Source of the DNA: Burkholderiales bacterium PBB3
Lineage (GTDB): Bacteria > Pseudomonadota > Gammaproteobacteria > Burkholderiales > Burkholderiaceae_C
DNA: 64,000 nucleotides
Direction of reading: 5' to 3'
Assembly: GCA_002256115.1 (NCBI GenBank)
Contig: NKIK01000001.1
Coordinates: forward strand, 302,896-366,895
This document shows positions 1 through 64,000 of the stretch, in pieces. The translations under genes and the position numbers were made by a program. A model generated the notes under the pieces. The model searched no databases, was not told the origin of the DNA, and saw nothing but the letters and a program-made list of their open reading frames with translations. Every line of letters starts with the position of its first letter. Position 1 is the first letter of the stretch.

Positions 1-1474
1 ACAACAGCACAATATCGTACTGTTCTTGGCCCATGGCTGCCTCGCTTTGCAGCGACACAGGCTTGCCAATGAACTCGCTCAGGCCGGCCAAGTGCTGGCT
101 TTCTTCGTCCAGAAACAACTCAATCACGCGGGGTGACGCCACCACGCGAAACTCCCTAGGATTGAATTGACGTGCCTCGCGCAGAATTTCCCGCAGGATG
201 TTGTAGGCCACACTACGCGCCGTCTTCACAATACCTTTACCCTCACAGGCTGCACACGACTCACACAGCATATGGGCCAGCGATTCGCGTGTGCGTTTAC
301 GCGTCATCTCGACCAAGCCCAGTTGCGAAAAACCTCCAGCCATAGTCTTGACTCTGTCACGGCCCAACTGCTTGCGAAACTCGGCCAACACAGCTTCCCG
401 GTGGTCTTCCCGCACCATATCGATAAAGTCCACGATGATGATGCCGCCCAGATTGCGCAGGCGCAACTGGCGCGCAATGGCCTGCGAAGCTTCCAGGTTG
501 GTCTTGAAAATGGTGTCGTCAAAATTACGCGCGCCGACAAATCCACCGGTATTCACATCGATGGTCGTCAGCGCTTCCGTTTGATCGACGATCAAATAGC
601 CACCAGACTTCAACTCTACGCGCCGCGCCAAGGCCTTGGCGATCTCTTCATCGATGGAATACAGGTCGAATATCGGACGCTCACCGCGATAGTGCTGCAA
701 CTTGGCCACCGCCATGGGCATGAATTCAGCGCCAAAGGCCTGCAAGGACTCAAACTGTTCGCCCGAATCGACGCGGATGGTTTGGGTCTGCTCACCGACC
801 AAATCACGAAGAACACGCTGCAACAAGCTCAAATCTTGGTGCAACAGCGACTGCGGTGGCAAACGCAAAGACGCATTCTTAATACGGCCCCAAGCCTTGC
901 GCAAGTACGCAATGTCTTCCGAGAGCTCCTTGTCTGATGCATCCTCACCATTGGTGCGCAAAATGAAGCCGCCGCCCTGGCTGCCCGCCAGCGATTGCAT
1001 GCGGTTGCGCAATTCATCGCGCTGGCCGGCGGGAATTTTTTGGGACACACCGATGTGGTCGTCTTGCGGCAAAAACACCAATAGGCGCCCTGCAATGCTG
1101 ATCTGCGTAGAGAGGCGCGCACCCTTGGTTCCGATGGGCTCCTTGATGACCTGCACCATCAGCGCTTGGCCTTCAAAAATCTGCTTCTCAATGGGCGTCG
1201 GCGTAGCGCCATTTTTGGCGGCAAACGGTGCTTCACCCTCGGGGTGGCGCTGCCACACATCGGCTACGTGTAAGAAGGCAGCACGCTCCAAACCAATATC
1301 GATGAATGCCGACTGCATGCCCGGCAATACCCGGGCTACTTTGCCCAAGTAGACATTGCCCACCAAGCCGCGCTCCAAGGCGCGCTCTACATGCAGCTCC
1401 TGAACCGCACCGTTCTCAACGACTGCGACGCGGGTCTCTTGTGGCGACCAATTGATCAGAATGTCTTGTTGCAT
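1..1474 (-). CDS. rng: Ribonuclease G (3' end cut by window edge)
   Basis: The reading frame from the ATG at 1474 runs to the window edge without a stop: about 491 codons, so only the last few residues can be missing (family length is near 490). It begins MQQDILINWSPQETRVAVVE, typical of RNase G, then an S1-like segment (GNVYLGKVARVLPGMQSAFI) and the RNase E/G catalytic core with IDVNTGGFVG and a conserved acidic IIIVDFIDM block. A CESCAACEGKG stretch resembles the zinc-link region. RNase G is an endoribonuclease that matures the 5' end of 16S rRNA and helps mRNA decay. It is the last gene of the yebC-to-rng group, 24 bp after maf. The short length argues against RNase E. Confidence 0.95.
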   Translation of the reverse strand, partial: MQQDILINWSPQETRVAVVENGAVQELHVERALERGLVGNVYLGKVARVLPGMQSAFIDIGLERAAFLHVADVWQRHPEGEAPFAAKNGATPTPIEKQIFEGQALMVQVIKEPIGTKGARLSTQISIAGRLLVFLPQDDHIGVSQKIPAGQRDELRNRMQSLAGSQGGGFILRTNGEDASDKELSEDIAYLRKAWGRIKNASLRLPPQSLLHQDLSLLQRVLRDLVGEQTQTIRVDSGEQFESLQAFGAEFMPMAVAKLQHYRGERPIFDLYSIDEEIAKALARRVELKSGGYLIVDQTEALTTIDVNTGGFVGARNFDDTIFKTNLEASQAIARQLRLRNLGGIIIVDFIDMVREDHREAVLAEFRKQLGRDRVKTMAGGFSQLGLVEMTRKRTRESLAHMLCESCAACEGKGIVKTARSVAYNILREILREARQFNPREFRVVASPRVIELFLDEESQHLAGLSEFIGKPVSLQSEAAMGQEQYDIVLL

Positions 1475-1498
1475 CGTTTGCGACTTTCAAAAGTTCGA

Positions 1499-2122
1499 TC
1501 AAACGTCGAATCCTAAGGACTTTAACGCCCCTGCAGTTTCAAAGAGCGGCAAGCCCATGATGCCCGAATAACTGCCGCTAATGTGGGCAATAAAGGCCGC
1601 CGCCCTGCCCTGCACCGCATAGGCTCCGGCCTTGCCCATGGGCTCCTCGGTGGCCACATAGGCAGCGATCTCAGCCGCGGTGAGCGAGGCAAATCGAACT
1701 TGGGACACGCTGCACACTGCCACACTGCGCTTGCCATCGCCAATCGCCACCGCCGTCAACACGCGGTGGGTATGACCGCTGAGCTCTTTGAGCATGCGTT
1801 TCGCATCCGTGGCGTTCTCAGGCTTCCCGTAAATGGTGCCACCAAGCGCGACCGTGGTGTCTGAACACAGTACCGGGGCCAATGGCAGCCCACGGCGTTT
1901 TAAGCGGACCAATGCGGCCTCCAGCTTCAGCGCCGTTACACGCTGCACATAGCGTTTAGGTGCTTCGTTGCCTTGAATCACTTCCAGACCTTCGGCATCT
2001 TCGGATGAATCTGGCAGCAACACCTCATGGCGTACGCCCAGTTGGCTCAGCAATTGACTGCGCCGCGGACTTTGGGAGGCCAGATAAATGAAATCACTCA
2101 CGGTGGTACGGGTGGTTGGCAT
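1499..2122 (-). CDS. maf: Maf family nucleotide pyrophosphatase
   Basis: A 207-residue Maf protein: a house-cleaning NTP pyrophosphatase acting on non-canonical or modified nucleotides. The N-terminal signature [17 protein letters not shown] and the central [15 protein letters not shown] with the following [14 protein letters not shown] are the family's substrate and metal-binding regions. The ATG at 2122 (MPTTRTT) is chosen because a start 10 codons upstream lies deeper in rlmH; even so the two genes overlap by 29 bp. Whether it is of the YhdE (dTTP/UTP) or YceF (m7GTP) type cannot be decided by eye. Confidence 0.9.
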
Positions 2123-2561
2123 TAATGGACCATGCACGGTAGAGCTGCTCAATCAACAAAACACGGGCGAATGCGTGCGGCAGCGTCATGTCCGATAAGC
2201 GAATGCGCTCATGCGCAGCTTGGCGGAAGGCGGGGTCGATGCCATCAGGTCCCCCAATCACCAAGGCCACATCATCTCCAGACAGTTGCCAGGATTTGAG
2301 TTTGTCGGCCAGCGCCATCGTGGTCAGGTTGGTGCCCCGCTCATCCAGCGCGACGATACGTGTACCCTTGGGAATAGCAGCCTCAATGCGCGCGCGTTCG
2401 GCTGCGTACAGGGTGTCTAAGGTTTTGGAGCCCCGGGGCTCTGTCTTTACAGCCTTGAGCTCGACCTTGATCTCATGGGGAAAGCGCTTGGCGTAGTCAT
2501 CCCAGGCCGTTTGGGCCCAATCGGGCACCCGCTGGCCAACGGCAACAATCAGCAGCCGCAC
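2094..2561 (-). CDS. rlmH: 23S rRNA (pseudouridine1915-N3)-methyltransferase RlmH
   Basis: 155 residues, the normal length. RlmH is a SPOUT-class enzyme that uses S-adenosylmethionine to methylate pseudouridine 1915 in helix 69 of 23S rRNA. The knotted SAM site is visible as [13 protein letters not shown] and the C-terminus ends NANHPYHRE, the conserved HPYHR tail. It follows rsfS by 7 bp and overlaps maf, so the three are probably translated from one message; rsfS-rlmH adjacency is common in bacteria. Confidence 0.96.
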
Positions 2562-2568
2562 AGGTCAA

Positions 2569-3282
2569 TCAGACTTTGCGTGCTGCAGGCTTCTTGGCCG
2601 ATGCCTTTTTGGCTGCCGCTGTTTTTGCGGGCGCAGATTTGGCTGCCGCTTTCTTGGCGGGCGCGTTCACCACCACTTTTTTAACAGCGACTGCTGTGGG
2701 TGCAGCGGCGACAGTCTTACGCGCAGCGGGCCTCGCGGCCGCTTTCTTGGCGGGAGCTTTGGCAGCTTCAGCCTTTTTCAATTGGGCCTTGGATGGGAAG
2801 GCCTCAGCCACACCATTCTTGGCTGCATTGGAGCGGCGCAGATTGGGTTCCGGCTGGGCAGCAGCCTTCTTGGGCGCTGGTTTGACTACTTCAGGCTTGG
2901 CGGCCGGTTTGGCGGCACCCAGCTTCAGGCGCACTGGCTTGTCACCCCAGAGTTCTTCCAGATGGTAGTACTGGCGGAAGGTGGGCTGCATGACGTGCAC
3001 AACGGCCTGGCCGCAATCCACAATGATCCACTCGCCATTGCCTTCACCTTCAACCCGCGGTTTTTCAAACCCGGCTTCGCGCACGGCATCGCGCACGCTG
3101 GCAGCCAGCGCTTTGGTTTGGCGGTTGGATGTACCGGAGGCGATGATCACACGCTCAAAAAGCGCCGACAAATGCTCGGTGTCGAACACCTGAATATCTT
3201 GGGCTTTCACATCTTCCAGGCCGTCCACAATGGCGCGCTGGAGTTTTTGGATGTCTTTTTTTACAACGGTGGAAGTGGTCAT
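2569..3282 (-). CDS. rsfS: Ribosomal silencing factor RsfS with long Lys/Ala-rich tail
   Basis: RsfS binds ribosomal protein uL14 and blocks joining of the 30S and 50S subunits in starved cells. Residues about 1-120 are the whole RsfS domain (KALAASVRDAVREAG, NGEWIIVDCGQAVVHVMQP, YYHLEELWGD). Residues about 121-237 form a second half made almost entirely of Ala, Lys, Pro and Val in histone H1-like AKKAAAK repeats, so the protein is about twice the usual length. The start ATG at 3282 shares one base with the nadD stop (TGATG), implying translational coupling. The tail is probably disordered and nucleic-acid binding; that part is inference. Confidence 0.93.
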   Translation of the reverse strand: MTTSTVVKKDIQKLQRAIVDGLEDVKAQDIQVFDTEHLSALFERVIIASGTSNRQTKALAASVRDAVREAGFEKPRVEGEGNGEWIIVDCGQAVVHVMQPTFRQYYHLEELWGDKPVRLKLGAAKPAAKPEVVKPAPKKAAAQPEPNLRRSNAAKNGVAEAFPSKAQLKKAEAAKAPAKKAAARPAARKTVAAAPTAVAVKKVVVNAPAKKAAAKSAPAKTAAAKKASAKKPAARKV

Positions 3283-3911
3283 CAGGTAGTCAAGTAAAGG
3301 TGATGTTGCTCAATATAACGCGCAACGGAATCAAAAACCAGAGGCGAAACGCTTTTGTGGCTCGCCACGCGCTGTCGGATATCGGTTGCACTCACGGGCA
3401 ACAGCGGTAATTCCAGGCGTTGAAATGGGGGTGTGGGGGCAGATTGGGTGGAAAAACCACCTGTGGCCCCCGATTCATCTGCGCGAGCAGCTACACAAAT
3501 TATAGCAAGGTCAGCGATGGCCTCCCAGCGGTGCCAAGTGGTGAAGGCACGGGCCTGATCTTCCCCCAACACCAGAAACAATTGGGCCGCCGGAAACTCC
3601 GCGCGCAACTCCGATAAAGTGTCAAAAGTGTAGGTTGCCCCGCTGCGTTGGGTTTCCCGGGGATCTACCACTGCCCGGTCCAATCCAGCAAAACCCAGTT
3701 GGCACATCGCCACCCGATGCTCTGCTGAAGTCAGCGTTCGGGTTTTGTGCCAGGCCTGGCCGGTGGGGATGATGCGCAACTGATCGAGCTGCAACTGGTC
3801 AATAGCCGCCTGCGCCAATGCGTAGTGTGCACTGTGCGGCGGATCAAAAGCCCCACCCAGCATACCCAGACGCGCAACAGCGTGAGACTTGGAATCAACG
3901 CTGCTGGCCAT
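3282..3911 (-). CDS. nadD: Nicotinate-nucleotide adenylyltransferase NadD
   Basis: 209 residues. NadD adenylates nicotinate mononucleotide in NAD synthesis. The nucleotidyltransferase signature GGAFDPPHSAHYALA lies near the N-terminus and VSATDIRQRV near the C-terminus is the second conserved ATP-binding motif (ISSTxIR type). The ATG at 3911 is chosen over an upstream start because it overlaps the hemF stop as TGATG, the same arrangement as at the nadD-rsfS border. nadD-rsfS pairing is widely conserved. Confidence 0.94.
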   Translation of the reverse strand: MASSVDSKSHAVARLGMLGGAFDPPHSAHYALAQAAIDQLQLDQLRIIPTGQAWHKTRTLTSAEHRVAMCQLGFAGLDRAVVDPRETQRSGATYTFDTLSELRAEFPAAQLFLVLGEDQARAFTTWHRWEAIADLAIICVAARADESGATGGFSTQSAPTPPFQRLELPLLPVSATDIRQRVASHKSVSPLVFDSVARYIEQHHLYLTT

Positions 3912-4837
3912 CAAACCCAATCGCGGCGCGGCAGAAACTGGCTGTACAGGGCCGCCTCGGGCGTACCGGCTGCCGGCACATTCTGGTACGACCAATTGGC
4001 TTGCGGCGGCATGGACAGCAGGATGGACTCAGTACGCCCACCCGACTGCAAGCCAAAGTGCGTACCCCGATCCCAGACCAGGTTGAACTCCACGTAGCGC
4101 CCGCGGCGGTAGAGCTGAAAATCACGCTCGCGCTGGGTGTAAGCCATGCCTTTGCGCTTGTGCACGATGGGCAAGTAGGCGTTCAAAAAGGCATCGCCCA
4201 CGGCCTGCACCATGCCAAAGCCACCATCAAAGCCCAACTCGGAAAAGTCATCAAAAAAGATACCACCAATGCCACGCTGCTCGTTGCGGTGCTTCAGATA
4301 GAAGTACTCATCGCACCAGGTCTTGAAGCGCGGGTACTTATCGTCGCCAAACGGCGCCACTGCCTGCTGACAGGTGCGGTGAAAGTGCACAGCGTCTTCT
4401 TCAAAACCGTAAAACGGCGTCAGGTCCATACCGCCGCCAAACCAGCACACTTGCGTGCCATCCGACGCCTTGGCGGCCAGCATGCGCACATTCATGTGCA
4501 CGGTAGGCACATACGGGTTGCGGGGGTGAAACACCAAAGACACGCCCATGGCCTCAAACGGTGCTCCGGACAATTCTGGGCGGTGCTGGGTGGCCGAAGG
4601 CGGCAAGCGCGGGCCCAGCACATGTGAGAAGCCGCAACCGGCGCGCTCAAACACCGCGCCACCTTCCAGAATCTGCGTGATGCCGCTGCCCTGCAAAGGC
4701 TCCTCAGGCGCTTTCTGCCAGGCGTCTGACACAAAAGTGCCGCCGTCGATCTCCGCAATCGCGCTGGTAATGCGCGCCTGCAAGCCTTGTAAGTAATGGC
4801 GTACCGCGGCTGGGCCGGTCTGGGTGTCCTGGCTCAT
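3911..4837 (-). CDS. hemF: Oxygen-dependent coproporphyrinogen III oxidase HemF
   Basis: 308 residues, standard for HemF. It oxidatively decarboxylates two propionates of coproporphyrinogen III to give protoporphyrinogen IX, in the cytoplasm, using O2. Diagnostic blocks include [57 protein letters not shown] and [14 protein letters not shown]. It sits 8 bp after purD and directly before nadD. Presence of the O2-dependent enzyme fits an organism that can respire aerobically. Confidence 0.97.
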
Positions 4838-4845
4838 CGTTCTAA

Positions 4846-6153
4846 TCAGGCCTTGACAGCGCGGTAACCAATGTCGGTACGGTACTGCGCCCCTTCAAAG
4901 GAAATACCTTGCAGGGTTTGGTACGCGCGCTGTTGGGCAAGCTTCACGCTGTCGCCCAATGCCGTTACGCACAGCACGCGCCCACCCGACACCTGCAAAT
5001 CGTCACCCACTTGCGTGGTGCCGGCGTGGAAAACCACTGCGTCCTCGGTGTCCTTGGGCAAACCGGAGATCACCGCGCCCTTGCGTGGGTTGAGCGGGTA
5101 GCCGCCTGCGGCCATCACCACGCCTAGCGCAATACGGCGGTCCCACTCCAGCTCGGTTTGCGCAAAGGCTTCGCCTGCGCCCGGTTCGGTAGCGGCCAGC
5201 AGCACATCCAGCAAATCAGTCTTCAGGCGCATCAAAATCGGCTGCGTCTCCGGGTCGCCCATGCGGCAGTTGAATTCCAGGGTTTTGACTTGGCCTTGGC
5301 CGTCGATCATCAGACCGGCGTACAGGAAGCCGGTGTAAGGGATGCCGTCTTTTTCCATGCCCTTGAGGGTCGGCAAAATTATTTCGCGCATGGCACGGGC
5401 GTGCACCTGAGGCGTCACGACCGGTGCGGGCGAATACGCGCCCATGCCGCCGGTGTTGGGGCCTTGGTCACCATCTTGCAGGCGCTTGTGGTCCTGGCTG
5501 GTGGCCAGCGTGACCACATTGCGGCCATCGCACAGCACCATGAAGCTGGCTTCTTCGCCCTCCAAAAACTCTTCGATGACCACACGCGGCACCGCCTGCC
5601 CGTCGTCGCCCGCGTTGTGGCTCACGCCCAGCGTGTTGTCCAGCAGCATAAAGTCGATGGCGACATGTGCCTCTTCCAGCGTCATGGCCACCACCACGCC
5701 CTTGCCGGCGGCCAGGCCATCGGCCTTGACCACGATGGGCGCCCCCATCTGCTCGACATAGGTGTGTGCCGTGGCCGGATCAGAAAACGTAGCGTACTCG
5801 GCGGTAGGAATGTTGTGGCGGCGCATGAAGGCTTTGGAAAACGCCTTGGAGCTTTCCAACTGTGCAGCGGCTTTCGTGGGGCCAAATATCCGCAGGCCGT
5901 GCGCGCGAAACTCATCCACCACACCGGCGGCCAGTGGCGCTTCGGGTCCGACCAGGGTCAAGCCGATCTTGTTGTCGATGGCCCATTGGCGCAGCTCAGC
6001 AATATCGGTGATGGGCAGATTCTCTAAGCGGGCATCGCGGGCCGTGCCGCCATTGCCAGGAGCCACATAGACCATTTGCACCTTGGGTGACTGGGCCAGC
6101 TTCCAGGCAAAAGCGTGTTCACGGCCGCCGCCACCAATAACAAGTACTTTCAT
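4846..6153 (-). CDS. purD: Phosphoribosylamine-glycine ligase PurD
   Basis: 435 residues. PurD (GAR synthetase) makes glycinamide ribonucleotide, the second step of purine synthesis. The N-terminus [19 protein letters not shown], the ATP-grasp region ([39 protein letters not shown]) and the metal-binding [13 protein letters not shown] are all intact. It lies 50 bp downstream of yebC. The formate-dependent enzyme that uses its product, PurT, is encoded at 59113-60366 in the same window. Confidence 0.97.
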
Positions 6154-6203
6154 TTAGTCCCAATCAGTTGGGGACAGCGCTAAAGGTCTGTCCCGCCATG
6201 CGC

Positions 6204-6923
6204 TTACAAAGCAGCATTGTGATAAATCTCCTGGGTGTCATCCAGGTCCTCCAGCACATCCAGCAGCTTCTGCATGCGCTCGGCGTCGTCGCCGCTTAAT
6301 TCAATGGTGTTCTCGGCCCGCATGGTCACGCCTGCCACTTCGGCCTGCAATCCTGCGGCTTCCAGCGACTTTTTCACGGATTCAAAATCGGCAAAGCTGG
6401 TCAACACCTCAATCGCGCCATCGTCGTCGGTCAGCACGTCATCGGCACCCGCTTCCAAGGCCACTTCCATCACCTTGTCTTCGTCGGTGCCGGGCGCAAA
6501 AATCAGCTGGCCGCAGTGCTTGAACTGAAACACCACCGAGCCTTCCGTGCCCATATTGCCGCCGTACTTGCTAAATGCGTGGCGTACCTCGGCCACCGTG
6601 CGGCGGATATTGTCGGTCATGGTGTCCACCACGATGGCCGCGCCGCCAATACCGTAGCCTTCATAGCGGATTTCTTCGTAGTTCACTCCTTCCAGCGTGC
6701 CGGTGGCCTTGGCGATGGCATGGTTCACATTGGTCAGGGGCATGTTGGCCGCCTTGGCCTTTTCAATCGCCAACCGCAGGCGCGGGTTCGCGCTGGCATC
6801 GCCCCCCCCCGTACGGGCTGCCACCATGATTTCGCGGCTCACCCGGGTCCAGACCCGTTGGCGCTTTTCATCCTGGCGACCCTTGCGGTGTTGGATATTG
6901 GCCCATTTGCTATGTCCTGCCAC
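6204..6923 (-). CDS. YebC/PmpR family (TACO1-like) protein
   Basis: 239 residues beginning [21 protein letters not shown], the invariant start of the YebC/TACO1 family, with the internal [21 protein letters not shown] and TEGSVVFQF blocks. Members are annotated as transcriptional regulators; some act on translation of proline-rich or other stalling sequences. It is the first gene of the minus-strand housekeeping group and is divergent from the HerA-like gene, with a 58-bp gap (6924-6981) that must hold promoters for both directions. Confidence 0.95.
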
Positions 6924-6981
6924 AAGAAATCCTTCAAAAAATCGTTACGCTACTGGTTCGATTGTACTTTTTGAGAGCTCC

Positions 6982-8595
6982 ATGGCTTCTACCCCTGACG
7001 AAGGCATCCTGATTGCCCAACACGGTTCCGGCACTTCTACCGTTCAGTGCTTTTTGCGGCCCGACAAGGCCAACCGCCATGGCCTGATCACCGGCGCCAC
7101 CGGCACGGGCAAAACCATCACGCTGCAGACTCTGGCCGAAGGCTTCTCCAACGCTGGCGTGCCAGTGTTCATGGCCGATATCAAGGGCGATTTGACCGGC
7201 ATCTCGCAAAAAGGCGTGGTGGGCGACAAGCTGGCCAAGATCATCGCCGAGCGCGGCCTGACCCCGCCCGAGTCCGCCGCCTACCCCACCACCCTGTGGG
7301 ATGTATTTGGTGAGCAAGGCCACCCCGTGCGCGCCACGGTGAGCGACCTGGGCCCATTGCTGCTGGCCCGTATGCTCAATTTGAACGAGACCCAAACCGG
7401 CGTACTGCAACTGGTGTTCAAGATTGCCGATGACGACGGCCTGCTGCTGTTGGACCTGAAAGACCTGCGCGCGATGTGCCAGCATGTCGGCGACAACGCA
7501 TCCGACTTCACCACCGAGTACGGCAATGTGAGCGCCGCCAGCATTGGCGCTATCCAGCGCGGCCTGCTGCAGATTGAGGGCCAGGGCGGCGAGAAGTTCT
7601 TTGGCGAGCCCATGCTCAATATCGCCGACTTCATGCAGACGGATACGAGCTGTGGAACCACCCCAAGCGGTGGGGGCAAAGGCGTGATCAATATCCTGGC
7701 GGCCGACAAGCTGATGAATTCGCCGCGCTTGTACGCCACGTTTTTGCTGTGGATGTTGAGCGAGTTGTTTGAATCTTTGCCCGAGGTGGGCGACTTGGAC
7801 AAGCCGAAGATGGTGTTCTTCTTTGACGAAGCCCACCTGCTGTTCAACGATGCCCCCAAGGTGCTGCTGGAACGTATCGAGCTGGTAGTGCGTCTGGTAC
7901 GCAGCAAGGGCGTGGGCGTGTATTTTGTGACCCAGAACCCGTTGGACATTCCCGACACCGTGCTGGCGCAACTGGGCAACCGCGTGCAGCACGCCCTGCG
8001 CGCCTTCACGCCGCGGGACCAGAAGGCGGTCAAGTCTGCGGCCGAGACCATGCGCTCCAACCCCGGGCTGGACATTGGCACCGCCATTACCGAACTGGCC
8101 GTGGGCGAAGCCCTGGTGAGCTTGATGGATGAAAAGGGCCGCCCCTCCGTCACGCAACGCGTTTTTGTACTGCCGCCCAGCAGCCAGATCGGCCCGATCA
8201 CACCGGCCCAGCGCAAGACGCTGATAGACACCTCCATCGTGGCGGGTGTGTATGAAAAGCTCGTGGACCGCGCCTCGGCCTACGAATCCATTAAGGGCCG
8301 CACGGACAGCCGACTGACGGAGGCCACTAAACGCTCTACACCCACAGAAGCGACTCCGGCCGAACCCGGTAGTCGCACTGCCGCGCGCAACGCTCCCCCG
8401 GCCGAAGCCCCCGCCGCACCCGAGCGCAGCATTCTGGACAGCATTGGCGATTTGATGGGTGGTGGGGCGCGCCGCACGCGTGCCAGCGCCGGGGAGCAAA
8501 TGATCAAGAGCGCCGCCAGCTCGATTGGCCGCGAAGTGGGCCGCCAGGTGATTCGCGGCGTGTTGGGCAGTATTTTTGGTGGGTCACGAAAATAG
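6982..8595 (+). CDS. HerA/YjgR-like ATPase (DUF853)
   Basis: 537 residues from the ATG at 6982; the open frame extends upstream but there overlaps yebC on the opposite strand. The protein resembles E. coli YjgR: Walker A GATGTGKT at residues 38-45 (P-loop after NRHGLI), followed by [13 protein letters not shown], a Walker [11 protein letters not shown] and the arginine-finger region of HerA-type ATPases. The last 80 residues are a low-complexity Pro/Ala/Arg linker and a short conserved end. Function is unknown; HerA relatives move along DNA or act as hexameric motors. The gene directly precedes a probable defence gene but belongs to the chromosomal backbone by composition. Confidence 0.9.
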
Positions 8596-8705
8596 TAAGA
8601 GTCGTTCTGAAAAAGTTCTCCCGCGACTTAGAAATACGCGACGACAGACGGCGCATATCCGAACAGATCTAGATATTGGCAATTTCAATCAATGGGGCAA
8701 CACAC

Positions 8706-9893
8706 ATGGCGACAGGGAAAAAAGTAACAAAAAAGGCGAGTAAGTCTAGACGCAACGTTTCGGCAAAATCTGACGCAGAACTTGGGCGCACGCGAACCAA
8801 TCGCCCCTACCCTGCATCTTCATTTTCCGATGCACTTGCTCTAGGCAGCGCAGTGATGACACATGCTGCAGGCGAACGAGTACGACGTTTGACTCTGTTG
8901 GAAAAAATGGGGAAGTCAGCCTCGAGCAGTACAACAAAAATGATGATCACCAACTCGGGAAAGTACGGGATCACTCAGGGTTCGTATGCGGCGGACTTTA
9001 TTGAACTGACAGAAAAGGGGGCAATTGCAGTCAACCTTTCATTGCCTGAGCGTGATCGCCGAAACGCCGAATTCGAACTCGCAATCGATGGCGTAGCTCC
9101 ATTCAAGCAGCTGTATGAACACTACAAGGGGAAGCGCTTACCGGAACGAGAAATCATCAAAGATTTTCTGCGCGATTCTGGTGCTGCCGTATTTGATCTT
9201 GATGAGTGTGTCGATACCTTTATTGTGAACGCCAAGGACCTCGGTCTTCTTCGCACAATCGGCGGTGCGGAAACATTGGTTTCCATTGAACAAGTTCTGG
9301 AAGACGTTCTGGGAACAGAGGAACACAAAACCATTCATCGTCCACAAATATTGCAGCATTCGTCATCCGCAGTCAGAAAAAATGAAGAGACATCATTTAC
9401 TGCCGCGGACTGGCAAACCATTTGCTTCTACATAACGCCCATCGGGTCCGAAGACAGTGTTGAAAGAAAGCATTCCGATCTCTTCATGTCATCTCTAGTG
9501 CAGCCAGCTTTAGCAGAGTTAGGGTTAAGAGTCGTTCGTGCCGACCAAATCGGCGAACCTGGAATGATTACCACGCAAGTTCTTGAGTATTTGAAAAAAT
9601 CAAGGCTCGCAATTGCCGATCTTTCATACTTGAATCCAAATGTATTTTACGAAGTAGCTCTACGGCATGCCTTACGCTTACCCGTTGTGCAAATCATTCG
9701 TAAGGCAGATCGGTTACCGTTCGACGTAAACCAATCGCGAACTCTTGTCTTCGACACCAGTGACATATACAGCCTCGTACCTAAGCTTCAGACTTATAGG
9801 GCAGAAATCGCAAATCAAGCGCGAAAAGCAATTGACGATCCTGAGAGCGTTGGAAATCCCGTAAGTATTTTTTATCCAGACTTCTACAAGTAA
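8706..9893 (+). CDS. Probable defence protein with TIR/deoxyribosyltransferase-like domain
   Basis: 395 residues from the ATG at 8706 (GGGG nine bases upstream); a TTG at 8676 is the alternative. The first 25 residues are Lys/Ser/Arg rich. Residues about 40-220 look like a winged-helix/DUF5343-like region (ITNSGKYGITQGSYAADFIE, PFKQLYEHYKGKRLPEREI). Residues about 240-385 form a Rossmann-like domain: YITPIG at 242-247, VVRADQIGEPGMITTQV, then IADLSYLNPNVFYEVALRHA with a conserved Glu at 316. That pattern occurs in nucleoside 2-deoxyribosyltransferase-like and TIR-like proteins, which suggests nucleotide or NAD hydrolysis. The DNA is visibly AT-richer than its neighbours and codon use differs, so transfer between the YjgR-like gene and upp is likely. 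Function is inferred. Confidence 0.7.
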   Translation: MATGKKVTKKASKSRRNVSAKSDAELGRTRTNRPYPASSFSDALALGSAVMTHAAGERVRRLTLLEKMGKSASSSTTKMMITNSGKYGITQGSYAADFIELTEKGAIAVNLSLPERDRRNAEFELAIDGVAPFKQLYEHYKGKRLPEREIIKDFLRDSGAAVFDLDECVDTFIVNAKDLGLLRTIGGAETLVSIEQVLEDVLGTEEHKTIHRPQILQHSSSAVRKNEETSFTAADWQTICFYITPIGSEDSVERKHSDLFMSSLVQPALAELGLRVVRADQIGEPGMITTQVLEYLKKSRLAIADLSYLNPNVFYEVALRHALRLPVVQIIRKADRLPFDVNQSRTLVFDTSDIYSLVPKLQTYRAEIANQARKAIDDPESVGNPVSIFYPDFYK

Positions 9894-9974
9894 CTCAATT
9901 CAATTGGATTCTTGTTAGTTGATTCTGACTCTGCCGAACCAACTCTTTTCCAACCCCTTCTTCACAAAAAAACC

Positions 9975-10628
9975 ATGGCCACACTTAATCCAGAAGCCCG
10001 CGCCAATGTCACGCTCATCGACCACCCGCTGGTGCAGCACAAGCTCACGCTGATGCGCAAAAAAGAAGCCAGCACCAGCAGCTTCCGCCGCCTGCTCAAC
10101 GAGCTGGCCGGCTTGATGATTTACGAAGTCTGCCGCGACATGCCGCTACAGGACCTGGAAATTGAAACCCCGCTGGAGAAAACAACTGGCAAGGTCATCG
10201 ACGGCAAAAAACTGGTGTTTGCTAGCGTGCTGCGCGCCGGCAACGGCATTCTGGACGGCGTGCTGAGCGTCGTGCCTGGCGCGCGCGTCGGCCACGTAGG
10301 CCTGTACCGCGACCCCAAGACCCTGCAGGCCGTGGAGTACTACTTCAAGATGCCCAGCAACATGGAAGAGCGCGATGTGGTGGTGGTCGACCCCATGCTG
10401 GCCACCGGCAACTCCGCCGCCGCTGCGGTCGCCCGCCTGAAGGCCTGCAACCCGAAGTCCATCAAATTCCTGTGCCTGCTGACCTGCCCCGAAGGCATCA
10501 ACACCCTTTACAAGGAACACCCCGATGTGCGCGTGTTCACCGCCGCGATTGATCGCGGGCTGAACGACCACGGCTACATCATGCCGGGCCTGGGGGATGC
10601 GGGTGACCGGATTTTCGGCACACAATAA
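9975..10628 (+). CDS. upp: Uracil phosphoribosyltransferase
   Basis: 217 residues from [11 protein letters not shown] at 9975; the frame is open for 21 codons further up but this region is AT-rich and not conserved. Upp converts uracil plus PRPP to UMP in pyrimidine salvage. The PRPP-binding loop [13 protein letters not shown] and the uracil-binding [18 protein letters not shown] end are intact, as is [17 protein letters not shown] cytosine deaminase gene lies 1.1 kb downstream, so the locus can take cytosine to UMP. Confidence 0.97.
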
Positions 10629-10652
10629 TTTGTAAGTTACTGATTTAATTGA

Positions 10653-10695
10653 ATGTTCAATGTATTATCTAAAAATAGAAAAATACATTGAACAT
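10653..10695. promoter_or_regulatory. Perfect 14-bp inverted repeat over the start codon
   Basis: Arms at 10653-10666 and 10682-10695 match perfectly over 14 bp with a 15-base A/T-rich loop. The right arm contains the ATG (10694) of the nucleotidyltransferase-like gene. The loop side of the left arm includes TATTAT, a plausible -10 box. The dyad could be an operator for an autoregulator or an mRNA hairpin that hides the start codon. There is no U-tract, so a terminator for upp is less likely. Confidence 0.6.
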
Positions 10696-11665
10696 GCCTT
10701 CCAGCACCTTCTTTTTAGATCAGTCAGAAAGCCAGAAACGTCAGTTCATTGACGCGGAAACGGTGTTTTTGGCGGCAGCCAAAGCCAAAAAAGCTGCGGC
10801 GGAGGTGCGTGGCAGCATGCTCTGGCGGGAGTTGCGCGGCAAGTCCACCCTGGTCCGCACCTCTGCCAGTGGTGCACAAAAATCTCTAGGCCCTCGTAGC
10901 GCAGAAACAGAGGCGATGTACGCCAGTTTCATGGTGCGCAAGAAATCTGCTGAAGACCGACAGAAGGCACTCAAAGCGCAACTGGCCACACAACAACGCC
11001 TGAATCGCGCGCTGCGGGTAGGCCGCGTGCCCAATGTGGTCGTCGGCGTGCTCAACGCGCTGGAAAGCATGGGCGTGCAGGAACACTTCACTGTCGTCGG
11101 CACACACGCTTTGTATGCCTACGAGACAGCCGCTGGTGTGCGAATTTCAGAAGAAGCCATGGCTACGCGCGATGTGGACATGCTGTTTGACACCCGAAAA
11201 CGCATCTCTTTCTTCACTGCGATGAAGAAGCTCGACAGCTCGCTAATCGGCGTGCTGCGCAAGGTCGACCCCAGCTTTGAAGTGGTGGAAGACCAGCTGT
11301 ACACCGCACGCAATCAGGACGGTTTCGAGGTCGACATCATCCGCCGTGCCGCCAAAGATGCGGACCCGCACCCACTGCGCATGAGCGATGAGGAAGACGA
11401 CTTCTGGGCGGTCCAAGTGTCGATGGGGGAAAAGTTGCAGTCGGCGCGCCGCATGGACCAGGTGGTGGTGGCCACTTCTGGTGAAATGGCACTGATGCGA
11501 ACCGTGCACCCGTTGGACTTTGCGCGCATCAAACTGGGCCTTTCCAAACGGATCGGACGCGATCCAAACAAGAGCGGCAAGGATGCGCTGCAATCACGTG
11601 TCGTCACCGATTTGGTCAACGAATACCTGCCACACTTCTTGCTTGCCGAAGGCGGAGACACTTGA
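10694..11665 (+). CDS. GSU2403-type nucleotidyltransferase-fold protein
   Basis: 323 residues. The central part, VGTHALYAYETAAGVRISEE followed by TRDVDMLFDTR and later GFEVDIIRR, matches the nucleotidyltransferase-fold family named after Geobacter GSU2403: the D-x-D of TRDVDMLF would be the metal-binding pair. Residues 1-110 are helical and charged and may form a coiled coil. Substrate and role are unknown; related folds occur in MNT/AbiEii-type antiviral or toxin systems, but no partner gene is adjacent. It sits between upp and codA, two genes that would make sense side by side, and has its own palindromic leader. A TTG two codons upstream is an alternative start. Confidence 0.72.
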   Translation: MPSSTFFLDQSESQKRQFIDAETVFLAAAKAKKAAAEVRGSMLWRELRGKSTLVRTSASGAQKSLGPRSAETEAMYASFMVRKKSAEDRQKALKAQLATQQRLNRALRVGRVPNVVVGVLNALESMGVQEHFTVVGTHALYAYETAAGVRISEEAMATRDVDMLFDTRKRISFFTAMKKLDSSLIGVLRKVDPSFEVVEDQLYTARNQDGFEVDIIRRAAKDADPHPLRMSDEEDDFWAVQVSMGEKLQSARRMDQVVVATSGEMALMRTVHPLDFARIKLGLSKRIGRDPNKSGKDALQSRVVTDLVNEYLPHFLLAEGGDT

Positions 11666-11670
11666 ATACC

Positions 11671-11724
11671 AAATCGTGCTTCCAAGCCGTGGATAGTGCG
11701 GGAGCAGCTATCAAATCCATAGTA
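11671..11724 (+). repeat. Dispersed border repeat, copy 1
   Basis: One of nine copies of a 55-60 bp repeat; the invariant core GGATAGTGCGGGAGCAG lies within 11686-11709. Here it fills the gap between the nucleotidyltransferase-like gene and codA and ends 17 bp before the codA ATG. Confidence 0.92.
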
Positions 11725-11741
11725 ATAACCAAGACAACTCT

Positions 11742-13022
11742 ATGCTTGATCTACTGATTCACAACGCCACTCTGCCCGACGGACGCACCGGCATGTCTGT
11801 GACCGTGCAAGACGGACGCATCACACAGGTTGAGCCCGGCCTGATGGCCCCAGCCCACAGCGTGGTGGATGCACAGGGCCAATTGCTCAGCCCGCCGTTT
11901 GTGGATGCCCATTTCCACATGGATGCCACGCTGAGCTACGGCCTGCCGCGCGTCAACCAGAGCGGTACGCTGCTGGAAGGCATTGCGCTGTGGGGCGAAC
12001 TCAAACCCCATCTGACCCAAGAAGCGCTGGTGGAGCGCGCGCTGGCCTACTGTGATTGGGCCGTGGCCAAGGGCCTGCTGGCCGTGCGCAGCCATGTGGA
12101 TGTGTGCGACCCGCGCCTGCTGGCCGTGGAGGCGCTGCTGGAAGTCAAACGCCGCGTTGCGCCGTATCTGGACTTGCAACTGGTCGCATTCCCCCAAGAC
12201 GGCGTGCTGCGCGACCCACAGGCCATGGACAAGCTGCAGCGCGCGCTGGCGATGGGTGTGGATGTGGTCGGCGGCATCCCCCACTTCGAACGCACCATGG
12301 CGGATGGCGCTTTGAGCGTCAAGCTGCTGTGCGAACTGGCTGCCGCCCAGGGCAAGCTGGTCGATATGCACTGCGACGAATCGGATGATCCGATGTCGCG
12401 CCACATCGAGACCCTGGCTTTTGAAACCCAGCGCCTGGGTTTGCACGGCCGCGTCACCGGCTCGCATTGCACCTCCATGCACAGCATGGACAACTATTAC
12501 GTCAGCAAACTGTTGCCGCTGATTGCCGAGGCGGGGGTCAGCATCGTCAGCAACCCGCTGATCAATATCACGCTGCAAGGCCGCTCAGACAGCTACCCCA
12601 AGCGCCGTGGCATGACGCGCGTGCCCGAGCTGCTGGCCGCTGGCGTGAACGTGGCCTTTGGCCACGACTGCGTGATGGACCCCTGGTATTCGCTGGGCAG
12701 TGGCGACATGCTGGAGGTGGCCAGCATGGGCCTGCACGTGGCGCAAATGACCAGCCAGAGCGCGATGCGCCAGTGTTTTGATGCGGTAACCACCAACGCC
12801 GCCCGCATCCTGCACCTGGACGGCTATGGGCTGGAAGTGGGCTGCCACGCCGACCTGGTGCTGCTGCAAGCCGGTGACCCGATTGAGGCCCTGCGCCTGC
12901 GCGCCACCCGCCTGATGGTGTGGCGGCGCGGCCAACTGGTGGCGCAAACGCCAGCAGCCGTAACCCAGCTGCAAATCGCAGGCCGCCCCACCTCTACCAA
13001 TTTAAGGCATTTTGGCCATTAG
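11742..13022 (+). CDS. codA: Cytosine deaminase
   Basis: 426 residues, similar along its length to E. coli CodA. Metal and catalytic motifs of the amidohydrolase fold are all present: HFHMD (HxH pair), SHVDVCDPRLLAVEALLEV, IPHFERT, HCDES with the catalytic Glu, GSHCTSMHS, QGRSDSYPKRRGMTRVPEL and FGHDCVMDPWYSLG with the metal Asp. The enzyme hydrolyses cytosine to uracil and ammonia; the uracil would feed upp at 9975. No cytosine permease gene is nearby. The last residues and stop codon lie at the edge of border repeat copy 2, and copy 1 precedes the start, so the gene is bracketed by direct repeats. Confidence 0.9.
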   Translation: MLDLLIHNATLPDGRTGMSVTVQDGRITQVEPGLMAPAHSVVDAQGQLLSPPFVDAHFHMDATLSYGLPRVNQSGTLLEGIALWGELKPHLTQEALVERALAYCDWAVAKGLLAVRSHVDVCDPRLLAVEALLEVKRRVAPYLDLQLVAFPQDGVLRDPQAMDKLQRALAMGVDVVGGIPHFERTMADGALSVKLLCELAAAQGKLVDMHCDESDDPMSRHIETLAFETQRLGLHGRVTGSHCTSMHSMDNYYVSKLLPLIAEAGVSIVSNPLINITLQGRSDSYPKRRGMTRVPELLAAGVNVAFGHDCVMDPWYSLGSGDMLEVASMGLHVAQMTSQSAMRQCFDAVTTNAARILHLDGYGLEVGCHADLVLLQAGDPIEALRLRATRLMVWRRGQLVAQTPAAVTQLQIAGRPTSTNLRHFGH

Positions 13023-13024
13023 AG

Positions 13025-13065
13025 CCCATGGATAGTGCGGGAGCAGCTCCTGTATTTATAGCAAA
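13025..13065 (+). repeat. Dispersed border repeat, copy 2
   Basis: Core at about 13027-13048. The left half is diverged (CCCATGG instead of GCCGTGG) and, with its GGCCAT box, extends into the final codons of codA. The right half ends in ATAGCAAA directly before the DUF3667 gene start at 13069, so any ribosome binding site for that gene must lie inside the repeat. Confidence 0.85.
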
Positions 13066-13068
13066 CCA

Positions 13069-14025
13069 ATGCAAGAACCTGCCCTGAATCCCACGCCCCT
13101 GCCGCTGCACTGCCCCAACTGCGACGCAGTTGTGCACGGGCCCTACTGCGCCCAATGCGGGCAAGAGACCCAGATCACTGTGCTGAAGCTGCGCGACTTT
13201 TCGCACGAGTACTTTCAGCACTTTGTGACGCTGGAGAGCCGCCTGTGGCGCACGCTGTGGACGCTGGTGCGCTACCCCGGCATGCTGACCACCGAGTTTC
13301 TGGTCGGCCGCCGCAGACGCTATGTGCGCCCACTGCCGCTGTACATCAGCCTGAGCTTTGCACTCTTTCTGTTGATGTCCTTCATACCGTCCCAGTTGAT
13401 CAAGATCGATGGACTGAAGGATCTGAGAGACCCAGGCACGAACGAGCTCATTGTGCCCCGCGATCAAATCAACAAGGGCAAGCCCATATTTCAGTTCACC
13501 GATAAGGAAACTGATGAGTACGACGTGAAAGAAGGATTACCCGAACTGGTCAAATTGGAGGCCAAAATGGGCCTACCCGACTGGCTCAAGCCCCTGTTCA
13601 AGCGTTACTACGACGCCGCGCAACGCTGGAACAAAGACCCGCAGGGGCAGCTAACGCGCTTCCTGCCCGTGTTTCAGACCAAGCTTCCATACGCAGTGTT
13701 TGCATTGGTTCCGCTGTTTGCCGTCAGCACCAGCCTGCTGTTTTGGCGGCGCAAGCGCTGGTATGCCGAACACTTCCTGTTCGCACTGCATCTGCATGCC
13801 TTTGTGTTCTTGACGATGCTAATCACGCTGGGGGGAGACAGCCCAGCGGCGGCACCGCTGCTGTACTTTGGCTGGTTGGCCTACCTGACGGTGGCCCTGC
13901 GCCGCTGGATGGGGGGCCGTTGGTGGCCCCAGGCGCTGCGGGCCTGGGTGCTGATCACTCTACACGGCATCTGCCTGACCCTGGTGCTGGTGGTAACCAT
14001 GGTGCTGACGCTGCCCAGCGTATAA
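13069..14025 (+). CDS. DUF3667 membrane protein with zinc ribbon
   Basis: 318 residues. The N-terminus has a four-Cys zinc ribbon, CPNC...CAQCG, followed by the DUF3667 block (LRDFSHEYFQHFVTLESRLW, TLWTLVRYPGMLTTEFLVGRR, YVRPLPLYISLSFALFLL). About four hydrophobic segments follow: near residues 88-105, 204-222, 235-265 and 285-315. Between the first and second is a charged loop of about 100 residues. The function of the family is unknown; it is an inner-membrane protein. No typical Shine-Dalgarno is seen because border repeat copy 2 abuts the start. Confidence 0.85.
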   Translation: MQEPALNPTPLPLHCPNCDAVVHGPYCAQCGQETQITVLKLRDFSHEYFQHFVTLESRLWRTLWTLVRYPGMLTTEFLVGRRRRYVRPLPLYISLSFALFLLMSFIPSQLIKIDGLKDLRDPGTNELIVPRDQINKGKPIFQFTDKETDEYDVKEGLPELVKLEAKMGLPDWLKPLFKRYYDAAQRWNKDPQGQLTRFLPVFQTKLPYAVFALVPLFAVSTSLLFWRRKRWYAEHFLFALHLHAFVFLTMLITLGGDSPAAAPLLYFGWLAYLTVALRRWMGGRWWPQALRAWVLITLHGICLTLVLVVTMVLTLPSV

Positions 14026-14075
14026 GCCGGGGGCAGCGCAGCACACGCAGTTGCAAGCGCTGGGGTTCGTCCGGA

Positions 14076-14567
14076 TTAAGCCGCGCGGACCAAGCGCACA
14101 AAGTACTTGGCTTTATGGGTGTGGCCCATGACACGGCCAGTTTTGAAATCGACCAACCAAGCCGCCAAATTGTCGGAAGCTTCTGGACGGGTAGACCAAA
14201 AAATGGCAGAAGGTGTATCGGGGAAAGCCGCTTTGTCGATAGCTGGTTTCTTTTGGCTCTTGTCGACGATACCTACCAGTTCATCTTTGCTAGGCAAACG
14301 CAAGGCAGGAGACATCGCCGCAGCCATTTCCTTGGCCTTGTCTAAGGCGACTTTGGTGGCTTTGCCAGCGCAGGCTTTGCCATCCCACTTCTGGCCCACA
14401 GCGCAACGCTGCCACACCAGTTTGGTCTGGGTGTCGGTCACTTCCTGGCCATCGGCTGAAATCACGAAACGGCCTTCGGCCTGGGCTGCAGACATGGAGG
14501 TCAAACCAGCCATCAGCAACGCAGCTGCAGACAAAAAGCGAGCCACGGGTGTAAAGCGAAAATTCAT
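14076..14567 (-). CDS. Secreted DUF1566 domain protein
   Basis: 163 residues. A signal peptide ends near AAQA (residue 30). The rest is a short DUF1566/Lcl-like domain: VTDTQTKLVWQRCAVGQKW, LRLPSKDELVGIVD, FWSTRPEASDNLAAWLVDF and KYFVRLVR, the pattern of this lectin-like family. Two Cys pairs may form disulphides. It is probably periplasmic or exported; a role is not known. It lies 101 bp downstream of the SlyD-like gene, same strand. Confidence 0.8.
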   Translation of the reverse strand: MNFRFTPVARFLSAAALLMAGLTSMSAAQAEGRFVISADGQEVTDTQTKLVWQRCAVGQKWDGKACAGKATKVALDKAKEMAAAMSPALRLPSKDELVGIVDKSQKKPAIDKAAFPDTPSAIFWSTRPEASDNLAAWLVDFKTGRVMGHTHKAKYFVRLVRAA

Positions 14568-14668
14568 TGCAATCCTTGGGTTTGGAATTAAGTGGATAGG
14601 GGAAGCCGAAAGCCTCCCCGCGCTAGCTGGTGAAATTATAAGAACGGAAAGACCTGATTCGCCACAGA

Positions 14669-15145
14669 TCAGTGGTGGTGACCGTGTTCGCCGTGCACAT
14701 GTTTGTGCGCGATTTCTTCGGCAGAGGCCGCGCGCACGTCGGTCACCTTCAGGCTCACGCGCAATTCTCGGCCTGCCAGCGGGTGGTTACCGTCCAGGTA
14801 CACGGTGTCGCCTTTGATTTTGAGCACGTGGTAAATCTGCTCGGCACCTGCATCGTTCACGCCCTGCAATTGCCCGCCTACTTTCACACCCGGTGGAAAT
14901 TCAGCTTTAGGAATGGTGCGCAGCAGGCTGTCATCGCGCTGGCCAAATCCGTCTTCGGGCAACAGCGGCAGGGTTACTTGGTAGCCGGGCTCACGGCCAT
15001 CCAGCGCCGCTTCCACTTTGGGGAATATGTTGTCATAGCCGCCGTGTAAATAGACTGCGGGGTCCTTGCCCTCGTCAATCAGCTTGCCAGTGGCATCGGC
15101 TATTTTGATCAACAGGGTTACGGCGGTGTCTTTTTCAATTTTCAT
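14669..15145 (-). CDS. SlyD-like FKBP peptidyl-prolyl isomerase
   Basis: 158 residues. FKBP domain with an inserted chaperone flap as in SlyD: VYLHGGYDNIFPKVEAALDG, LPEDGFGQRDDSLLRTIP, VYLDGNHPLAGRELRVSLKV. The last 12 residues, KHVHGEHGHHH, are a short His-rich metal-binding tail, typical of SlyD though shorter than in E. coli. It catalyses cis-trans isomerisation at proline and can bind nickel; cytoplasmic, no signal peptide. Confidence 0.92.
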   Translation of the reverse strand: MKIEKDTAVTLLIKIADATGKLIDEGKDPAVYLHGGYDNIFPKVEAALDGREPGYQVTLPLLPEDGFGQRDDSLLRTIPKAEFPPGVKVGGQLQGVNDAGAEQIYHVLKIKGDTVYLDGNHPLAGRELRVSLKVTDVRAASAEEIAHKHVHGEHGHHH

Positions 15146-15274
15146 GGGAATAGATCAGGAGAAAGGGTTAACGGGTCAGTCGCGTATTCTCGCCGCAACC
15201 ACTGGAGGATGAAAATTCACCTCGGCAAACCCTGGCAACGCGCCCTATCCGCCCCTTTCTTTGCCCGCCTTACG

Positions 15275-16870
15275 TCAATAGCGTGCCAGCGCCGGCCGCA
15301 TGCCCAGGCCGCCCAACAAACCATTGCCCGGCTGATCCTGCGGATTGAGCAGAAACACAGCGACGGAGGTCACCAAATCATCGGCCTGGCTGCGCAGGCT
15401 GCTGGCCGCAGCCGCCATCTGCTCCACCAGCGCGGCGTTTTGCTGCGTCGCTTGGTCAATCTGAGCAATCGCCTCGCCCACCTGAGAGACGCCTGCGGCC
15501 TGTTCACTGCTGGCTGCGCTAATCTGGCCCACGATATCGGTCACACGGCGGATGCTGGCCACCACCTCGGCCATGGTGCTACCTGCCTGGTCCACCAGCG
15601 CGGTGCCATGCTCGACCCGCTCGACACTGGCGTTGATCAGGGTCTTGATTTCCTTGGCTGCCTCCGCGGAGCGGCTTGCCAGGCTGCGCACTTCGCTAGC
15701 CACCACCGCAAAACCACGGCCCTGCTCGCCCGCGCGGGCGGCCTCTACTGCAGCGTTCAGCGCCAGGATATTGGTCTGAAAAGCGATGCCATCAATCACG
15801 CTGATGATGTCTGAAATCTTGCGCGAGGACTCGTTGATACCGCGCATGGTTTCCACCACTTGGCCCACCACCTGACCACCGCGCACCGCCACGCTAGAAG
15901 CCTGGGCCGCCAGTTGGTTGGCCTGGCGTGCGTTATCGGCACTGTGGGATACCGTGGAGTCCAGCTCCTCCATCGAAGATGCGGTTTCTTCTAGGGCGCT
16001 GGCCTGTTGCTCGGTGCGCATCGACAAATCATGGTTGCCGCTGGAAATCTCACCACTGGCATTGGCCACGCTGTGCGAACCCTGGCGCACACCGGCCACC
16101 AGCTTCACCAGATTCTCTTGCATGGACCGCAAGGAGCGCATCAGATGGCCCACTTCGTCATTGCCACGCACATGGATAACATGGGTCAAATCCCCGTGGG
16201 CCACTTGGTCGGCAAACTCAGCCGCTTCCTCCAGAGGTTGCACAATTTGGCGGCTCAGCCACACCGCGCCCACCATAGACACTGCGGCCACCAGCAACAT
16301 CACCACCAAAGAAATGCGTGTTGCGGCGCGGGCCTGCTGGCTGGCGTCTTGCGTAGCCGCCACCTCCTTTTTGGAGAGTGCGGCGCGCAACTGGTCCAGG
16401 GTTTCCGCCGCGCCACGGTCTTTGCCTTTGGCCGCCTTGTCACCCGCAGCAAAGTCATTGTCGGCAGCCTTGTAGGCCTCAAACGCCTGCTTGTAACCGT
16501 CTTGGGCCTTGCCCATTTCATCTGACAGCTTGGTCACCAGCGTTTGTTCCTCTGTGCCGTCCGCCACCAAGACATCCAGCTCTTTGATTGCTGAGCTGAC
16601 CTCCCCCATTTTTTTAAGGTGAGCGGTCCAGTACTTTTCCTGGTCTTTCGGGTCTTTTCCCCTGAGCAGCACGTTTTTCCACTCTTGAATGGCGGTAGCA
16701 AAGTGGGCGGAGATTTCGGCACCTTTTTTGTGCCCGGCCACCTGGTGCAAAACATCGTCTTCAAAACTGCCAATGGCCTGGTTCAGCTTGTAAATGCCGA
16801 ACATACCACCCGCAAACAACAGGCATAAGGCCAATGCAAATGCCAATGGAAGTTTCAATCGCAATTTCAT
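15275..16870 (-). CDS. Methyl-accepting chemotaxis protein
   Basis: 531 residues. TM1 is near residues 7-28 ([20 protein letters not shown]), a four-helix periplasmic domain of about 155 residues follows, TM2 is near 185-208 ([20 protein letters not shown]), then a HAMP linker and the cytoplasmic signalling domain. The hairpin tip [20 protein letters not shown] with [17 protein letters not shown] is the CheA/CheW contact region. The ligand is not predictable. No che genes are near, so this is a stand-alone receptor of a polar array. Confidence 0.95.
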
Positions 16871-17056
16871 CAGGGACCCCCTTCAGGAAAGACCGATACC
16901 ACACACAACACACTTCAGCAGTTTGCAAGCAAGCACCGCGCCACGCACAGAATGCACTGGCACGGCGAAATACTAAGTCAATCCAAGGAGAAGGGGAAGT
17001 GAATTCGCGTGGGCCCAGCGCCACGATAGAAATTCGATCCAAGAGTGCAAGGGCCT

Positions 17057-18502
17057 TCAATCGTCGCTTGGAACAATGGCCTCGGTGTAATCCACCAGCG
17101 CGCCCAAAATCTCCTCGCCCCGCGCGTCCGCGTCTTCGCTGAGCGTGTCAATTTCTTCCAGCAATTGCTCCGCCGTGCGCGCACCGTCTAGCCCACGCAG
17201 CAGGCGGTCCGCCCGGTGGGCTTGCCATTGCGCAGTCTCAGCAGTTGAAAGCGTATCCGGAAAATTGCGCGCACGGTAGCGAAACACCAGTTCGCCCAGT
17301 CGGGCATCGTCAAAGGCCTGCCGCTTATGGCCCATCTGTTCTGGCGGCAATGCCCTGAATTCATTCAACCGGCGGCGGTCCCGGTCATTCACAAAGCCGC
17401 CATACAAGTCCTCGTCTACATCCAATGCGGGCGCTGCGGGGCGGGCAAACACCTCGGGCCAGATAGCGCTCATGTCTGGCAGATCGCGGGCGCGGGCCGC
17501 ATTTTCCAGTTGCGTAACGATATCCACACCCCAGCGCTGGGCCATGACCTCGCTCACCACGCGCAGATTGCCCATCACCATGGGGGAGCGGTTCAGGTGA
17601 ATCGATTTGAGCGGCAAGCGCGTCATGCCCTCCGGCAAATCCGCCGTTTTGGTGAACAGCCGCAGGCGCAGGTCTGCCGCGTTCAGGCTGGCCAACTCGG
17701 TGGGGTCGTGGGCCAGTTCCCAGGCCAGCATTTCATTCTTGTTTTTGGGGTGCATCGCCAGCGGCCACATCAGCGCCAGGCAGCCGCGCTCCACACCGAA
17801 CATGCCCGACACATGCCAAAACGGTCGTGCGTGCTGCAGGCTACTGGGCAGGCCCAGCTCCTCCATCACCCTGTCTTTGCGGTGCAGGCCAAAGCAAAAC
17901 TCAAACAAGCGCGGCTGCGCGTCTTTGAGCTTGCGGGCCAGAGCAATGGTGGCCCGCACGTCCGACAGCGCATCGTGGGCGGACTCATGCAACAGGCCAT
18001 TGGCCGCTGCCAGATCACCCAGCTTGAAACTCACGCCGCATTCGGGCTTGGTGGGCCACTCCAGGCCCTCCGGTCGTAGCGCGTAGGCCGTACGCACTAC
18101 ATCCAGCAGGTCCCAGCGCCCACAGCCGTTTTGCCATTCGCGGGCGTACGGGTCCATCAAGTTGCGCCATAGCATGAAGCGCGTGATTTCGTCATCAAAA
18201 CGAATCGTGTTGTAACCCACGCCAACGGTGTTGTCTTGCGCAAACGCGGCCTCAATTTGCGCGGCAAACTGATACTCCGGAATACCCCGCTCCCAGCAGA
18301 TTTGCGGCGTGATGCCGGTGATCAGGCAAGACTGCGGGTCCGGAAGAAAGTCGGGCGCAGGCTGGCAGTACAGCATCAGTGGATCGCCCACTTCGTTCAG
18401 ATCAGCATCCGTGCGAATGGCAGCGAACTGCGCGGGTCGGTCACGCCGCGGATTGGCCCCGAAAGTTTCGTAGTCGTGCCAGAGGAAGGTGTGGCTGTGC
18501 AT
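17057..18502 (-). CDS. sbcB: Exodeoxyribonuclease I
   Basis: 481 residues from MHSHTFLWHDYETFG at 18502, close to the 475 of E. coli ExoI. The frame is open for 83 codons upstream, but that part has no similarity to ExoI and the catalytic DYE would be far from the N-terminus. DEDD residues: HDYETFG, then NTIRFDDEITRFML and HDALSDVRATIALA; the SH3-like and C-terminal domains follow (PEVFARPAAPALDVDEDLY, YRARNFPDTLS). It degrades single-stranded DNA 3' to 5' in recombination and mismatch repair. Confidence 0.95.
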   Translation of the reverse strand: MHSHTFLWHDYETFGANPRRDRPAQFAAIRTDADLNEVGDPLMLYCQPAPDFLPDPQSCLITGITPQICWERGIPEYQFAAQIEAAFAQDNTVGVGYNTIRFDDEITRFMLWRNLMDPYAREWQNGCGRWDLLDVVRTAYALRPEGLEWPTKPECGVSFKLGDLAAANGLLHESAHDALSDVRATIALARKLKDAQPRLFEFCFGLHRKDRVMEELGLPSSLQHARPFWHVSGMFGVERGCLALMWPLAMHPKNKNEMLAWELAHDPTELASLNAADLRLRLFTKTADLPEGMTRLPLKSIHLNRSPMVMGNLRVVSEVMAQRWGVDIVTQLENAARARDLPDMSAIWPEVFARPAAPALDVDEDLYGGFVNDRDRRRLNEFRALPPEQMGHKRQAFDDARLGELVFRYRARNFPDTLSTAETAQWQAHRADRLLRGLDGARTAEQLLEEIDTLSEDADARGEEILGALVDYTEAIVPSDD

Positions 18503-18897
18503 AGGGCACAACACTACACTATTCGCGATGTAACAAAGTAGTCTCCATGCCTGTTGCGACTGTCGATTGAGTGACTTCATCAAAGGCATTACAGCGACCG
18601 CTTCTCCCGCCGCACCAGAATTGCTTAGTCCAGAATTTCGAGAAAGTTGTTGTTGACCCGCTTTGCACAGGAGCATTTGCTCCAGCGGTACTGGCCCCAT
18701 GCCACCTGTACCATTCAATCCATACAGTCTGTGGCGCTCGCAATAGCTCACGCAGACTCTGAACCTCTAGGATTAAGGTCTAGCATGATCAATCAGTGCG
18801 GTATTTCACTCCTCGGAAGCACTATCCGCCTCGGCTTGCCTAACTGGCGCAAGGCAAGCACGGCAAGACAAAGTTCAGTAGCAAATCTGTGCAGACT
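18503..18897. other. Unassigned 395-bp spacer upstream of sbcB
   Basis: The gap between sbcB and the HEPN-like gene must hold promoters for both. It has short open frames on both strands but none has a recognisable product, a good ribosome binding site or a start that fits. Composition is intermediate between the GC-rich backbone and the AT-richer gene to the right. I see no tRNA, terminator or border repeat in it. It could be a decayed gene or one flank of the inserted segment. Confidence 0.4.
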
Positions 18898-20007
18898 ATG
18901 AGAGCTCTTACAGAATGGTTAACCCGCCTATCCAAGATCACGCCTGAAGTTGGTCCTCTCATTGATCACTTTCGGGTCGTAGTATCAGGGCCAACACCAA
19001 TCGATATCGAAAATTGGCTGTTGTCAGTAGATCCTCAAGGCTCTATGGCGCAATCCGCCCAAGCAACTGGCCCCGAATCGTTCTCTATCCTAAGATTGCC
19101 AGATGAGCCCGGGCGCCCCGAAGGCCTCCATGATCGCCACCGGCTTGGTGCGGATCTGGCAGCCATCTTCTCTCTTGCGCTAGACAGACGCGTCGTCATA
19201 CCCAATGACTTTGCTATTCAATTTGGACAACAGATTCACTTCCAGTCCACCGCGCAGGTTGTTGATCAGACGATTCAGGGGCCCCTTCCCGATGATGCAA
19301 AAAGTCTGGTTGCAACTTATATTTTGGCAATTGCCGGACTACCCCCCGATGATCAAGATTGCATCGGAGCCGCTTGCACTGCTTATCACGGAGCTATTCT
19401 TTTGTTTGATCGCGAGCCTCGGGCTGCCTACACGCTGCTGGTCACCGGTATCGAGCTACTCTCGCGTAGGTACGGATCGCCTCCAACGGAATGGCAGGAT
19501 TGGGAATCCTCCTCTGAATGGGACGCTTTTTTCGACATTCAGGCTCTGTCGGGAAACCAGGCCAGCGCTTTTCGTCAACGCTTGCTAAGTGATAAGCATC
19601 TTAGACTTGGTCAAACATTTCGCACGTACGCATCAACCCGGCCACGCGACTCTTTTTGGGATGTTTCAGTCGATCAGTGGATATCTGGAACCGATCAAGA
19701 GACTGGAGTTTGGCTAGCACCGATCTTGGCGTCCAGCAAAAAAGTCTCAGATTTTGTAGGAACGGATCGCATTCTATTCAGACAGAAGTTGGCGTCCAGC
19801 TATCAGCTTCGCTCTTCTGTAGTACACGAATCAAAGTGGATTGAGCTTTTGACACTAGGCCAACCGTTCGTGCCAGACCAACCGCAACGAGATGCACTGT
19901 CATTCCCCATCATCCGTAAGCTGCTTGCAGAATTGTTGGCAGTTGAGTTGTTTGATCGCGCTAGCCCTTACTGTCCTCCCGATTTTCAGCTTCTGCGACA
20001 AATTTGA
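18898..20007 (+). CDS. HEPN-like (ApeA-type) protein, possible defence RNase
   Basis: 369 residues from the ATG at 18898; a GTG three codons earlier is the alternative. The only motif I can name is near the C-terminus: LASSYQLRSSVVHES, an R-x4-H (R305, H310) in the context seen in ApeA-like HEPN domains, whose members are metal-independent RNases in abortive infection. The middle contains a helical region with AYTLLVTGIELLSRRYG and a WDAFF segment, compatible with the HEPN bundle. N-terminal sequence is not recognised. The gene is AT-richer than sbcB and relA on either side and stands alone, convergent with relA. Function is inferred from one motif. Confidence 0.55.
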   Translation: MRALTEWLTRLSKITPEVGPLIDHFRVVVSGPTPIDIENWLLSVDPQGSMAQSAQATGPESFSILRLPDEPGRPEGLHDRHRLGADLAAIFSLALDRRVVIPNDFAIQFGQQIHFQSTAQVVDQTIQGPLPDDAKSLVATYILAIAGLPPDDQDCIGAACTAYHGAILLFDREPRAAYTLLVTGIELLSRRYGSPPTEWQDWESSSEWDAFFDIQALSGNQASAFRQRLLSDKHLRLGQTFRTYASTRPRDSFWDVSVDQWISGTDQETGVWLAPILASSKKVSDFVGTDRILFRQKLASSYQLRSSVVHESKWIELLTLGQPFVPDQPQRDALSFPIIRKLLAELLAVELFDRASPYCPPDFQLLRQI

Positions 20008-20163
20008 AGCTCAGCGTAGCAGTCGTCTGCCATGAAACAGACCCAACCTAAATTGAATGCAGTCGCAAAAAACTGAGTCAAGCAACTAGTGGCTCATGAA
20101 GCACGAAGCACCTATTGTCGAATCAGTAACTTAAGCCAAAAATACTTCCTTACCGCAATAAGC

Positions 20164-22491
20164 TCAACGTCGCCGCGCCGACCGCACCCCCGCCAAATCA
20201 GCCACAACCCCCAGCACCTTGGTCAGCCGCCCGGACTCAGTCACCTCCACCGTAAAGGTCATCCACGCAATGCCTTTAACGGACTGGGTTTGTACCCCGA
20301 TCACGTTCATTTTTTCCTTGGTAAACACCTCGGAAATATCGCGCAGCAGGCCCTGGCGATCGTTCGCTTCCACGGCTACATCCACCGGGTAGACATTGCC
20401 GGTACTGGCCGTAGCCCCACCCCAGTCCACATCGATCACCCGGTCCCCACTGCGGGTGACCATATTGCGCAGGTTGGAGCAATCGGCCCGGTGCACGCTA
20501 ACGCCTTTGCCGCGTGTCACAAAGCCGCAAATCGCATCGGGCGGCGCGGGTTTGCAGCACTTGGCCAATTGCGTCATCAGCGAGTCCACGCCCACGACCA
20601 GCACGCCACCCTTACTGGAATTACTACCTTGACGCGGCTTTTTGAGCACCAAATCGTCTTCACTGGGCAGTGGCTCGGGTGGGCGCAGCACGATCTCGAT
20701 GTTGCGCAACGAGAACTCGTCTTTGCCCACGACTTCAAACAGGTCTTCGGCGGAGTTGAAACCAAGCTGCGACGCCAGGTCTTCGAGCTTGATCGAGGTT
20801 TTTCCCTCGCGCTGCAGCAGCTTCTCTACCGCCTCGCGGCCCTTGGCCACGGTCTCGCCCATGGCCAATGCGTTGAACCACGCCCGCACCTTGGCCCGGG
20901 CCCGATGGCTGACCAAAAAGCCCAGCTCGGGGTTCAGCCAATCGCGCGATGGGCCGCCCTCTTTGACCGTGGTCACTTCAACGGTTTGTCCGTTTTTAAG
21001 CGGCGTGTGCAGCGGCACCATGGCGCCGTCCACCTTGGCGCCACGGCAGCGGTGGCCCAGGTTGGTGTGTACGCTGTAGGCAAAGTCCACCGCCGTGGCA
21101 CCCTGGGGCAATTCCACAATCGCCGCGTCGGGGGTCAACACATAGATGCGGTCATCCAGCACTACGCTGTCCTGCGCACCCTCATGCGCCCCGCTGTGCG
21201 CGCCCGAAAGATCACGCTCCCAGGCTAGCAATTGGCGTAGCACCGCAATCTTGGCGTCGTATTCACCGCTGGCCGACACACCCGCGTAGCCCTTGGTGCC
21301 CGCCTCTTTGTAAGCCCAGTGGGCGGCCACGCCGTGCTCAGCATGGTCGTGCATGGCCTGGGTGCGTATCTGCACCTCGATGGGCTGGCCCAGAGTGCGT
21401 CCCGCCGCCGGGCCGCCCCCAGGCGGGACAGCCCCCTCGGGGGGCAGCGACCCCTGCAAGGGTGGAGCGTGGGGGCTTTCTCGAACTACGGTGTGCAGCG
21501 ATTGGTAGCCATTGGCTTTGGGCTTGGCGATGTAATCGTCAAACTCGTCATTCACCGGTACAAACTGGCTGTGCACCAGGCTTAGGGCGGCATAACAATC
21601 GGGCACATTGGGCACGACGATGCGCAGCGCGCGAATGTCATACACCTGATCAAAGCCCAGCGACTTGCCGCGCATTTTTTTGACAATGCTGTAGATGTGC
21701 TTGGGGCGGCCCTGCACCTTGGCGTGGATACCTTGGGCGGCCAGATCAGCCGCCAACTGCGTGCGCAGTTGCTCCACATAGGCCTCGCGCTCCACGCGTT
21801 TTTCATCCAGCAACTTGGCCACGCTGCGGTAGGTGTCGGGCTCCAAAAAGCGGAAAGATAAGTCTTCAATCTCCCACTTCACCTCCCAAATGCCCAGGCG
21901 GTTGGCCAGCGGCGCAAACACCTGCAGGGCTTCCGCGGCCAGGCCTGGTGGCACCGGCGCTTTGCTGGCGGCAAAGTAGCGCAGAGTTTGTAAACGCGAG
22001 GCCAGGCGCAGCATCACCACGCGCAAGTCGCGCGAGAACGCGAGCAGCATTTTGCGCACGCTCTCGGTCTGCGCGGCAGCCGTTTGCGCCATGGGAATGG
22101 GCGTGGCGGAGCGGCTGGCGGACTGCTGGGCCAAGCGCGCCATGCGCTGCACACGCACCAGTTTGGTGGTCTCCATGGCCAGGTCGGCAAAGGTGTCGCC
22201 AAAGGCTTTGGCAATCACCTCATGCGGCTTGTTTAGGTGATCGCAGGCGTAGACCAAATAGCTGGCCGCTTGCATGGCGGGCGAGCCACCCATGCTTCTC
22301 AGAATACCGGCTACGGCATCCGCGTGGGCCAATACGTTTTCACCGGTGTCTAGCGTTTCGCTAGACAGCAGGGGCTCAGCAAAGGCGCGGGCGCGGGCCT
22401 GCGCACCGGCCTCCTCAGGCAGGCCACGGGCCGTGGCTTCCAGTACAGGGGCGGCAGACTGGGCGGGCAGCTCAGCCGAAAGACTTTTCAT
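20164..22491 (-). CDS. relA: RelA-type (p)ppGpp synthetase with in-frame insertion
   Basis: 775 residues in RelA/SpoT order: degenerate HD region, synthetase, TGS, helical, CC and ACT (VDVAVEANDRQGLLRDISEV). The HD pair expected near residue 95 is absent (LVYACDHLN), and the synthetase carries EFDD at about 316-319, the ExDD motif of RelA rather than RxKD of SpoT, so this should be the ribosome-dependent synthetase without hydrolase activity. Between FDDYIAKPKANGYQSLHTVV and IEVQIRTQAMHDHAEHG there are about 30 extra Pro/Gly/Ala residues (about 337-365) encoded by a GC palindrome. That position is normally a short loop. A separate SpoT is expected elsewhere in the genome. Confidence 0.95.
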   Translation of the reverse strand: MKSLSAELPAQSAAPVLEATARGLPEEAGAQARARAFAEPLLSSETLDTGENVLAHADAVAGILRSMGGSPAMQAASYLVYACDHLNKPHEVIAKAFGDTFADLAMETTKLVRVQRMARLAQQSASRSATPIPMAQTAAAQTESVRKMLLAFSRDLRVVMLRLASRLQTLRYFAASKAPVPPGLAAEALQVFAPLANRLGIWEVKWEIEDLSFRFLEPDTYRSVAKLLDEKRVEREAYVEQLRTQLAADLAAQGIHAKVQGRPKHIYSIVKKMRGKSLGFDQVYDIRALRIVVPNVPDCYAALSLVHSQFVPVNDEFDDYIAKPKANGYQSLHTVVRESPHAPPLQGSLPPEGAVPPGGGPAAGRTLGQPIEVQIRTQAMHDHAEHGVAAHWAYKEAGTKGYAGVSASGEYDAKIAVLRQLLAWERDLSGAHSGAHEGAQDSVVLDDRIYVLTPDAAIVELPQGATAVDFAYSVHTNLGHRCRGAKVDGAMVPLHTPLKNGQTVEVTTVKEGGPSRDWLNPELGFLVSHRARAKVRAWFNALAMGETVAKGREAVEKLLQREGKTSIKLEDLASQLGFNSAEDLFEVVGKDEFSLRNIEIVLRPPEPLPSEDDLVLKKPRQGSNSSKGGVLVVGVDSLMTQLAKCCKPAPPDAICGFVTRGKGVSVHRADCSNLRNMVTRSGDRVIDVDWGGATASTGNVYPVDVAVEANDRQGLLRDISEVFTKEKMNVIGVQTQSVKGIAWMTFTVEVTESGRLTKVLGVVADLAGVRSARRR
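21399..21480. repeat. GC-rich palindromic element inside relA
   Basis: Contains an 8-bp inverted repeat (21399-21406 with 21422-21429) and a second palindrome of C-run/G-run around 21431-21445, then a GGGTGGAGCGTGGGGGC end. It is read in frame as Pro/Gly/Ala-rich sequence (LPPEGAVPPGGGPAAG) of RelA. I recognise the pattern as a repeat common between genes in Comamonadaceae; that is memory, not a search. Confidence 0.7.
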
Positions 22492-22545
22492 AGCAACACA
22501 ACATCAAAAAGGCACAGGCGCAGGGCCTGAAAAACAAGGGCCTAG

Positions 22546-23493
22546 CTAGGGCAGCAAGAAGGAGGCCACCGCATCCACTTGGTCGGCAGCAATCAAGGTA
22601 GGGGCATGGCCCACACCAGCAAACTCGACCAACTGCGCCTTGGGGCCACGCTGGGTCATTTGCAGCGCGGTGGCAGGGGCCAGCAGGTCTGAGTCGGCAC
22701 CGCGCAATAGCAAAGTGGGGGCGCTAATGGCGTCATACAGGTACCAGAGCATGGCTTCGCCCTGGGCCGCGCCCTCTGCCGTGACAGCGCGCACACCCAC
22801 CGCAATGTCCGGGTCGTAATGCAGGCGCACGCCGGGCTGCCCATCGCTGCGGGGCTTGACCATGTGGCTAGACAACTCCAGCCATTGCGCGGGGGTATGC
22901 GGGCCAAAGCTGGTAGAGATGGCCCACATGGCATCGGCCGCGGCCTGCAGCGAATCAAACGCCATATTGCGGCCCAGGTAGGTGCCAATGCGCACAATGG
23001 ATTCCCATTGAATCACTGGCCCTACATCGTTCAAAACAAGCTTGCGGACTACCACGGCTGGCGCAGACTGCGCCGCGCCGCTGTCCGTTGCCGCAGCGGC
23101 GCGCTGGGCTGCCGCGGCGGCCAAGGCATTGCAAACGCCAATGCCAATCAGCCCACCCATGCTGGTGCCCAGCCAATCCAACGTGGTGGGTTTGAGCTGT
23201 GCCAGCATCGCCAGCATGTCGGCGGCATAGGTGGGCACCTGGTACAGCGCCGGGTCTTTGAGCCAATCGCTCTGACCCCGGCCCACTACATCAGGGCACA
23301 CCACACGCACTTTTCCTCCCGCCTTTTCTACCAAGGCCTGGGCCAGCACATCAAAGTCGCGCCCCTGGCGCGACAGACCGTGCGCGCACACGATCACATG
23401 GCCGGCAGCGACATCGCCCCACTCCCAGTAGGCCATGCGGTGGCTGCCGCTAGCGTCAGGACACTGTACGTAATTCAACTTAGGATCAGCCAT
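22546..23493 (-). CDS. Alpha/beta hydrolase
   Basis: 315 residues from MADPKLNYVQ at 23493; a start 19 codons upstream is possible. Serine hydrolase fold: oxyanion region CAHGLSRQGRDFD, nucleophile in WLGTSMGGLIGIG, acid in LLRGADSDLL and His in GVGHAPTL. An Ala-rich insertion follows the nucleophile elbow. The substrate is not predictable; esterases of this type are common. It is divergent from bdhA with a 95-bp gap, and 54 bp upstream of relA's start on the same side, so it is not in relA's operon direction (it precedes relA on the minus strand and may be co-transcribed). Confidence 0.88.
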   Translation of the reverse strand: MADPKLNYVQCPDASGSHRMAYWEWGDVAAGHVIVCAHGLSRQGRDFDVLAQALVEKAGGKVRVVCPDVVGRGQSDWLKDPALYQVPTYAADMLAMLAQLKPTTLDWLGTSMGGLIGIGVCNALAAAAAQRAAAATDSGAAQSAPAVVVRKLVLNDVGPVIQWESIVRIGTYLGRNMAFDSLQAAADAMWAISTSFGPHTPAQWLELSSHMVKPRSDGQPGVRLHYDPDIAVGVRAVTAEGAAQGEAMLWYLYDAISAPTLLLRGADSDLLAPATALQMTQRGPKAQLVEFAGVGHAPTLIAADQVDAVASFLLP

Positions 23494-23588
23494 GGTGCAA
23501 TCGCCTTGTGTAATGCCCGTTTGATTGTGCGTTTGATAATACGTCTGCATCCTAATTCAATCTCGACACTAACTTAAGAGGCCACCCC

Positions 23589-24359
23589 ATGCTCCAAGGA
23601 AAAACAGCAGTTGTTACCGGATCTACCAGCGGTATCGGTTTGGGCATTGCCAAGGCGCTGGCCGCCCAGGGTGCCAACATCGTGCTCAATGGCTTTGGTG
23701 ACGTGGAAGGCCCCAAGGCCGAGATTGCCGCATTGGGTGTGCAGGTGAGCTACCACGGCGCCGACATGAGCAAGCCCGCCGAGATTGAAGCCATGGTCCA
23801 ACACGCGCACACCACCTTTGGCAGCCTGGACATTTTGGTCAACAACGCCGGTATCCAGCATGTGGCGCGGGTAGAGAACTTTCCCGTAGAGAAATGGGAT
23901 GCCATCATCGCCATCAACATGAGCAGCGCCTTCCACGCCACACGCCTCGCGCTGCCGGGCATGTTGGCCAAAAATTGGGGCCGCATCATCAATGTGGCTA
24001 GCGTCCACGGCCTGGTGGGCTCGGCTGAAAAGTCAGCCTATGTCGCCGCCAAGCACGGTGTGGTGGGCCTGACCAAGGTAACCGCGCTAGAAAACGCCAC
24101 CACCGGCGTCACATGCAACGCCATCTGCCCCGGCTGGGTTCTCACGCCCCTGGTGCAAAAGCAAGTGGATGCCAAAGCCACAGCCCAAGGCATCAGTAAC
24201 CAGGACGCCACCAAGCAGCTGCTGGGTGAGAAAGAGCCATCACTGCAGTTCACCACGCCGGAAGAGCTGGGTGCGCTGGCGGTTTTCTTTTGCTCACCTG
24301 CAGGCAATAACGTGCGCGGTGTGGCCTGGAATATGGACGGCGGCTGGGCGGCTCAGTAA
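23589..24359 (+). CDS. bdhA: D-3-hydroxybutyrate dehydrogenase
   Basis: 256 residues, an NAD-dependent short-chain dehydrogenase. Cofactor loop TGSTSGIGLGIAKAL, NNAG, and catalytic Ser/Tyr/Lys in INVASVHGLVGSAEKSAYVAAKHG. The LVGSAEKSAYVAAKHGVVGLTK and GVTCNAICPGWVLTPLV blocks and the Gln/Lys-rich insert near 190-215 (QKQVDAKATAQGIS) are those of 3-hydroxybutyrate dehydrogenase, which links polyhydroxybutyrate breakdown to acetoacetate. Monocistronic, with a border repeat just after its stop. Confidence 0.93.
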   Translation: MLQGKTAVVTGSTSGIGLGIAKALAAQGANIVLNGFGDVEGPKAEIAALGVQVSYHGADMSKPAEIEAMVQHAHTTFGSLDILVNNAGIQHVARVENFPVEKWDAIIAINMSSAFHATRLALPGMLAKNWGRIINVASVHGLVGSAEKSAYVAAKHGVVGLTKVTALENATTGVTCNAICPGWVLTPLVQKQVDAKATAQGISNQDATKQLLGEKEPSLQFTTPEELGALAVFFCSPAGNNVRGVAWNMDGGWAAQ

Positions 24360-24380
24360 GCGGCAAACAACAAGGCTGTC

Positions 24381-24440
24381 GCTATTAAAAAGTGAGCTGC
24401 TCCCGCACTATCCACGGACTGAAACGCTTGTTTGGCTCGA
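24381..24440 (-). repeat. Dispersed border repeat, copy 3
   Basis: Core at 24395-24418 in minus orientation, in the convergent gap between bdhA and the decayed kinase gene; it ends 2 bp from that gene's stop codon. ATAGC end box is at 24381-24385. Confidence 0.92.
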
Positions 24441-24441
24441 T

Positions 24442-26280
24442 TTAAGCGGATTGTTTGAACGCCATCACCGCCTGGTTGCGCAGCGTGCGCAGCAGGGCCA
24501 GTTCTTTCTCGCTCAGGTTCAGGGTGCCGCGCTGGCTTTTGTCGGCGTAAATCAGCCTAAACGGCGCTCCCTTGATCTGCAAGGGCAGTAGCAAAAACGT
24601 CGGGGCATTGATGTTTTTGCGGTACCAGTCTGGCAGGCGCTGCGCGATGCGCGCCTCGGTGGCATCGCTGATCATGGTGTCTGCGCCTTTGACGCAGACC
24701 ATGGCAAAGAGATCCGGGGCCGCCGATTTCAGCGGCACTTTGAAACTCTTGGCCAAAGGCTCTACGCCCGCGCCCAGACCAAACCGGCCCGTCATCATCT
24801 CGGTCTTTGCATCGCGCATGCAAAAAATAATGTGATCAAAGGCCAGCGCGCGGTACATGGTCTCCAGGATCATGCGCAGCACATCGGTGAGTTTGAACTC
24901 GTCCACCATGGCATTGGTGATGTCTTGAATGCCCGCCGATAAGGTGTCGGCCACCGCGGTGGACTGCTGGCCCGCTGCCCCATCATGGCTGTCTGGGGAC
25001 TGAGTCGCCTGCAACTCCAAGTGGCCCAGGTGCACATCCGGGTCTGCGGCCTCGCGGGCAGCCGCTGCGGTATCTGCCTCTGGCAGCTTCAGCAGCCTTG
25101 AGGCGAGTGAACCCGGCACCACCCTGATTTCCATTGCAGAGGCCAAGTCCACCGGCTTCTGCCGTGCCTTGGCGACGGCCTCTTCGGCGGCTGCGGGGGT
25201 GGTGCCCATGACTTTGGCGTACTTGCGGGCCACCTTGGCGATATTGGCCTGGGCGTCTTTGGGGTCGCCGTGCAGTAACACATCGGCCATTTCATTCGAT
25301 GCCAGAGCAATCCAGCGGATGCGTTCTGAGGCATCTTGGGGTGCCGCGGGCGGCGGTGCGCCAGTGGGCTTTTTCATGCAGTTTTGAATGCTGGTGGGCA
25401 GGCCCCAAGCCTTGGCGATGCCCAGACCCAAATCTTCAAAACTCAGACCCAGCACCGCGCTGGAGGCGGCGCGCTCGTCCATCGCATCCTTGCCGGGCTG
25501 CACCAGTTTGCGCACCTGGCTGGCTTCTTCTGGAAAATAAAACTGCACCAACAGGCGGCCCAGATCCTGAAACATCGCGCCGATGAAGGACTCTTCGCTT
25601 TCGCGCTGCACCGGGCACATTTCGCCGCCAATCGAGCCCGCCATCAAGGAGCGCAAAAACTCTTCCTTGAGCTGGGCGGCGTGCCCCTTGTCTTGCATAT
25701 GCTCCAGCAGCACGATGCCGACATGGCCGGAAAGTCGCTCTTGTGGCGCATGCGCCGCAGCAAAAAGTCGAGCGTGCTATTGCTGGCACCATCCCCATCG
25801 CTGGGCGACACCGGCGTGGTCGGCTTGGTCCAGCGCTCCAGCGCCTGCAAAAAACTCTTGGCAGATTCAAAACGCTGCAAAGGATCACGCGCCAGCGCCC
25901 GGTTCACGATGGCGCGCAGGCTGTCGTCGGCGTCGGCATGCAACTCTGCGGGCAGGCTGAGTTGCTCATGCGCCAAGCGGTACAGCGCGCGGTAGGGGTC
26001 GGGCTCGTTGAGCAGGGGCTTGCCCAAAATCAACTCTGCTAGGACCACGCCCGCCGAGAAAATATCCATAGACGCGCTGGGCGCTGCGCCACTGGCCGCC
26101 TCGGGGGCCAAATAGCCCAGCGTTCCGTTGGTGGGCAGGGCCGGATCGGCCGGGCCAGACTGGCGGATGCGGGCGGCAATGCCAAAGTCCATTACCCGCG
26201 CGCGCCCAGCCGACTGTGCGCCCTGCCCCAGCAGCTTGCGTAGCTCAAACCGACCTAAGTGGTCGGAAGGCTGTAGCGCC
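24442..26280 (-). pseudogene. Decayed Ser/Thr kinase-HDOD-GAF signalling gene
   Basis: Remains of a large fused regulator. A kinase start, DHLGRFELRKLLGQGAQS, runs directly into AGRARVMDFGIAARI: the N-lobe, VAIK lysine and HRDLKPxN loop are missing (junction near 26210). The activation segment (GTLGYLAPEA) and C-lobe follow, then LDFLLRRMRHKSDFP, where homologs continue into HDOD. At about 25715-25728 the frame shifts and resumes at IVLLEHMQDKGHAAQLKEEF, so about 60-70 HDOD residues are lost as well. The rest (HDOD end, linker, GAF domain at the C-terminus) is open to 24442. Two deletions, one out of frame, and no clear start codon make it non-functional as a kinase; the C-terminal frame of 423 codons could still be translated. 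Confidence 0.82.
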
Positions 26281-26454
26281 AAAGTGGTCGTCGCAAACGA
26301 CCCGAGATGGAAGCAAGTGACTCGGCCATGGGCAATATTCTTGTTGTCTATCCGCAGCAAACCGTTATGCACCAAGTCTGCGTCAAAGCATGCGCCCGTA
26401 GCGCACCAACTGGGGGCTCTTAAGACACTATTTGTGCCCTGGGCGTGGCCGCGC

Positions 26455-26739
26455 CTAGGGTGCTGGCTGGTACTGCTGTTGGCGCAGTTGCCGCCGCAGC
26501 TCTTGGCGCTCTTGGGTGCTGAGCTTGCGACTGCCCGCAGGCGCGCTTTGAGAGGCGGGTAGTTTGCCAGCCAAAGCATCGCGTACCGCAGCCCGCCGCT
26601 GCTGTTGCAGTGCCTGCGGTTCACGGGCCTTGGCGGCGTGGTGTTGCGTGCTGGGATCACGTTGGGTGGGCACCACTTGCGCCCAGGCTGCGCCCACATG
26701 GCCTGCAAGAGCGAGGGTGATCAAGACAACGGGTTTCAT
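26455..26739 (-). CDS. Small exported protein, Gln/Arg-rich
   Basis: 94 residues from MKPVVLITLALAG at 26739. A signal peptide ends at AAWA (residue 20). The mature part is short, helical and rich in Gln, Arg and Ala, ending SRKLSTQERQELRRQLRQQQ. No known domain; small secreted proteins of this type are often found next to ompR in related beta-proteobacteria as far as I recall. It is divergent from ompR across a 165-bp gap. The start is preferred over an upstream one because of the signal peptide. Confidence 0.65.
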   Translation of the reverse strand: MKPVVLITLALAGHVGAAWAQVVPTQRDPSTQHHAAKAREPQALQQQRRAAVRDALAGKLPASQSAPAGSRKLSTQERQELRRQLRQQQYQPAP

Positions 26740-26904
26740 AAAAAAAGACGGGGCAGCATCTCGGAATAAGGGCTTACATTGTTGGTCTGGGGCGCTACGC
26801 CAAGCGTTGCTTATTTGTAACATTCTGTCAAAAGCGGTGCAGGCAACAGAGTGCACCCAGCGAAGCCGCGCAGAATCCGGCCTGTAACCACACCACATTA
26901 ATCT

Positions 26905-27636
26905 ATGCAGCCCACGGTCCCCCGCCCCCACAAGATTCTGGTTGTTGATGACGATGCCCGCATCCGCGACCTGCTGCGCCGCTACCTGAGCCAGGAGGGG
27001 TTCGATGTGTTGATTGCCGAAGACAGCAAGTCTTTGACGCGCGTAATGCAACGCGAAACCGCCGACCTGATCGTGCTGGACCTGATGATGCCGGGCGAAG
27101 ATGGTTTGTCGATCTGCCGCCGCCTGCGCGCAGCCAACGATGCCACCCCCATCATCATGCTCACCGCCAAGGGCGAGGATATTGACCGCATCGTGGGTCT
27201 GGAGGTGGGTGCAGATGACTACCTGGGCAAGCCGTTTAACCCGCGTGAGCTGCTGGCCCGCATTAACGCCGTGCTACGCCGACGCCCTGCGCAAGAAGTG
27301 CCCGGTGCACCGTCTACAGAGAACGAAATTTGCCGCTTTGGCGCTTTCAAATTTGACCTGGCCGCGCGCACCCTGCACCGGGGCACGGACGAGCTGACGC
27401 TGACCACGGGCGAGTTCGCCATGCTCAAGGCCATGGTGCGCCACCCGCGCATCCCGCTGTCCAGAGAAAAGCTGGCCCAGCTGTCACGCGGGCGCGAGTT
27501 TGAACCCTATGACCGCAGCCTGGATGTGCAGGTATCGCGCCTGCGCAAGCTGATAGAAACTGACCCTGCAGCTCCGCGCATGATCCAAACCGTGTGGGGT
27601 GTGGGCTACGTCTTCATTCCGGAAGAGCCGGTTTGA
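26905..27636 (+). CDS. ompR: OmpR-family response regulator
   Basis: 243 residues. Receiver domain with HKILVVDDDARIRDLLRRYL, phospho-acceptor Asp59 in IVLDLMMPGEDGL, Thr in IIMLTAKGE and Lys in GKPFNPREL; then a winged-helix DNA-binding domain (LTTGEFAMLKAMVRHP, REKLAQLSRGREFEPYDRSLDVQVSRLRK). The RGREFEPYDRSIDVQVSRLR type sequence is that of OmpR itself. It is followed one base after its stop by its sensor kinase gene, and probably answers to osmotic or envelope signals. Confidence 0.93.
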   Translation: MQPTVPRPHKILVVDDDARIRDLLRRYLSQEGFDVLIAEDSKSLTRVMQRETADLIVLDLMMPGEDGLSICRRLRAANDATPIIMLTAKGEDIDRIVGLEVGADDYLGKPFNPRELLARINAVLRRRPAQEVPGAPSTENEICRFGAFKFDLAARTLHRGTDELTLTTGEFAMLKAMVRHPRIPLSREKLAQLSRGREFEPYDRSLDVQVSRLRKLIETDPAAPRMIQTVWGVGYVFIPEEPV

Positions 27637-27637
27637 G

Positions 27638-29065
27638 ATGGAGTGGCTGCAGTTGACGCCTACCAACTTTTTTGACATTGAGCCCGATCCCGGTGCCGAA
27701 CAGGTCGCCGCCGCCAAACGGGCTGCCCGGCGTGACTCCGCACTCGGTCTGAGCCTGTTTTGGCGTACTTTTTTCTTGTTGGCTTTGTTGCTGATTGGCA
27801 GCATTCTGGCGTTACTGCAAACCCTGCGCAGCCTGGAGTTTGAACCCCGTATCCAGCAAACGGCGCAACAGATGGCCTCGCAGGTGAACCTGAGCCGCGC
27901 CGCGCTGGTGCATGCGGATGCCATCGCCCGCCTCTCCCTGCTACGCACGCTCAGCGACGAAGAAGGCGTGCGCATAGTTCCACGCGAGCCCAATGACGAG
28001 ATCGGAACCGGCAAAGCCGACCCATTGAACCAACAAGTGGCCCTGGCTTTGGCCCAGCGGCTTGGGCCCAACACTCTGGTCACCCACAGCGTGAACGGCC
28101 AGGAGGGCCTGTGGATCGCCTTCGATATTGATGGCGACAGGTATTGGTTGCTGACCGATCCCGACCGCTTTGCACTGGTGAACAGCAAAACCTGGCTGAT
28201 CTGGCTGGCGGTGGCGGCTGTGCTGTCTCTGGCCGGTGCGGCGTTGATTGCACGGCTAATCAACCGTCCGCTGAAAGACCTGTCGTTTGCGGCCAGCCGG
28301 ATGCGCAATGGCAATTTCAACGATAGCCACCTGGACGAAACCGTACAGACCAGCGAGATTCGCGAGGTCAATATTGGATTTAACCGCATGGCACAAAAGC
28401 TGGCAAAAATCGAACAGGACCGGGCAGTTATGTTGGCGGGTATTTCGCACGATTTGCGCACCCCGCTGGCCCGGCTGCGCCTGGAGACCGAGCTCAGCGT
28501 GGCCGACCTGGACGCGCGGGCACACATGGCTGCCGACATCGCCCAGCTCGACGCCATCATCGACAAATTTTTGGACTATGCCCGCCCCGGTGAAAGCAAA
28601 CTGGTGCCTGTGCTGTTGTCAGATCTGATTGAGTCTTGCATTTACGGCTTTAAGGGCCAGGCCGAGGTACGCATCCAAGTGACTTTGGAAGAAGACTTGA
28701 GTGTGCTGGCCGACGAAGTGGAGTTGGGGCGCATCATTGCCAATTTGCTGGAAAACGCCCGGCGCTACGGCAAATCGGTGGACACCGGCATCGCCCAAAT
28801 CAGCATTGCGGCCGTGGCGCGGGACAAATGGGTATTGCTGAAAATTCGCGACAAAGGCTTGGGCGTGGCCCCAGAGCAACTGGCCAACCTGACGCAGCCG
28901 TTTTTTCGGGGTGAGGCGGCGCGCACTGCGGCCAATGGAGCCGGCCTGGGTCTGGCCATTGTGGACAAAACCGTGACCCGCATGGGCGGCACCTTCGTAT
29001 TGGCCAATGGCAAGTCGGGCGGGCTGTCGGCGAATATCCGGCTACAGCGCGCAACAAAAATTTAG
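27638..29065 (+). CDS. envZ: EnvZ-like sensor histidine kinase
   Basis: 475 residues from the ATG at 27638, one base after the ompR stop. TM1 near residues 46-68 (FFLLALLLIGSILALL), a periplasmic region of about 110 residues, TM2 near 185-207, HAMP, then the dimerisation helix with His271 in GISHDLRTPLARL, and the ATPase domain: N box NLLENARRYG, G1 DKGLGVAPEQL, F box, G2 GAGLGLAIV. N-terminal extension of about 45 residues before TM1 (MEWLQLTPTNFFDIEPDPG) is longer than in E. coli. Partner of the OmpR above. Confidence 0.92.
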   Translation: MEWLQLTPTNFFDIEPDPGAEQVAAAKRAARRDSALGLSLFWRTFFLLALLLIGSILALLQTLRSLEFEPRIQQTAQQMASQVNLSRAALVHADAIARLSLLRTLSDEEGVRIVPREPNDEIGTGKADPLNQQVALALAQRLGPNTLVTHSVNGQEGLWIAFDIDGDRYWLLTDPDRFALVNSKTWLIWLAVAAVLSLAGAALIARLINRPLKDLSFAASRMRNGNFNDSHLDETVQTSEIREVNIGFNRMAQKLAKIEQDRAVMLAGISHDLRTPLARLRLETELSVADLDARAHMAADIAQLDAIIDKFLDYARPGESKLVPVLLSDLIESCIYGFKGQAEVRIQVTLEEDLSVLADEVELGRIIANLLENARRYGKSVDTGIAQISIAAVARDKWVLLKIRDKGLGVAPEQLANLTQPFFRGEAARTAANGAGLGLAIVDKTVTRMGGTFVLANGKSGGLSANIRLQRATKI

Positions 29066-29084
29066 GAGGCTGGGCAGCAACCGC

Positions 29085-29567
29085 CTAAAACAACAACACC
29101 ACAGCCCGCGCCTCCATGGCCAAGCCCTCGCCCACCGGGCCCAGTTTCTCGGCTGTTTTGGCTTTCACATTCACCTGATCGACACTGATATCCAGCAGAT
29201 CGGCAATGCGTGCGCGCATGGCGGGGATGTGGGGCATCAGCTTGGGGGCTTGGGCGATCACCGTGCTGTCGATATTGCCGATGCGGTAACCCTTGGCCCG
29301 CACACGGCGCGCGGCCTCGGCCAGCAAGCGCCCTGAGTCCGCGCCTTTGAACTGGACATCGGTATCCGGAAAATGCGTGCCAATATCGCCCAAGGCGGCA
29401 GCGCCCAGGAGCGCATCGGTGATGGCGTGCAAAAGCGCGTCGGCGTCGGAATGGCCCAGCAGGCCCTTGGTGTGGGGAATATCCACGCCCCCCAAAATGA
29501 GTTTGCGGCCCTCCACCAGTTGGTGAATATCCCAGCCTTCGCCAATACGAAATTGCGCTTGTGTCAT
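29085..29567 (-). CDS. ispF: 2-C-methyl-D-erythritol 2,4-cyclodiphosphate synthase
   Basis: 160 residues from [20 protein letters not shown] at 29567; an ATG 13 codons upstream gives a poorly conserved extension that reaches the border repeat. Zinc ligands DIH and the [19 protein letters not shown] block are intact, as are [10 protein letters not shown] and the C-terminal [17 protein letters not shown]. It makes the cyclic diphosphate of the non-mevalonate isoprenoid pathway. ispD, usually directly upstream, is separated from it here by the cyclase gene and two border repeats. Confidence 0.96.
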
Positions 29568-29598
29568 ATTGATTGTGATTCCCTGATTTTTAGTTTCG

Positions 29599-29655
29599 CT
29601 ATGCATTTAGGAGCTGCTCCCGCACTATCCACGGCCTGAAAGGCCTATTTGGCTC
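29599..29655 (-). repeat. Dispersed border repeat, copy 4
   Basis: Core at 29612-29635, minus orientation, occupying the gap between the cyclase stop codon and the ispF start, and so read in sense in front of ispF. It is inverted relative to copy 5 on the other side of the cyclase gene. Confidence 0.92.
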
Positions 29656-30269
29656 TAAACCGCTTCCACAGCATAAGCCAACACTTCCAGCCCCGCTACC
29701 GAGAAGTCAACCGGCTTGAGCTGCCGCTGCACGCCGTGCCCCAGCGCATCACGCAGGCGCTGGGTGACCAGCACTTCGCCTGGGCGGGCAATGTCTTCAC
29801 CCAGCTTGTAGGCCAGGTTGACCGCATCCCCAAAGCAATCCACACCATCTATGAGCAAGATGTCGCCAAAATCCACACCAATGCTAAAGGCAATCGGGGT
29901 GAGCGCCACGCCGTCTGCCGCCACGGCAGTGTCTGCGCTCTGCGAGGCCCGCACCATGGCCAGTGCGGCCTCTATGGCCTGGGCGGGGTCGTCAAACACG
30001 GCCAGCAGGTTGTCAGCCACGTTTTTGACGACCTGCCCCTGGTGGGCCAGCACGATGGGGCTGGTGAGCTGCTGCATACGCCGTATCTGGCACAGGTAGG
30101 CCAAGATGCCTTCGCGCCGCACGGCGAGTGTGAAGCCGCTCATGTCCAGCGCCAGCACGGCTTTGCGCCGCTGGTAGGCGGCCAAAATCTCCTGCTCGAT
30201 GGCGGGCTTGCCCGCAGTTGGGGCGGCGTTTAGGGTGTCTAGCAGCTTGGAAAAGGTTTGCACGCTCAA
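29655..30269 (-). CDS. Class III adenylate/guanylate cyclase-like protein
   Basis: 204 residues, a lone cyclase homology domain. First metal Asp is in VLALDMSGFTLAVRREG, a GQVVKNVADNLLAVF segment follows, second metal Asp in GVDFGDILLI, and DCFGDAVNLAYKLGEDIARPG at the purine-binding/transition-state region. There the usual N-x-x-x-R arginine is Lys (NLAYK), and the substrate-specifying position is unclear, so catalytic activity is uncertain. No transmembrane or regulatory domain. The gene splits ispD from ispF and is flanked by inverted border repeats. Confidence 0.82.
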   Translation of the reverse strand: MSVQTFSKLLDTLNAAPTAGKPAIEQEILAAYQRRKAVLALDMSGFTLAVRREGILAYLCQIRRMQQLTSPIVLAHQGQVVKNVADNLLAVFDDPAQAIEAALAMVRASQSADTAVAADGVALTPIAFSIGVDFGDILLIDGVDCFGDAVNLAYKLGEDIARPGEVLVTQRLRDALGHGVQRQLKPVDFSVAGLEVLAYAVEAV

Positions 30270-30289
30270 TCGCCTTCTGGATTAAGAGT

Positions 30290-30346
30290 CAAATCGGCCA
30301 TACAGGCCGTGGATAGTGCGGGAGCAGCTTCTATTTTGATAGCAAA
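30290..30346 (+). repeat. Dispersed border repeat, copy 5
   Basis: Core at 30306-30329, plus orientation, in the gap between the end of ispD (30387) and the start of the cyclase gene (30269). It shows the right-hand stem CTATTTTGATAG well. Paired in inverted orientation with copy 4. Confidence 0.92.
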
Positions 30347-30386
30347 CGGCTGTGCAAGTTGTGCGGTTGGGAAGCATCACAGCACA

Positions 30387-31166
30387 TTACGGCATGCCAC
30401 GCGACTGCAGCACCGCCTGCGCCAGCGCAAAGTCTTGCGGGTAAGTGACCTTGAAATTTTGCGCGCTGCCCTCCACCAGCAGCGGCTGGCGGCCCACAAA
30501 CTCCAGCGCGCTGGCCTCATCGGTTACCGTATCGCCCGCCGCCCTGAGTGCCGCCTGTAGCTCGCCAATGCGAAACATCTGCGGGGTTTGCGCCAGCCAT
30601 TTGTCGCTGCGGTCCACCGTTTGGGCCACGCGTCCACCGGCTTCGCGCTTCAAGGTGTCAGGCAGCTTCAGGGCCAGCAGGCCACCCACGGCATCGGGCA
30701 GGCAGGCGGCGATCAGGCTCTGGATTTGTTGCGGGGTGATCAGGCAGCGGGCGGCGTCATGCACCATCACCCAATCACCCGGTGCAGCCCCCTGGCCCAG
30801 CAGAGCGCCCAGGCCACTGAGCACGCTCTGCGCGCGGGTTGTGCCACCACAAGCCACCACCGCAAACCGCCTAGGGGCGTTGTCAAAAAAAGTATCGCCT
30901 TCGGACACCACCACCAAGCCACCGGCCAGACCGGCTACGGCCTCAAACGCGGCCAAGGTGTGTTGCACCATGGGCTGGCCCGCTACGACTTGGTACTGCT
31001 TGGGGCTGTCCAGGCCCGCGCGGGAGCCCGAGCCCGCGCAGGGGATCAGCGCCCACACGCGGGGCTCGTTCCCCGGCAACGCGGCGCGGGCTGGGTCACC
31101 ATCGGCGACGGGGGCCAAGACCTTGGCGGAGGGATTCACGGGGGGATTGGTGGGCTGGTGGGTCAT
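30387..31166 (-). CDS. ispD: 2-C-methyl-D-erythritol 4-phosphate cytidylyltransferase
   Basis: 259 residues. The first 35 residues are a Pro/Ala-rich extension; the conserved part begins VWALIPCAGSGSRAGLDSPKQY, the CTP-binding loop with Arg and Lys, then MVHDAARCLITP and the C-terminal DEASALEFVG and NFKVTYPQDFALA. It makes CDP-methylerythritol in the non-mevalonate isoprenoid pathway, two steps before IspF. It is divergent from mfd with about 105 bp between starts. Confidence 0.95.
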   Translation of the reverse strand: MTHQPTNPPVNPSAKVLAPVADGDPARAALPGNEPRVWALIPCAGSGSRAGLDSPKQYQVVAGQPMVQHTLAAFEAVAGLAGGLVVVSEGDTFFDNAPRRFAVVACGGTTRAQSVLSGLGALLGQGAAPGDWVMVHDAARCLITPQQIQSLIAACLPDAVGGLLALKLPDTLKREAGGRVAQTVDRSDKWLAQTPQMFRIGELQAALRAAGDTVTDEASALEFVGRQPLLVEGSAQNFKVTYPQDFALAQAVLQSRGMP

Positions 31167-31271
31167 AGTGCGTGCCCCATTCTAAAATCGAAGCAAATCG
31201 CTCGAAACCACCCCCCTTCTTTTGCACCGGTGCCCCCGCGGGCTGCCTTGCCTCCACCCAAGCACGCTTTC

Positions 31272-34200
31272 ATGGATTTACCCAAACTTAACGTAGGCAA
31301 GCGCTTCACGCTGCCCCGCCCCGCCGGATCGTCCGACGCCCTGCTGCTGGCCCAACTCGGCCAACGCGAGAAGGCTGCCGGCAAGCCCATGACCGTGGTC
31401 ACGTCAGACGCGGCGGACGCCCAGCGCCTGATCGACGAGATTGCCTTCTTTGCGCCCGAACTGCGCTGCGCCTTGTTCCCCGACTGGGAAACTCTGCCCT
31501 ACGACACCTTCTCGCCGCACCAGGACCTGATCAGCGAACGGCTGGCGGCGCTTTGGAGAATCTCCCAGCGCGACAAGGACACGGGTGCCGATGTGATCAT
31601 CGTGCCGGCCACCACGGCGCTGTACCGGCTGGCACCACCCAGCTTTTTGGCGGGCTATACCTTCCAGTTCAAAGTTAAGCAAAAGCTGGATGAAGCCAAG
31701 CTGAAGGCGCAACTGACGCTGGCGGGCTACAGCCACGTGACGCAAGTGGTGAGCCCTGGCGAATACGCCGTGCGCGGCGGGCTGATTGACCTGTTCCCCA
31801 TGGGCAGCCTGGTGCCCTACCGTGTGGATTTGTTTGACGACGAGATCGACAGCATCCGCACCTTTGACCCCGACAGCCAGCGCAGCCTGTACCCGGTGCC
31901 CGAAGTGCGCTTGCTGCCCGGCCGCGAGTTCCCGATGGACGACGACGCGCGTGCCAAGTTCCGCAGCCGCTGGCGCGAACTGCTGGATGGCGACCCGACC
32001 AAGAGCCGCATTTACAAAGACATGGGCAATGGCGTGGCCACTGCGGGTATTGAGTACTACTTGCCGCTGTTTTTTGACGATACGGCGACGGTGTTTGACT
32101 ACGTGGGGCCGGGCGCGACCGTGGTGCTGCATGGTGATTTGGAACCCGCGTTTCAACGCTTTTGGCAAGACACCAAAGACCGCTACCGCCTGGTGCAGGG
32201 CGACCCCGAGCGCCCGGCGTTGGCACCCGAGGCCTTGTTTCTAAGCACCGAGCAGTTTTATGCCCAGGCGAATGACTATGCGCAGTTGGCGATCAAGTCT
32301 CACACCGTTCGCACTGAGCTTGTCGAAGGGCAGGCTTCGACAAGCTCAGCCCGAACGGGTGACGGCTCGGGACGAACGGATTTATCCACAGCATTTGTCG
32401 ACATCGAGTTATTGCCCGCTCTGACCGCCCTGCGCGGCACCGAAGACCCGCTGCTCAAGCTCAAGGCCCACGCCCGCAATACCCAGCACCGCATTCTGGT
32501 GCTGGCCGAAAGCGATGGCCGCCGTGAAAGTTTGTTGGACTTTTTGCGCGCTAGCGGCATTGCGCCCCCCGCGTTTGATTCGCTGCTGGAATTTCAGACC
32601 AGTGACGAGAAATTCGGCATTGCCACCGCGGCCTTGACGGTCGGCTTCAGCTGGCTGGACGGCGGAGGTTCGCATGGCGGTGGCATCGACCTGATCACCG
32701 AGACCGAACTGTTTGCCGCAGGCCCCACGACGCGCCGCCGCAAGAAGCAGGAACAGGTCAGCGACGTTGAAGCGCTGATTAAAGACCTGAGCGAGTTGAA
32801 TGTGGGCGACCCGGTGGTGCACAGTGCCCACGGAATCGGGCGCTACTTGGGCCTGATTCATATGGATATGGGCAATAAAAATGCCCAGGGCGAGCCCGAG
32901 CCACAAGAGTTTTTGCACCTGGAGTACGCTGACAAAGCGACCTTGTATGTACCGGTGAGCCAATTGCAGCTCATCAGCCGCTACACCGGCGTGAGTTCAG
33001 ACGAAGCCACCCTGCACCGCCTGGGTAGCGGCCAGTGGGAAAAAGCCAAACGCAAAGCCGCCGAGCAAGTGCGCGACAGCGCGGCTGAGTTGCTCAATAT
33101 CTACGCCCGCAGAGCGGCCCGGGAGGGCCACGCGTTTAGGTATTCGCCCAATGACTACGAAACCTTTGCCAACGACTTCGGCTTTGAAGAAACAGCCGAC
33201 CAGAAGGCCGCTATCCACTGCGTGATTCAAGACATGGTGAGCCCCCGCCCGATGGACCGCCTGGTCTGCGGCGATGTGGGTTTTGGCAAGACCGAGGTGG
33301 CACTGCGCGCAGCCTTCATCGCGGTCACTGGCGGCAAACAGGTCGCTATTCTTGCACCCACCACACTCTTGGCCGAGCAGCATTTCCAGACCATCTCCGA
33401 CCGGTTTTCCAAATGGCCTGTCAAAGTCGCTGAGATGAGCCGGTTCCGCTCCACCAAAGAAATCAACCAGGCGCTTAAGGGCGTGGCCGATGGCACCGTA
33501 GACATTGTGGTGGGCACGCATAAACTGCTCAGCCAAGACACCAAATTTGCCAACCTGGGTTTGCTGATCATTGACGAAGAACACCGCTTTGGCGTGCGCC
33601 ACAAGGAGCAAATGAAAGCCCTGCGTGCCGAGGTGGATGTGCTGACGCTGACCGCCACACCGATTCCCCGCACCATGGGCATGGCACTGGAAGGCCTGCG
33701 CGATTTGAGCGTGATAGCAACCGCGCCACAACGCCGCTTGGCCATCAAAACTTTTGTCCGCACCGAAGGCGCTGGTGTGATCCGCGAAGCCGTGTTGCGC
33801 GAGCTAAAACGGGGCGGCCAAGTCTACTTTTTGCACAATGAGGTAGAGACGATAGAGAACCGCCGCCAGAAGCTCGAAGAGCTGATTCCCGAGGCCCGCA
33901 TCGCTGTCGCCCACGGCCAGATGCCCGAGCGCCAGCTAGAGAGCGTGATGCGCGACTTTGTGGCCCAGCGTTACAACCTGCTGCTGTGCTCCACGATTAT
34001 CGAGACCGGTATTGACGTACCCACGGCGAACACGATTGTGATGAGCCGCGCCGACAAGTTTGGCTTGGCTCAGTTGCACCAATTACGTGGTCGCGTGGGC
34101 CGTAGCCACCACCAGGCCTATGCCTATTTGATGGTGCCGGACATTGAAGGTCTGACCAAGCAGGCCCAGCAGCGGCTGGATGCGATCCAGCAGATGGAAG

Positions 34201-34853
34201 AACTGGGCAGTGGATTTTACCTGGCTATGCACGACCTGGAGATTCGCGGTGCGGGTGAGGTGCTGGGCGAAAACCAGAGCGGCAATATGCTGGAAGTCGG
34301 CTTCCAGCTCTACAACGAGATGCTGGCCGAGGCCGTGCGCTGCCTCAAAGCGGGCATTGAGCCCGATTTGCTGAGCCCGCTAAATGTGACGACCGATATC
34401 AACCTGCATGCCCCCGCACTGCTGCCCGACGACTACTGCGGCGACGTGCACCTGCGCCTGAGTTTTTACAAAAAGCTGGCCACCGCCAAGAACGCGGACC
34501 AGGTGGACTCGCTGCTGGAAGAAATTGTGGATCGCTTCGGCAAACTGCCCGCCCAGGCACAAACGCTGATCGACGTGCACCGCCTGCGGGTTCTGAGCCA
34601 GCCCTATGGCGTGGTGAAGGTCGATGCCGCACCCGGCGTAATCACCATCACCTTCAAAAAGAACCCGCCGATCGACCCAATGAAAATCATCGCGCTGATT
34701 CAGAAGCACAAAAACATCAAGCTGGCTGGCAACGAGAAGCTGCGCATAGAGCGTGAGCTGCCGGAGGCCAAAGACCGCGCGCAGATGGTGCGGGATGTGT
34801 TGAAGAGTTTGGGGCAGCCGGTGGCGGAGGCTGTGGTGGCTGCTGTGAAGTAG
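31272..34853 (+). CDS. mfd: Transcription-repair coupling factor Mfd with in-frame insertion
   Basis: 1193 residues from MDLPKLNVGKRFTLPRP at 31272; open frame continues upstream but overlaps ispD antisense. Mfd removes stalled RNA polymerase and recruits UvrA. UvrB-like N-terminal region, RNA-polymerase-interacting domain (LNVGDPVVHSAHGIGRYLGL), translocase with Walker A GDVGFGKTEVA and Walker B IIDEEHRFGVRHKEQ, then the TRG motif and C-terminal autoinhibitory domain are all present. At about residues 343-372 a hydrophilic segment (VRTELVEGQASTSSARTG and following) comes from a palindromic DNA element read in frame. It falls between N-terminal domains, where a linker could tolerate it. Confidence 0.96.
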   Translation: MDLPKLNVGKRFTLPRPAGSSDALLLAQLGQREKAAGKPMTVVTSDAADAQRLIDEIAFFAPELRCALFPDWETLPYDTFSPHQDLISERLAALWRISQRDKDTGADVIIVPATTALYRLAPPSFLAGYTFQFKVKQKLDEAKLKAQLTLAGYSHVTQVVSPGEYAVRGGLIDLFPMGSLVPYRVDLFDDEIDSIRTFDPDSQRSLYPVPEVRLLPGREFPMDDDARAKFRSRWRELLDGDPTKSRIYKDMGNGVATAGIEYYLPLFFDDTATVFDYVGPGATVVLHGDLEPAFQRFWQDTKDRYRLVQGDPERPALAPEALFLSTEQFYAQANDYAQLAIKSHTVRTELVEGQASTSSARTGDGSGRTDLSTAFVDIELLPALTALRGTEDPLLKLKAHARNTQHRILVLAESDGRRESLLDFLRASGIAPPAFDSLLEFQTSDEKFGIATAALTVGFSWLDGGGSHGGGIDLITETELFAAGPTTRRRKKQEQVSDVEALIKDLSELNVGDPVVHSAHGIGRYLGLIHMDMGNKNAQGEPEPQEFLHLEYADKATLYVPVSQLQLISRYTGVSSDEATLHRLGSGQWEKAKRKAAEQVRDSAAELLNIYARRAAREGHAFRYSPNDYETFANDFGFEETADQKAAIHCVIQDMVSPRPMDRLVCGDVGFGKTEVALRAAFIAVTGGKQVAILAPTTLLAEQHFQTISDRFSKWPVKVAEMSRFRSTKEINQALKGVADGTVDIVVGTHKLLSQDTKFANLGLLIIDEEHRFGVRHKEQMKALRAEVDVLTLTATPIPRTMGMALEGLRDLSVIATAPQRRLAIKTFVRTEGAGVIREAVLRELKRGGQVYFLHNEVETIENRRQKLEELIPEARIAVAHGQMPERQLESVMRDFVAQRYNLLLCSTIIETGIDVPTANTIVMSRADKFGLAQLHQLRGRVGRSHHQAYAYLMVPDIEGLTKQAQQRLDAIQQMEELGSGFYLAMHDLEIRGAGEVLGENQSGNMLEVGFQLYNEMLAEAVRCLKAGIEPDLLSPLNVTTDINLHAPALLPDDYCGDVHLRLSFYKKLATAKNADQVDSLLEEIVDRFGKLPAQAQTLIDVHRLRVLSQPYGVVKVDAAPGVITITFKKNPPIDPMKIIALIQKHKNIKLAGNEKLRIERELPEAKDRAQMVRDVLKSLGQPVAEAVVAAVK
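32305..32358. repeat. Palindromic element inside mfd
   Basis: Arms of 24 bp at 32305-32328 and 32335-32358 pair at 22 of 24 positions around a 6-base loop; the centre of each arm is GAGCTTGTCGAAG or its complement. It is in frame with mfd and encodes 18 residues with no effect on the frame. Intergenic relatives of this palindrome are, in my memory, common in proteobacteria. Confidence 0.8.
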
Positions 34854-34898
34854 CTGGGAGCGCGCAAAGGGCCTGAAGGTAATCCTGTGGTGCTCGCT

Positions 34899-34977
34899 GC
34901 AGAGTTTGGGTCAGTGGCCCGCGCCTCATGGTGTCAAACGCCCACAAATCGGCGCGGGCCACTGACCCAAACTCTGC
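34899..34977. repeat. Perfect 27-bp inverted repeat downstream of mfd
   Basis: Arms 34899-34925 and 34951-34977 are exact reverse complements over 27 bp, separated by 25 bases. Neither side has a run of T, so an intrinsic terminator is unlikely in the usual form. It starts 46 bp after the mfd stop. Arms contain TTTGGGTCAGTGGCCCGC. Origin unknown: could be a small mobile palindrome or a structured 3' end that stabilises mfd mRNA. Confidence 0.85.
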
Positions 34978-35113
34978 GGGGGTATCTACAGCATTCAAAC
35001 CGGACAAAGTCGCGTGTTGCTGAATCGCAGGCACAGTGCACCCTACGTAATTCCGCTATTGCATCTTTGAGCGAGGCTACTAAAGTGTGACGGATAGACA
35101 AAAGGGACACTCC

Positions 35114-36313
35114 ATGGAAACTTTGACCATCGCAGCCTCAGTGCACGATTTCAATCCCGTACGCACTGCGATGCAACGCTATGTCGACCAAGACATTCTT
35201 GCCGGAGCGTCATACGCCATTTTGCGAGGCCAGGACATTCTTGATATGCAATGTGTTGGCTGGGCAGACAAGGAAAGCAACACGCATTTGCGCACGGACC
35301 ATATCTTTCGCGCGATGTCCAATACCAAGCTGATTACCTCCATGGCGGTCATGTTGCTGTGGGAAGAGGGAAGAATTCACCTTGATGAACCTATTGGGAA
35401 GTTCATCGCACAACTTGCCGACCTGAAGGTCCTCAAACCCGGCGCAAGCCGCTTGGACGAAACCGAGCCCGCACGCAGCCCCATCACGATCCGTCATTTG
35501 CTAACCCACAGTTCTGGTCTAAGTTACGGTCTTTTGGACCCCGGTAGCTTATTGTTCAACGCCTACAACGAGCGTCGAGTCATAAACCCCCACAAGCCAC
35601 TGATCAGCATGATGGATGCACTCTCCGACTTACCGTTGATGTTTCAACCTGGCGCCTCCTGGGAATATTCGGTGGCAACGGATGTGCTGGGCTATTTGGT
35701 TGAAGTAGTGTCTGGGCAGGATTTGGAGCAGTTTTTTAAGTCACGGATTTTCGATGTATTGGGAATGGAAGATACGGCATTTACCTTGCCGCCTGAAAAG
35801 CACAGTCGGCTTGCAACCTGCTACGCGGGTGCCGACGGGATGGACCCGATGAAACCTGGACTGCGTCCAGTGGATACGGTGCCATGGCGAGGCGCTTATC
35901 TTCAGCCCTTCCCATTGAAGATGGGCGGCGGAGGCTTGGCGACGACCTTGCCCGACATGGTCGCACTAGTACGCAGTCTGGTGCCAGGCGGTAAGTCGGT
36001 ACTAAAACCTGAGACCATCACTGCGATGATGACCAACCAATTGCCCGAAGGCAGAAATATCCAGTTCGCTCGTTTTGGGGAAATTCGGGGTAAAGGCTAT
36101 GGATTGGGTGGCGCCGTGACCCTGAAACCATCGGCGATCGACCCGCGCGCTTCTACCGGTGAGTTTCAGTGGGGAGGCCTAGCGGGAACGCACTGGTGGA
36201 TATCGCCGCAAACCGGCCTGGTTGGTGTGCTGATGGCCCAGCGACAGATGGGCTTCTGGAACCCATTTTCTTTTGAATTTAAACAACTCGCCTATCGTGC
36301 CGCAGGGCACTGA
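35114..36313 (+). CDS. Beta-lactamase-family serine hydrolase
   Basis: 399 residues from the ATG at 35114, which has AAAGGGA six bases upstream; a GTG at 35087 lacks this. Penicillin-binding/class C fold: S-x-x-K at Ser69-Lys72 (MSNTK), HLLTHSSGLSYG, the Tyr motif at Tyr185 (WEYSVATDVLGYLVE), and a GLAGTHWW replacing the KTG strand. No signal peptide, so likely cytoplasmic esterase rather than a beta-lactamase. Its end overlaps the remains of a histidine phosphatase gene. Confidence 0.9.
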   Translation: METLTIAASVHDFNPVRTAMQRYVDQDILAGASYAILRGQDILDMQCVGWADKESNTHLRTDHIFRAMSNTKLITSMAVMLLWEEGRIHLDEPIGKFIAQLADLKVLKPGASRLDETEPARSPITIRHLLTHSSGLSYGLLDPGSLLFNAYNERRVINPHKPLISMMDALSDLPLMFQPGASWEYSVATDVLGYLVEVVSGQDLEQFFKSRIFDVLGMEDTAFTLPPEKHSRLATCYAGADGMDPMKPGLRPVDTVPWRGAYLQPFPLKMGGGGLATTLPDMVALVRSLVPGGKSVLKPETITAMMTNQLPEGRNIQFARFGEIRGKGYGLGGAVTLKPSAIDPRASTGEFQWGGLAGTHWWISPQTGLVGVLMAQRQMGFWNPFSFEFKQLAYRAAGH

Positions 36314-36764
36314 CGTGGCTCTGTGGGTCAGGCGACCCAAGGACGACCCCGCCCGGTCGCCAGAAGGCCAGCAGCGCGCGGAACTATTGGCGGAGACTCT
36401 TGCGTCGGCCAACGTTCAGGCCATCATCACCACGCATTACCGCCGTACGCAAGAGACTGCCGCGCCACTGGCCAAACGCCTCGGGCTCCTGCCTACCGTG
36501 CTGCCCATTCGGCCCGGACCGCAATCGGCCCATATTGCCGAGGTGATCGCGGCAGTGCGCAAGCTGTCGGGTGTTGTCTTGGTGGTCGGCCACAGCAACA
36601 CGGTGGCGGACATCGTTGCCGGCCTTTCCAGCAGCACGCCGGTCCCGCTTTGCGAAACATCGTTTTCAAACCTGTTCGTCAGCACGCAGACCTTACCTAC
36701 GTTGCCCGCGCTTCAGCTCAAGTACGGCAAGCCGGATAGGCCACCCGCGTCGGGCTGCCAATAG
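36300..36764 (+). pseudogene. Truncated histidine phosphatase (SixA/phosphoglycerate mutase-like)
   Basis: The frame encodes LSPEGQ-type QQRAELLAETLASANVQAI, TTHYRRTQETAAPLAKRLGL, VVLVVGHSNTVADIVAGL and SFSNLF, all of a secreted histidine phosphatase. At its N-terminus the catalytic RHAE motif is replaced by WVRRPKDDPARS: the nucleophilic His is gone, and the usual signal peptide is missing because the serine hydrolase gene runs up to the same point. No convincing start or ribosome binding site exists. I read it as a decayed gene; a 163-codon frame starting inside the upstream gene (36273) is possible but would still lack the catalytic His. Confidence 0.7.
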
Positions 36765-36929
36765 AACGGCCTGGCCTTACTGGCTGCAGCCCGGAGCACC
36801 TCGCGTCGAGCCCCGTGTCGCGCGGGACACCGTTTCGTCGGCTGTTTATCGGTCCTGTCGGAAACACCCTGCTGCGCAGCGTCGAGGGCCTTAAGCTGCA
36901 CGCCATCTGACACCGCCAAGGAAGTTACC

Positions 36930-38192
36930 GTGTTTGCATTCCTGACCCACCTATTTTTCATCCTCCGATCGGCCTTCGTCTGGTTTGCTGCCAGTCTGTT
37001 TCTCCTGAATGCGTTGTTCGACCTGCTGTTTCCACAGATACGTGTCAACAATATCGAGCTCATCCCGATCACCATAGGAGCCATCGCGCTGCTGGTGGCT
37101 TTCTCGCATTGGCGCAGGGTGCGCCTGATCGGGCATGTGGTGACCAGCAGTACCCTGGCCAACCGGCACCGCCGCCAGATCGAGATACCGCTGCCGGCAG
37201 ATGTTGGTTTTGCGCTGGTCGAATCGGCCATCCGCGAATTGCCAGGAGCACAGGGGGTCGAGAGTGCGGCTGACAGCCTGCAGGTGCGGGCCAAAGTTCG
37301 GCGCATCGACCCCTACCGCAATCCGATCCTGCAGCGCTCCTCGGCGCTCAGCAACTTGTTCAGCGGCGACAACCAAGTACTGGCCACGGTGACTCCGGGC
37401 GACGAGGTCAGCAGCGTGACCCTGATCTGTGAGCCAGACCGTAGCGCATGGACCGACTGGTTCTTTGTCGACAACGGCACCAACCTCGACAATGCGGAAG
37501 CCCTGACCCGGGCCATTTCCCGTCGGATTTCCGAGATTCGAAAGGAAGAGCGGGCCAATGTGCACCAAACGGTGACGGACAAGGAGCTGACCACGGCCAA
37601 GCTCAACCTGTTGCACGCGCAGGTCGAGCCCCACTTCCTGTACAACACCCTGGCCAGCGCACAAGTCCTGACGCGCACCGATCCCGCACGGGCTGACCAG
37701 ATGCTGGGCAACCTCATCACCTACCTGCGCCACTCGCTGCCCCGCACCGAGGATGCCTTGTCCACCATTGGGGTGGAGCTGGAACGGGCGCAGGCCTATC
37801 TGGACATCATGAAGATTCGCATGGGCGGCAGGCTGCAGTTGCACATCGATGTGGCGGACTATCTCAAGCCCGTGCTGTTCCCCAGCATGATGTTGCAAAC
37901 CCTGGTGGAAAACGCGATCAAGCATGGACTGGAACCCAAGTCAGGGGGCGGCAACATCTGGATCTTGGCACGACCCCATGACAACACAGTCGCCATCACC
38001 GTGGCCGATGACGGCCGCGGATTCAGCACCGAGGGGGCGGGCACCGGAATTGGGCTGCGCAACGTGCGTGAACGACTGCGACTAGCCTATTCAGGAAGTG
38101 CCCATTTCGGCATCGCAGCCAATTTTCCAAATGGCGTGGCCGCCACGATCACCGTTCCGACCAATTTCCAGCAGGGAGTACAGAATGGTTAA
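36930..38192 (+). CDS. LytS/YehU-type sensor histidine kinase
   Basis: 420 residues from a GTG at 36930, supported by AAGGAAG six bases upstream. Two N-terminal membrane helices (about residues 5-33 and 44-62), a 150-residue region of unknown fold, then the His_kinase domain: His235 in VEPHFLYNTLASAQVL, N box LVENAIKHGLEPKSGG, G boxes DDGRGF and GIGLRNVRERL. Same family as LytS, YehU and AlgZ. It overlaps the regulator gene by 8 bp (ATGGTTAA), so the two are co-translated. Confidence 0.92.
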   Translation: MFAFLTHLFFILRSAFVWFAASLFLLNALFDLLFPQIRVNNIELIPITIGAIALLVAFSHWRRVRLIGHVVTSSTLANRHRRQIEIPLPADVGFALVESAIRELPGAQGVESAADSLQVRAKVRRIDPYRNPILQRSSALSNLFSGDNQVLATVTPGDEVSSVTLICEPDRSAWTDWFFVDNGTNLDNAEALTRAISRRISEIRKEERANVHQTVTDKELTTAKLNLLHAQVEPHFLYNTLASAQVLTRTDPARADQMLGNLITYLRHSLPRTEDALSTIGVELERAQAYLDIMKIRMGGRLQLHIDVADYLKPVLFPSMMLQTLVENAIKHGLEPKSGGGNIWILARPHDNTVAITVADDGRGFSTEGAGTGIGLRNVRERLRLAYSGSAHFGIAANFPNGVAATITVPTNFQQGVQNG

Positions 38193-38964
38193 GTGTGTCA
38201 TTGCCGAGGACGAAAGCCTCTTGCGCGAGGCATTGCAGGAGCAGCTCGCCAAAGCGTGGCCCGAATTGCAGATCGTGGCGGCCTGCGACGATGGCGCCAG
38301 CGCCCTGGATGAAATCGTGGCGCACCAGCCCGATGTGGCATTCCTCGATATTCGGATGCCCGGACTCAATGGCATTGAGATTGCCGAGGCCATGGCCACG
38401 GCCAGTCCGGCGACGCAGATCGTCTTTGTCACGGCCTACGACCAGTACGCCATCGATGCGTTCGACAAAGGTGCCATCGACTACCTGCTCAAACCGGTCA
38501 GCTACGACCGCCTGACCAGCACCATCCAGCGCCTCAAGACCCGGGCCACCGCCGGGCGGGCTGGCAGCCAGGACCACACCGCACTGGTGGCACTGTTGGG
38601 GCGGGTGGCCGCTGGGCAGGCCGCGAACCCGCGCAGCGAGCCGCTCGTGTGGTTGACCGCCAGCGTCGGGAATGAAACCCGCCTGATCATGGTGGACGAT
38701 GTGGCCTATTTCAAATCTGACAATAAGTACACCGTGGTCATGACGGCTGCGGGTGAAGCCTTGCTGCGCAAACCGATCCGCGACCTGCTTGATGTGCTCG
38801 ACACCACTCACTTCAAGCAGATTCACCGCTCCACCATCGTCAACCTCAAGGCCGTCGCATCGGTCACCCGCGATGACAACGGCAAGGGCCTTGTCAAGCT
38901 GAAAACCCGACCGGAAACCCTGAGCGTGAGCCAGCCCTACATGCTGCTGTTCAAGAATATGTAG
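38185..38964 (+). CDS. LytTR-type response regulator
   Basis: 259 residues from MVKCVIAEDESL at 38185 with AGGGAG upstream; it overlaps the kinase stop. Receiver with Asp55 in VAFLDIRMPGLNGIE and KPVSYDRL Lys; C-terminal LytTR DNA-binding domain (VDDVAYFKSDNKYTVV, FKQIHRSTIVNLKAVASV). LytTR proteins bind direct repeats upstream of target genes. The obvious candidate target is the membrane-protein gene 7 bp downstream, or the operon itself. Confidence 0.93.
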   Translation: MVKCVIAEDESLLREALQEQLAKAWPELQIVAACDDGASALDEIVAHQPDVAFLDIRMPGLNGIEIAEAMATASPATQIVFVTAYDQYAIDAFDKGAIDYLLKPVSYDRLTSTIQRLKTRATAGRAGSQDHTALVALLGRVAAGQAANPRSEPLVWLTASVGNETRLIMVDDVAYFKSDNKYTVVMTAAGEALLRKPIRDLLDVLDTTHFKQIHRSTIVNLKAVASVTRDDNGKGLVKLKTRPETLSVSQPYMLLFKNM

Positions 38965-38971
38965 GCCCCGT

Positions 38972-40447
38972 ATGGAACCCACGCCCCACGCCCCTGATAG
39001 TCCAATACACCCACAACGCGCAGGCCGATGGTGGCCCACCGCACAGGCCCTGCTCGCCACCTCTGCGGGTGTGGGCATCGACGTTCTGGAGGAACGCGGC
39101 AGCGACGGCCGATGGCGCTACCCGCGCGGACGGCAAAAGTACTATGGATTGGGTGCATTGGTCCTGTTTTTTGCTATTTTTTCTGGCTTCGGCATGGGCC
39201 ACATGGTCTCCGCCATGGGCGCGATGCCCTTCATCGGCGCGGTGATAGCCGGCCTGGTATGGGCCGTTTTTCAATGGTGCCTGGAGCGCCAGATGGTGCT
39301 CAGCATCTCACCCACTGCGCGCTGGCCCCTCAAGTGCTTTGGCTTCACCTGGCGCAGCATGCTGGCGCTGTTGTCAGCACTCACCCTGGTCTACCCATTT
39401 TTTGTGGCGAGTAACCGCGCAGAAATAGATGTGCACACGGCCCATTTGACCCGTGACCGGCTGATCCGCAACGCCGAAACTGCGCCATCGGCTGCCGGAG
39501 TGCCTGCCCTGCAGCAGGCACTGGCCACCGTGCGGGCGGACCGCGCCCAAGTGGAACTGGACCTGCGCGGTGAGCCGCCCCAGTTGGCCCATCTGAAACA
39601 GCTTGCACGGGCATGCTGGAGCCGCCACGCCCAGCTGCAGCGCCAATTGGAAGGCTTGCGTGCCAGCCCCGATGCCGCGCCTGAAGCCGTTGCGACGGCG
39701 CAAAGGCAACAACAGGCGCAGCAGCTACGCTGCACCCAGGCCGACACCGCCGTCGGGCAACGGCTGCAACAGTGGCAGGACGAGAAGAGCGCCGAGAAGA
39801 AACACATCGACCAGCGTCTCTCGGAGGTTCAGGCGCTCACCGACACGGCCTGGGCCAACAGCCGGGCACTGGAGGCACAAACATCCGGCCCCATCAAGGC
39901 GGCTGGGCAATCCGGTTTCGCCGCCGACTTCACCGCGGTGGCCGACTGGCTGCGCCACGACCCGAACAGGCAGATTCAGTTTCTCTGGTGGACCGTGTGG
40001 TTTTTCATCATCGAACTGGTGGCCATCGTCGTGAAATTCATGTCCACCACCGATGTGGACTATCGCTTGCAGGCTGACGAAACCTGGGCCAAGGCCCACG
40101 CTGACAGCGAATTGACCGAAAAACTGCAGACCCTGGCGGGCAACGCACTGGCCAGCCGCATGCAGGCCCAGGGTGTACAGGCCGACCTCGCCGAAGATGC
40201 GGGTGCCACCTGGCAGCTTGTAGCCAGCGAACAGCGCCAGCATGAACAGGCCTTGCAGCGCTGGCAGCGGGACATCAGCCAACCCGTGGCGCTGTTGGAG
40301 GCAGCGTTGGCCAATCTGCAAGCGATTGATCGGCACCAGGCGCGCAGCCGAACCGACCATAACGCCGCACGCACCGATCCCCTGGTGGAGCTGGCCCGTA
40401 GCGAATTGATGCGCGCCTTTGAGCGGACTTTGGCCAGCAAGGCTTGA
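38972..40447 (+). CDS. DUF4407-like membrane protein with coiled coil
   Basis: 491 residues starting 7 bp after the response regulator. Hydrophobic segments near residues 58-80 (GLGALVLFFAIFSGFGMGH), 84-103 (IGAVIAGLVWAVFQWCLERQ), 128-148, and 331-350 (FLWWTVWFFIIELVAIVVKF). Between the third and fourth is about 180 residues of Ala/Gln/Arg-rich coiled coil with few Cys. Layout and the AVFQWCLERQMV segment match DUF4407 proteins, whose function is unknown. Same operon as the LytS/LytR-like pair, so it may be their output or part of the sensing complex. Confidence 0.7.
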   Translation: MEPTPHAPDSPIHPQRAGRWWPTAQALLATSAGVGIDVLEERGSDGRWRYPRGRQKYYGLGALVLFFAIFSGFGMGHMVSAMGAMPFIGAVIAGLVWAVFQWCLERQMVLSISPTARWPLKCFGFTWRSMLALLSALTLVYPFFVASNRAEIDVHTAHLTRDRLIRNAETAPSAAGVPALQQALATVRADRAQVELDLRGEPPQLAHLKQLARACWSRHAQLQRQLEGLRASPDAAPEAVATAQRQQQAQQLRCTQADTAVGQRLQQWQDEKSAEKKHIDQRLSEVQALTDTAWANSRALEAQTSGPIKAAGQSGFAADFTAVADWLRHDPNRQIQFLWWTVWFFIIELVAIVVKFMSTTDVDYRLQADETWAKAHADSELTEKLQTLAGNALASRMQAQGVQADLAEDAGATWQLVASEQRQHEQALQRWQRDISQPVALLEAALANLQAIDRHQARSRTDHNAARTDPLVELARSELMRAFERTLASKA

Positions 40448-40534
40448 ACACGGGTGCAGGCGGATTGAGGCCGGCGAACGCTAAAGGCTACGGCCAAACC
40501 AACAGGAATGTATCCATCGGAAGCATGAACGTCC

Positions 40535-40849
40535 TCAATTGCCAAAGAGTTCAGAATGCGTCCCCGCCCGTACAAAATTGATACGGCCAGAATCCACCTG
40601 GTAAATCAACAGAAAGTCGCCGCCAATGTGGCACTCACGGTGGTCGGCCCACTCGCCCTTTAAGTTGTGGTCCAGCCATTCCGGGCCCAGCGGGGCGTCA
40701 TTGGCGATGAGCAGCAGCATGCCTTGCTTGAGCCGAACCATGTCGTATCGGCCCGAGTGCGACAGGCGTTGCCAATCTTTCTGAAATGCCCGTGGGTAAT
40801 CGGCGACCAGCGGCAACGCCGCGCGCTTACTGGCTGCTGTTTTTTTCAA
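40535..40849 (-). CDS. YafQ-family RNase toxin
   Basis: 104 residues of the RelE/YafQ superfamily, a ribosome-dependent mRNA interferase. The His residues used by YafQ are all present: WLDHNLKGEW, HRECHIGGDFLLIYQ and RAGTHSELFG. It overlaps the antitoxin gene by 23 bp and is translated after it. The toxin looks intact, as does its antitoxin. Confidence 0.9.
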   Translation of the reverse strand: MKKTAASKRAALPLVADYPRAFQKDWQRLSHSGRYDMVRLKQGMLLLIANDAPLGPEWLDHNLKGEWADHRECHIGGDFLLIYQVDSGRINFVRAGTHSELFGN

Positions 40850-41108
40850 GATCAGCGAACATTTCGTCTGCGGAGGCGAAGCGTGCGCTGCGCGCTGCCA
40901 TCATCGCGCGGGACTCTTCCATGGCCGCGCGCGTTTCCGCGTTGGGCACCTTGAGTTCCAGCGGGAATGCTTGATCAATCACCACGCGGCGCAAAAACAA
41001 GCGCACCGCGTCGGACATGGACAGCCCCATGGCGCTCAATGCCGCGTTGGCCTGCTCTTTGATGTCGTCCTCCACCCGAATGTGGAGCATGGATGTTTGT
41101 GCTGGCAT
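40827..41108 (-). CDS. RelB/DinJ-family antitoxin
   Basis: 93 residues. Ribbon-helix-helix N-terminus SMLHIRVEDDIKEQANAALS and GLSMSDAVRLFLRRVVIDQAFPLELKVPN are standard for DinJ; the C-terminal part binds the toxin. It neutralises the YafQ-like toxin encoded just after it and should repress the operon together with the toxin. Confidence 0.92.
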   Translation of the reverse strand: MPAQTSMLHIRVEDDIKEQANAALSAMGLSMSDAVRLFLRRVVIDQAFPLELKVPNAETRAAMEESRAMMAARSARFASADEMFADLEKNSSQ

Positions 41109-41130
41109 GGTGATGTTTCCTGTTCAAGGA

Positions 41131-41160
41131 GCAATTATGTATCTCATTTGAGAATAATAC
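41131..41160. promoter_or_regulatory. Probable DinJ/YafQ operator dyad
   Basis: An inverted repeat TCTCA (41142-41146) and TGAGA (41149-41153) inside AT-rich flanks, about 35 bp before the antitoxin ATG. RelB/DinJ proteins bind such dyads at their own promoter, so autoregulation is likely. Inferred from position. Confidence 0.45.
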
Positions 41161-41182
41161 AAGACTGCAAACACTCACCACC

Positions 41183-42391
41183 CTAGCGCTGCCGCATCAT
41201 CGCGAACAGCACGTCATCCATATCCGGCACCTGTTGCTGGCGCAGCACCGCCTTGTTGGCGCGGGCTTGCTCCTTGAGCCAGGCTTTGAGGCCTTTTTCA
41301 TCTTGCGCGACCTCCAGGTCGGCACGCATCTGGGCCAAATCACCTTGCAAGTCGGTGCGCTCCTCCAGCATGGTGGCCAGCAACCCAGCCTCTTTAAACC
41401 GCACAAAACAGGGGTAGCCAAACTCGTACTCCATACCATTTCGCAAGTGGCGGTTGTCCATTTCTAGCGCCTTGAGCTGCTCGTTCAACAGAACGTTCAT
41501 CGCCTTTAACTTGGCATCAGACAGCGCGCCGACCTTGTTGGCATCAACCTCCTCCGCCTGCAATTGAATGCGTAGCAGCGTGCGCAAATCTTTGCGTTCA
41601 TAGGCGGCGTTCACCTCGCTCATCAGGGTGGTTTTGCGTTTGCGCGCGTCCTCGTCGGGCTCGCGGTCGGGGTGCAGCGCGCTGGCCAGCTGGCGGTATA
41701 CGGTGCGCAAGGCGGTTTGCGCATCCAGTTGAACCTGTTCGGCGGCGGCTTCGGCAGGCGTTGGGCCTTTTTGGGCCTTGCGCTCGGTGCGCTTGGCATC
41801 ACGTTTCTCCGCCTGGGCCAGCAGCTTTTTCTTCTCAAACTCCACAGCTGCACGAATCACCTCTTCCGGTGAGTTGAACTCGCGCCCTTGGGCAAAATCC
41901 GCCCCCACAAACGACTCGGCCAATTCCCGGGCCTGTTCTCGCAGGTCCAAAGCTGCATCGTCGGCGTCTGCATAGCGCGCGCGTATGGCCTCTACCTCGG
42001 CATCTTGCGGGGGTTCCAATTGCTCGCACAAGCCCAGCACCAGGTGGATGGCTTGCTGCTTTTGCTTGGGTGTGAGCCCCGAAGGTTTGCTGGGAGCCTG
42101 AATGCGTTGGTCCAGCAGCACCAACATGCGCTTGCACAAGAGCTCGTTTTCGGTCAACAGTTCATCCATGGCCTGCCGGTGCACACGCCCATGGGTATCC
42201 AAGGCTAGGCGCAGCCTAGCTGCCAGGGTTTGCGCTTCATCAATGCGCGTCATCAAGCCGTTGAAAAGCTTTTGCGCATGGCTGGGCTTATTCATGGTGG
42301 CAACCACCTTGCCCGCTACCACCTCCAGCCGGTCGGGTTGGGGGGCGTATTCGGGGCCTTGGTCGGCAAATAGGTCATCGGTTGAGTTCAT
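41183..42391 (-). CDS. J-domain protein of unknown function
   Basis: 402 residues, mostly helical and charged. Near residues 225-285 is a J-domain-like stretch with the HPD motif: LRTVYRQLASALHPDREPDED...MSEVNAAYERKDLRTLLR. HPD stimulates an Hsp70 ATPase. The N-terminal 220 residues (DEAQTLAARLRLALDTHGRV, ENELLCKRMLVLLDQRI) and C-terminal 100 residues contain coiled coils and match no domain I can name. It lies between two toxin-antitoxin pairs and is divergent from the second one. Confidence 0.75.
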   Translation of the reverse strand: MNSTDDLFADQGPEYAPQPDRLEVVAGKVVATMNKPSHAQKLFNGLMTRIDEAQTLAARLRLALDTHGRVHRQAMDELLTENELLCKRMLVLLDQRIQAPSKPSGLTPKQKQQAIHLVLGLCEQLEPPQDAEVEAIRARYADADDAALDLREQARELAESFVGADFAQGREFNSPEEVIRAAVEFEKKKLLAQAEKRDAKRTERKAQKGPTPAEAAAEQVQLDAQTALRTVYRQLASALHPDREPDEDARKRKTTLMSEVNAAYERKDLRTLLRIQLQAEEVDANKVGALSDAKLKAMNVLLNEQLKALEMDNRHLRNGMEYEFGYPCFVRFKEAGLLATMLEERTDLQGDLAQMRADLEVAQDEKGLKAWLKEQARANKAVLRQQQVPDMDDVLFAMMRQR

Positions 42392-42452
42392 GGCAATACT
42401 TTACCGGATGGGCTAGCGAAGCCCTCGCTGCCACTGTTCAATTGCCATGTGA

Positions 42453-42478
42453 TGCATATAATTGCGCATGTAATTGCA
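42453..42478. promoter_or_regulatory. Imperfect dyad upstream of VapB-like gene
   Basis: A 26-bp imperfect palindrome centred on TTGCGCAT, with TGCAT/TGCA ends, matching its reverse complement at about 18 of 26 positions. It lies 12 bp before the antitoxin ATG, the usual place of an autoregulatory operator in VapBC-type operons. Confidence 0.4.
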
Positions 42479-42490
42479 AGGAGTTTGATC

Positions 42491-42757
42491 ATGACCCAAG
42501 TCACGATTTACCTGGAGGAAGATACCCTGGCTGCCGCCAAAGAGGCCGCTGCCCGCTCCAAGCTTTCGGTGAGCAAGTGGTTCGCCCAGTTTGCTGAGGC
42601 GGAGAAAGCGCGCAACGTCGGCGATTGGGATAGCTTTTGGGCAGATACAGATGCCATGAAAAAGCCCGGGGAAGACGATGCTTGGGACTTCTTGCTTGAC
42701 CCCAAGCAGCGCTATGCGGGTCTGGGACAGGACTTGCCGCGTGAGTCGATGGACTGA
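42491..42757 (+). CDS. VapB/CopG-like antitoxin
   Basis: 88 residues from MTQVTIYLEEDTLAAAKEAA at 42491, preceded by AAGGAG. The N-terminus has a ribbon-helix-helix pattern; the C-terminus (WDSFWADTDAMKKPGEDDAWDFL) is acidic and probably wraps the toxin. It precedes a PIN-domain toxin gene by 17 bp, which defines its role. Confidence 0.82.
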   Translation: MTQVTIYLEEDTLAAAKEAAARSKLSVSKWFAQFAEAEKARNVGDWDSFWADTDAMKKPGEDDAWDFLLDPKQRYAGLGQDLPRESMD

Positions 42758-42774
42758 GACTGGGCGCGCAAGCA

Positions 42775-43179
42775 ATGCCTCACTTCCTTCTAGACACCAA
42801 TATCCTGCTGTACGCATTCAAAGGCGATGGAATGTGCCGTGAGCATATTGCCAGCGCCCCGCCGCAAACGCTGGCACTCAGCAGTGTTACCGTTTTCGAA
42901 ATCGAATTTGGACTGGCCAAATCGACCAAGCCCGAGCCTTTGCGCGAATTTTTGAATGGTTTTCAAAAACGCAGTCGATTGTTGGATTTGGATCAAGCCG
43001 CCGCCACTCAGGCTGGGCAGCTTCGCGCCCACCTTGCGCGGCTAGGCCAACCCATCGGCCCGTATGACTTGCTCATCGCGGGTACGGCTCTGGCAAACGA
43101 CATGACGCTGGTAACCCGCAACACGCGTGAGTTCGACCGCGTACCGGGTTTACGGATTGAAAACTGGTACGACAATTAG
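42775..43179 (+). CDS. vapC: PIN-domain VapC toxin
   Basis: 134 residues. PIN nuclease acidic residues are in LLDTNILLYAF (Asp7), SSVTVFEIEFGLAKS (Glu) and IGPYDLLIAGTALANDMTLVTRNTREF (Asp, Asp), ending in LRIENWYDN as typical VapC. These toxins cut tRNA or rRNA. Partner of the antitoxin above. The next element downstream is border repeat copy 6. Confidence 0.92.
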   Translation: MPHFLLDTNILLYAFKGDGMCREHIASAPPQTLALSSVTVFEIEFGLAKSTKPEPLREFLNGFQKRSRLLDLDQAAATQAGQLRAHLARLGQPIGPYDLLIAGTALANDMTLVTRNTREFDRVPGLRIENWYDN

Positions 43180-43205
43180 CTTTGCCCCACCGCAGTGCGA
43201 TTCAG

Positions 43206-43263
43206 CATCAAATCAGCCTTTCAGGCCGTGGATAGTGCGGGAGCAGCTATCAAAACAATAGTA
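43206..43263 (+). repeat. Dispersed border repeat, copy 6
   Basis: 58 bp, core at 43225-43248, ending 6 bp before the mod ATG. It aligns with copy 7 at 55 of 58 positions, in the same orientation, on the other side of mod-res. Read in the mod frame it gives a false N-terminal extension containing FQAVDSAGAA. Confidence 0.95.
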
Positions 43264-43269
43264 GGACGC

Positions 43270-45336
43270 ATGTCAAAACCCATCTTCACCACCCCCAGCC
43301 CCGCCGCCCATAGCCTGGAAGTGCTGCGCCAGCACTTCCCCCAGGCTATAGAGACCGATGCCCAAGGCTGCATCCGCATCAACGCAGCAGCGCTGCAAAT
43401 CGCCATCGACCCGGCCAACCCGGCGGGGGTACAGGTGGAAGAGGACGGCTTCGAGCTGCGATGGGTGGGCAAGCGAGAGGCCTACCACAGCGCGTTTGTA
43501 CCAGTACAGAAAATATTGGAGCCGCGCCCGGAGCAAAGCAAAAATTGGGACACCACGGGCAACCTGCTCATCAAGGGCGACAACATCGACGCCCTGCGCC
43601 TGCTGCGCCAAAGCTACTTTGGCCATGTCAAGCTCATCTACATCGACCCGCCCTACAACACCCAAAGCGACGCTTTCATTTACCGCGACGACTTTTCAGC
43701 CAAGCAAGGCGAAGTGTTGGAGCAACTGGGCTATACGCGGGACAACATCGACTACATCAAAAACATCTACGGCGCACGCACCCACAGCGGATGGCTCAGT
43801 TTCATGTACCCACGCCTGTTGCTGGCAAAAGACCTATTAGATAAAGACGGTGTCATCTTTATTTCCATCGACGACAACGAGCAGGCGCAGCTCAAGTTGT
43901 TGTGTGATGAGGTGTTTGGGCAAGAAAATTTCATCTCCAACCTGATTTGGGAAAAGGGCCGAAAAAACGATGCCAAATTCTTCTCCAATGGCCACGAATA
44001 CATGCTGGTCTATGCCAAGGCCCAAAGCCACCTGCGTGAAGAAAACACCCTGTGGCGCGAAGAAAAGCCTGGAGCCCGGGACATTTGGGAACACTATCTG
44101 ACGCTGCGCCAAACGCATGGCGACAACAACACGGCCATAGAAACTGGCCTGCAACAGTGGTTTGCCAGCCTGCCGAAGGCACACCCGGCGAAAAAGTGGA
44201 GTCGCTACAAGCGAGTAGATGCCAACGGCCCTTGGCGCGATCGTGACATTTCTTGGCCCGGCGGCGGTGGCCCCCGCTACGACGTATTGCACGAAACAAC
44301 CAAGCAACCTTGCAAGGTGCCGGAGCGTGGCTGGATCTACTCGACCCCAGAAGAAATGCAGCGTCAAATTGACTTGGGACTTGTGGCATTTCGTGACAAC
44401 CACAGCGAGCCACCCTTTCGCAAGGCGCATATTCGCCCCTTGCCACAAGAATTGGATGCGGTGCCCGAAGACGCAGATTCGGATGGCGAGGCGGATGACG
44501 AACTTGCAACCCAAGTGCGCGGCAGCTATTTTTACAAACAATCGCAAGTATCGGTGCGCCACCTACGCGAGTTGCTGGACAAGAACGTATTCAACAACCC
44601 CAAGGACGTAGACGAACTGGCCCGCCTACTGGGCTATGTAAGCCCCGGCGACAAAAGCGCCATTGCGCTGGACTTCTTTGGCGGCAGCGGCACCACCGCC
44701 GAAGCCGTGATGCGCCTAAACGCGGAAGACGGCGGCACCCGCCAGTTCATCCTGGTACAAATCCCGCAGCCGATTGACGCCAAGAAGCAAAAGGAAGTCC
44801 ACAAGTTCGTCATCGAGACGCTGGGCAAACCCGACGCCACGATTTTCGAAATCACCGCCGAGCGCATTCGCCGCGCGGGGGCCAAGATCAATGCCTACAA
44901 GCCCGAAGTAGACACGGGCTTTCGCGTGTTTGAGCTGGTAGACGACCCGGATGCACTCATCCTGCAAAAGCCATTGCAGGAGGCCACCCAGGACGATCTG
45001 GCAGCGCTTCAAATCAGCATTGCTACGCCCCAGCCCGACCAACTTCCCCGCGTTTTGTACAACCTGCTGCTAGCAGAGCAACTGCCGCTGACCACCGTGT
45101 TGCACACCGTCAAGGTCGATCACCTGTACCAAGCCGCCAATGTACTCATGATCGTAAAACCCCTGCCCCTTGCTGAGCTGGCAGACACTTTGCGCGCCCT
45201 GCAAGCCAGCGCCACGCCTGTGGTTTACCTCACGGTGTACGCACCCTGGATTGATGACGACAACTTCATGCTGGGCATCAAAACCCTGGCCGAGTCGCTG
45301 GGCTACTCCGAAGACAAGTTGCGCCTGCGCGGCTAG
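43270..45336 (+). CDS. mod: Type III restriction-modification methyltransferase
   Basis: 688 residues from MSKPIFTTPS at 43270; an upstream start would translate the border repeat. N6-adenine methyltransferase with catalytic DPPYN at residues 126-130 and SAM motif FFGGSGTT at 469-476, so the order is catalytic motif first (beta class), as in type III Mod. The segment between about 230 and 440 should contain the target recognition domain; it includes KKWSRYKRVDANGPWRDRDI. The C-terminus is long and probably binds Res. The restriction subunit gene begins 18 bp after its stop. Confidence 0.95.
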   Translation: MSKPIFTTPSPAAHSLEVLRQHFPQAIETDAQGCIRINAAALQIAIDPANPAGVQVEEDGFELRWVGKREAYHSAFVPVQKILEPRPEQSKNWDTTGNLLIKGDNIDALRLLRQSYFGHVKLIYIDPPYNTQSDAFIYRDDFSAKQGEVLEQLGYTRDNIDYIKNIYGARTHSGWLSFMYPRLLLAKDLLDKDGVIFISIDDNEQAQLKLLCDEVFGQENFISNLIWEKGRKNDAKFFSNGHEYMLVYAKAQSHLREENTLWREEKPGARDIWEHYLTLRQTHGDNNTAIETGLQQWFASLPKAHPAKKWSRYKRVDANGPWRDRDISWPGGGGPRYDVLHETTKQPCKVPERGWIYSTPEEMQRQIDLGLVAFRDNHSEPPFRKAHIRPLPQELDAVPEDADSDGEADDELATQVRGSYFYKQSQVSVRHLRELLDKNVFNNPKDVDELARLLGYVSPGDKSAIALDFFGGSGTTAEAVMRLNAEDGGTRQFILVQIPQPIDAKKQKEVHKFVIETLGKPDATIFEITAERIRRAGAKINAYKPEVDTGFRVFELVDDPDALILQKPLQEATQDDLAALQISIATPQPDQLPRVLYNLLLAEQLPLTTVLHTVKVDHLYQAANVLMIVKPLPLAELADTLRALQASATPVVYLTVYAPWIDDDNFMLGIKTLAESLGYSEDKLRLRG

Positions 45337-45353
45337 AACGAGAGTTGACGCCA

Positions 45354-48347
45354 ATGACCGCCCAATTCCAATACACCACCCTCGCGCACCAAACTGCGGC
45401 GGTGCAGTCGCTGGCCGATGTTTTTAACGACGTGCGTTTTGTGCCCCCCATCAACGTGCAATCCAACCCGACTATGCTGCCGGGTGAGGCGGCAGCGGCG
45501 TTGAAGGAAAACATCAAAGCGATTCGGCTGCGCAACAACGTCACTGCGGGCGATGTGCAAGTGCCCGTGACCACCACGCCCGCGCTGGGGCTGGACGTGC
45601 TGATGGAAACCGGCACCGGCAAAACGTTTACCTTTATAGAGACGATTCACCGCCTGCACCGGGACAAAAAAATCTCTAAATTCATTGTGCTGGTGCCCTC
45701 GAACGCCATTCGCCAAGGCACGCTCAAGAGCTTTCAAAGCACTGCAGCCTTCTTTGCCAAGCAATACGACCAGCACATCAATGTCTACAACTACTCTGCC
45801 AAGACAGTGGCCGGGTTTATTCATGCGGCCAATGCGGGCATTTCGGTGCTGGTGGCTACCTACCAATCGTTTGCGGGCGATGGCAAGGTGATTAACCAGC
45901 GCGGCGTAGAGGCCAACCTGTTTGGCCACGCCAAGAGTTATATGGAGGCGCTAGCGGTGATTCGCCCGGTGCTGATCATTGACGAGCCGCACCGCTTTGA
46001 GGGCAAACAAACGCAGGAGTACCTGGCCAAGTTCAACCCGCTGCTGACGATCCGCTTTGGTGCGACCTTTAAGGCCCAGGACAAGGCGGACAGCGCAGCG
46101 CTAAAGTACAAAAACCTGGTCTACACGCTGGACAGCCTGGAAGCGTTTAGGCAGCGGCTGGTCAAAGGCATTGTGGTGGACACGGTGGGCACCGGTGCCA
46201 CCGCCACCCAAACGCTCACCTACCTCAGCACCCACGGCACCGCCAAAGAGCGCTGCGCCCATGTGCAGTACCACACTGCAACCGGTAACACTGCAACGGT
46301 AGACCTAAAGGCCAAAGACAACCTGGCCGACAAAACGGGGCTGGCGTTCCTGGATGGCCATGTGGTGGAAAACATCACGGCCAAAGAAGTGCTGTTTACC
46401 AATGGCTTTGCACTGCCCTTTGGCGAACCTACGGCCTACGGGGTGCTGGCAGACCAAACGCAGTCGCTAATTGTGGAGTGCGCCGTGGCCAACCACTTTG
46501 AGCGTGAGGAAGACCTGTTCAGGCGGGGCATCAAGAGTTTGAGTCTGTTTTTTATTGATGCTGTGGCGAAGTACATGCCCGCCGGGCAACGGCCCGCCGT
46601 ACTGCGCGATGCGTTTGAGTTCCACTACCGCACCCACCTGACCAAGACACTGGCCAAGGCAGATTTGCACCCACCCTACCGTGCGTACCTGGAGCGCAGT
46701 GCGGCGGATGTTGGCAAGGTGCACAAGGGCTACTTTGCCCGCTCACACAGTGACAAAGGGGAAGAAGAGGCTATCAAACTCATCTTGCAAGAGAAAGAAA
46801 AACTGCTCAGTTTTGAGACGGATTTGCGCTTCATATTCTCCATGTGGGCACTGCAAGAGGGCTGGGACAACCCCAATGTGTTCACCCTGTGCAAGCTGGC
46901 CCCCAGCAATTCTAAAATCACCAAGCTGCAGCAAATTGGCCGTGGCTTGCGTCTGGCGGTGAACCAGCAGCTGGAGCGGGTGCTGACGGATGACCCGGCG
47001 TTTGACGATGTCAACCAGCTCATCGTGGTGGTGCCAGCCAGCGAAGGGGACTTTGTGGGGGCGATTCAAAGTGAAATTGCCGCCCACAGCGTGCGCCTGG
47101 TGTCACGGGTGATCAACCAGGAATCCCTTGCGGTCAGCGGTATCAGCATGAACCCGTTTGTGACCGTAGCGCTGTTTCAGGCGCTGGCGCAGTGCGGTGC
47201 GGGTGCCATTGACATGGCTACCGGCACGCTGACTTTGCAGCCGGAGGCCCCTACGTTCAAGCGTCAACGCGCAGTGATTGAAGGGATTCTGGCAACCGTA
47301 GCGGGGCTAGGCCCTGACAATGCGCGCGCCATGTTGGCTTACTTGGACGCTTACTACGATGGCTATGGGCAGGTAAAAGCCAAGCAAGACAAACCCAAGC
47401 CCAACTTGCACGTCAATCCTACGCAGTTCGCAAAATTCAAAGAACTATGGGAACGACTGAACCAAGACGCCGTGTTGCACTATGAACTGGACACACCTGC
47501 GCTGGTAGACAACATCGTTCGGCGGCTGGGCAGCGACTTCTCTGTGCGCCCACTCACCATTCAGGTAACGCGCACGCAAGATGTACAAAGTTTGCATGGC
47601 GCACAGAGCACCAGTAACAGCTATGAAGTGAAGTCACACACGGTGTTTACTTTGTCAGGTTTTGTACGCGAGCTGGCCAATGCGACCAAGCTGAGCTACC
47701 ACACCGTGGCGCAGTCACTGGCGCGCATGCCCCCTGAGAAGTTTGCACAGATCCGGCATAACGAAGGCCGCGCACTGAGCGCACTGCGCGACCTGATGCT
47801 GAGCTGCGTTTACGAGCTGTTGGTTCACAAAGTGTCTTACGAGCTGCGCCAAACCAAGGTAAAAACGGCGCTGACGGACAACACGGGGGCACTGCTGCAG
47901 TCGCTGAACGTGTCCTCGTGTGGCTCTGAGCAGCACACAATTGCGAATACAGAGGTACGGGTCCGGTCGTTGTATTCCGATGAATTTATGCCGGTAGATA
48001 GTCAGATTGAGCGTGACACAGTAGATGAATCGCATGGTCAACGTATCGCCGTATTCGCCAAGTTACCGAAAGTGGACATTCCCACACCAGCAGGTAAGTA
48101 CAACCCAGACTTTGGCTACGCTGTGCTGCAGGGCGACGATTCAAGAGCCATGTATTTGGTAGTAGAGACCAAGGGCTACGACAACTATGGCGACATTCCG
48201 ACCAACGAACGCTGGAAGATTGACAGCGCCAAGCGCTTCTTCGAGGCGTTGCGCGCGCAGGGTACGCCTGTTGAGTTTCACACCAAACTCAACCGTGAGT
48301 CCCTGGCGCAAATTGTTCATCAAATCAGCCTTTCAGCCCGTGGATAG
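45354..48347 (+). CDS. res: Type III restriction enzyme Res subunit
   Basis: 997 residues from the ATG at 45354 (a TTG at 45345 is possible). Superfamily 2 helicase: Walker A METGTGKT at 84-91, DEPH at 210-213, and motif VI LQQIGRGLRL. The C-terminal nuclease has Pro-Asp 918-919 and Glu-Thr-Lys 938-940, the PD-ExK pair. With Mod it cuts DNA about 25-27 bp from an unmethylated site after translocation. All motifs are intact. The last seven residues (ISLSARG) and stop are encoded by border repeat copy 7, so the native C-terminus may have been replaced. Confidence 0.95.
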   Translation: MTAQFQYTTLAHQTAAVQSLADVFNDVRFVPPINVQSNPTMLPGEAAAALKENIKAIRLRNNVTAGDVQVPVTTTPALGLDVLMETGTGKTFTFIETIHRLHRDKKISKFIVLVPSNAIRQGTLKSFQSTAAFFAKQYDQHINVYNYSAKTVAGFIHAANAGISVLVATYQSFAGDGKVINQRGVEANLFGHAKSYMEALAVIRPVLIIDEPHRFEGKQTQEYLAKFNPLLTIRFGATFKAQDKADSAALKYKNLVYTLDSLEAFRQRLVKGIVVDTVGTGATATQTLTYLSTHGTAKERCAHVQYHTATGNTATVDLKAKDNLADKTGLAFLDGHVVENITAKEVLFTNGFALPFGEPTAYGVLADQTQSLIVECAVANHFEREEDLFRRGIKSLSLFFIDAVAKYMPAGQRPAVLRDAFEFHYRTHLTKTLAKADLHPPYRAYLERSAADVGKVHKGYFARSHSDKGEEEAIKLILQEKEKLLSFETDLRFIFSMWALQEGWDNPNVFTLCKLAPSNSKITKLQQIGRGLRLAVNQQLERVLTDDPAFDDVNQLIVVVPASEGDFVGAIQSEIAAHSVRLVSRVINQESLAVSGISMNPFVTVALFQALAQCGAGAIDMATGTLTLQPEAPTFKRQRAVIEGILATVAGLGPDNARAMLAYLDAYYDGYGQVKAKQDKPKPNLHVNPTQFAKFKELWERLNQDAVLHYELDTPALVDNIVRRLGSDFSVRPLTIQVTRTQDVQSLHGAQSTSNSYEVKSHTVFTLSGFVRELANATKLSYHTVAQSLARMPPEKFAQIRHNEGRALSALRDLMLSCVYELLVHKVSYELRQTKVKTALTDNTGALLQSLNVSSCGSEQHTIANTEVRVRSLYSDEFMPVDSQIERDTVDESHGQRIAVFAKLPKVDIPTPAGKYNPDFGYAVLQGDDSRAMYLVVETKGYDNYGDIPTNERWKIDSAKRFFEALRAQGTPVEFHTKLNRESLAQIVHQISLSARG

Positions 48348-48375
48348 TGCGGGAGCAGCTATCAAAAACATAGTA
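48318..48375 (+). repeat. Dispersed border repeat, copy 7
   Basis: 58 bp, core at 48337-48360, nearly identical to copy 6. Its left part is coding for the end of res and holds the TAG stop (48345-48347). Its right end is 11 bp before the serB ATG. Confidence 0.95.
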
Positions 48376-48386
48376 ACCATTACCCT

Positions 48387-49124
48387 ATGCCAGCCCAAGA
48401 AATTTCTCCAGGCCTTGTTGTACGCAACTTCACGCCCGGCCAAAAGCTGTCCGACTTCAAGCTCATCGCCTTTGACATGGATTCCACGCTGATCAACATC
48501 GAATGCGTGGACGAGATTGCCGACGCGGCGGGGCGCAAGGCGGAAGTAGCGGCCATTACTGAGGCCACGATGCGTGGCGAGATTGCCGATTTCCGGACAA
48601 GCCTGCTCAGCCGTGTGGCGCTCTTACGGGGTGTGACCGTGGCCGATCTGGAGGCGGTGCACACCCAGCGCCTGCAGCTCAACCCCGGCGCGGCAGAGCT
48701 GGTCCAGGCCTGCAAGGCGGCGGGACTCAAGGTCTTGCTGGTGTCGGGCGGATTTACGTTTTTTGCCGATCGTGTCAAAGACCGGCTGGGCATCGATTTT
48801 GCCCGCTCTAACCTGCTGGAAATCGAAAGCGGTCCTAACTGCGGTCAATTGACCGGGGGCCTGGTCACGCAAACTTGGGGCGATATCTGCGACGGTGCCG
48901 AGAAGCGCCGCACGCTGCTGGAGGTGGCCTCGCTGATGGGTATCACGCCTGCGCAGTGCATTGCCATGGGCGATGGCGCGAATGACCTGCCGATGATGGG
49001 GGCGTGTTCTGAAGCTGGGGGCCTTTCAGTGGCCTACCACGCCAAACCCAAAGTGCGGGAGCAGGCCATGGTGTCGATTGAGACCGGAGGCCTAGACCGG
49101 CTGCTGGAGGTTCTTAAGCCGTAA
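48387..49124 (+). CDS. serB: Phosphoserine phosphatase
   Basis: 245 residues of the HAD family. Motif I FDMDSTLINIECVDE, motif II LVSGGFTFFAD, motif III Lys in the KRRTLLE block and motif IV MGDGANDLPMMG. N-terminal ACT region of E. coli SerB is absent; this is the short form, common in Comamonadaceae. It removes phosphate from phosphoserine in the last step of serine synthesis. Its 3' end overlaps the convergent DsbA-like gene by 11 bp. Confidence 0.95.
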   Translation: MPAQEISPGLVVRNFTPGQKLSDFKLIAFDMDSTLINIECVDEIADAAGRKAEVAAITEATMRGEIADFRTSLLSRVALLRGVTVADLEAVHTQRLQLNPGAAELVQACKAAGLKVLLVSGGFTFFADRVKDRLGIDFARSNLLEIESGPNCGQLTGGLVTQTWGDICDGAEKRRTLLEVASLMGITPAQCIAMGDGANDLPMMGACSEAGGLSVAYHAKPKVREQAMVSIETGGLDRLLEVLKP

Positions 49125-49776
49125 CTTCTGCCGCGATCTGTTTCAAAGCATTGGCAAACACTTCAGGCGGCTGGCCGCCTGAAATCAAATGCTTGTCGTT
49201 AATGATGACTGCGGGCACGGAATTGATGCCGCTGCGCAAGTAAAACTGCTCGTGGTCGCGCACATCGTCGGCAAACTCGTCGGTGTCCAAAATGGCCTGG
49301 GCTCGGGCCGTGTCCAACCCCACCTCACCCGCCACACGCACCAATACGGCGTTATCGCTGGGGTTTTCACCATCGGTGAAGTAGGCCTTTAGGTAGGCTT
49401 TTTTCAGAGCGACTTGAGCACCCGCAGGGCCTTCCAGGTGCGCCCAGTGCAGCAGGCGGTGGGCGTTGAAGGTGTTGTAGATGCGCGAGCGCTTGTCCAT
49501 GCTGAAGGTAAAGCCCAGCTCGGCCCCGCGTGCGCGGATGGCTTCGCGGGCACCAGCGGCCTGCTCAGGGGTCGATCCGTACTTTTTGGCCAGGTGTTCG
49601 CCAATGTCTTCGCCCTCTTTCACCATCTGCGGATTCAGCTCAAAGGGCTGAAAAGTCAGCGTGGCATCAATCTGGTCAGAAACCTGGCCCAGAGCTTGCT
49701 CTAAAGAAGCCAGGCCCACGGCGCACCAGGGGCAAGACACATCGGATACAAAATCGATTTTGAGGGTTGTTTTCAT
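49114..49776 (-). CDS. DsbA/FrnE-family oxidoreductase
   Basis: 220 residues from MKTTLKIDFVSDVSCPWC at 49776. The thioredoxin-fold active site is C15-P-W-C18, and the helical insertion (NTFNAHRLLHWAH, LKKAYLKAYFTDGENPSD) with C-terminal GINSVPAVIINDKHLISGGQPPEVF are typical of FrnE-like cytoplasmic thiol oxidoreductases. No signal peptide, unlike periplasmic DsbA. An upstream ATG at 49932 would add a region with no conservation. Confidence 0.9.
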   Translation of the reverse strand: MKTTLKIDFVSDVSCPWCAVGLASLEQALGQVSDQIDATLTFQPFELNPQMVKEGEDIGEHLAKKYGSTPEQAAGAREAIRARGAELGFTFSMDKRSRIYNTFNAHRLLHWAHLEGPAGAQVALKKAYLKAYFTDGENPSDNAVLVRVAGEVGLDTARAQAILDTDEFADDVRDHEQFYLRSGINSVPAVIINDKHLISGGQPPEVFANALKQIAAEVTA

Positions 49777-49930
49777 TGGTAAATTGTAAAGTTGCTGAAA
49801 GCCTATGTAATGGTGCTTCCGTATACTGCAAGGGCAGCGTTCGCACTTTCTGTGCGCATTGAAGTCTCGGGCAGTTATCACCGCCCCATTTCCGCTTGTT
49901 ACGCCTTTTACGCCGTTCGTTATTTCCACC

Positions 49931-50545
49931 ATGTCTGCCCTTCACCATTTGATTGCCGATCCCAGCCCGGCCGTTCAAACCTTCATTCGCAACCTCCTCG
50001 AATCCTATGGATTCGATGCCGCCAGCATCAAGACCGTATCCACGCCCCAGGCCGCACTAGAGGTGGCTGCCGATATCAAGCCCGACTTTTTGCTGACCGA
50101 CTGGTTTGGCAAAGAGGCCCTGAACGGCATCGATTTGCACGAGGCGGTCTTGCGGCACAACCCGGCTTGCGCGTTGGCGGTCATGGCCGCAGCGCCTACG
50201 CCGCAGCAGCAGCAGCAGGTGGATGCGGATATGGCTGGCGCTTATTTTTTACTGGCCAAGCCTTTCACCGCAGATGAATTTCGCAGCACCTTGGCCACCG
50301 CCATGGGGGAATTGGCCAAAAAGCATCCACACATTGCAGACCAGGTTGCCGCCCAAGCGCGGGGTGCCACCAAAGTCGCCAAGATGGTCATGCCCGACCT
50401 TCCGCAGCATAAGCCGGGTGATCAGGTCAGCTACCAAAACCGGCGCGAGAGTGTCAAACACGTCATCTTGCGCCGGGGCGAACTGGTCGTGCAATTGCAT
50501 GGCATACCCGGCCAAATAGAAGCGAGCAAGCTCAAGCGCATGTAA
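49931..50545 (+). CDS. Receiver-domain protein with C-terminal extension
   Basis: 204 residues from the ATG at 49931. Residues 1-125 resemble a CheY-like receiver: HHLIADPSPAVQTFIRNLL, phospho-acceptor Asp in FLLTDWFGKEALNGIDL, and Lys in LLAKPFTADEFRSTL. The usual acidic pair near the N-terminus is only partly kept (ADPS), so phosphorylation is uncertain. The last 70 residues (PGDQVSYQNRRESVKHVILRRGELVVQ) match no domain I know. Role in signalling inferred; no kinase gene is next to it. Confidence 0.72.
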   Translation: MSALHHLIADPSPAVQTFIRNLLESYGFDAASIKTVSTPQAALEVAADIKPDFLLTDWFGKEALNGIDLHEAVLRHNPACALAVMAAAPTPQQQQQVDADMAGAYFLLAKPFTADEFRSTLATAMGELAKKHPHIADQVAAQARGATKVAKMVMPDLPQHKPGDQVSYQNRRESVKHVILRRGELVVQLHGIPGQIEASKLKRM

Positions 50546-50566
50546 ACGCAGTTCCCGTTTTCAAGC

Positions 50567-51208
50567 ATGACGCCCGCCCAGATTACCTCTTTCTTCAGCA
50601 CCCTGCGGGCGGCCAATCCGCACCCGCAAACGGAGTTGGAGTACGCATCCGTATTTGAGCTGCTGACCGCCGTGTTGCTGTCGGCCCAGGCCACCGACGT
50701 GGGTGTCAACAAGGCCACCCGCAGGCTGTTTGCGGTGGCCAATACACCGCAAAAGATGCTGGATATGGGTTTGCCTGCGTTAGAAGACCACATCAAAACC
50801 ATTGGCCTGTACCGCAGCAAAGCCAAGCATCTGATGCAGACCTGCCAGATGCTGGTCGACCTGCACGAGGGTGCCGTGCCGCACACGCGGGCGGCCCTAG
50901 AGGCCTTGCCCGGCGTGGGCCGCAAGACCGCCAATGTGGTTCTCAATGTGGCCTTTGGCGAGCCCACGATGGCGGTGGATACGCACTTGTTTCGTCTGGG
51001 TAACCGCACGGGCCTGGCACCGGGCAAAAACCCGCTGGAGGTGGAGCACAAGCTGTTGGCGCGCATCCCTGCAGAATTTTTGGTAGACGCCCACCATTGG
51101 CTGATATTGCATGGCCGCTATGTGTGCAAAGCGCGCGCTCCTTTGTGTTGGCAATGCAGTGTGGAGCCGGTTTGCGGATATAAACTCAAAGTTCCAGCGC
51201 CCCACTAG
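50567..51208 (+). CDS. nth: Endonuclease III
   Basis: 213 residues. Bifunctional DNA glycosylase/AP lyase removing oxidised pyrimidines. Helix-hairpin-helix LEALPGVGRKTANVVLN with catalytic Lys, VDTHLFRLGNR with catalytic Asp, and C-x6-C-x2-C-x5-C iron-sulphur site near the C-terminus (CKARAPLCWQC...VC). All residues are intact; 21 bp after the receiver-domain gene. Confidence 0.97.
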   Translation: MTPAQITSFFSTLRAANPHPQTELEYASVFELLTAVLLSAQATDVGVNKATRRLFAVANTPQKMLDMGLPALEDHIKTIGLYRSKAKHLMQTCQMLVDLHEGAVPHTRAALEALPGVGRKTANVVLNVAFGEPTMAVDTHLFRLGNRTGLAPGKNPLEVEHKLLARIPAEFLVDAHHWLILHGRYVCKARAPLCWQCSVEPVCGYKLKVPAPH

Positions 51209-51240
51209 GACGCGCTCTACCAGGAACCAGCCACCCGCCC

Positions 51241-52059
51241 ATGGCCGCATCCGATATTTCGCTCTACCTGCAGTACGTCAAGCTTCCGGTGATGCCGGAG
51301 GTGGCGCACGCACTGATTCGCACACTGAACGACGACGATGCCAGCGTGAACTCGGTGCGCGATGTCATCGCCAAAGACCCCGGACTCACTGCCAATTTAT
51401 TGCGCATGGCCAACAGCGCCATCTTTGGGCTGTCCAAATCGGTACACACCTTGGACAACGCCATCAGCGTCATTGGCATGTCCCAATTGCGCGCCCGCGC
51501 CTTGTCTATTTGCATGGCCAAGGTGTTTGTCATGCCCGCCCCCATCGACCGATTGGAGTTTTGGCGCTATTGCATGGTGTGTGCAGGTTACGCCCGCTGG
51601 CTGGCGACCAAATCGGGGCAAGATGAACAGCAGGCCTGGCTGACGGGAATGATGCTGCGCCTGGGGCAGCTTGCCATGGCCCAACACAATGTGGCGCTGA
51701 TGGAGCACATTGAGCAGCTTCCCCGCGCGCCGGGCGAGCGCTGGAGCCGCGAACGCAAGCTCACCCAATTCGATGAGGGCGCAGTCACCGCCGAAATCGC
51801 ACGCCGTTGGGATTTTCCGGACACCGTGGTGGACGCGCTGCAGAATGCGGCGGCCCCGCTGGACGCAACAGTTTTTTTCAATTTGGCGGGCGTGCTGCAC
51901 CTGGCAGGGCTGTTGGCAGATCAGGCCGACCCAGACCCTACCGCCCTGGATGCACTGCCCACCGGCGTTCTAGAGCGCTTGAAGCTGCCGCTGGACAAGC
52001 TAAAACAATCCATGCCGCATGCGGAGTCATTGAGTGATGTGTCCAGCCTGCAGGGCTAG
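51241..52059 (+). CDS. HDOD domain signalling protein
   Basis: 272 residues. HDOD domain over most of the length: YVKLPVMPEVAHALIRTL, VRDVIAKDPGLTANLLRMAN, SVHTLDNAISVIGMSQLRARAL, ARWLATKSGQDEQQAWLTGMM. HDOD proteins lack the HD metal residues and act as regulatory partners. No extra domain. The same domain occurred in the decayed kinase gene at 24442-26280. It follows nth by 32 bp. Confidence 0.88.
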   Translation: MAASDISLYLQYVKLPVMPEVAHALIRTLNDDDASVNSVRDVIAKDPGLTANLLRMANSAIFGLSKSVHTLDNAISVIGMSQLRARALSICMAKVFVMPAPIDRLEFWRYCMVCAGYARWLATKSGQDEQQAWLTGMMLRLGQLAMAQHNVALMEHIEQLPRAPGERWSRERKLTQFDEGAVTAEIARRWDFPDTVVDALQNAAAPLDATVFFNLAGVLHLAGLLADQADPDPTALDALPTGVLERLKLPLDKLKQSMPHAESLSDVSSLQG

Positions 52060-52074
52060 CACCCGTTACCGTTT

Positions 52075-52680
52075 TTGTCCTACCCTGTGCAGACCCGCAA
52101 CGCCACCCCCAGCAAAGAAGCCATTGCCCTTTTGCCCGAGTTTCACCGGCTGGGCCTGCGCGAGATTAGCTTAGTCACGACCGGCCAACAGGCCCAAGAG
52201 GCCCTGCACACCCTGACCCAATCGGCGGCGTGGGGCTTTGATACCGAATCCAAACCCACCTTCGTTAAAGACGAGGTCTCGCAGGGGCCGCATATCGTGC
52301 AGTTGTCTACCGACAAACACGCCTGGGTATTCCAGCTGCTAGAGCCCGATTGCACCGCCACGGTAGCCCAACTGCTAGCCTGGCCCGGCGTTGTCAAAGC
52401 CGGTTTTGGTTTGGGCGATGACCGCAAACGCATCCTGTCCAAATTGGGCGTTGAACCCGTGGGCGTGATGGACCTGAACCATGTTTTCTTGCAAAAGGGC
52501 TACCGCAAAGACATGGGCGTTAAAGGGGCCGTGGCCGTGCTTTTCAACCGGCGCTTCATCAAATCCAAAAAAGCGGCCACCTCAAACTGGGCCAATGCCC
52601 GGCTCAGCGAAGCGCAACTGGTGTATGCCGCCAATGACGCCTACGCTGCGCGCCGGGTGCTGGACGCACTGGCGTTGTGA
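52075..52680 (+). CDS. RNase D-like 3'-5' exonuclease
   Basis: 201 residues. DEDDy exonuclease core: WGFDTESKPTF (Asp, Glu), VVKAGFGLGDDRKRI (Asp) and the last motif QLVYAANDAYAARRVLDAL with Tyr and Asp. Resembles the single-domain RNase D/WRN-like exonucleases; no HRDC domain. No ATG is available: the start is a TTG at 52075 or GTG at 52087, neither with a strong ribosome binding site, so the first residues are uncertain. It follows the HDOD gene by 15 bp. Confidence 0.85.
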   Translation: MSYPVQTRNATPSKEAIALLPEFHRLGLREISLVTTGQQAQEALHTLTQSAAWGFDTESKPTFVKDEVSQGPHIVQLSTDKHAWVFQLLEPDCTATVAQLLAWPGVVKAGFGLGDDRKRILSKLGVEPVGVMDLNHVFLQKGYRKDMGVKGAVAVLFNRRFIKSKKAATSNWANARLSEAQLVYAANDAYAARRVLDALAL

Positions 52681-52705
52681 TACACGCCTGCGAACTGCAA
52701 GTCAG

Positions 52706-53008
52706 CTACTGGCTGATTTCAAACTGCGGCTCTTCCAGGTAACGGTGCGGCCCCAAAGCGGCCACTAGCGCGGCCGTCTCAGCGCCCTGCCATTGCTCAA
52801 AGATCATGCGCTCAGCGTCGGTCAGGCTCTCCAGGTGCGGCGTCTCACCATACACAGCACGCAGCTGCACATAAGCGCCATACACCGCAGCCACCAGCTC
52901 CGGGCCACCCAAAGCATCTTCCAAAGCCAGCCTGAATCGCTGCACCGCGTCGCGCTGTTGTAGCTCGGTCGCGTCGTGCGCGCCCACCATTGCAATCCGA
53001 ATCGTCAT
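52706..53008 (-). CDS. Conserved-looking small protein, unknown
   Basis: 100 residues starting MTIRIAMVGAHDATELQQRD, ending HRYLEEPQFEISQ. Mostly helical and acidic, no Cys, no membrane segment, no domain I recognise. Codon use is like the backbone and the frame has a normal ATG start, so it is probably a real gene. It is convergent with the exonuclease and divergent from the secreted protein gene at 53092. Confidence 0.5.
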   Translation of the reverse strand: MTIRIAMVGAHDATELQQRDAVQRFRLALEDALGGPELVAAVYGAYVQLRAVYGETPHLESLTDAERMIFEQWQGAETAALVAALGPHRYLEEPQFEISQ

Positions 53009-53091
53009 TCACACCTCGTCACCAGAAGGCATCGAGCATAGGGCTGGAAACGGTGTAAAGTGCCGCTCTTTGCTCTCATTTGGAAAATTTC

Positions 53092-53580
53092 ATGTTCACC
53101 AAACGCACCGCGCTTTCGGCCGCTCTATCGACTGCACTGTTGGCAACGCTGGCCCTTCAGCCCGCCATGGCGCAAAACAAAGCCGCTATGGCCAAAGCGA
53201 CGACTGATTTTCAAAAGCACTCCACCGCCCTGGCGGCCAGCTTGTCAGATCTGACCACCCGTACCGGCAAGGCTTCGCCCAATGACAAAGACATGCTCAA
53301 GCTGATCACCGGCCAAATTGCCTTGGTGGATGCCACGGCCGATGGCGTGGTGGCTCTGGGCGGTGTAGCGGCTGAGGTGAAGGATGCCGGTGACATGGCC
53401 ATCGCCAAGAAGTACCTGGCGATTCGTTGCAAGGCTTTGAAAACCCAGGCCGAAGGCGTAGCCCCCTATATTGGTGGCCTGGCCAACAATATTGCAGCCC
53501 CTGCCACCGCTACCGAAGTTAACAAAGCCAAAGACTTGATTGCCCAGTTGCCGCAACAGGCCCTGTGCTCAGGAAAATAA
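53092..53580 (+). CDS. Small exported protein, unknown
   Basis: 162 residues from MFTKRTALSAALSTA at 53092. A signal peptide ends at PAMA (residue 25). The mature protein is Ala/Lys-rich and helical with two Cys (IRCKALK and the C-terminal ALCSGK), possibly a disulphide. I see no known domain. A TTG four codons upstream is less likely. Border repeat copy 8 follows its stop by 14 bp. Confidence 0.7.
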   Translation: MFTKRTALSAALSTALLATLALQPAMAQNKAAMAKATTDFQKHSTALAASLSDLTTRTGKASPNDKDMLKLITGQIALVDATADGVVALGGVAAEVKDAGDMAIAKKYLAIRCKALKTQAEGVAPYIGGLANNIAAPATATEVNKAKDLIAQLPQQALCSGK

Positions 53581-53593
53581 GGCGTAGATTTAA

Positions 53594-53651
53594 GCCAAAT
53601 CGGCCATTCAGGCCGTGGATAGTGCGGGAGCAGCTACTTTTTTAATAGCAA
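53594..53651 (+). repeat. Dispersed border repeat, copy 8
   Basis: Core at 53612-53635, in the convergent gap between the exported protein gene and the SDR gene. The GGCC-N5-GGCC left box (53602-53614) and ATAGCA right end are well kept. Confidence 0.92.
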
Positions 53652-53676
53652 GCCGCGCTATCCGCACCCAGCCAAA

Positions 53677-54474
53677 TTAGGTCGCCCTGCCCGGCAAAAT
53701 GACGTTGGCACCCAGGTGCATGCCCGAATCCAGCAGCACCAGCTCCCCCGTCACGGTGCGTGCGCCATGCACCAGCCAGACCACGGCTTCGGCCACATCC
53801 TCCGGCGTGCAGGCCCGGCCCAGCGGCGTGGTCTGCTCGTACATCGCTTTCACTTTTTCATAGCCCTCAGCGCCAATACCATCGGTAAACCAGCGCGTCG
53901 TTATCAGCCCAGGGCAGACGGCATTCACGCGAATTTCGGGTGCCAGCGCGCGTGCCAAGTGCAGGGTCATGGCGTTGACCGCGCCTTTAGAGGCGATGTA
54001 GGGCACAGACGACCCGATGCCCAGCGCCCCGGCGATGGACGACACATTGACGATAGCGCCGTCGGGCGACTGCTTCAGATACGGCACACAGGCCCGCACC
54101 ATCTGAAAAGCACCCACGGTGTTGACGCCCAGAATCTTTTGAAAGGTGTCGGCATCCAGTGCGTCCCAATTGGCAGAACCGGCAAAGCTGGTGATGCCGG
54201 CGTTGTTGACCAAGGCATCTACCCGCCCCCAGCGCTGCACCGCCGCTTGCACCATGGCTCTGCAGTCGGCGTCTTGGGCCACATCGCCCTGCACCACCAG
54301 CGTATCCGCCCCCGCCGCTTGGCAGGCCGCTTGGGTGGCTAGGGCTTCGGCTTCGCTCTTGGAATAGTTGATGACCACGCTGTAGCCCTTTTGGGCCAAC
54401 AGCAGCGCGGTAGCCGCACCCACGCCGGTGGCAGAGCCGGTAATGATGGCGACCTTGCTGGAGGGTTTAGTCAT
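53677..54474 (-). CDS. Short-chain dehydrogenase/reductase
   Basis: 265 residues, classical SDR. Cofactor motif TGSATGVGAATALLLA, NNAGIT, catalytic Ser-Tyr-Lys in VNVSSIAGALGIGSSVPYIASKGAVN. An acidic residue after the second strand is not evident (NYSKSEAEA), which suggests NADP. The substrate cannot be told. It is third in the minus-strand set LysR-aminotransferase-SDR, 45 bp after the aminotransferase. Confidence 0.88.
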   Translation of the reverse strand: MTKPSSKVAIITGSATGVGAATALLLAQKGYSVVINYSKSEAEALATQAACQAAGADTLVVQGDVAQDADCRAMVQAAVQRWGRVDALVNNAGITSFAGSANWDALDADTFQKILGVNTVGAFQMVRACVPYLKQSPDGAIVNVSSIAGALGIGSSVPYIASKGAVNAMTLHLARALAPEIRVNAVCPGLITTRWFTDGIGAEGYEKVKAMYEQTTPLGRACTPEDVAEAVVWLVHGARTVTGELVLLDSGMHLGANVILPGRAT

Positions 54475-54519
54475 AGGGATGTGCCTGGTTCGCTTAGGTA
54501 AGTTTGGGGTCGGGTTGGG

Positions 54520-55749
54520 CTAGGCTGGATTCAGCGCCTGCGCCAGGCGGCCCACGCCCTCTTCAATCTTGGCCACATCGGCGGTGGCAAAGCTCAGGCG
54601 CAGCGTCGCAGTGTCGGGGTTCGATGCATAAAAGGGTACGCCCGGCACAAAGGCTACGCCCTTGTCAATTGCGCGTTTGGCGAACTCGGCACCATCTTTG
54701 ACCTTGCCCGCGACGCTGGGTTGGCCTTCCTTGCTTTTGCCCGTCAGGCGCGCCCACACAAACAAACCGCCCTGGGGCTGCACAAATTCAATGGCGTCGC
54801 CCAAATCCTTGCGCAGGGCATTGCCCATGGCCAGTGCGCGCTCGGCATACACCTGGCGCACATGGGCCAGCGTGGCGGGCATGCGGCCAGCCTTCAGGTA
54901 CTGCGCGGCGGTGGCCTGGGCAAAGGTGCTGGTGTGCGCATCGCTGAATTGTTTGCACATGGTGGCTTTGCCCAACAGCTCGGCCGGGGCAATCATCCAG
55001 CCCACGCGCAGGCCGGGGCTCAGCACTTTGCTTAAAGATCCGCAGTGCACCAGCAGATCGCGGCTGCCCGGTATCTGGGCGCTAAGCGCCAGCAAAGACG
55101 GTGGCGGCGCAGCGTTGAAATACAGGTCGCCATACGGGTCGTCTTCCACAATCAGCGTGTCGTACTTCACCGCCAGCTCCAGCACCTTTTTGCGCCGTTC
55201 CAGGTTCAGCAGGCCGCCGCTGGGGTTGCCAAAGGTGGGTATCAGGTAGACGAACTTGGGTTTGTGCTCGGCAATCAGCGCTTCCAGTTTGTCGGTCTGC
55301 ACGCCGTTCGCGTCAATCGGTGCGCTGATAAGTTGCGCGCCATACAGGCGAAAGCACTGGATGGTGGCCAAAAAAGTCGGGCCTTCCACAATCACCTTGT
55401 CGCCGGGGCTGATCAGGGTCTTGCCCAACAAGTCCAGCGCCTGCTGGCTGCCGGTGGTGACGATGAGATTGTCCGGGGCCACATCGGTGCAGCCCTTGGT
55501 CGCCATGAAGGCGGCCAGTTGCTCGCGCAGCGGCTGGTAGCCTTCGGTAGCGCCGTATTGCAGCGCCGCGCCGGGCTCCTCAGACAGGGCTTTGTTGCTG
55601 GCCTCCGTGATACCAGCCACATCGAACATGGCGCTATCGGGGAATCCGCCCGCAAAACTGATGATGCCGGGCTTGCCCAGCAGCTTGAAGAGTTCGCGGA
55701 TGGCGGAGGTTTCTACGTTGTTGAGGCGGTCTGCAAATTGAATGGGCAT
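54520..55749 (-). CDS. PLP-dependent aminotransferase (2-aminoadipate type)
   Basis: 409 residues, fold type I. Similar to LysN/2-aminoadipate transaminases and to the MocR aminotransferase half without its DNA-binding part: ISFAGGFPDSAMFD, ALQYGATEGYQPLREQLA, TTGSQQALDLLGK, IPTFGNPSGG, VEDDPYGDLYF and the PLP-lysine motif HCGSLSKVLSPGLRVGW. Broad-substrate amino acid aminotransferase. It follows the LysR gene by 39 bp on the same strand. Confidence 0.9.
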   Translation of the reverse strand: MPIQFADRLNNVETSAIRELFKLLGKPGIISFAGGFPDSAMFDVAGITEASNKALSEEPGAALQYGATEGYQPLREQLAAFMATKGCTDVAPDNLIVTTGSQQALDLLGKTLISPGDKVIVEGPTFLATIQCFRLYGAQLISAPIDANGVQTDKLEALIAEHKPKFVYLIPTFGNPSGGLLNLERRKKVLELAVKYDTLIVEDDPYGDLYFNAAPPPSLLALSAQIPGSRDLLVHCGSLSKVLSPGLRVGWMIAPAELLGKATMCKQFSDAHTSTFAQATAAQYLKAGRMPATLAHVRQVYAERALAMGNALRKDLGDAIEFVQPQGGLFVWARLTGKSKEGQPSVAGKVKDGAEFAKRAIDKGVAFVPGVPFYASNPDTATLRLSFATADVAKIEEGVGRLAQALNPA

Positions 55750-55788
55750 GGCGTGGTTTTTGTGGATTGGACGCGTGAATCTGAGCCG

Positions 55789-56682
55789 CTATTGTCCCTG
55801 TTTCAGCAGGTCGACCGCATAGCGCGCCAGCGGTGAGAAGCTGCGCCCTTTTAGCGCAACCACACCCAAGTCCGACCCCAGCGTCGGCAAGCCCGCCACG
55901 GCAATAGGCACCAGGCTGTGCGCCGCCAGCTCGGCCTGCGCGCCCGCCAGCGGGCAGGCCAAGATGGTGTCCGTCTCCAGCGTTACTTTTTTCAGCAAGC
56001 CCAGGTCATCGCACTCCAGCGCCACCGGCATACGCGTGCCCGCAGGCAAGCCCATCAACGGGCCTAAAAACAGCAGTATCGAATCGTGCACCTGCACGCT
56101 GGCCAGGCCATATTTCAGAACATCGGCCCCGGTCACCAGCGTTTGGGTCAGCAATGGGTGGCCGTGGCGCACAAAGAATCCCGCCTCCAGCAGCCCAATG
56201 CGGGTGAATTCCAAGTCATCGGCCTCGGGCACATTGCGCAGGTCGGCCAGATAAAAATCCAGTTCTTCGGCGCGCAAGTGGTCTACCAAGTACTTGGCAT
56301 TGTTCACCTCTACCCGCAGCTTCACTTGCGGAAAGCGCGCGCGTAAGTCGGTCAACAGGCCGGGCACGATAGTGGCCGCCGGATACGGCCCCACGCCAAA
56401 GGCCAGGTCGCCCATCAGGCGCTCACGGTAGAGGGCCAGGTCGCGCTCCAGGCAGCGGTTTTCAAACAAGAGCTTGCGCGCACGCTCGATCACGAATTCC
56501 CCCGCTGGGGTGCAACGCACATCCAGCGTGCCGCGTACAAAAAGCTGCAAATCCAGCTCATCTTCTGCGGCCTGAATGCTGCGGCTGAATGCCGACTGAC
56601 TGAGGTGGCAAAGGTCTGCGGCGCGGCCAAAGTTGCGTGTATCGGCCAAGGCTACGAGGTGTTTGAGTCGTTTCAGGTCCAT
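55789..56682 (-). CDS. LysR-family transcriptional regulator
   Basis: 297 residues from MDLKRLKHLVALADTRNF at 56682, which has GGAG seven bases upstream; an ATG two codons earlier is too close to that site. HTH: GRAADLCHLSQSAFSRSIQ. The effector domain follows, with a ligand not predictable. It is divergent from the sterol-desaturase gene and first in a group with the aminotransferase and SDR, so either side may be its target. Confidence 0.9.
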   Translation of the reverse strand: MDLKRLKHLVALADTRNFGRAADLCHLSQSAFSRSIQAAEDELDLQLFVRGTLDVRCTPAGEFVIERARKLLFENRCLERDLALYRERLMGDLAFGVGPYPAATIVPGLLTDLRARFPQVKLRVEVNNAKYLVDHLRAEELDFYLADLRNVPEADDLEFTRIGLLEAGFFVRHGHPLLTQTLVTGADVLKYGLASVQVHDSILLFLGPLMGLPAGTRMPVALECDDLGLLKKVTLETDTILACPLAGAQAELAAHSLVPIAVAGLPTLGSDLGVVALKGRSFSPLARYAVDLLKQGQ

Positions 56683-56715
56683 AGGCATTCTCCAAGTCAC
56701 CCAAAAATGTACTTG

Positions 56716-56742
56716 ATGCATGGAAATAATGCAAAGAATGCA
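56716..56742. promoter_or_regulatory. Possible LysR operator (ATGCA repeats)
   Basis: Three ATGCA copies at 56716, 56729 and 56738; the first two also give a TGCAT-N7-ATGCA dyad (56717-56733). They lie in the 124-bp gap between the LysR gene and the divergent sterol-desaturase gene, where a LysR site is expected. Confidence 0.35.
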
Positions 56743-56806
56743 ATGGACACATGAATGGGTGATTCCTAAAATTTCACCAAACTTACAAAGAGACAAGGAC
56801 AAACCA

Positions 56807-57706
56807 ATGACACCCAACCAGATACAAAACCTGCTAGTGATATGCCTGATCGTGGGCTACGCCAGCATGGAATTCATCAGCCACAGATACAAAGCCACAG
56901 TCAATGCTACGGGCAACGACACCAAGCTGGAACTGTTCATGTTCCTGAGCCTGCTGGCTATCACACAGCCGCTGGCGATTTTGGTGACCGGCAAGCTGGG
57001 TGCCTGGCTGGCCCCCGAATACAAAGACGCTCTGGCCCACCTGCCCGCCTGGGCCATGGTGGGCATCTTGCTGGTGGGCGACGACATGACTCAATATTGG
57101 TGGCACCGGCTATCGCACTCGCCGCTGCTGTGGCCCTTGCACCGCGCCCACCACTCGGCCAGCTACATGAGCATCCGCGTCACTTTCCGCAACAACTTTT
57201 TCTACTATCTGATGATGCCGGGCCTGTGGATTGCCGGCGCCCTGCTCTACCTGGGCGTCGGCGGCATGGTGTACGCGCTGTACATCACCGTGAAGCTGGC
57301 CGTTATTTTGGGTGCCCACTGCAGCTGGCGCTGGGATGAGCCGCTGTACAAAATCAAAGCTCTGCGCCCGCTGATGTGGGTGCTAGAGCGCACCATCTCC
57401 ACTCCCGCCACGCACTGGGCCCACCACGCCATCACCAATGACGATGGCGTGGGCCACTACAAGGGCAACTTTGGCAACCTGATGTTTATCTGGGACCTGA
57501 TTTTTGGCTCCGCCCACATCACCCGCCGCTACCCTGCTCAGGTGGGTCTGATTGACGACAAGCTGTTTGGCGCCGAACACTGGAGCCACCAGATGTTTTA
57601 CCCGGTGGTGCAATCCCAGCGGGAGCACACGGCGCTGAAGTTTGGTGGCAGCGCGTATGCGGGGCCTGAGGTACCTGAGGGGCAGGCTGAGCCCGTGAAC
57701 CCCTGA
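56807..57706 (+). CDS. Sterol desaturase/fatty acid hydroxylase family protein
   Basis: 299 residues from MTPNQIQNLLVICLIVGYAS at 56807 with AAGGAC upstream. Integral membrane di-iron enzyme: His clusters WWHRLSH, HRAHHSAS and THWAHHAI, with several hydrophobic segments. Members hydroxylate or desaturate lipids; the bacterial substrate is not known. Ends with a Pro/Glu-rich tail. Divergent from the LysR gene. Confidence 0.9.
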   Translation: MTPNQIQNLLVICLIVGYASMEFISHRYKATVNATGNDTKLELFMFLSLLAITQPLAILVTGKLGAWLAPEYKDALAHLPAWAMVGILLVGDDMTQYWWHRLSHSPLLWPLHRAHHSASYMSIRVTFRNNFFYYLMMPGLWIAGALLYLGVGGMVYALYITVKLAVILGAHCSWRWDEPLYKIKALRPLMWVLERTISTPATHWAHHAITNDDGVGHYKGNFGNLMFIWDLIFGSAHITRRYPAQVGLIDDKLFGAEHWSHQMFYPVVQSQREHTALKFGGSAYAGPEVPEGQAEPVNP

Positions 57707-57712
57707 GTTTGC

Positions 57713-58114
57713 TCAGCCCTTTTTGATCTTTGGGACTGCGACCGCGGGATTGCCCAAGGAAGCGTTGAGTTCCACAGCCTTCTGCACCAGGGCAACTACC
57801 GTGGCGTACTCCAGTGGCGTGTTTTCTACCAACTCCAACGTAGCCATTTCGTACTTACCACCGGGCTTCAGCCGCGGCTCAATATCCCGCAAACGCTGAC
57901 CGCGCCAGAAGCCAAAGAGAACGCGTTGTTCCTCGGCGCGGATGAGCAAGGCGAGACCGTTGGAGAAGTAGACCAAGTGGCCCCATTTGATAACTTCTTG
58001 CAATGAGGCGGTGTTGGTGACTGCGGTGCGTAGGGCTTGGGAGTAGCGCTGCTGCCAGCCGGTGAGGGAGGCGATGTAGGCGTCGGGGTTTGGGACTGGG
58101 ATAGATTTTTTCAT
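57713..58114 (-). CDS. DUF1801 domain protein
   Basis: 133 residues: VIKWGHLVYFSNGLALLIRA and RVLFGFWRGQRLRD followed by the KYEMATLEL block are those of DUF1801 (YdhG-like), small cytoplasmic proteins of unknown function. C-terminus ends in a short basic tail (VPKIKKG). It is 39 bp downstream of the HTH gene. Confidence 0.8.
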   Translation of the reverse strand: MKKSIPVPNPDAYIASLTGWQQRYSQALRTAVTNTASLQEVIKWGHLVYFSNGLALLIRAEEQRVLFGFWRGQRLRDIEPRLKPGGKYEMATLELVENTPLEYATVVALVQKAVELNASLGNPAVAVPKIKKG

Positions 58115-58153
58115 GGCAGACCGAATCCCCCGAAATGAAATCTGCGCGCTAAA

Positions 58154-58498
58154 TCAAACAGCCACAGAGCGTGCTTGAAGGCTGACCTGCAGCCTCTCGC
58201 GCACGGCCAAAAATATGGCTGCCAGGTTGTCCATGCTGGGATTTCCAGTGGGCGACAACATGCGATGCAAACTCTTGCTTGGCTTGGCGGTCAGTGTTGC
58301 GAGTTGCTCAAAGCCAATGGTGGCGTTGACCAGATCGCGCAGAATCAAGCGTGCGGTTTCGGGCTCACCGTTGAGAAACAATGTGGCTGCCTCATCTAGC
58401 AGCGCCTGTGCAAAAGATGCATCACTCTGCACGCGCTGGGCAATGGTTTCTTTGAAATTTCTGGTCAGTGATTTTGAGTACCTATCCGTTATATGCAT
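58154..58498 (-). CDS. HTH addiction-module-like regulator
   Basis: 114 residues from the ATG at 58498 (a TTG two codons earlier is possible). C-terminal part FEQLATLTAKPSKSLHRML with NPSMDNLAAIFLAVRERLQ is the helix-turn-helix of HigA/COG3636-type addiction antidotes; the N-terminal half (ETARLILRDLVNATIG) belongs to an orphan subgroup that I recall being common in proteobacteria. No RelE/HigB toxin gene is adjacent. Its start lies within the last codons of the upstream gene, so the two are coupled. Confidence 0.7.
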   Translation of the reverse strand: MHITDRYSKSLTRNFKETIAQRVQSDASFAQALLDEAATLFLNGEPETARLILRDLVNATIGFEQLATLTAKPSKSLHRMLSPTGNPSMDNLAAIFLAVRERLQVSLQARSVAV

Positions 58499-59036
58499 AG
58501 ACAACTCTATTAGATTTGGGCATCACTAAAATGAAGCCGATACGGCCGTAGGCAAAATAACTTCCGGCATTCGATAAGGCAGCATTGATTTCTTGCTCTA
58601 TTTTTGGATCTAAGGGAATTCCGAAACCGTATCTATCAAGATAATGCGCGATTTCATGATCTTGGGTTCTACGTGGTGTCCCATCATCGCCCTCTAGAAG
58701 CACCGGAGTGGAGCCCCATTCACCATACCGCCCATACCAATCTCGTGAGTCGCCTGGCTGCTGAGGCATGCTATTCAAGTACGTTACTCCTCCTCGAAGT
58801 ATTTTTTCAACCTGCGCTGCTTCTAACTCGTAAACAATAACTCCCGTTTCGTTTCCACCGGGACCTGCCCCCCAAGAATCCTCAGCGCTCCATATTACTT
58901 TTGATACACCAAAGTCTATTGGCACGTGCCTGAGTTGGCGACTCAAATCCCATGACTTAAAGCCAAAATATAGCGCTCCACACAGTGCAATACATATCCC
59001 CATCCCCACAACTAGTGCAATTACTGTACGTTTCAA
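58482..59036 (-). CDS. Membrane-anchored protein of unknown function
   Basis: 184 residues from a TTG at 59036, which has a strong AAGGAG eight bases upstream. One N-terminal membrane helix (residues 4-27, TVIALVVGMGICIALCGALYF), the rest exported: Trp/Gly/Tyr-rich, with SWGAGPGGNETGVIVYEL and GRIGFILVMPKSNRVVYAY. Not recognised. The DNA is clearly AT-richer than its surroundings. It overlaps the HTH gene start by 17 bp. Confidence 0.7.
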   Translation of the reverse strand: MKRTVIALVVGMGICIALCGALYFGFKSWDLSRQLRHVPIDFGVSKVIWSAEDSWGAGPGGNETGVIVYELEAAQVEKILRGGVTYLNSMPQQPGDSRDWYGRYGEWGSTPVLLEGDDGTPRRTQDHEIAHYLDRYGFGIPLDPKIEQEINAALSNAGSYFAYGRIGFILVMPKSNRVVYAYNG

Positions 59037-59112
59037 TCTACTTGCTCCTTAAGGCCGCCCCTACAACTGACAGTGGTCGCCCGATGCCCGCTATCGCCGC
59101 CTAGCCGCCGCC

Positions 59113-60366
59113 TCAAACCACCCGCGGCTTCACCAAAGACGCCGCCAACTTAGCCCGCGTCCGCGCCACCTCCACGTCCTCATCAAACGCCAGCGCCACA
59201 CCCATGCGGCGCTTGGTAAAGCTCTCGGGTTTGCCAAACAAGCGCAGGTCGGTGTTGGGCACGCGCAGGGCTTCGTCTACGCCGTCAAACACAATGCCTT
59301 TGGCCTCTGCGCCTCCGTAGATCACGGCGCTGGCGCCGGGGGTCTTCAGCGCGGTGTTCACCGGCAGGCCCAGGATGGCGCGGGCGTGCAGTTCAAACTC
59401 GCTTTGCACTTGCGTGGCCAGCGTTACCAGGCCGGTGTCGTGGGGGCGCGGGCTCACCTCGCTAAACCAGACCTCGTCGCCCTTCACAAACAGCTCCACA
59501 CCAAACAGGCCCAGGCCGCCGGGTTGGCCATCGTGGCCCTGGCCCAAGTTGTCAGTCACGGCCTTGGCAATCTGGCGAGACTTTTCCAGCGCGCCTGCGC
59601 GCATGGGGTGCGGCTGCCAGCTTTCCACATAGTCGCCGCTGACCTGGATGTGGCCGATGGGGTCGCAAAAATGGGTTTCAATGCTGCCGTCTGCGCCGCG
59701 GGCGCGCACGGTGAGCTGGGTGATCTCGTAGTCAAAGTCGATAAAGCCTTCGACGATCACGCGGCCATGGCTCACGCGGCCACCGGCCATGGCGTAGTCC
59801 CAGGCTTTTTGCACATCGGCGGGGCCGTCGATCTTGCTCTGGCCTTTGCCGGATGAGCTCATCACCGGCTTGACCACGCAGGGGTAGCCAATGCCGGCGA
59901 AGGGCGAGTCGCCGTCTGACCAGCCGTCGATGGCCGCCTGCAGCTCGGCCAATGAATCGCAAAACTTGTAAGGGCTGGTGGGCAAGCCCAAGGTTTCGGC
60001 GGCCAGACGGCGGATGCCTTCGCGGTCCATGGTCAGGCGCGCGGCGCGGGCGGTGGGCACTACGCGCACCACACCTGCGGCTTCCAGCTCTTCCAGCATC
60101 GGGGTGGCAATGGCTTCAATCTCGGGCACGACCAGCATGGGCTTTTCAGCTTCGATCAGGGCCTTGAGTTGGGCCGGGTCGCTCATGGTGATGGTGCGCG
60201 CGTGGTGGGCCACTTGCTGGCCTGGGGCGTTGTCGTAGCGATCGACTGCAATCGTCTCCACGCCCAGGCGCTGCAGGGCGATCAGCACCTCTTTGCCCAG
60301 CTCGCCCGAGCCCAGGAGCATGACTTTGGTTGCGTGGGGGGAAAGGGGTGTGCCGATGGTGGTCAT
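59113..60366 (-). CDS. purT: Formate-dependent phosphoribosylglycinamide formyltransferase
   Basis: 417 residues from [19 protein letters not shown] at 60366; a TTG eight codons earlier has no better ribosome site. ATP-grasp enzyme that formylates GAR using formate and ATP, an alternative to PurN. N-terminal [36 protein letters not shown], and [14 protein letters not shown] are intact. It uses the product of PurD (4846-6153). Divergent from the PhoX-like gene. Confidence 0.95.
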
Positions 60367-60518
60367 GGGAAATAGCGCCTTGCGCGTCAATAAAGGGATG
60401 GAACACTGATCTTAGCTGTGGACGCGTCACAGATTTGTCACGCCGCTGCCGTACAAATCGCGGTGTTGGCCGCCCGAGTGGCGCGGCCCGATCAACCCTT
60501 ATCCCCAGGCAACAGACC

Positions 60519-62450
60519 ATGGCAAAAGACTTCTCGACCATGGAGGACAGCAACCGCTCCTCCAACCCCAGCATCCACGATATATCCCAGCCATCGCGCC
60601 GCACCGTGCTGCGCGGCAGCCTGGGCGCGCTGGCCAGTAATTTTCTGGCTCCGCTGGGTGCCGTGGGTAGCGTAGCTGCGCTATCCGCTTGCGCCACCAC
60701 GGGCACGTCGGCTTCTTTGCTGGGTTTTAAAAGCGTAGGCATTTCCACAGCCGATATGGTGCTGGTGCCCGAAGGCTATAGCGTGCAGGTGATTGCACCC
60801 TGGGGCGACCCGGTGGGTTTGTCGGGCGAAGACCATGCCTTCAAGTTGGATGCCAGCAATACCGCCGCGCAACAAGAAACCCAATTCGGCATGCACCACG
60901 ACGGTATGCACTACTTTGCGCAAGATGGCTCCAAGAGCGGCCTGCTGGCCATCAACCACGAATACACCGACGAAGGCCTGCTGTTCCCCGATGGCATGGC
61001 CACCTGGACGGCCGACAAAGTGCGCAAAGCACAGGCCGCGGTAGGCGTGTCGATTTGCGAAGTGGAAGACAAAGGCGGCAAATGGGAGGTGGTGAAACCG
61101 TCCCCCTGGGCGCGCCGCATCACGGCCAATACCCGCACCCAGGTGTCCGGCCCCGCCGCAGGCCATGCACTGATGCAAACCGCTGCCGACCCCAAGGGCA
61201 CCACCATCATGGGCACGCTGAACAACTGCGCTAGTGGCATCACGCCCTGGGGCACGTATCTGACGGCAGAAGAAAACTTCATCAACTACTTCAGCGGCGG
61301 CGACACCATGACCGCGCATGAAAAGCGCTGGGGCTTGAAAAAAGGTGCCACCGGCGGCGGCTACCGCTGGCACGAGCACGATGCCCGCTTTGACGCGACC
61401 AAGAACCCCAACGAACCCAACCGCTTCGGCTGGATCGTGGAGATTGACCCGTACAACCCCAGCTCCACACCCATCAAGCGCAGCGCGCTGGGCCGCGCGG
61501 CCCACGAAGGTGCCACCACCGCCGTCACGCCCGATGGCCGCGCCGTGGTCTACATGGGTGAAGACTCGCGTTTTGAATACATCTACAAATTTGTTAGCCG
61601 TGACACCATCAAGCCCGGTGGCTTTGCCGCAAACGCCACGCTGCTGGACCATGGCACTTTGTACGTGGCCCAGTTTGCCGAAGACGGCACCGGCCAGTGG
61701 CTACCGCTGACCCACGGCCAAGGCCCGCTGACCGCCGCCAATGGCTTTGCCGACCAAGGCGAATTGGTCATCAAAACCCGCCAAGCCAGCGATCTGCTGG
61801 GCGCCACCAAAATGGACCGTCCCGAATGGATATCCGTTTCGCAAGACGGCTGGGTGTATTGCACGCTGACCAATAACAGCAACCGCGGTGCCGACAAGCA
61901 ACCCGGCACCAACAAGGTGAACCCGCGCGCCAACAACACCATGGGCAACATCATCCGCTGGAAAGAAACCGGCGACTTTGCCGGCACCACCTTCGCGTGG
62001 AACCACTTTGTGCTGGCCGGCGACCCGAGCCTGGAGCGCGCAGATGCCAAGGGCAATATCAAGGGCGATGTGTTCGCCTGCCCAGACGGCCTGTGGACCG
62101 ACAGCCGCGGCGTGCTGTGGATTCAGTGTGATATGTCGACATCCAACATGGGCAAGGGTGACCTGAAGAACCTGGGCAACAACATGATGCTGGCCGCCGA
62201 CACGCGCACGGGTGAGATTCGCCGCTTCTTGGTCGGCCCATCGGGTTGCGAGATCACCGGAGCCACCGGCACCCCCGATGGCCGCACGATGTTCATCAAC
62301 ATCCAGCACCCCGGTGAAACCCCAAGTGAACGCAGCGACCCAGCCGCACCCGCCGCCTTGTCCAATTGGCCTGGCAAAACACCCGGCGGACGTCCGCGCT
62401 CCGCCACAGTGGTGATTCGCAAGAACGACGGCGGAGTGATCGGCACCTGA
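60519..62450 (+). CDS. PhoX-family alkaline phosphatase
   Basis: 643 residues from MAKDFSTMEDSNRSS at 60519. A twin-arginine signal, SRRTVLRGSLGALASNF, is followed by a Cys in ALSACATTG that could be a lipoprotein-like site. The PhoX/DUF839 blocks are present: INHEYTDEGLLFPDG, LNNCASGITPWGTYLTAEEN, GWIVEIDP, HEGATTAVTPDGRAVVYMGED, and MFINIQHPGE. PhoX enzymes use calcium and iron and cleave phosphate esters outside the cytoplasm. It ends at a strong terminator. Confidence 0.9.
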   Translation: MAKDFSTMEDSNRSSNPSIHDISQPSRRTVLRGSLGALASNFLAPLGAVGSVAALSACATTGTSASLLGFKSVGISTADMVLVPEGYSVQVIAPWGDPVGLSGEDHAFKLDASNTAAQQETQFGMHHDGMHYFAQDGSKSGLLAINHEYTDEGLLFPDGMATWTADKVRKAQAAVGVSICEVEDKGGKWEVVKPSPWARRITANTRTQVSGPAAGHALMQTAADPKGTTIMGTLNNCASGITPWGTYLTAEENFINYFSGGDTMTAHEKRWGLKKGATGGGYRWHEHDARFDATKNPNEPNRFGWIVEIDPYNPSSTPIKRSALGRAAHEGATTAVTPDGRAVVYMGEDSRFEYIYKFVSRDTIKPGGFAANATLLDHGTLYVAQFAEDGTGQWLPLTHGQGPLTAANGFADQGELVIKTRQASDLLGATKMDRPEWISVSQDGWVYCTLTNNSNRGADKQPGTNKVNPRANNTMGNIIRWKETGDFAGTTFAWNHFVLAGDPSLERADAKGNIKGDVFACPDGLWTDSRGVLWIQCDMSTSNMGKGDLKNLGNNMMLAADTRTGEIRRFLVGPSGCEITGATGTPDGRTMFINIQHPGETPSERSDPAAPAALSNWPGKTPGGRPRSATVVIRKNDGGVIGT

Positions 62451-62474
62451 CAAGGTTTGAGCAGCAGCCCTTTG

Positions 62475-62513
62475 GCCTCTCACCAGAGTTTTCTGGTGAG
62501 AGGCTATTTTTTT
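62475..62513 (+). terminator. Rho-independent terminator after phoX-like gene
   Basis: A perfect 13-bp stem (62475-62487 with 62492-62504), four-base loop, followed by TATTTTTTT. It starts 25 bp after the stop codon. It would also work poorly in the reverse direction, since no A-run precedes the stem. Confidence 0.93.
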
Positions 62514-62573
62514 GGCTAAATAGGCCGTTCAGGCCGTGGATAGTGCGGGAGCAGCTCCTATTTCAATAGCAAA
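62514..62573 (+). repeat. Dispersed border repeat, copy 9
   Basis: Core at 62533-62556, starting at the end of the terminator's T-run and ending directly before the stop codon of the convergent binding-protein gene (62574). Confidence 0.92.
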
Positions 62574-63308
62574 TTATTTGAAGTTCTGCCGCATGTAGTC
62601 CTTGATGATCCGGTCGGAGTCGATCTTGGCCAGGCCACGAGACAGCGTGGCACTTGCATCGCGATTCGCAAAATTCCGATTGATGGCCAGAACCAGATCC
62701 TTGGAGCCAATCACTTTCGCATTCGCTTGAACTTTGTGGGCCACGTTTTGGGCGTCAAACTTCAAGTAGTAGGCCAAGTTGTTCAGATCAATGAAAGCGG
62801 CATCAATACGGCCTCCGGCCACTTTACGCACATTGGTTAGGTCATCTACAACGGGTTCGGTTCTGATGGTTTTGTTGTTGACCAAGCGCATGAATTCCGG
62901 GGTGTTGCCATAGTCTTGAACCACGCCAATCTTTTTACCCGCCAAATCTTCCAAACGCGACCAGCGCAGCGGTGCCGACTTGGGCTCCACAAAGCCCACC
63001 GGAGATGTGAACAGCACGGCAGAGCTGGTGAAGCCGACACCCACATCCTCGGGCCAGGTGGGGTAGACGCCTGCATAGCGTGGGTTCTCGGCCGTAATCA
63101 GCGCTCGGGTCCAGGGATAGAACTCCACCTTGAGCTTGACACCCTGCGTGGCCAATGCAGCCCGCAAAACGGCAATACCTGCGCCCCCTTCGGGCAGATT
63201 TTTCCCCGAAAAAGGGGGCCATTCCAAAGATGTCACCAGCCAAACATCATCGGCATGCGACGCGCTTGCAAAAACCATTGCGGCAGTACACAAAAGCTTC
63301 TTCCACAT
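62574..63308 (-). CDS. Periplasmic solute-binding protein (family 3-like)
   Basis: 244 residues from MWKKLLCTAAMVFASASHA at 63308, with GGAGGGG six bases upstream; signal peptide ends near residue 19. Bilobal binding-protein fold of the amino acid type: VTSLEWPPFSGKNLPEGGAG, then WSRLEDLAGKKIGVVQDYG and RKVAGGRIDAAFIDLNN. No permease or ATPase gene is near, so it may serve as an orphan or a sensor component. The frame open further upstream has no similarity. Confidence 0.85.
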   Translation of the reverse strand: MWKKLLCTAAMVFASASHADDVWLVTSLEWPPFSGKNLPEGGAGIAVLRAALATQGVKLKVEFYPWTRALITAENPRYAGVYPTWPEDVGVGFTSSAVLFTSPVGFVEPKSAPLRWSRLEDLAGKKIGVVQDYGNTPEFMRLVNNKTIRTEPVVDDLTNVRKVAGGRIDAAFIDLNNLAYYLKFDAQNVAHKVQANAKVIGSKDLVLAINRNFANRDASATLSRGLAKIDSDRIIKDYMRQNFK

Positions 63309-63537
63309 TGACCCCTCCGATCCAACGTCGCTATTCGTCTGCCAGTATGCACACGCAGAGTGACATTCAAAAGTCGGTTGCAAAAACCCGTATCGCCAAT
63401 TCGGGCATTGCGGCTGGCTTGGGTTTGCTTGGGGGTGGCCGCCCCAGGTCTCGACAAACCGACCCAAGCATAGTGTGTAATAGCTGCAGGGAACCAATAA
63501 ACAGCACACACCAAAGCTGGCTTGACGACTCGGACCT

Positions 63538-64000
63538 ATGGGCAAACCCACCTTTGAAATTGACAACCGCGTTGCCACCCGTGCCCTACTGGAAATGTGC
63601 AAGCGTCTGGAGCGGGCCTGGGCCCTGGACGACATCTTGCACGGCATGACACCGGCCATTGAAGACGTTTTGGGCTACCGCCATTCTTGGCTTGCGCTGT
63701 TTGGTCATCCGCCCGGCTTTATCAATGTCATCAGCCATGTGGACAGCGGCCAAGCCCAAAAACGCGATGTAAAGAGCATGAATATCCCCGTTGCAGGGGA
63801 TGCGATGTTGGAAGAACTGCTAACCGCAGATCACGTGGTGGTGGTGGAAGACGCGCGCACCGACCCGCGCACCAATAAAGAGGTTGTGGCCCATTTGCAA
63901 AATCGCACCATCATCAATGTGCCTCTGGTGCTGGCCGATGAACGCTTTGGTGCGATTGGCATAGGAACTTTTGGCGACATAGAGGGCGTGCGCCCACCCC
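63538..64000 (+). CDS. GAF-domain protein (3' end outside window)
   Basis: 154 codons from the ATG at 63538 without a stop. Residues about 18-150 read as a GAF domain: ARALLEMCKRLERAWALDD, FGHPPGFINVISHVDSG, VVVVEDARTDPRTN, and IINVPLVLADERFGAIGIGT. Such N-terminal GAF domains usually lead into a histidine kinase or diguanylate cyclase, but the remainder is not in the window. Divergent from the binding-protein gene. Confidence 0.75.
   Translation, partial: MGKPTFEIDNRVATRALLEMCKRLERAWALDDILHGMTPAIEDVLGYRHSWLALFGHPPGFINVISHVDSGQAQKRDVKSMNIPVAGDAMLEELLTADHVVVVEDARTDPRTNKEVVAHLQNRTIINVPLVLADERFGAIGIGTFGDIEGVRPP

Follow-up and report, generated by a model that had tools for sequence, protein, structure and literature searches.

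A complete type III restriction-modification (R-M) operon was found in the Burkholderiales genome analysed here between two near-identical copies of a dispersed repeat. Judging by named relatives, the host is probably a member of the Comamonadaceae similar to Rhodoferax. The explanation that we prefer, and consider reasonably probable, is that an old R-M operon lies in a hotspot between core genes, and that the repeats on either side of it belong to a dense family whose members recombine locally. The type III operon lies in an insertion hotspot between the core genes mfd and serB and, according to this explanation, has long been placed at serB or close to it in this branch. Its flanking repeats belong to a 60-bp intergenic family of roughly 480 copies, which often lie just after stop codons, and the right one is the repeat resident upstream of serB. 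Their near-identity would most likely have come from local recombination between direct copies that are near each other, whether by gene conversion or by strand slippage. The preliminary description of this DNA had read the arrangement as a defence cassette that is exchanged through the repeats, an interpretation that is partly supported by the present data.

The mod-res operon and its flanking repeats

The window (the whole stretch of 64,000 nucleotides that was analysed) holds the following features in and next to the operon:

42449-42757, + strand: putative antitoxin gene upstream of vapC, assigned by its position and a weak match to PF19891 below the cut-off
42775-43179, + strand: vapC-like PIN-domain toxin gene (PF01850, 1.1e-16; NCBIfam VapC models below their cut-offs)
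43206-43263, + strand: left repeat copy, ending 6 nt before the start codon of mod
43270-45336, + strand: mod, type III DNA methyltransferase, 688 aa (PF01555, 5.4e-30; PADLOC MTase_III, 2.2e-152)
45354-48347, + strand: res, type III restriction endonuclease, 997 aa (PF04851 and PF19778; PADLOC REase_III, 4.2e-127)
48318-48375, + strand: right repeat copy, which overlaps the end of res and provides its stop codon; relatives have the corresponding resident repeat upstream of serB

A recount confirmed that the two repeats are in direct orientation and identical at 55 of 58 positions, and that exactly mod and res lie between them, so that near-identical direct repeats stand at both ends of a complete mod-res pair. 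A refinement can be added to this earlier observation: the last 10 codons of res, including the stop codon, lie within the right repeat. Because of this overlap the C-terminal residues of Res after HQI look repeat-derived. The res genes of two relatives, G054 and G067, likewise enter a divergent version of the repeat at their 3' ends, and G067 has a repeat copy at the corresponding spot upstream of mod.

Mod contains an N6/N4 methylase domain (PF01555, 105.4 bits against a cut-off of 26.7), and Res, which starts 17 nt from mod, has helicase and endonuclease domains (PF04851 and PF19778, both over their cut-offs), with NCBIfam PRK15483 at 507 bits, below its cut-off of 564. By Pfam and PADLOC, mod-res is a complete type III R-M operon, and it presumably works as phage defence. 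We take it to be comparable to EcoP15I-like type III systems: the predicted methylase domain of Mod, the predicted helicase and endonuclease domains of Res and the adjacency of the genes would all fit, with nothing notable to set it apart. Phase variation of mod was considered and rejected, as only three short low-scoring tandem repeats were detected in 42400-49200 and none of them is in mod.

A dense family of intergenic repeats

The 21-base core of the repeat occurs 481 times in the genome at up to 2 mismatches, in 245 forward and 236 reverse copies, and the same core in a backwards control gave no match at that threshold. At up to 1 mismatch there are 414 copies here as compared to 0-2 in each of 102 other genomes of the genus. 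A looser family pattern matches 46 of 103 genus genomes, and its control matched none. The consensus, obtained from a profile of the relatives' copies, is ATCAAATAGGCCTCTAGCCCCCGTAGAATATGCGCAAGCAGCTATCAAATTAATAGCAAA; it is 60 bp long with about 42% GC by hand count. The repeat models were built from matches of at least 20 bits outside this genome and gave no match with the reversed sequence. The window has nine copies, which give 36 pairs. Besides the two at mod-res and the two at the cytosine deaminase gene described below, these are:

24379-24438, - strand: repeat copy
29596-29655, - strand: repeat copy
30287-30350, + strand: repeat copy upstream of mfd; several relatives carry one nearby too
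53593-53656, + strand: repeat copy
62514-62577, + strand: repeat copy

Copies are frequently found within 30 nt of a stop codon. A copy is present in 58 of the 233 intergenic gaps of at least 40 nt that were examined in this genome, and among gaps of 40-300 nt it occupies 16/32 convergent, 27/113 tandem and 3/45 divergent ones; these counts rest on gene calls made by a simple script and not by a standard gene finder. The same script places 13 of 80 counted copies inside genes. No clear preference for orientation was seen in tandem gaps (21 copies along the gene direction and 15 opposite to it). A hairpin or RNA element was rejected as a candidate: no Rfam model matched the 64,000-nt window at gathering score, and no clear base-pair covariation was seen in the alignments used, which leave out this genome because many of its own copies were aligned only in part.

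It was also observed that repeats at the same place (window 11689, 13028, 30309 and 48340) have different cores in the relatives, and that the core is nearly uniform here, with 126 copies having the genome's own core and 12 members having other cores in about 825 kb. On this evidence one core has taken over an old family of repeats in this lineage. Takeover by a single core in every species was rejected, since it was seen in no other genome: core identity between positions of one genome (0.607) is close to that at the same position across genomes (0.610).

REP/BIME and ERIC elements are known as short intergenic sequences with hundreds of copies near gene ends, and the repeat described here is likewise present in hundreds of short intergenic copies near gene ends. 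The BRE of Betaproteobacteria is described, in the part of the source consulted, as about 90 bp long, with an average of 69.0% GC in Bordetella and up to 29 copies per genome (PMC3110155). By this described length, GC content and copy number it is set apart from the present repeat of 60 bp, about 42% GC and about 480 copies. Among the titles and abstract openings of the literature matches listed, no description of this repeat or of a hotspot between mfd and serB was found.

Bracketing by direct repeats is common, and similarity of the pair is less so

A sample of about 825 kb contains 66 pairs of consecutive copies less than 8 kb apart, of which 41 are in direct orientation. An ordinary gene in the same window served as control:

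11742-13022, + strand: cytosine deaminase gene (NF005748), bracketed by direct repeats at 11667-11726 and 13006-13065

The locus was fetched from 30 of the 42 genomes with a match, and in 7 of these 30 (this genome and 6 of 29 relatives) copies in the same orientation stand on both sides of the gene, which shows that such brackets persist around a kept gene. Thus direct-repeat bracketing in itself is not unusual and gives no support to the earlier reading as an exchangeable cassette.

The similarity of the mod-res pair is moderately special. Of the 2850 pairs that 76 sampled copies give, with a mean of 42.7/58, none is more alike than this one, which shares the first rank; this agrees with the preliminary description, in which it was more alike than most other copies. 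In the variable arm its value of 34/37 is reached by 5 of 6441 pairs from 114 copies. Among the 41 consecutive direct pairs the mod-res pair is joint most alike (34/37) and the cytosine deaminase pair least alike (15/37), so repeat density alone is no explanation. The other joint-first pair of this genome flanks lactonase, glycosidase and TonB-receptor genes, and high similarity is thus not confined to defence genes.

Direct copies within 8 kb of each other match at 24.24/37 arm positions against 22.0 for distant copies, and none of 2000 permutations gave a value as high. The excess falls off with distance. Inverted neighbours within 8 kb (21.3/37) have no excess over distant copies, and gene direction does not account for the effect among the copies to which a label could be given (61 of 114). 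Five relatives pooled showed the same trend for nearby direct copies (p = 0.006, pairs treated as independent), which came mainly from G067, while G049 and G033 were without it. The signal of homogenisation is modest, about 2 of 37 positions. As nearby direct copies are more alike, inverted ones are not and the effect decays with distance, we infer that local recombination between direct copies is the cause.

It could be argued that in so dense a family the mod-res pair is alike by chance. There are 481 copies, 5 of 6441 pairs are equally alike, and the nine copies of the window alone offer 36 pairs. Nevertheless, the greater likeness of nearby direct copies would not follow from coincidence, and the very pair that is this alike is the one that brackets the operon. 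We consider coincidence improbable.

The hotspot between mfd and serB

The operon and the vapC pair occupy the right part of a long insertion between two core genes:

30588-34853, + strand: mfd, transcription-repair coupling factor, left border of the hotspot (TIGR00580, 975.8 bits)
34854-48386, no strand: 13.5 kb insertion between mfd and serB
48387-49124, + strand: serB, phosphoserine phosphatase, right border of the hotspot (TIGR00338, 203.7 bits, cut-off 144.15)

The insertion codes for a beta-lactamase-family hydrolase, a histidine kinase, a LytTR response regulator and DUF4407 and weakly DnaJ-like proteins, followed by the vapC pair and then by mod-res. Over the 104 loci that hold both core genes (some genomes appear twice), the distance between mfd and serB varies from about 0 to 13.5 kb; it is below 100 nt in 47 and below 1 kb in 75. 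Elsewhere the cargo is variable and includes vapC-like genes. Constant core neighbours with variable contents were thus found at this locus. Ten genus genomes (G058, G059, G001, G029, G033, G032, G007, G043, G049 and G060) have mfd and serB 61-94 nt apart with a single repeat filling the gap and no cargo. This empty one-repeat site agrees with the idea of a removable cassette; it is known only from other species, the genus set of 103 having one genome per species. A repeat lies just upstream of serB in 21 of 29 genus relatives with a fetched serB locus and is absent in 8 (30 loci were fetched of 53 genomes with a serB match, own genome included); these counts cover fetched loci only, and the relatives are non-independent samples. 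Since a repeat upstream of serB is present in relatives whether or not they have cargo, the right repeat of the operon is the counterpart of this resident repeat.

A junction of vapC, repeat and serB without R-M genes, which had been expected if the operon is removable, does exist in G047 and G025, but the vapC genes there are only 31-49% identical to this one. Among the 56 loci with at least 300 nt between mfd and serB, a repeat was found in 14 and none in 42, many of the latter in other genera, and more than one repeat only in this genome, G021 and G025 (some genomes counted twice).

Defence hotspots between conserved core genes are a known concept. The present locus resembles them in its fixed neighbours, mfd and serB, in its varying cargo that includes R-M, toxin-antitoxin and other defence genes, and in that no integrase or recombinase was detected among the hotspot proteins searched, a set that comprises all but a few small ORFs. 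It differs from them in the 60-bp repeat, which many members of the genus have as a resident next to serB and which stands between modules in this genome and in G067. The earlier statement that a dispersed repeat is involved rather than att sites was upheld.

A mobile element with its own enzyme could in principle have produced the pattern, be it a cassette with an integrase or a set of REP elements that a RAYT transposase mobilises. The genome does have a RAYT-like Y1 transposase gene (contig C85, L258:1465-2154) with one repeat copy just downstream, scoring 78.6 bits with NF047646 against a cut-off of 80. This gene, however, is present in 55 of 61 genus genomes, with one match in most, and also in genomes where the repeat pattern is not matched, G004, G009 and G016 among them, for which reason RAYT was rejected as the specific mover of the repeat. 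The lack of clear covariation in the repeat and of any recombinase among the hotspot proteins searched also argues against such an element, and we regard it as very improbable.

Two further features of the hotspot may be recorded. An imperfect inverted repeat with 45-nt arms follows directly after mfd (window 34881-34995). In L120 (G025) and L138 (G067) the 3' ends of vapC-like genes enter the repeat and apparently use a stop codon inside it.

Modules and repeats in G067

In G067 (contig C33, L137:7302-12772 and L138:2-6062), three defence modules with direct repeats between them lie next to serB. Writing R for the repeat, the order is serB-R-[Schlafen/AlbA and Ppl]-R-[YhcG, PDC-S02]-R-[mod-AlbA-res]-R, and all genes and repeats have one direction. 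Beyond the defence modules there are vapC-like genes and an IetS-like subtilase. From serB outward the bracketing pairs are alike at 57, 52 and 46 of 60 positions, and distant copies at 38.1 on average. The only near-identical pair (57/60) surrounds the module nearest serB, and the bracket of mod-res is the least alike of the three, so that near-identical ends are not found around mod-res in that genome. In G014 the direct copies that bracket a mod-Fic-res operon are alike at 41/58. The arrangement of G067 is what either insertion of a module plus repeat at the resident repeat or strong local conversion would give. The 57/60 pair suggests that something more active takes place at the hotspot, and this counts against our preferred explanation.

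In the main alternative to that explanation, a module carrying one repeat recombines with the resident repeat at serB to give repeat-module-repeat, and the reverse reaction removes the module. The empty one-repeat site, the joint first rank of the mod-res pair among the 41 consecutive direct pairs, the greater likeness of nearby direct copies and the G067 array, with its order of modules and its bracketing pairs more alike than distant copies, speak for it. In G191 (L160), moreover, a copy of a 5' fragment of serB, about 80 nt long, lies left of mod-res, beyond the operon, which is the trace that one crossover at serB would produce. Against it, not one excision or exchange through the repeats was observed in the genomes compared; most loci with cargo have no repeat, and only three genomes have more than one; the brackets of mod-res in G067 and of mod-Fic-res in G014 are not near-identical; and an equally alike pair flanks the lactonase, glycosidase and TonB-receptor genes. 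The history of the operon given below also stands against it. Repeat-bounded exchange is possible but, to our judgement, rather unlikely. A broader form of it appears doubtful to us, namely that resident 60-bp repeats are docking points, where defence modules ending in the same repeat would join or leave the interval between mfd and serB by direct-repeat recombination, thus building integrase-free cassette arrays such as that of G067.

The same locus of G191 also has, in the interval from mfd to mod, a short open frame that by eye resembles the end of vapC-like proteins.

History of the operon across relatives

Close relatives of Res lie directly by serB in G054, G212, G412, G281, G191, L049 and L066. 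In G067 serB is 5.5 kb from the operon, and in G140 the operon is near mfd. Neither core gene occurs within the fetched stretches around the operon in G297, G131, G117, G315, G452 and G379. Among 102 other genus genomes a close Res (90-91%) is present in only G067 and G054, and G014 and G099 have one at 34%. In the Res tree this genome, G054, G067, L049, L066 and G212 form one clade (100/100), and all six have the operon at serB or within 5.5 kb of it. As G281/G191 and G412 fall outside this clade, the location at serB arose more than once or was often lost. In four members of other genera (G281, G191, G412 and G212) the operon is adjacent to serB and no repeat was found there, which argues against exchange of a cassette through the repeats.

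Silent sites showed no recent transfer of the kind that an exchangeable cassette would leave. Identity to G054 at four-fold sites is 0.59 for res and 0.58 for serB; to G067 it is 0.62 and 0.47 for two stretches of res and 0.58 for serB. The divergence of res thus equals that of serB, with the reservation that four-fold sites are near saturation (about 0.5-0.6 in most genes compared), so that an old transfer would not show. Recent horizontal transfer had been considered for G054, where Res is 90% and SerB 77% identical, and was rejected, as equal four-fold divergence means that Res is merely more conserved than SerB.

The sole readable loss of the operon does not speak for the repeats either. 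Upstream of serB in G006 (L125) there is an in-frame fusion from the start of mod to the end of res, a collapsed operon, and the loss is thus an internal deletion and not an excision from repeat to repeat.

Other type III mod genes also have a repeat match, in one or the other orientation, within about 20 nt of their start, namely those in L156 (G117), L161 (G099) and L162 (G014) and, with a weak match of 16 bits, that in L154 (G297).

Significance of the locus

Movement of chromosomal defence genes in the absence of an integrase is an open question, for which this locus is a testable case. It offers a core-gene hotspot with a resident repeat in an empty, a one-operon and a three-module state. 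Should exchange be driven by the repeats, it could take place in the same way at hundreds of sites in these genomes. Otherwise the locus is a clear warning: brackets of dispersed repeats are to be expected, and a bracket alone is no proof of a cassette.

A last observation concerns the right part of the window. For the gene at 62574-63659, a search of 60 other genus genomes at E 1e-50 gave no match, and a second, partial copy of it, 87% identical, is present in its own genome on contig C84.
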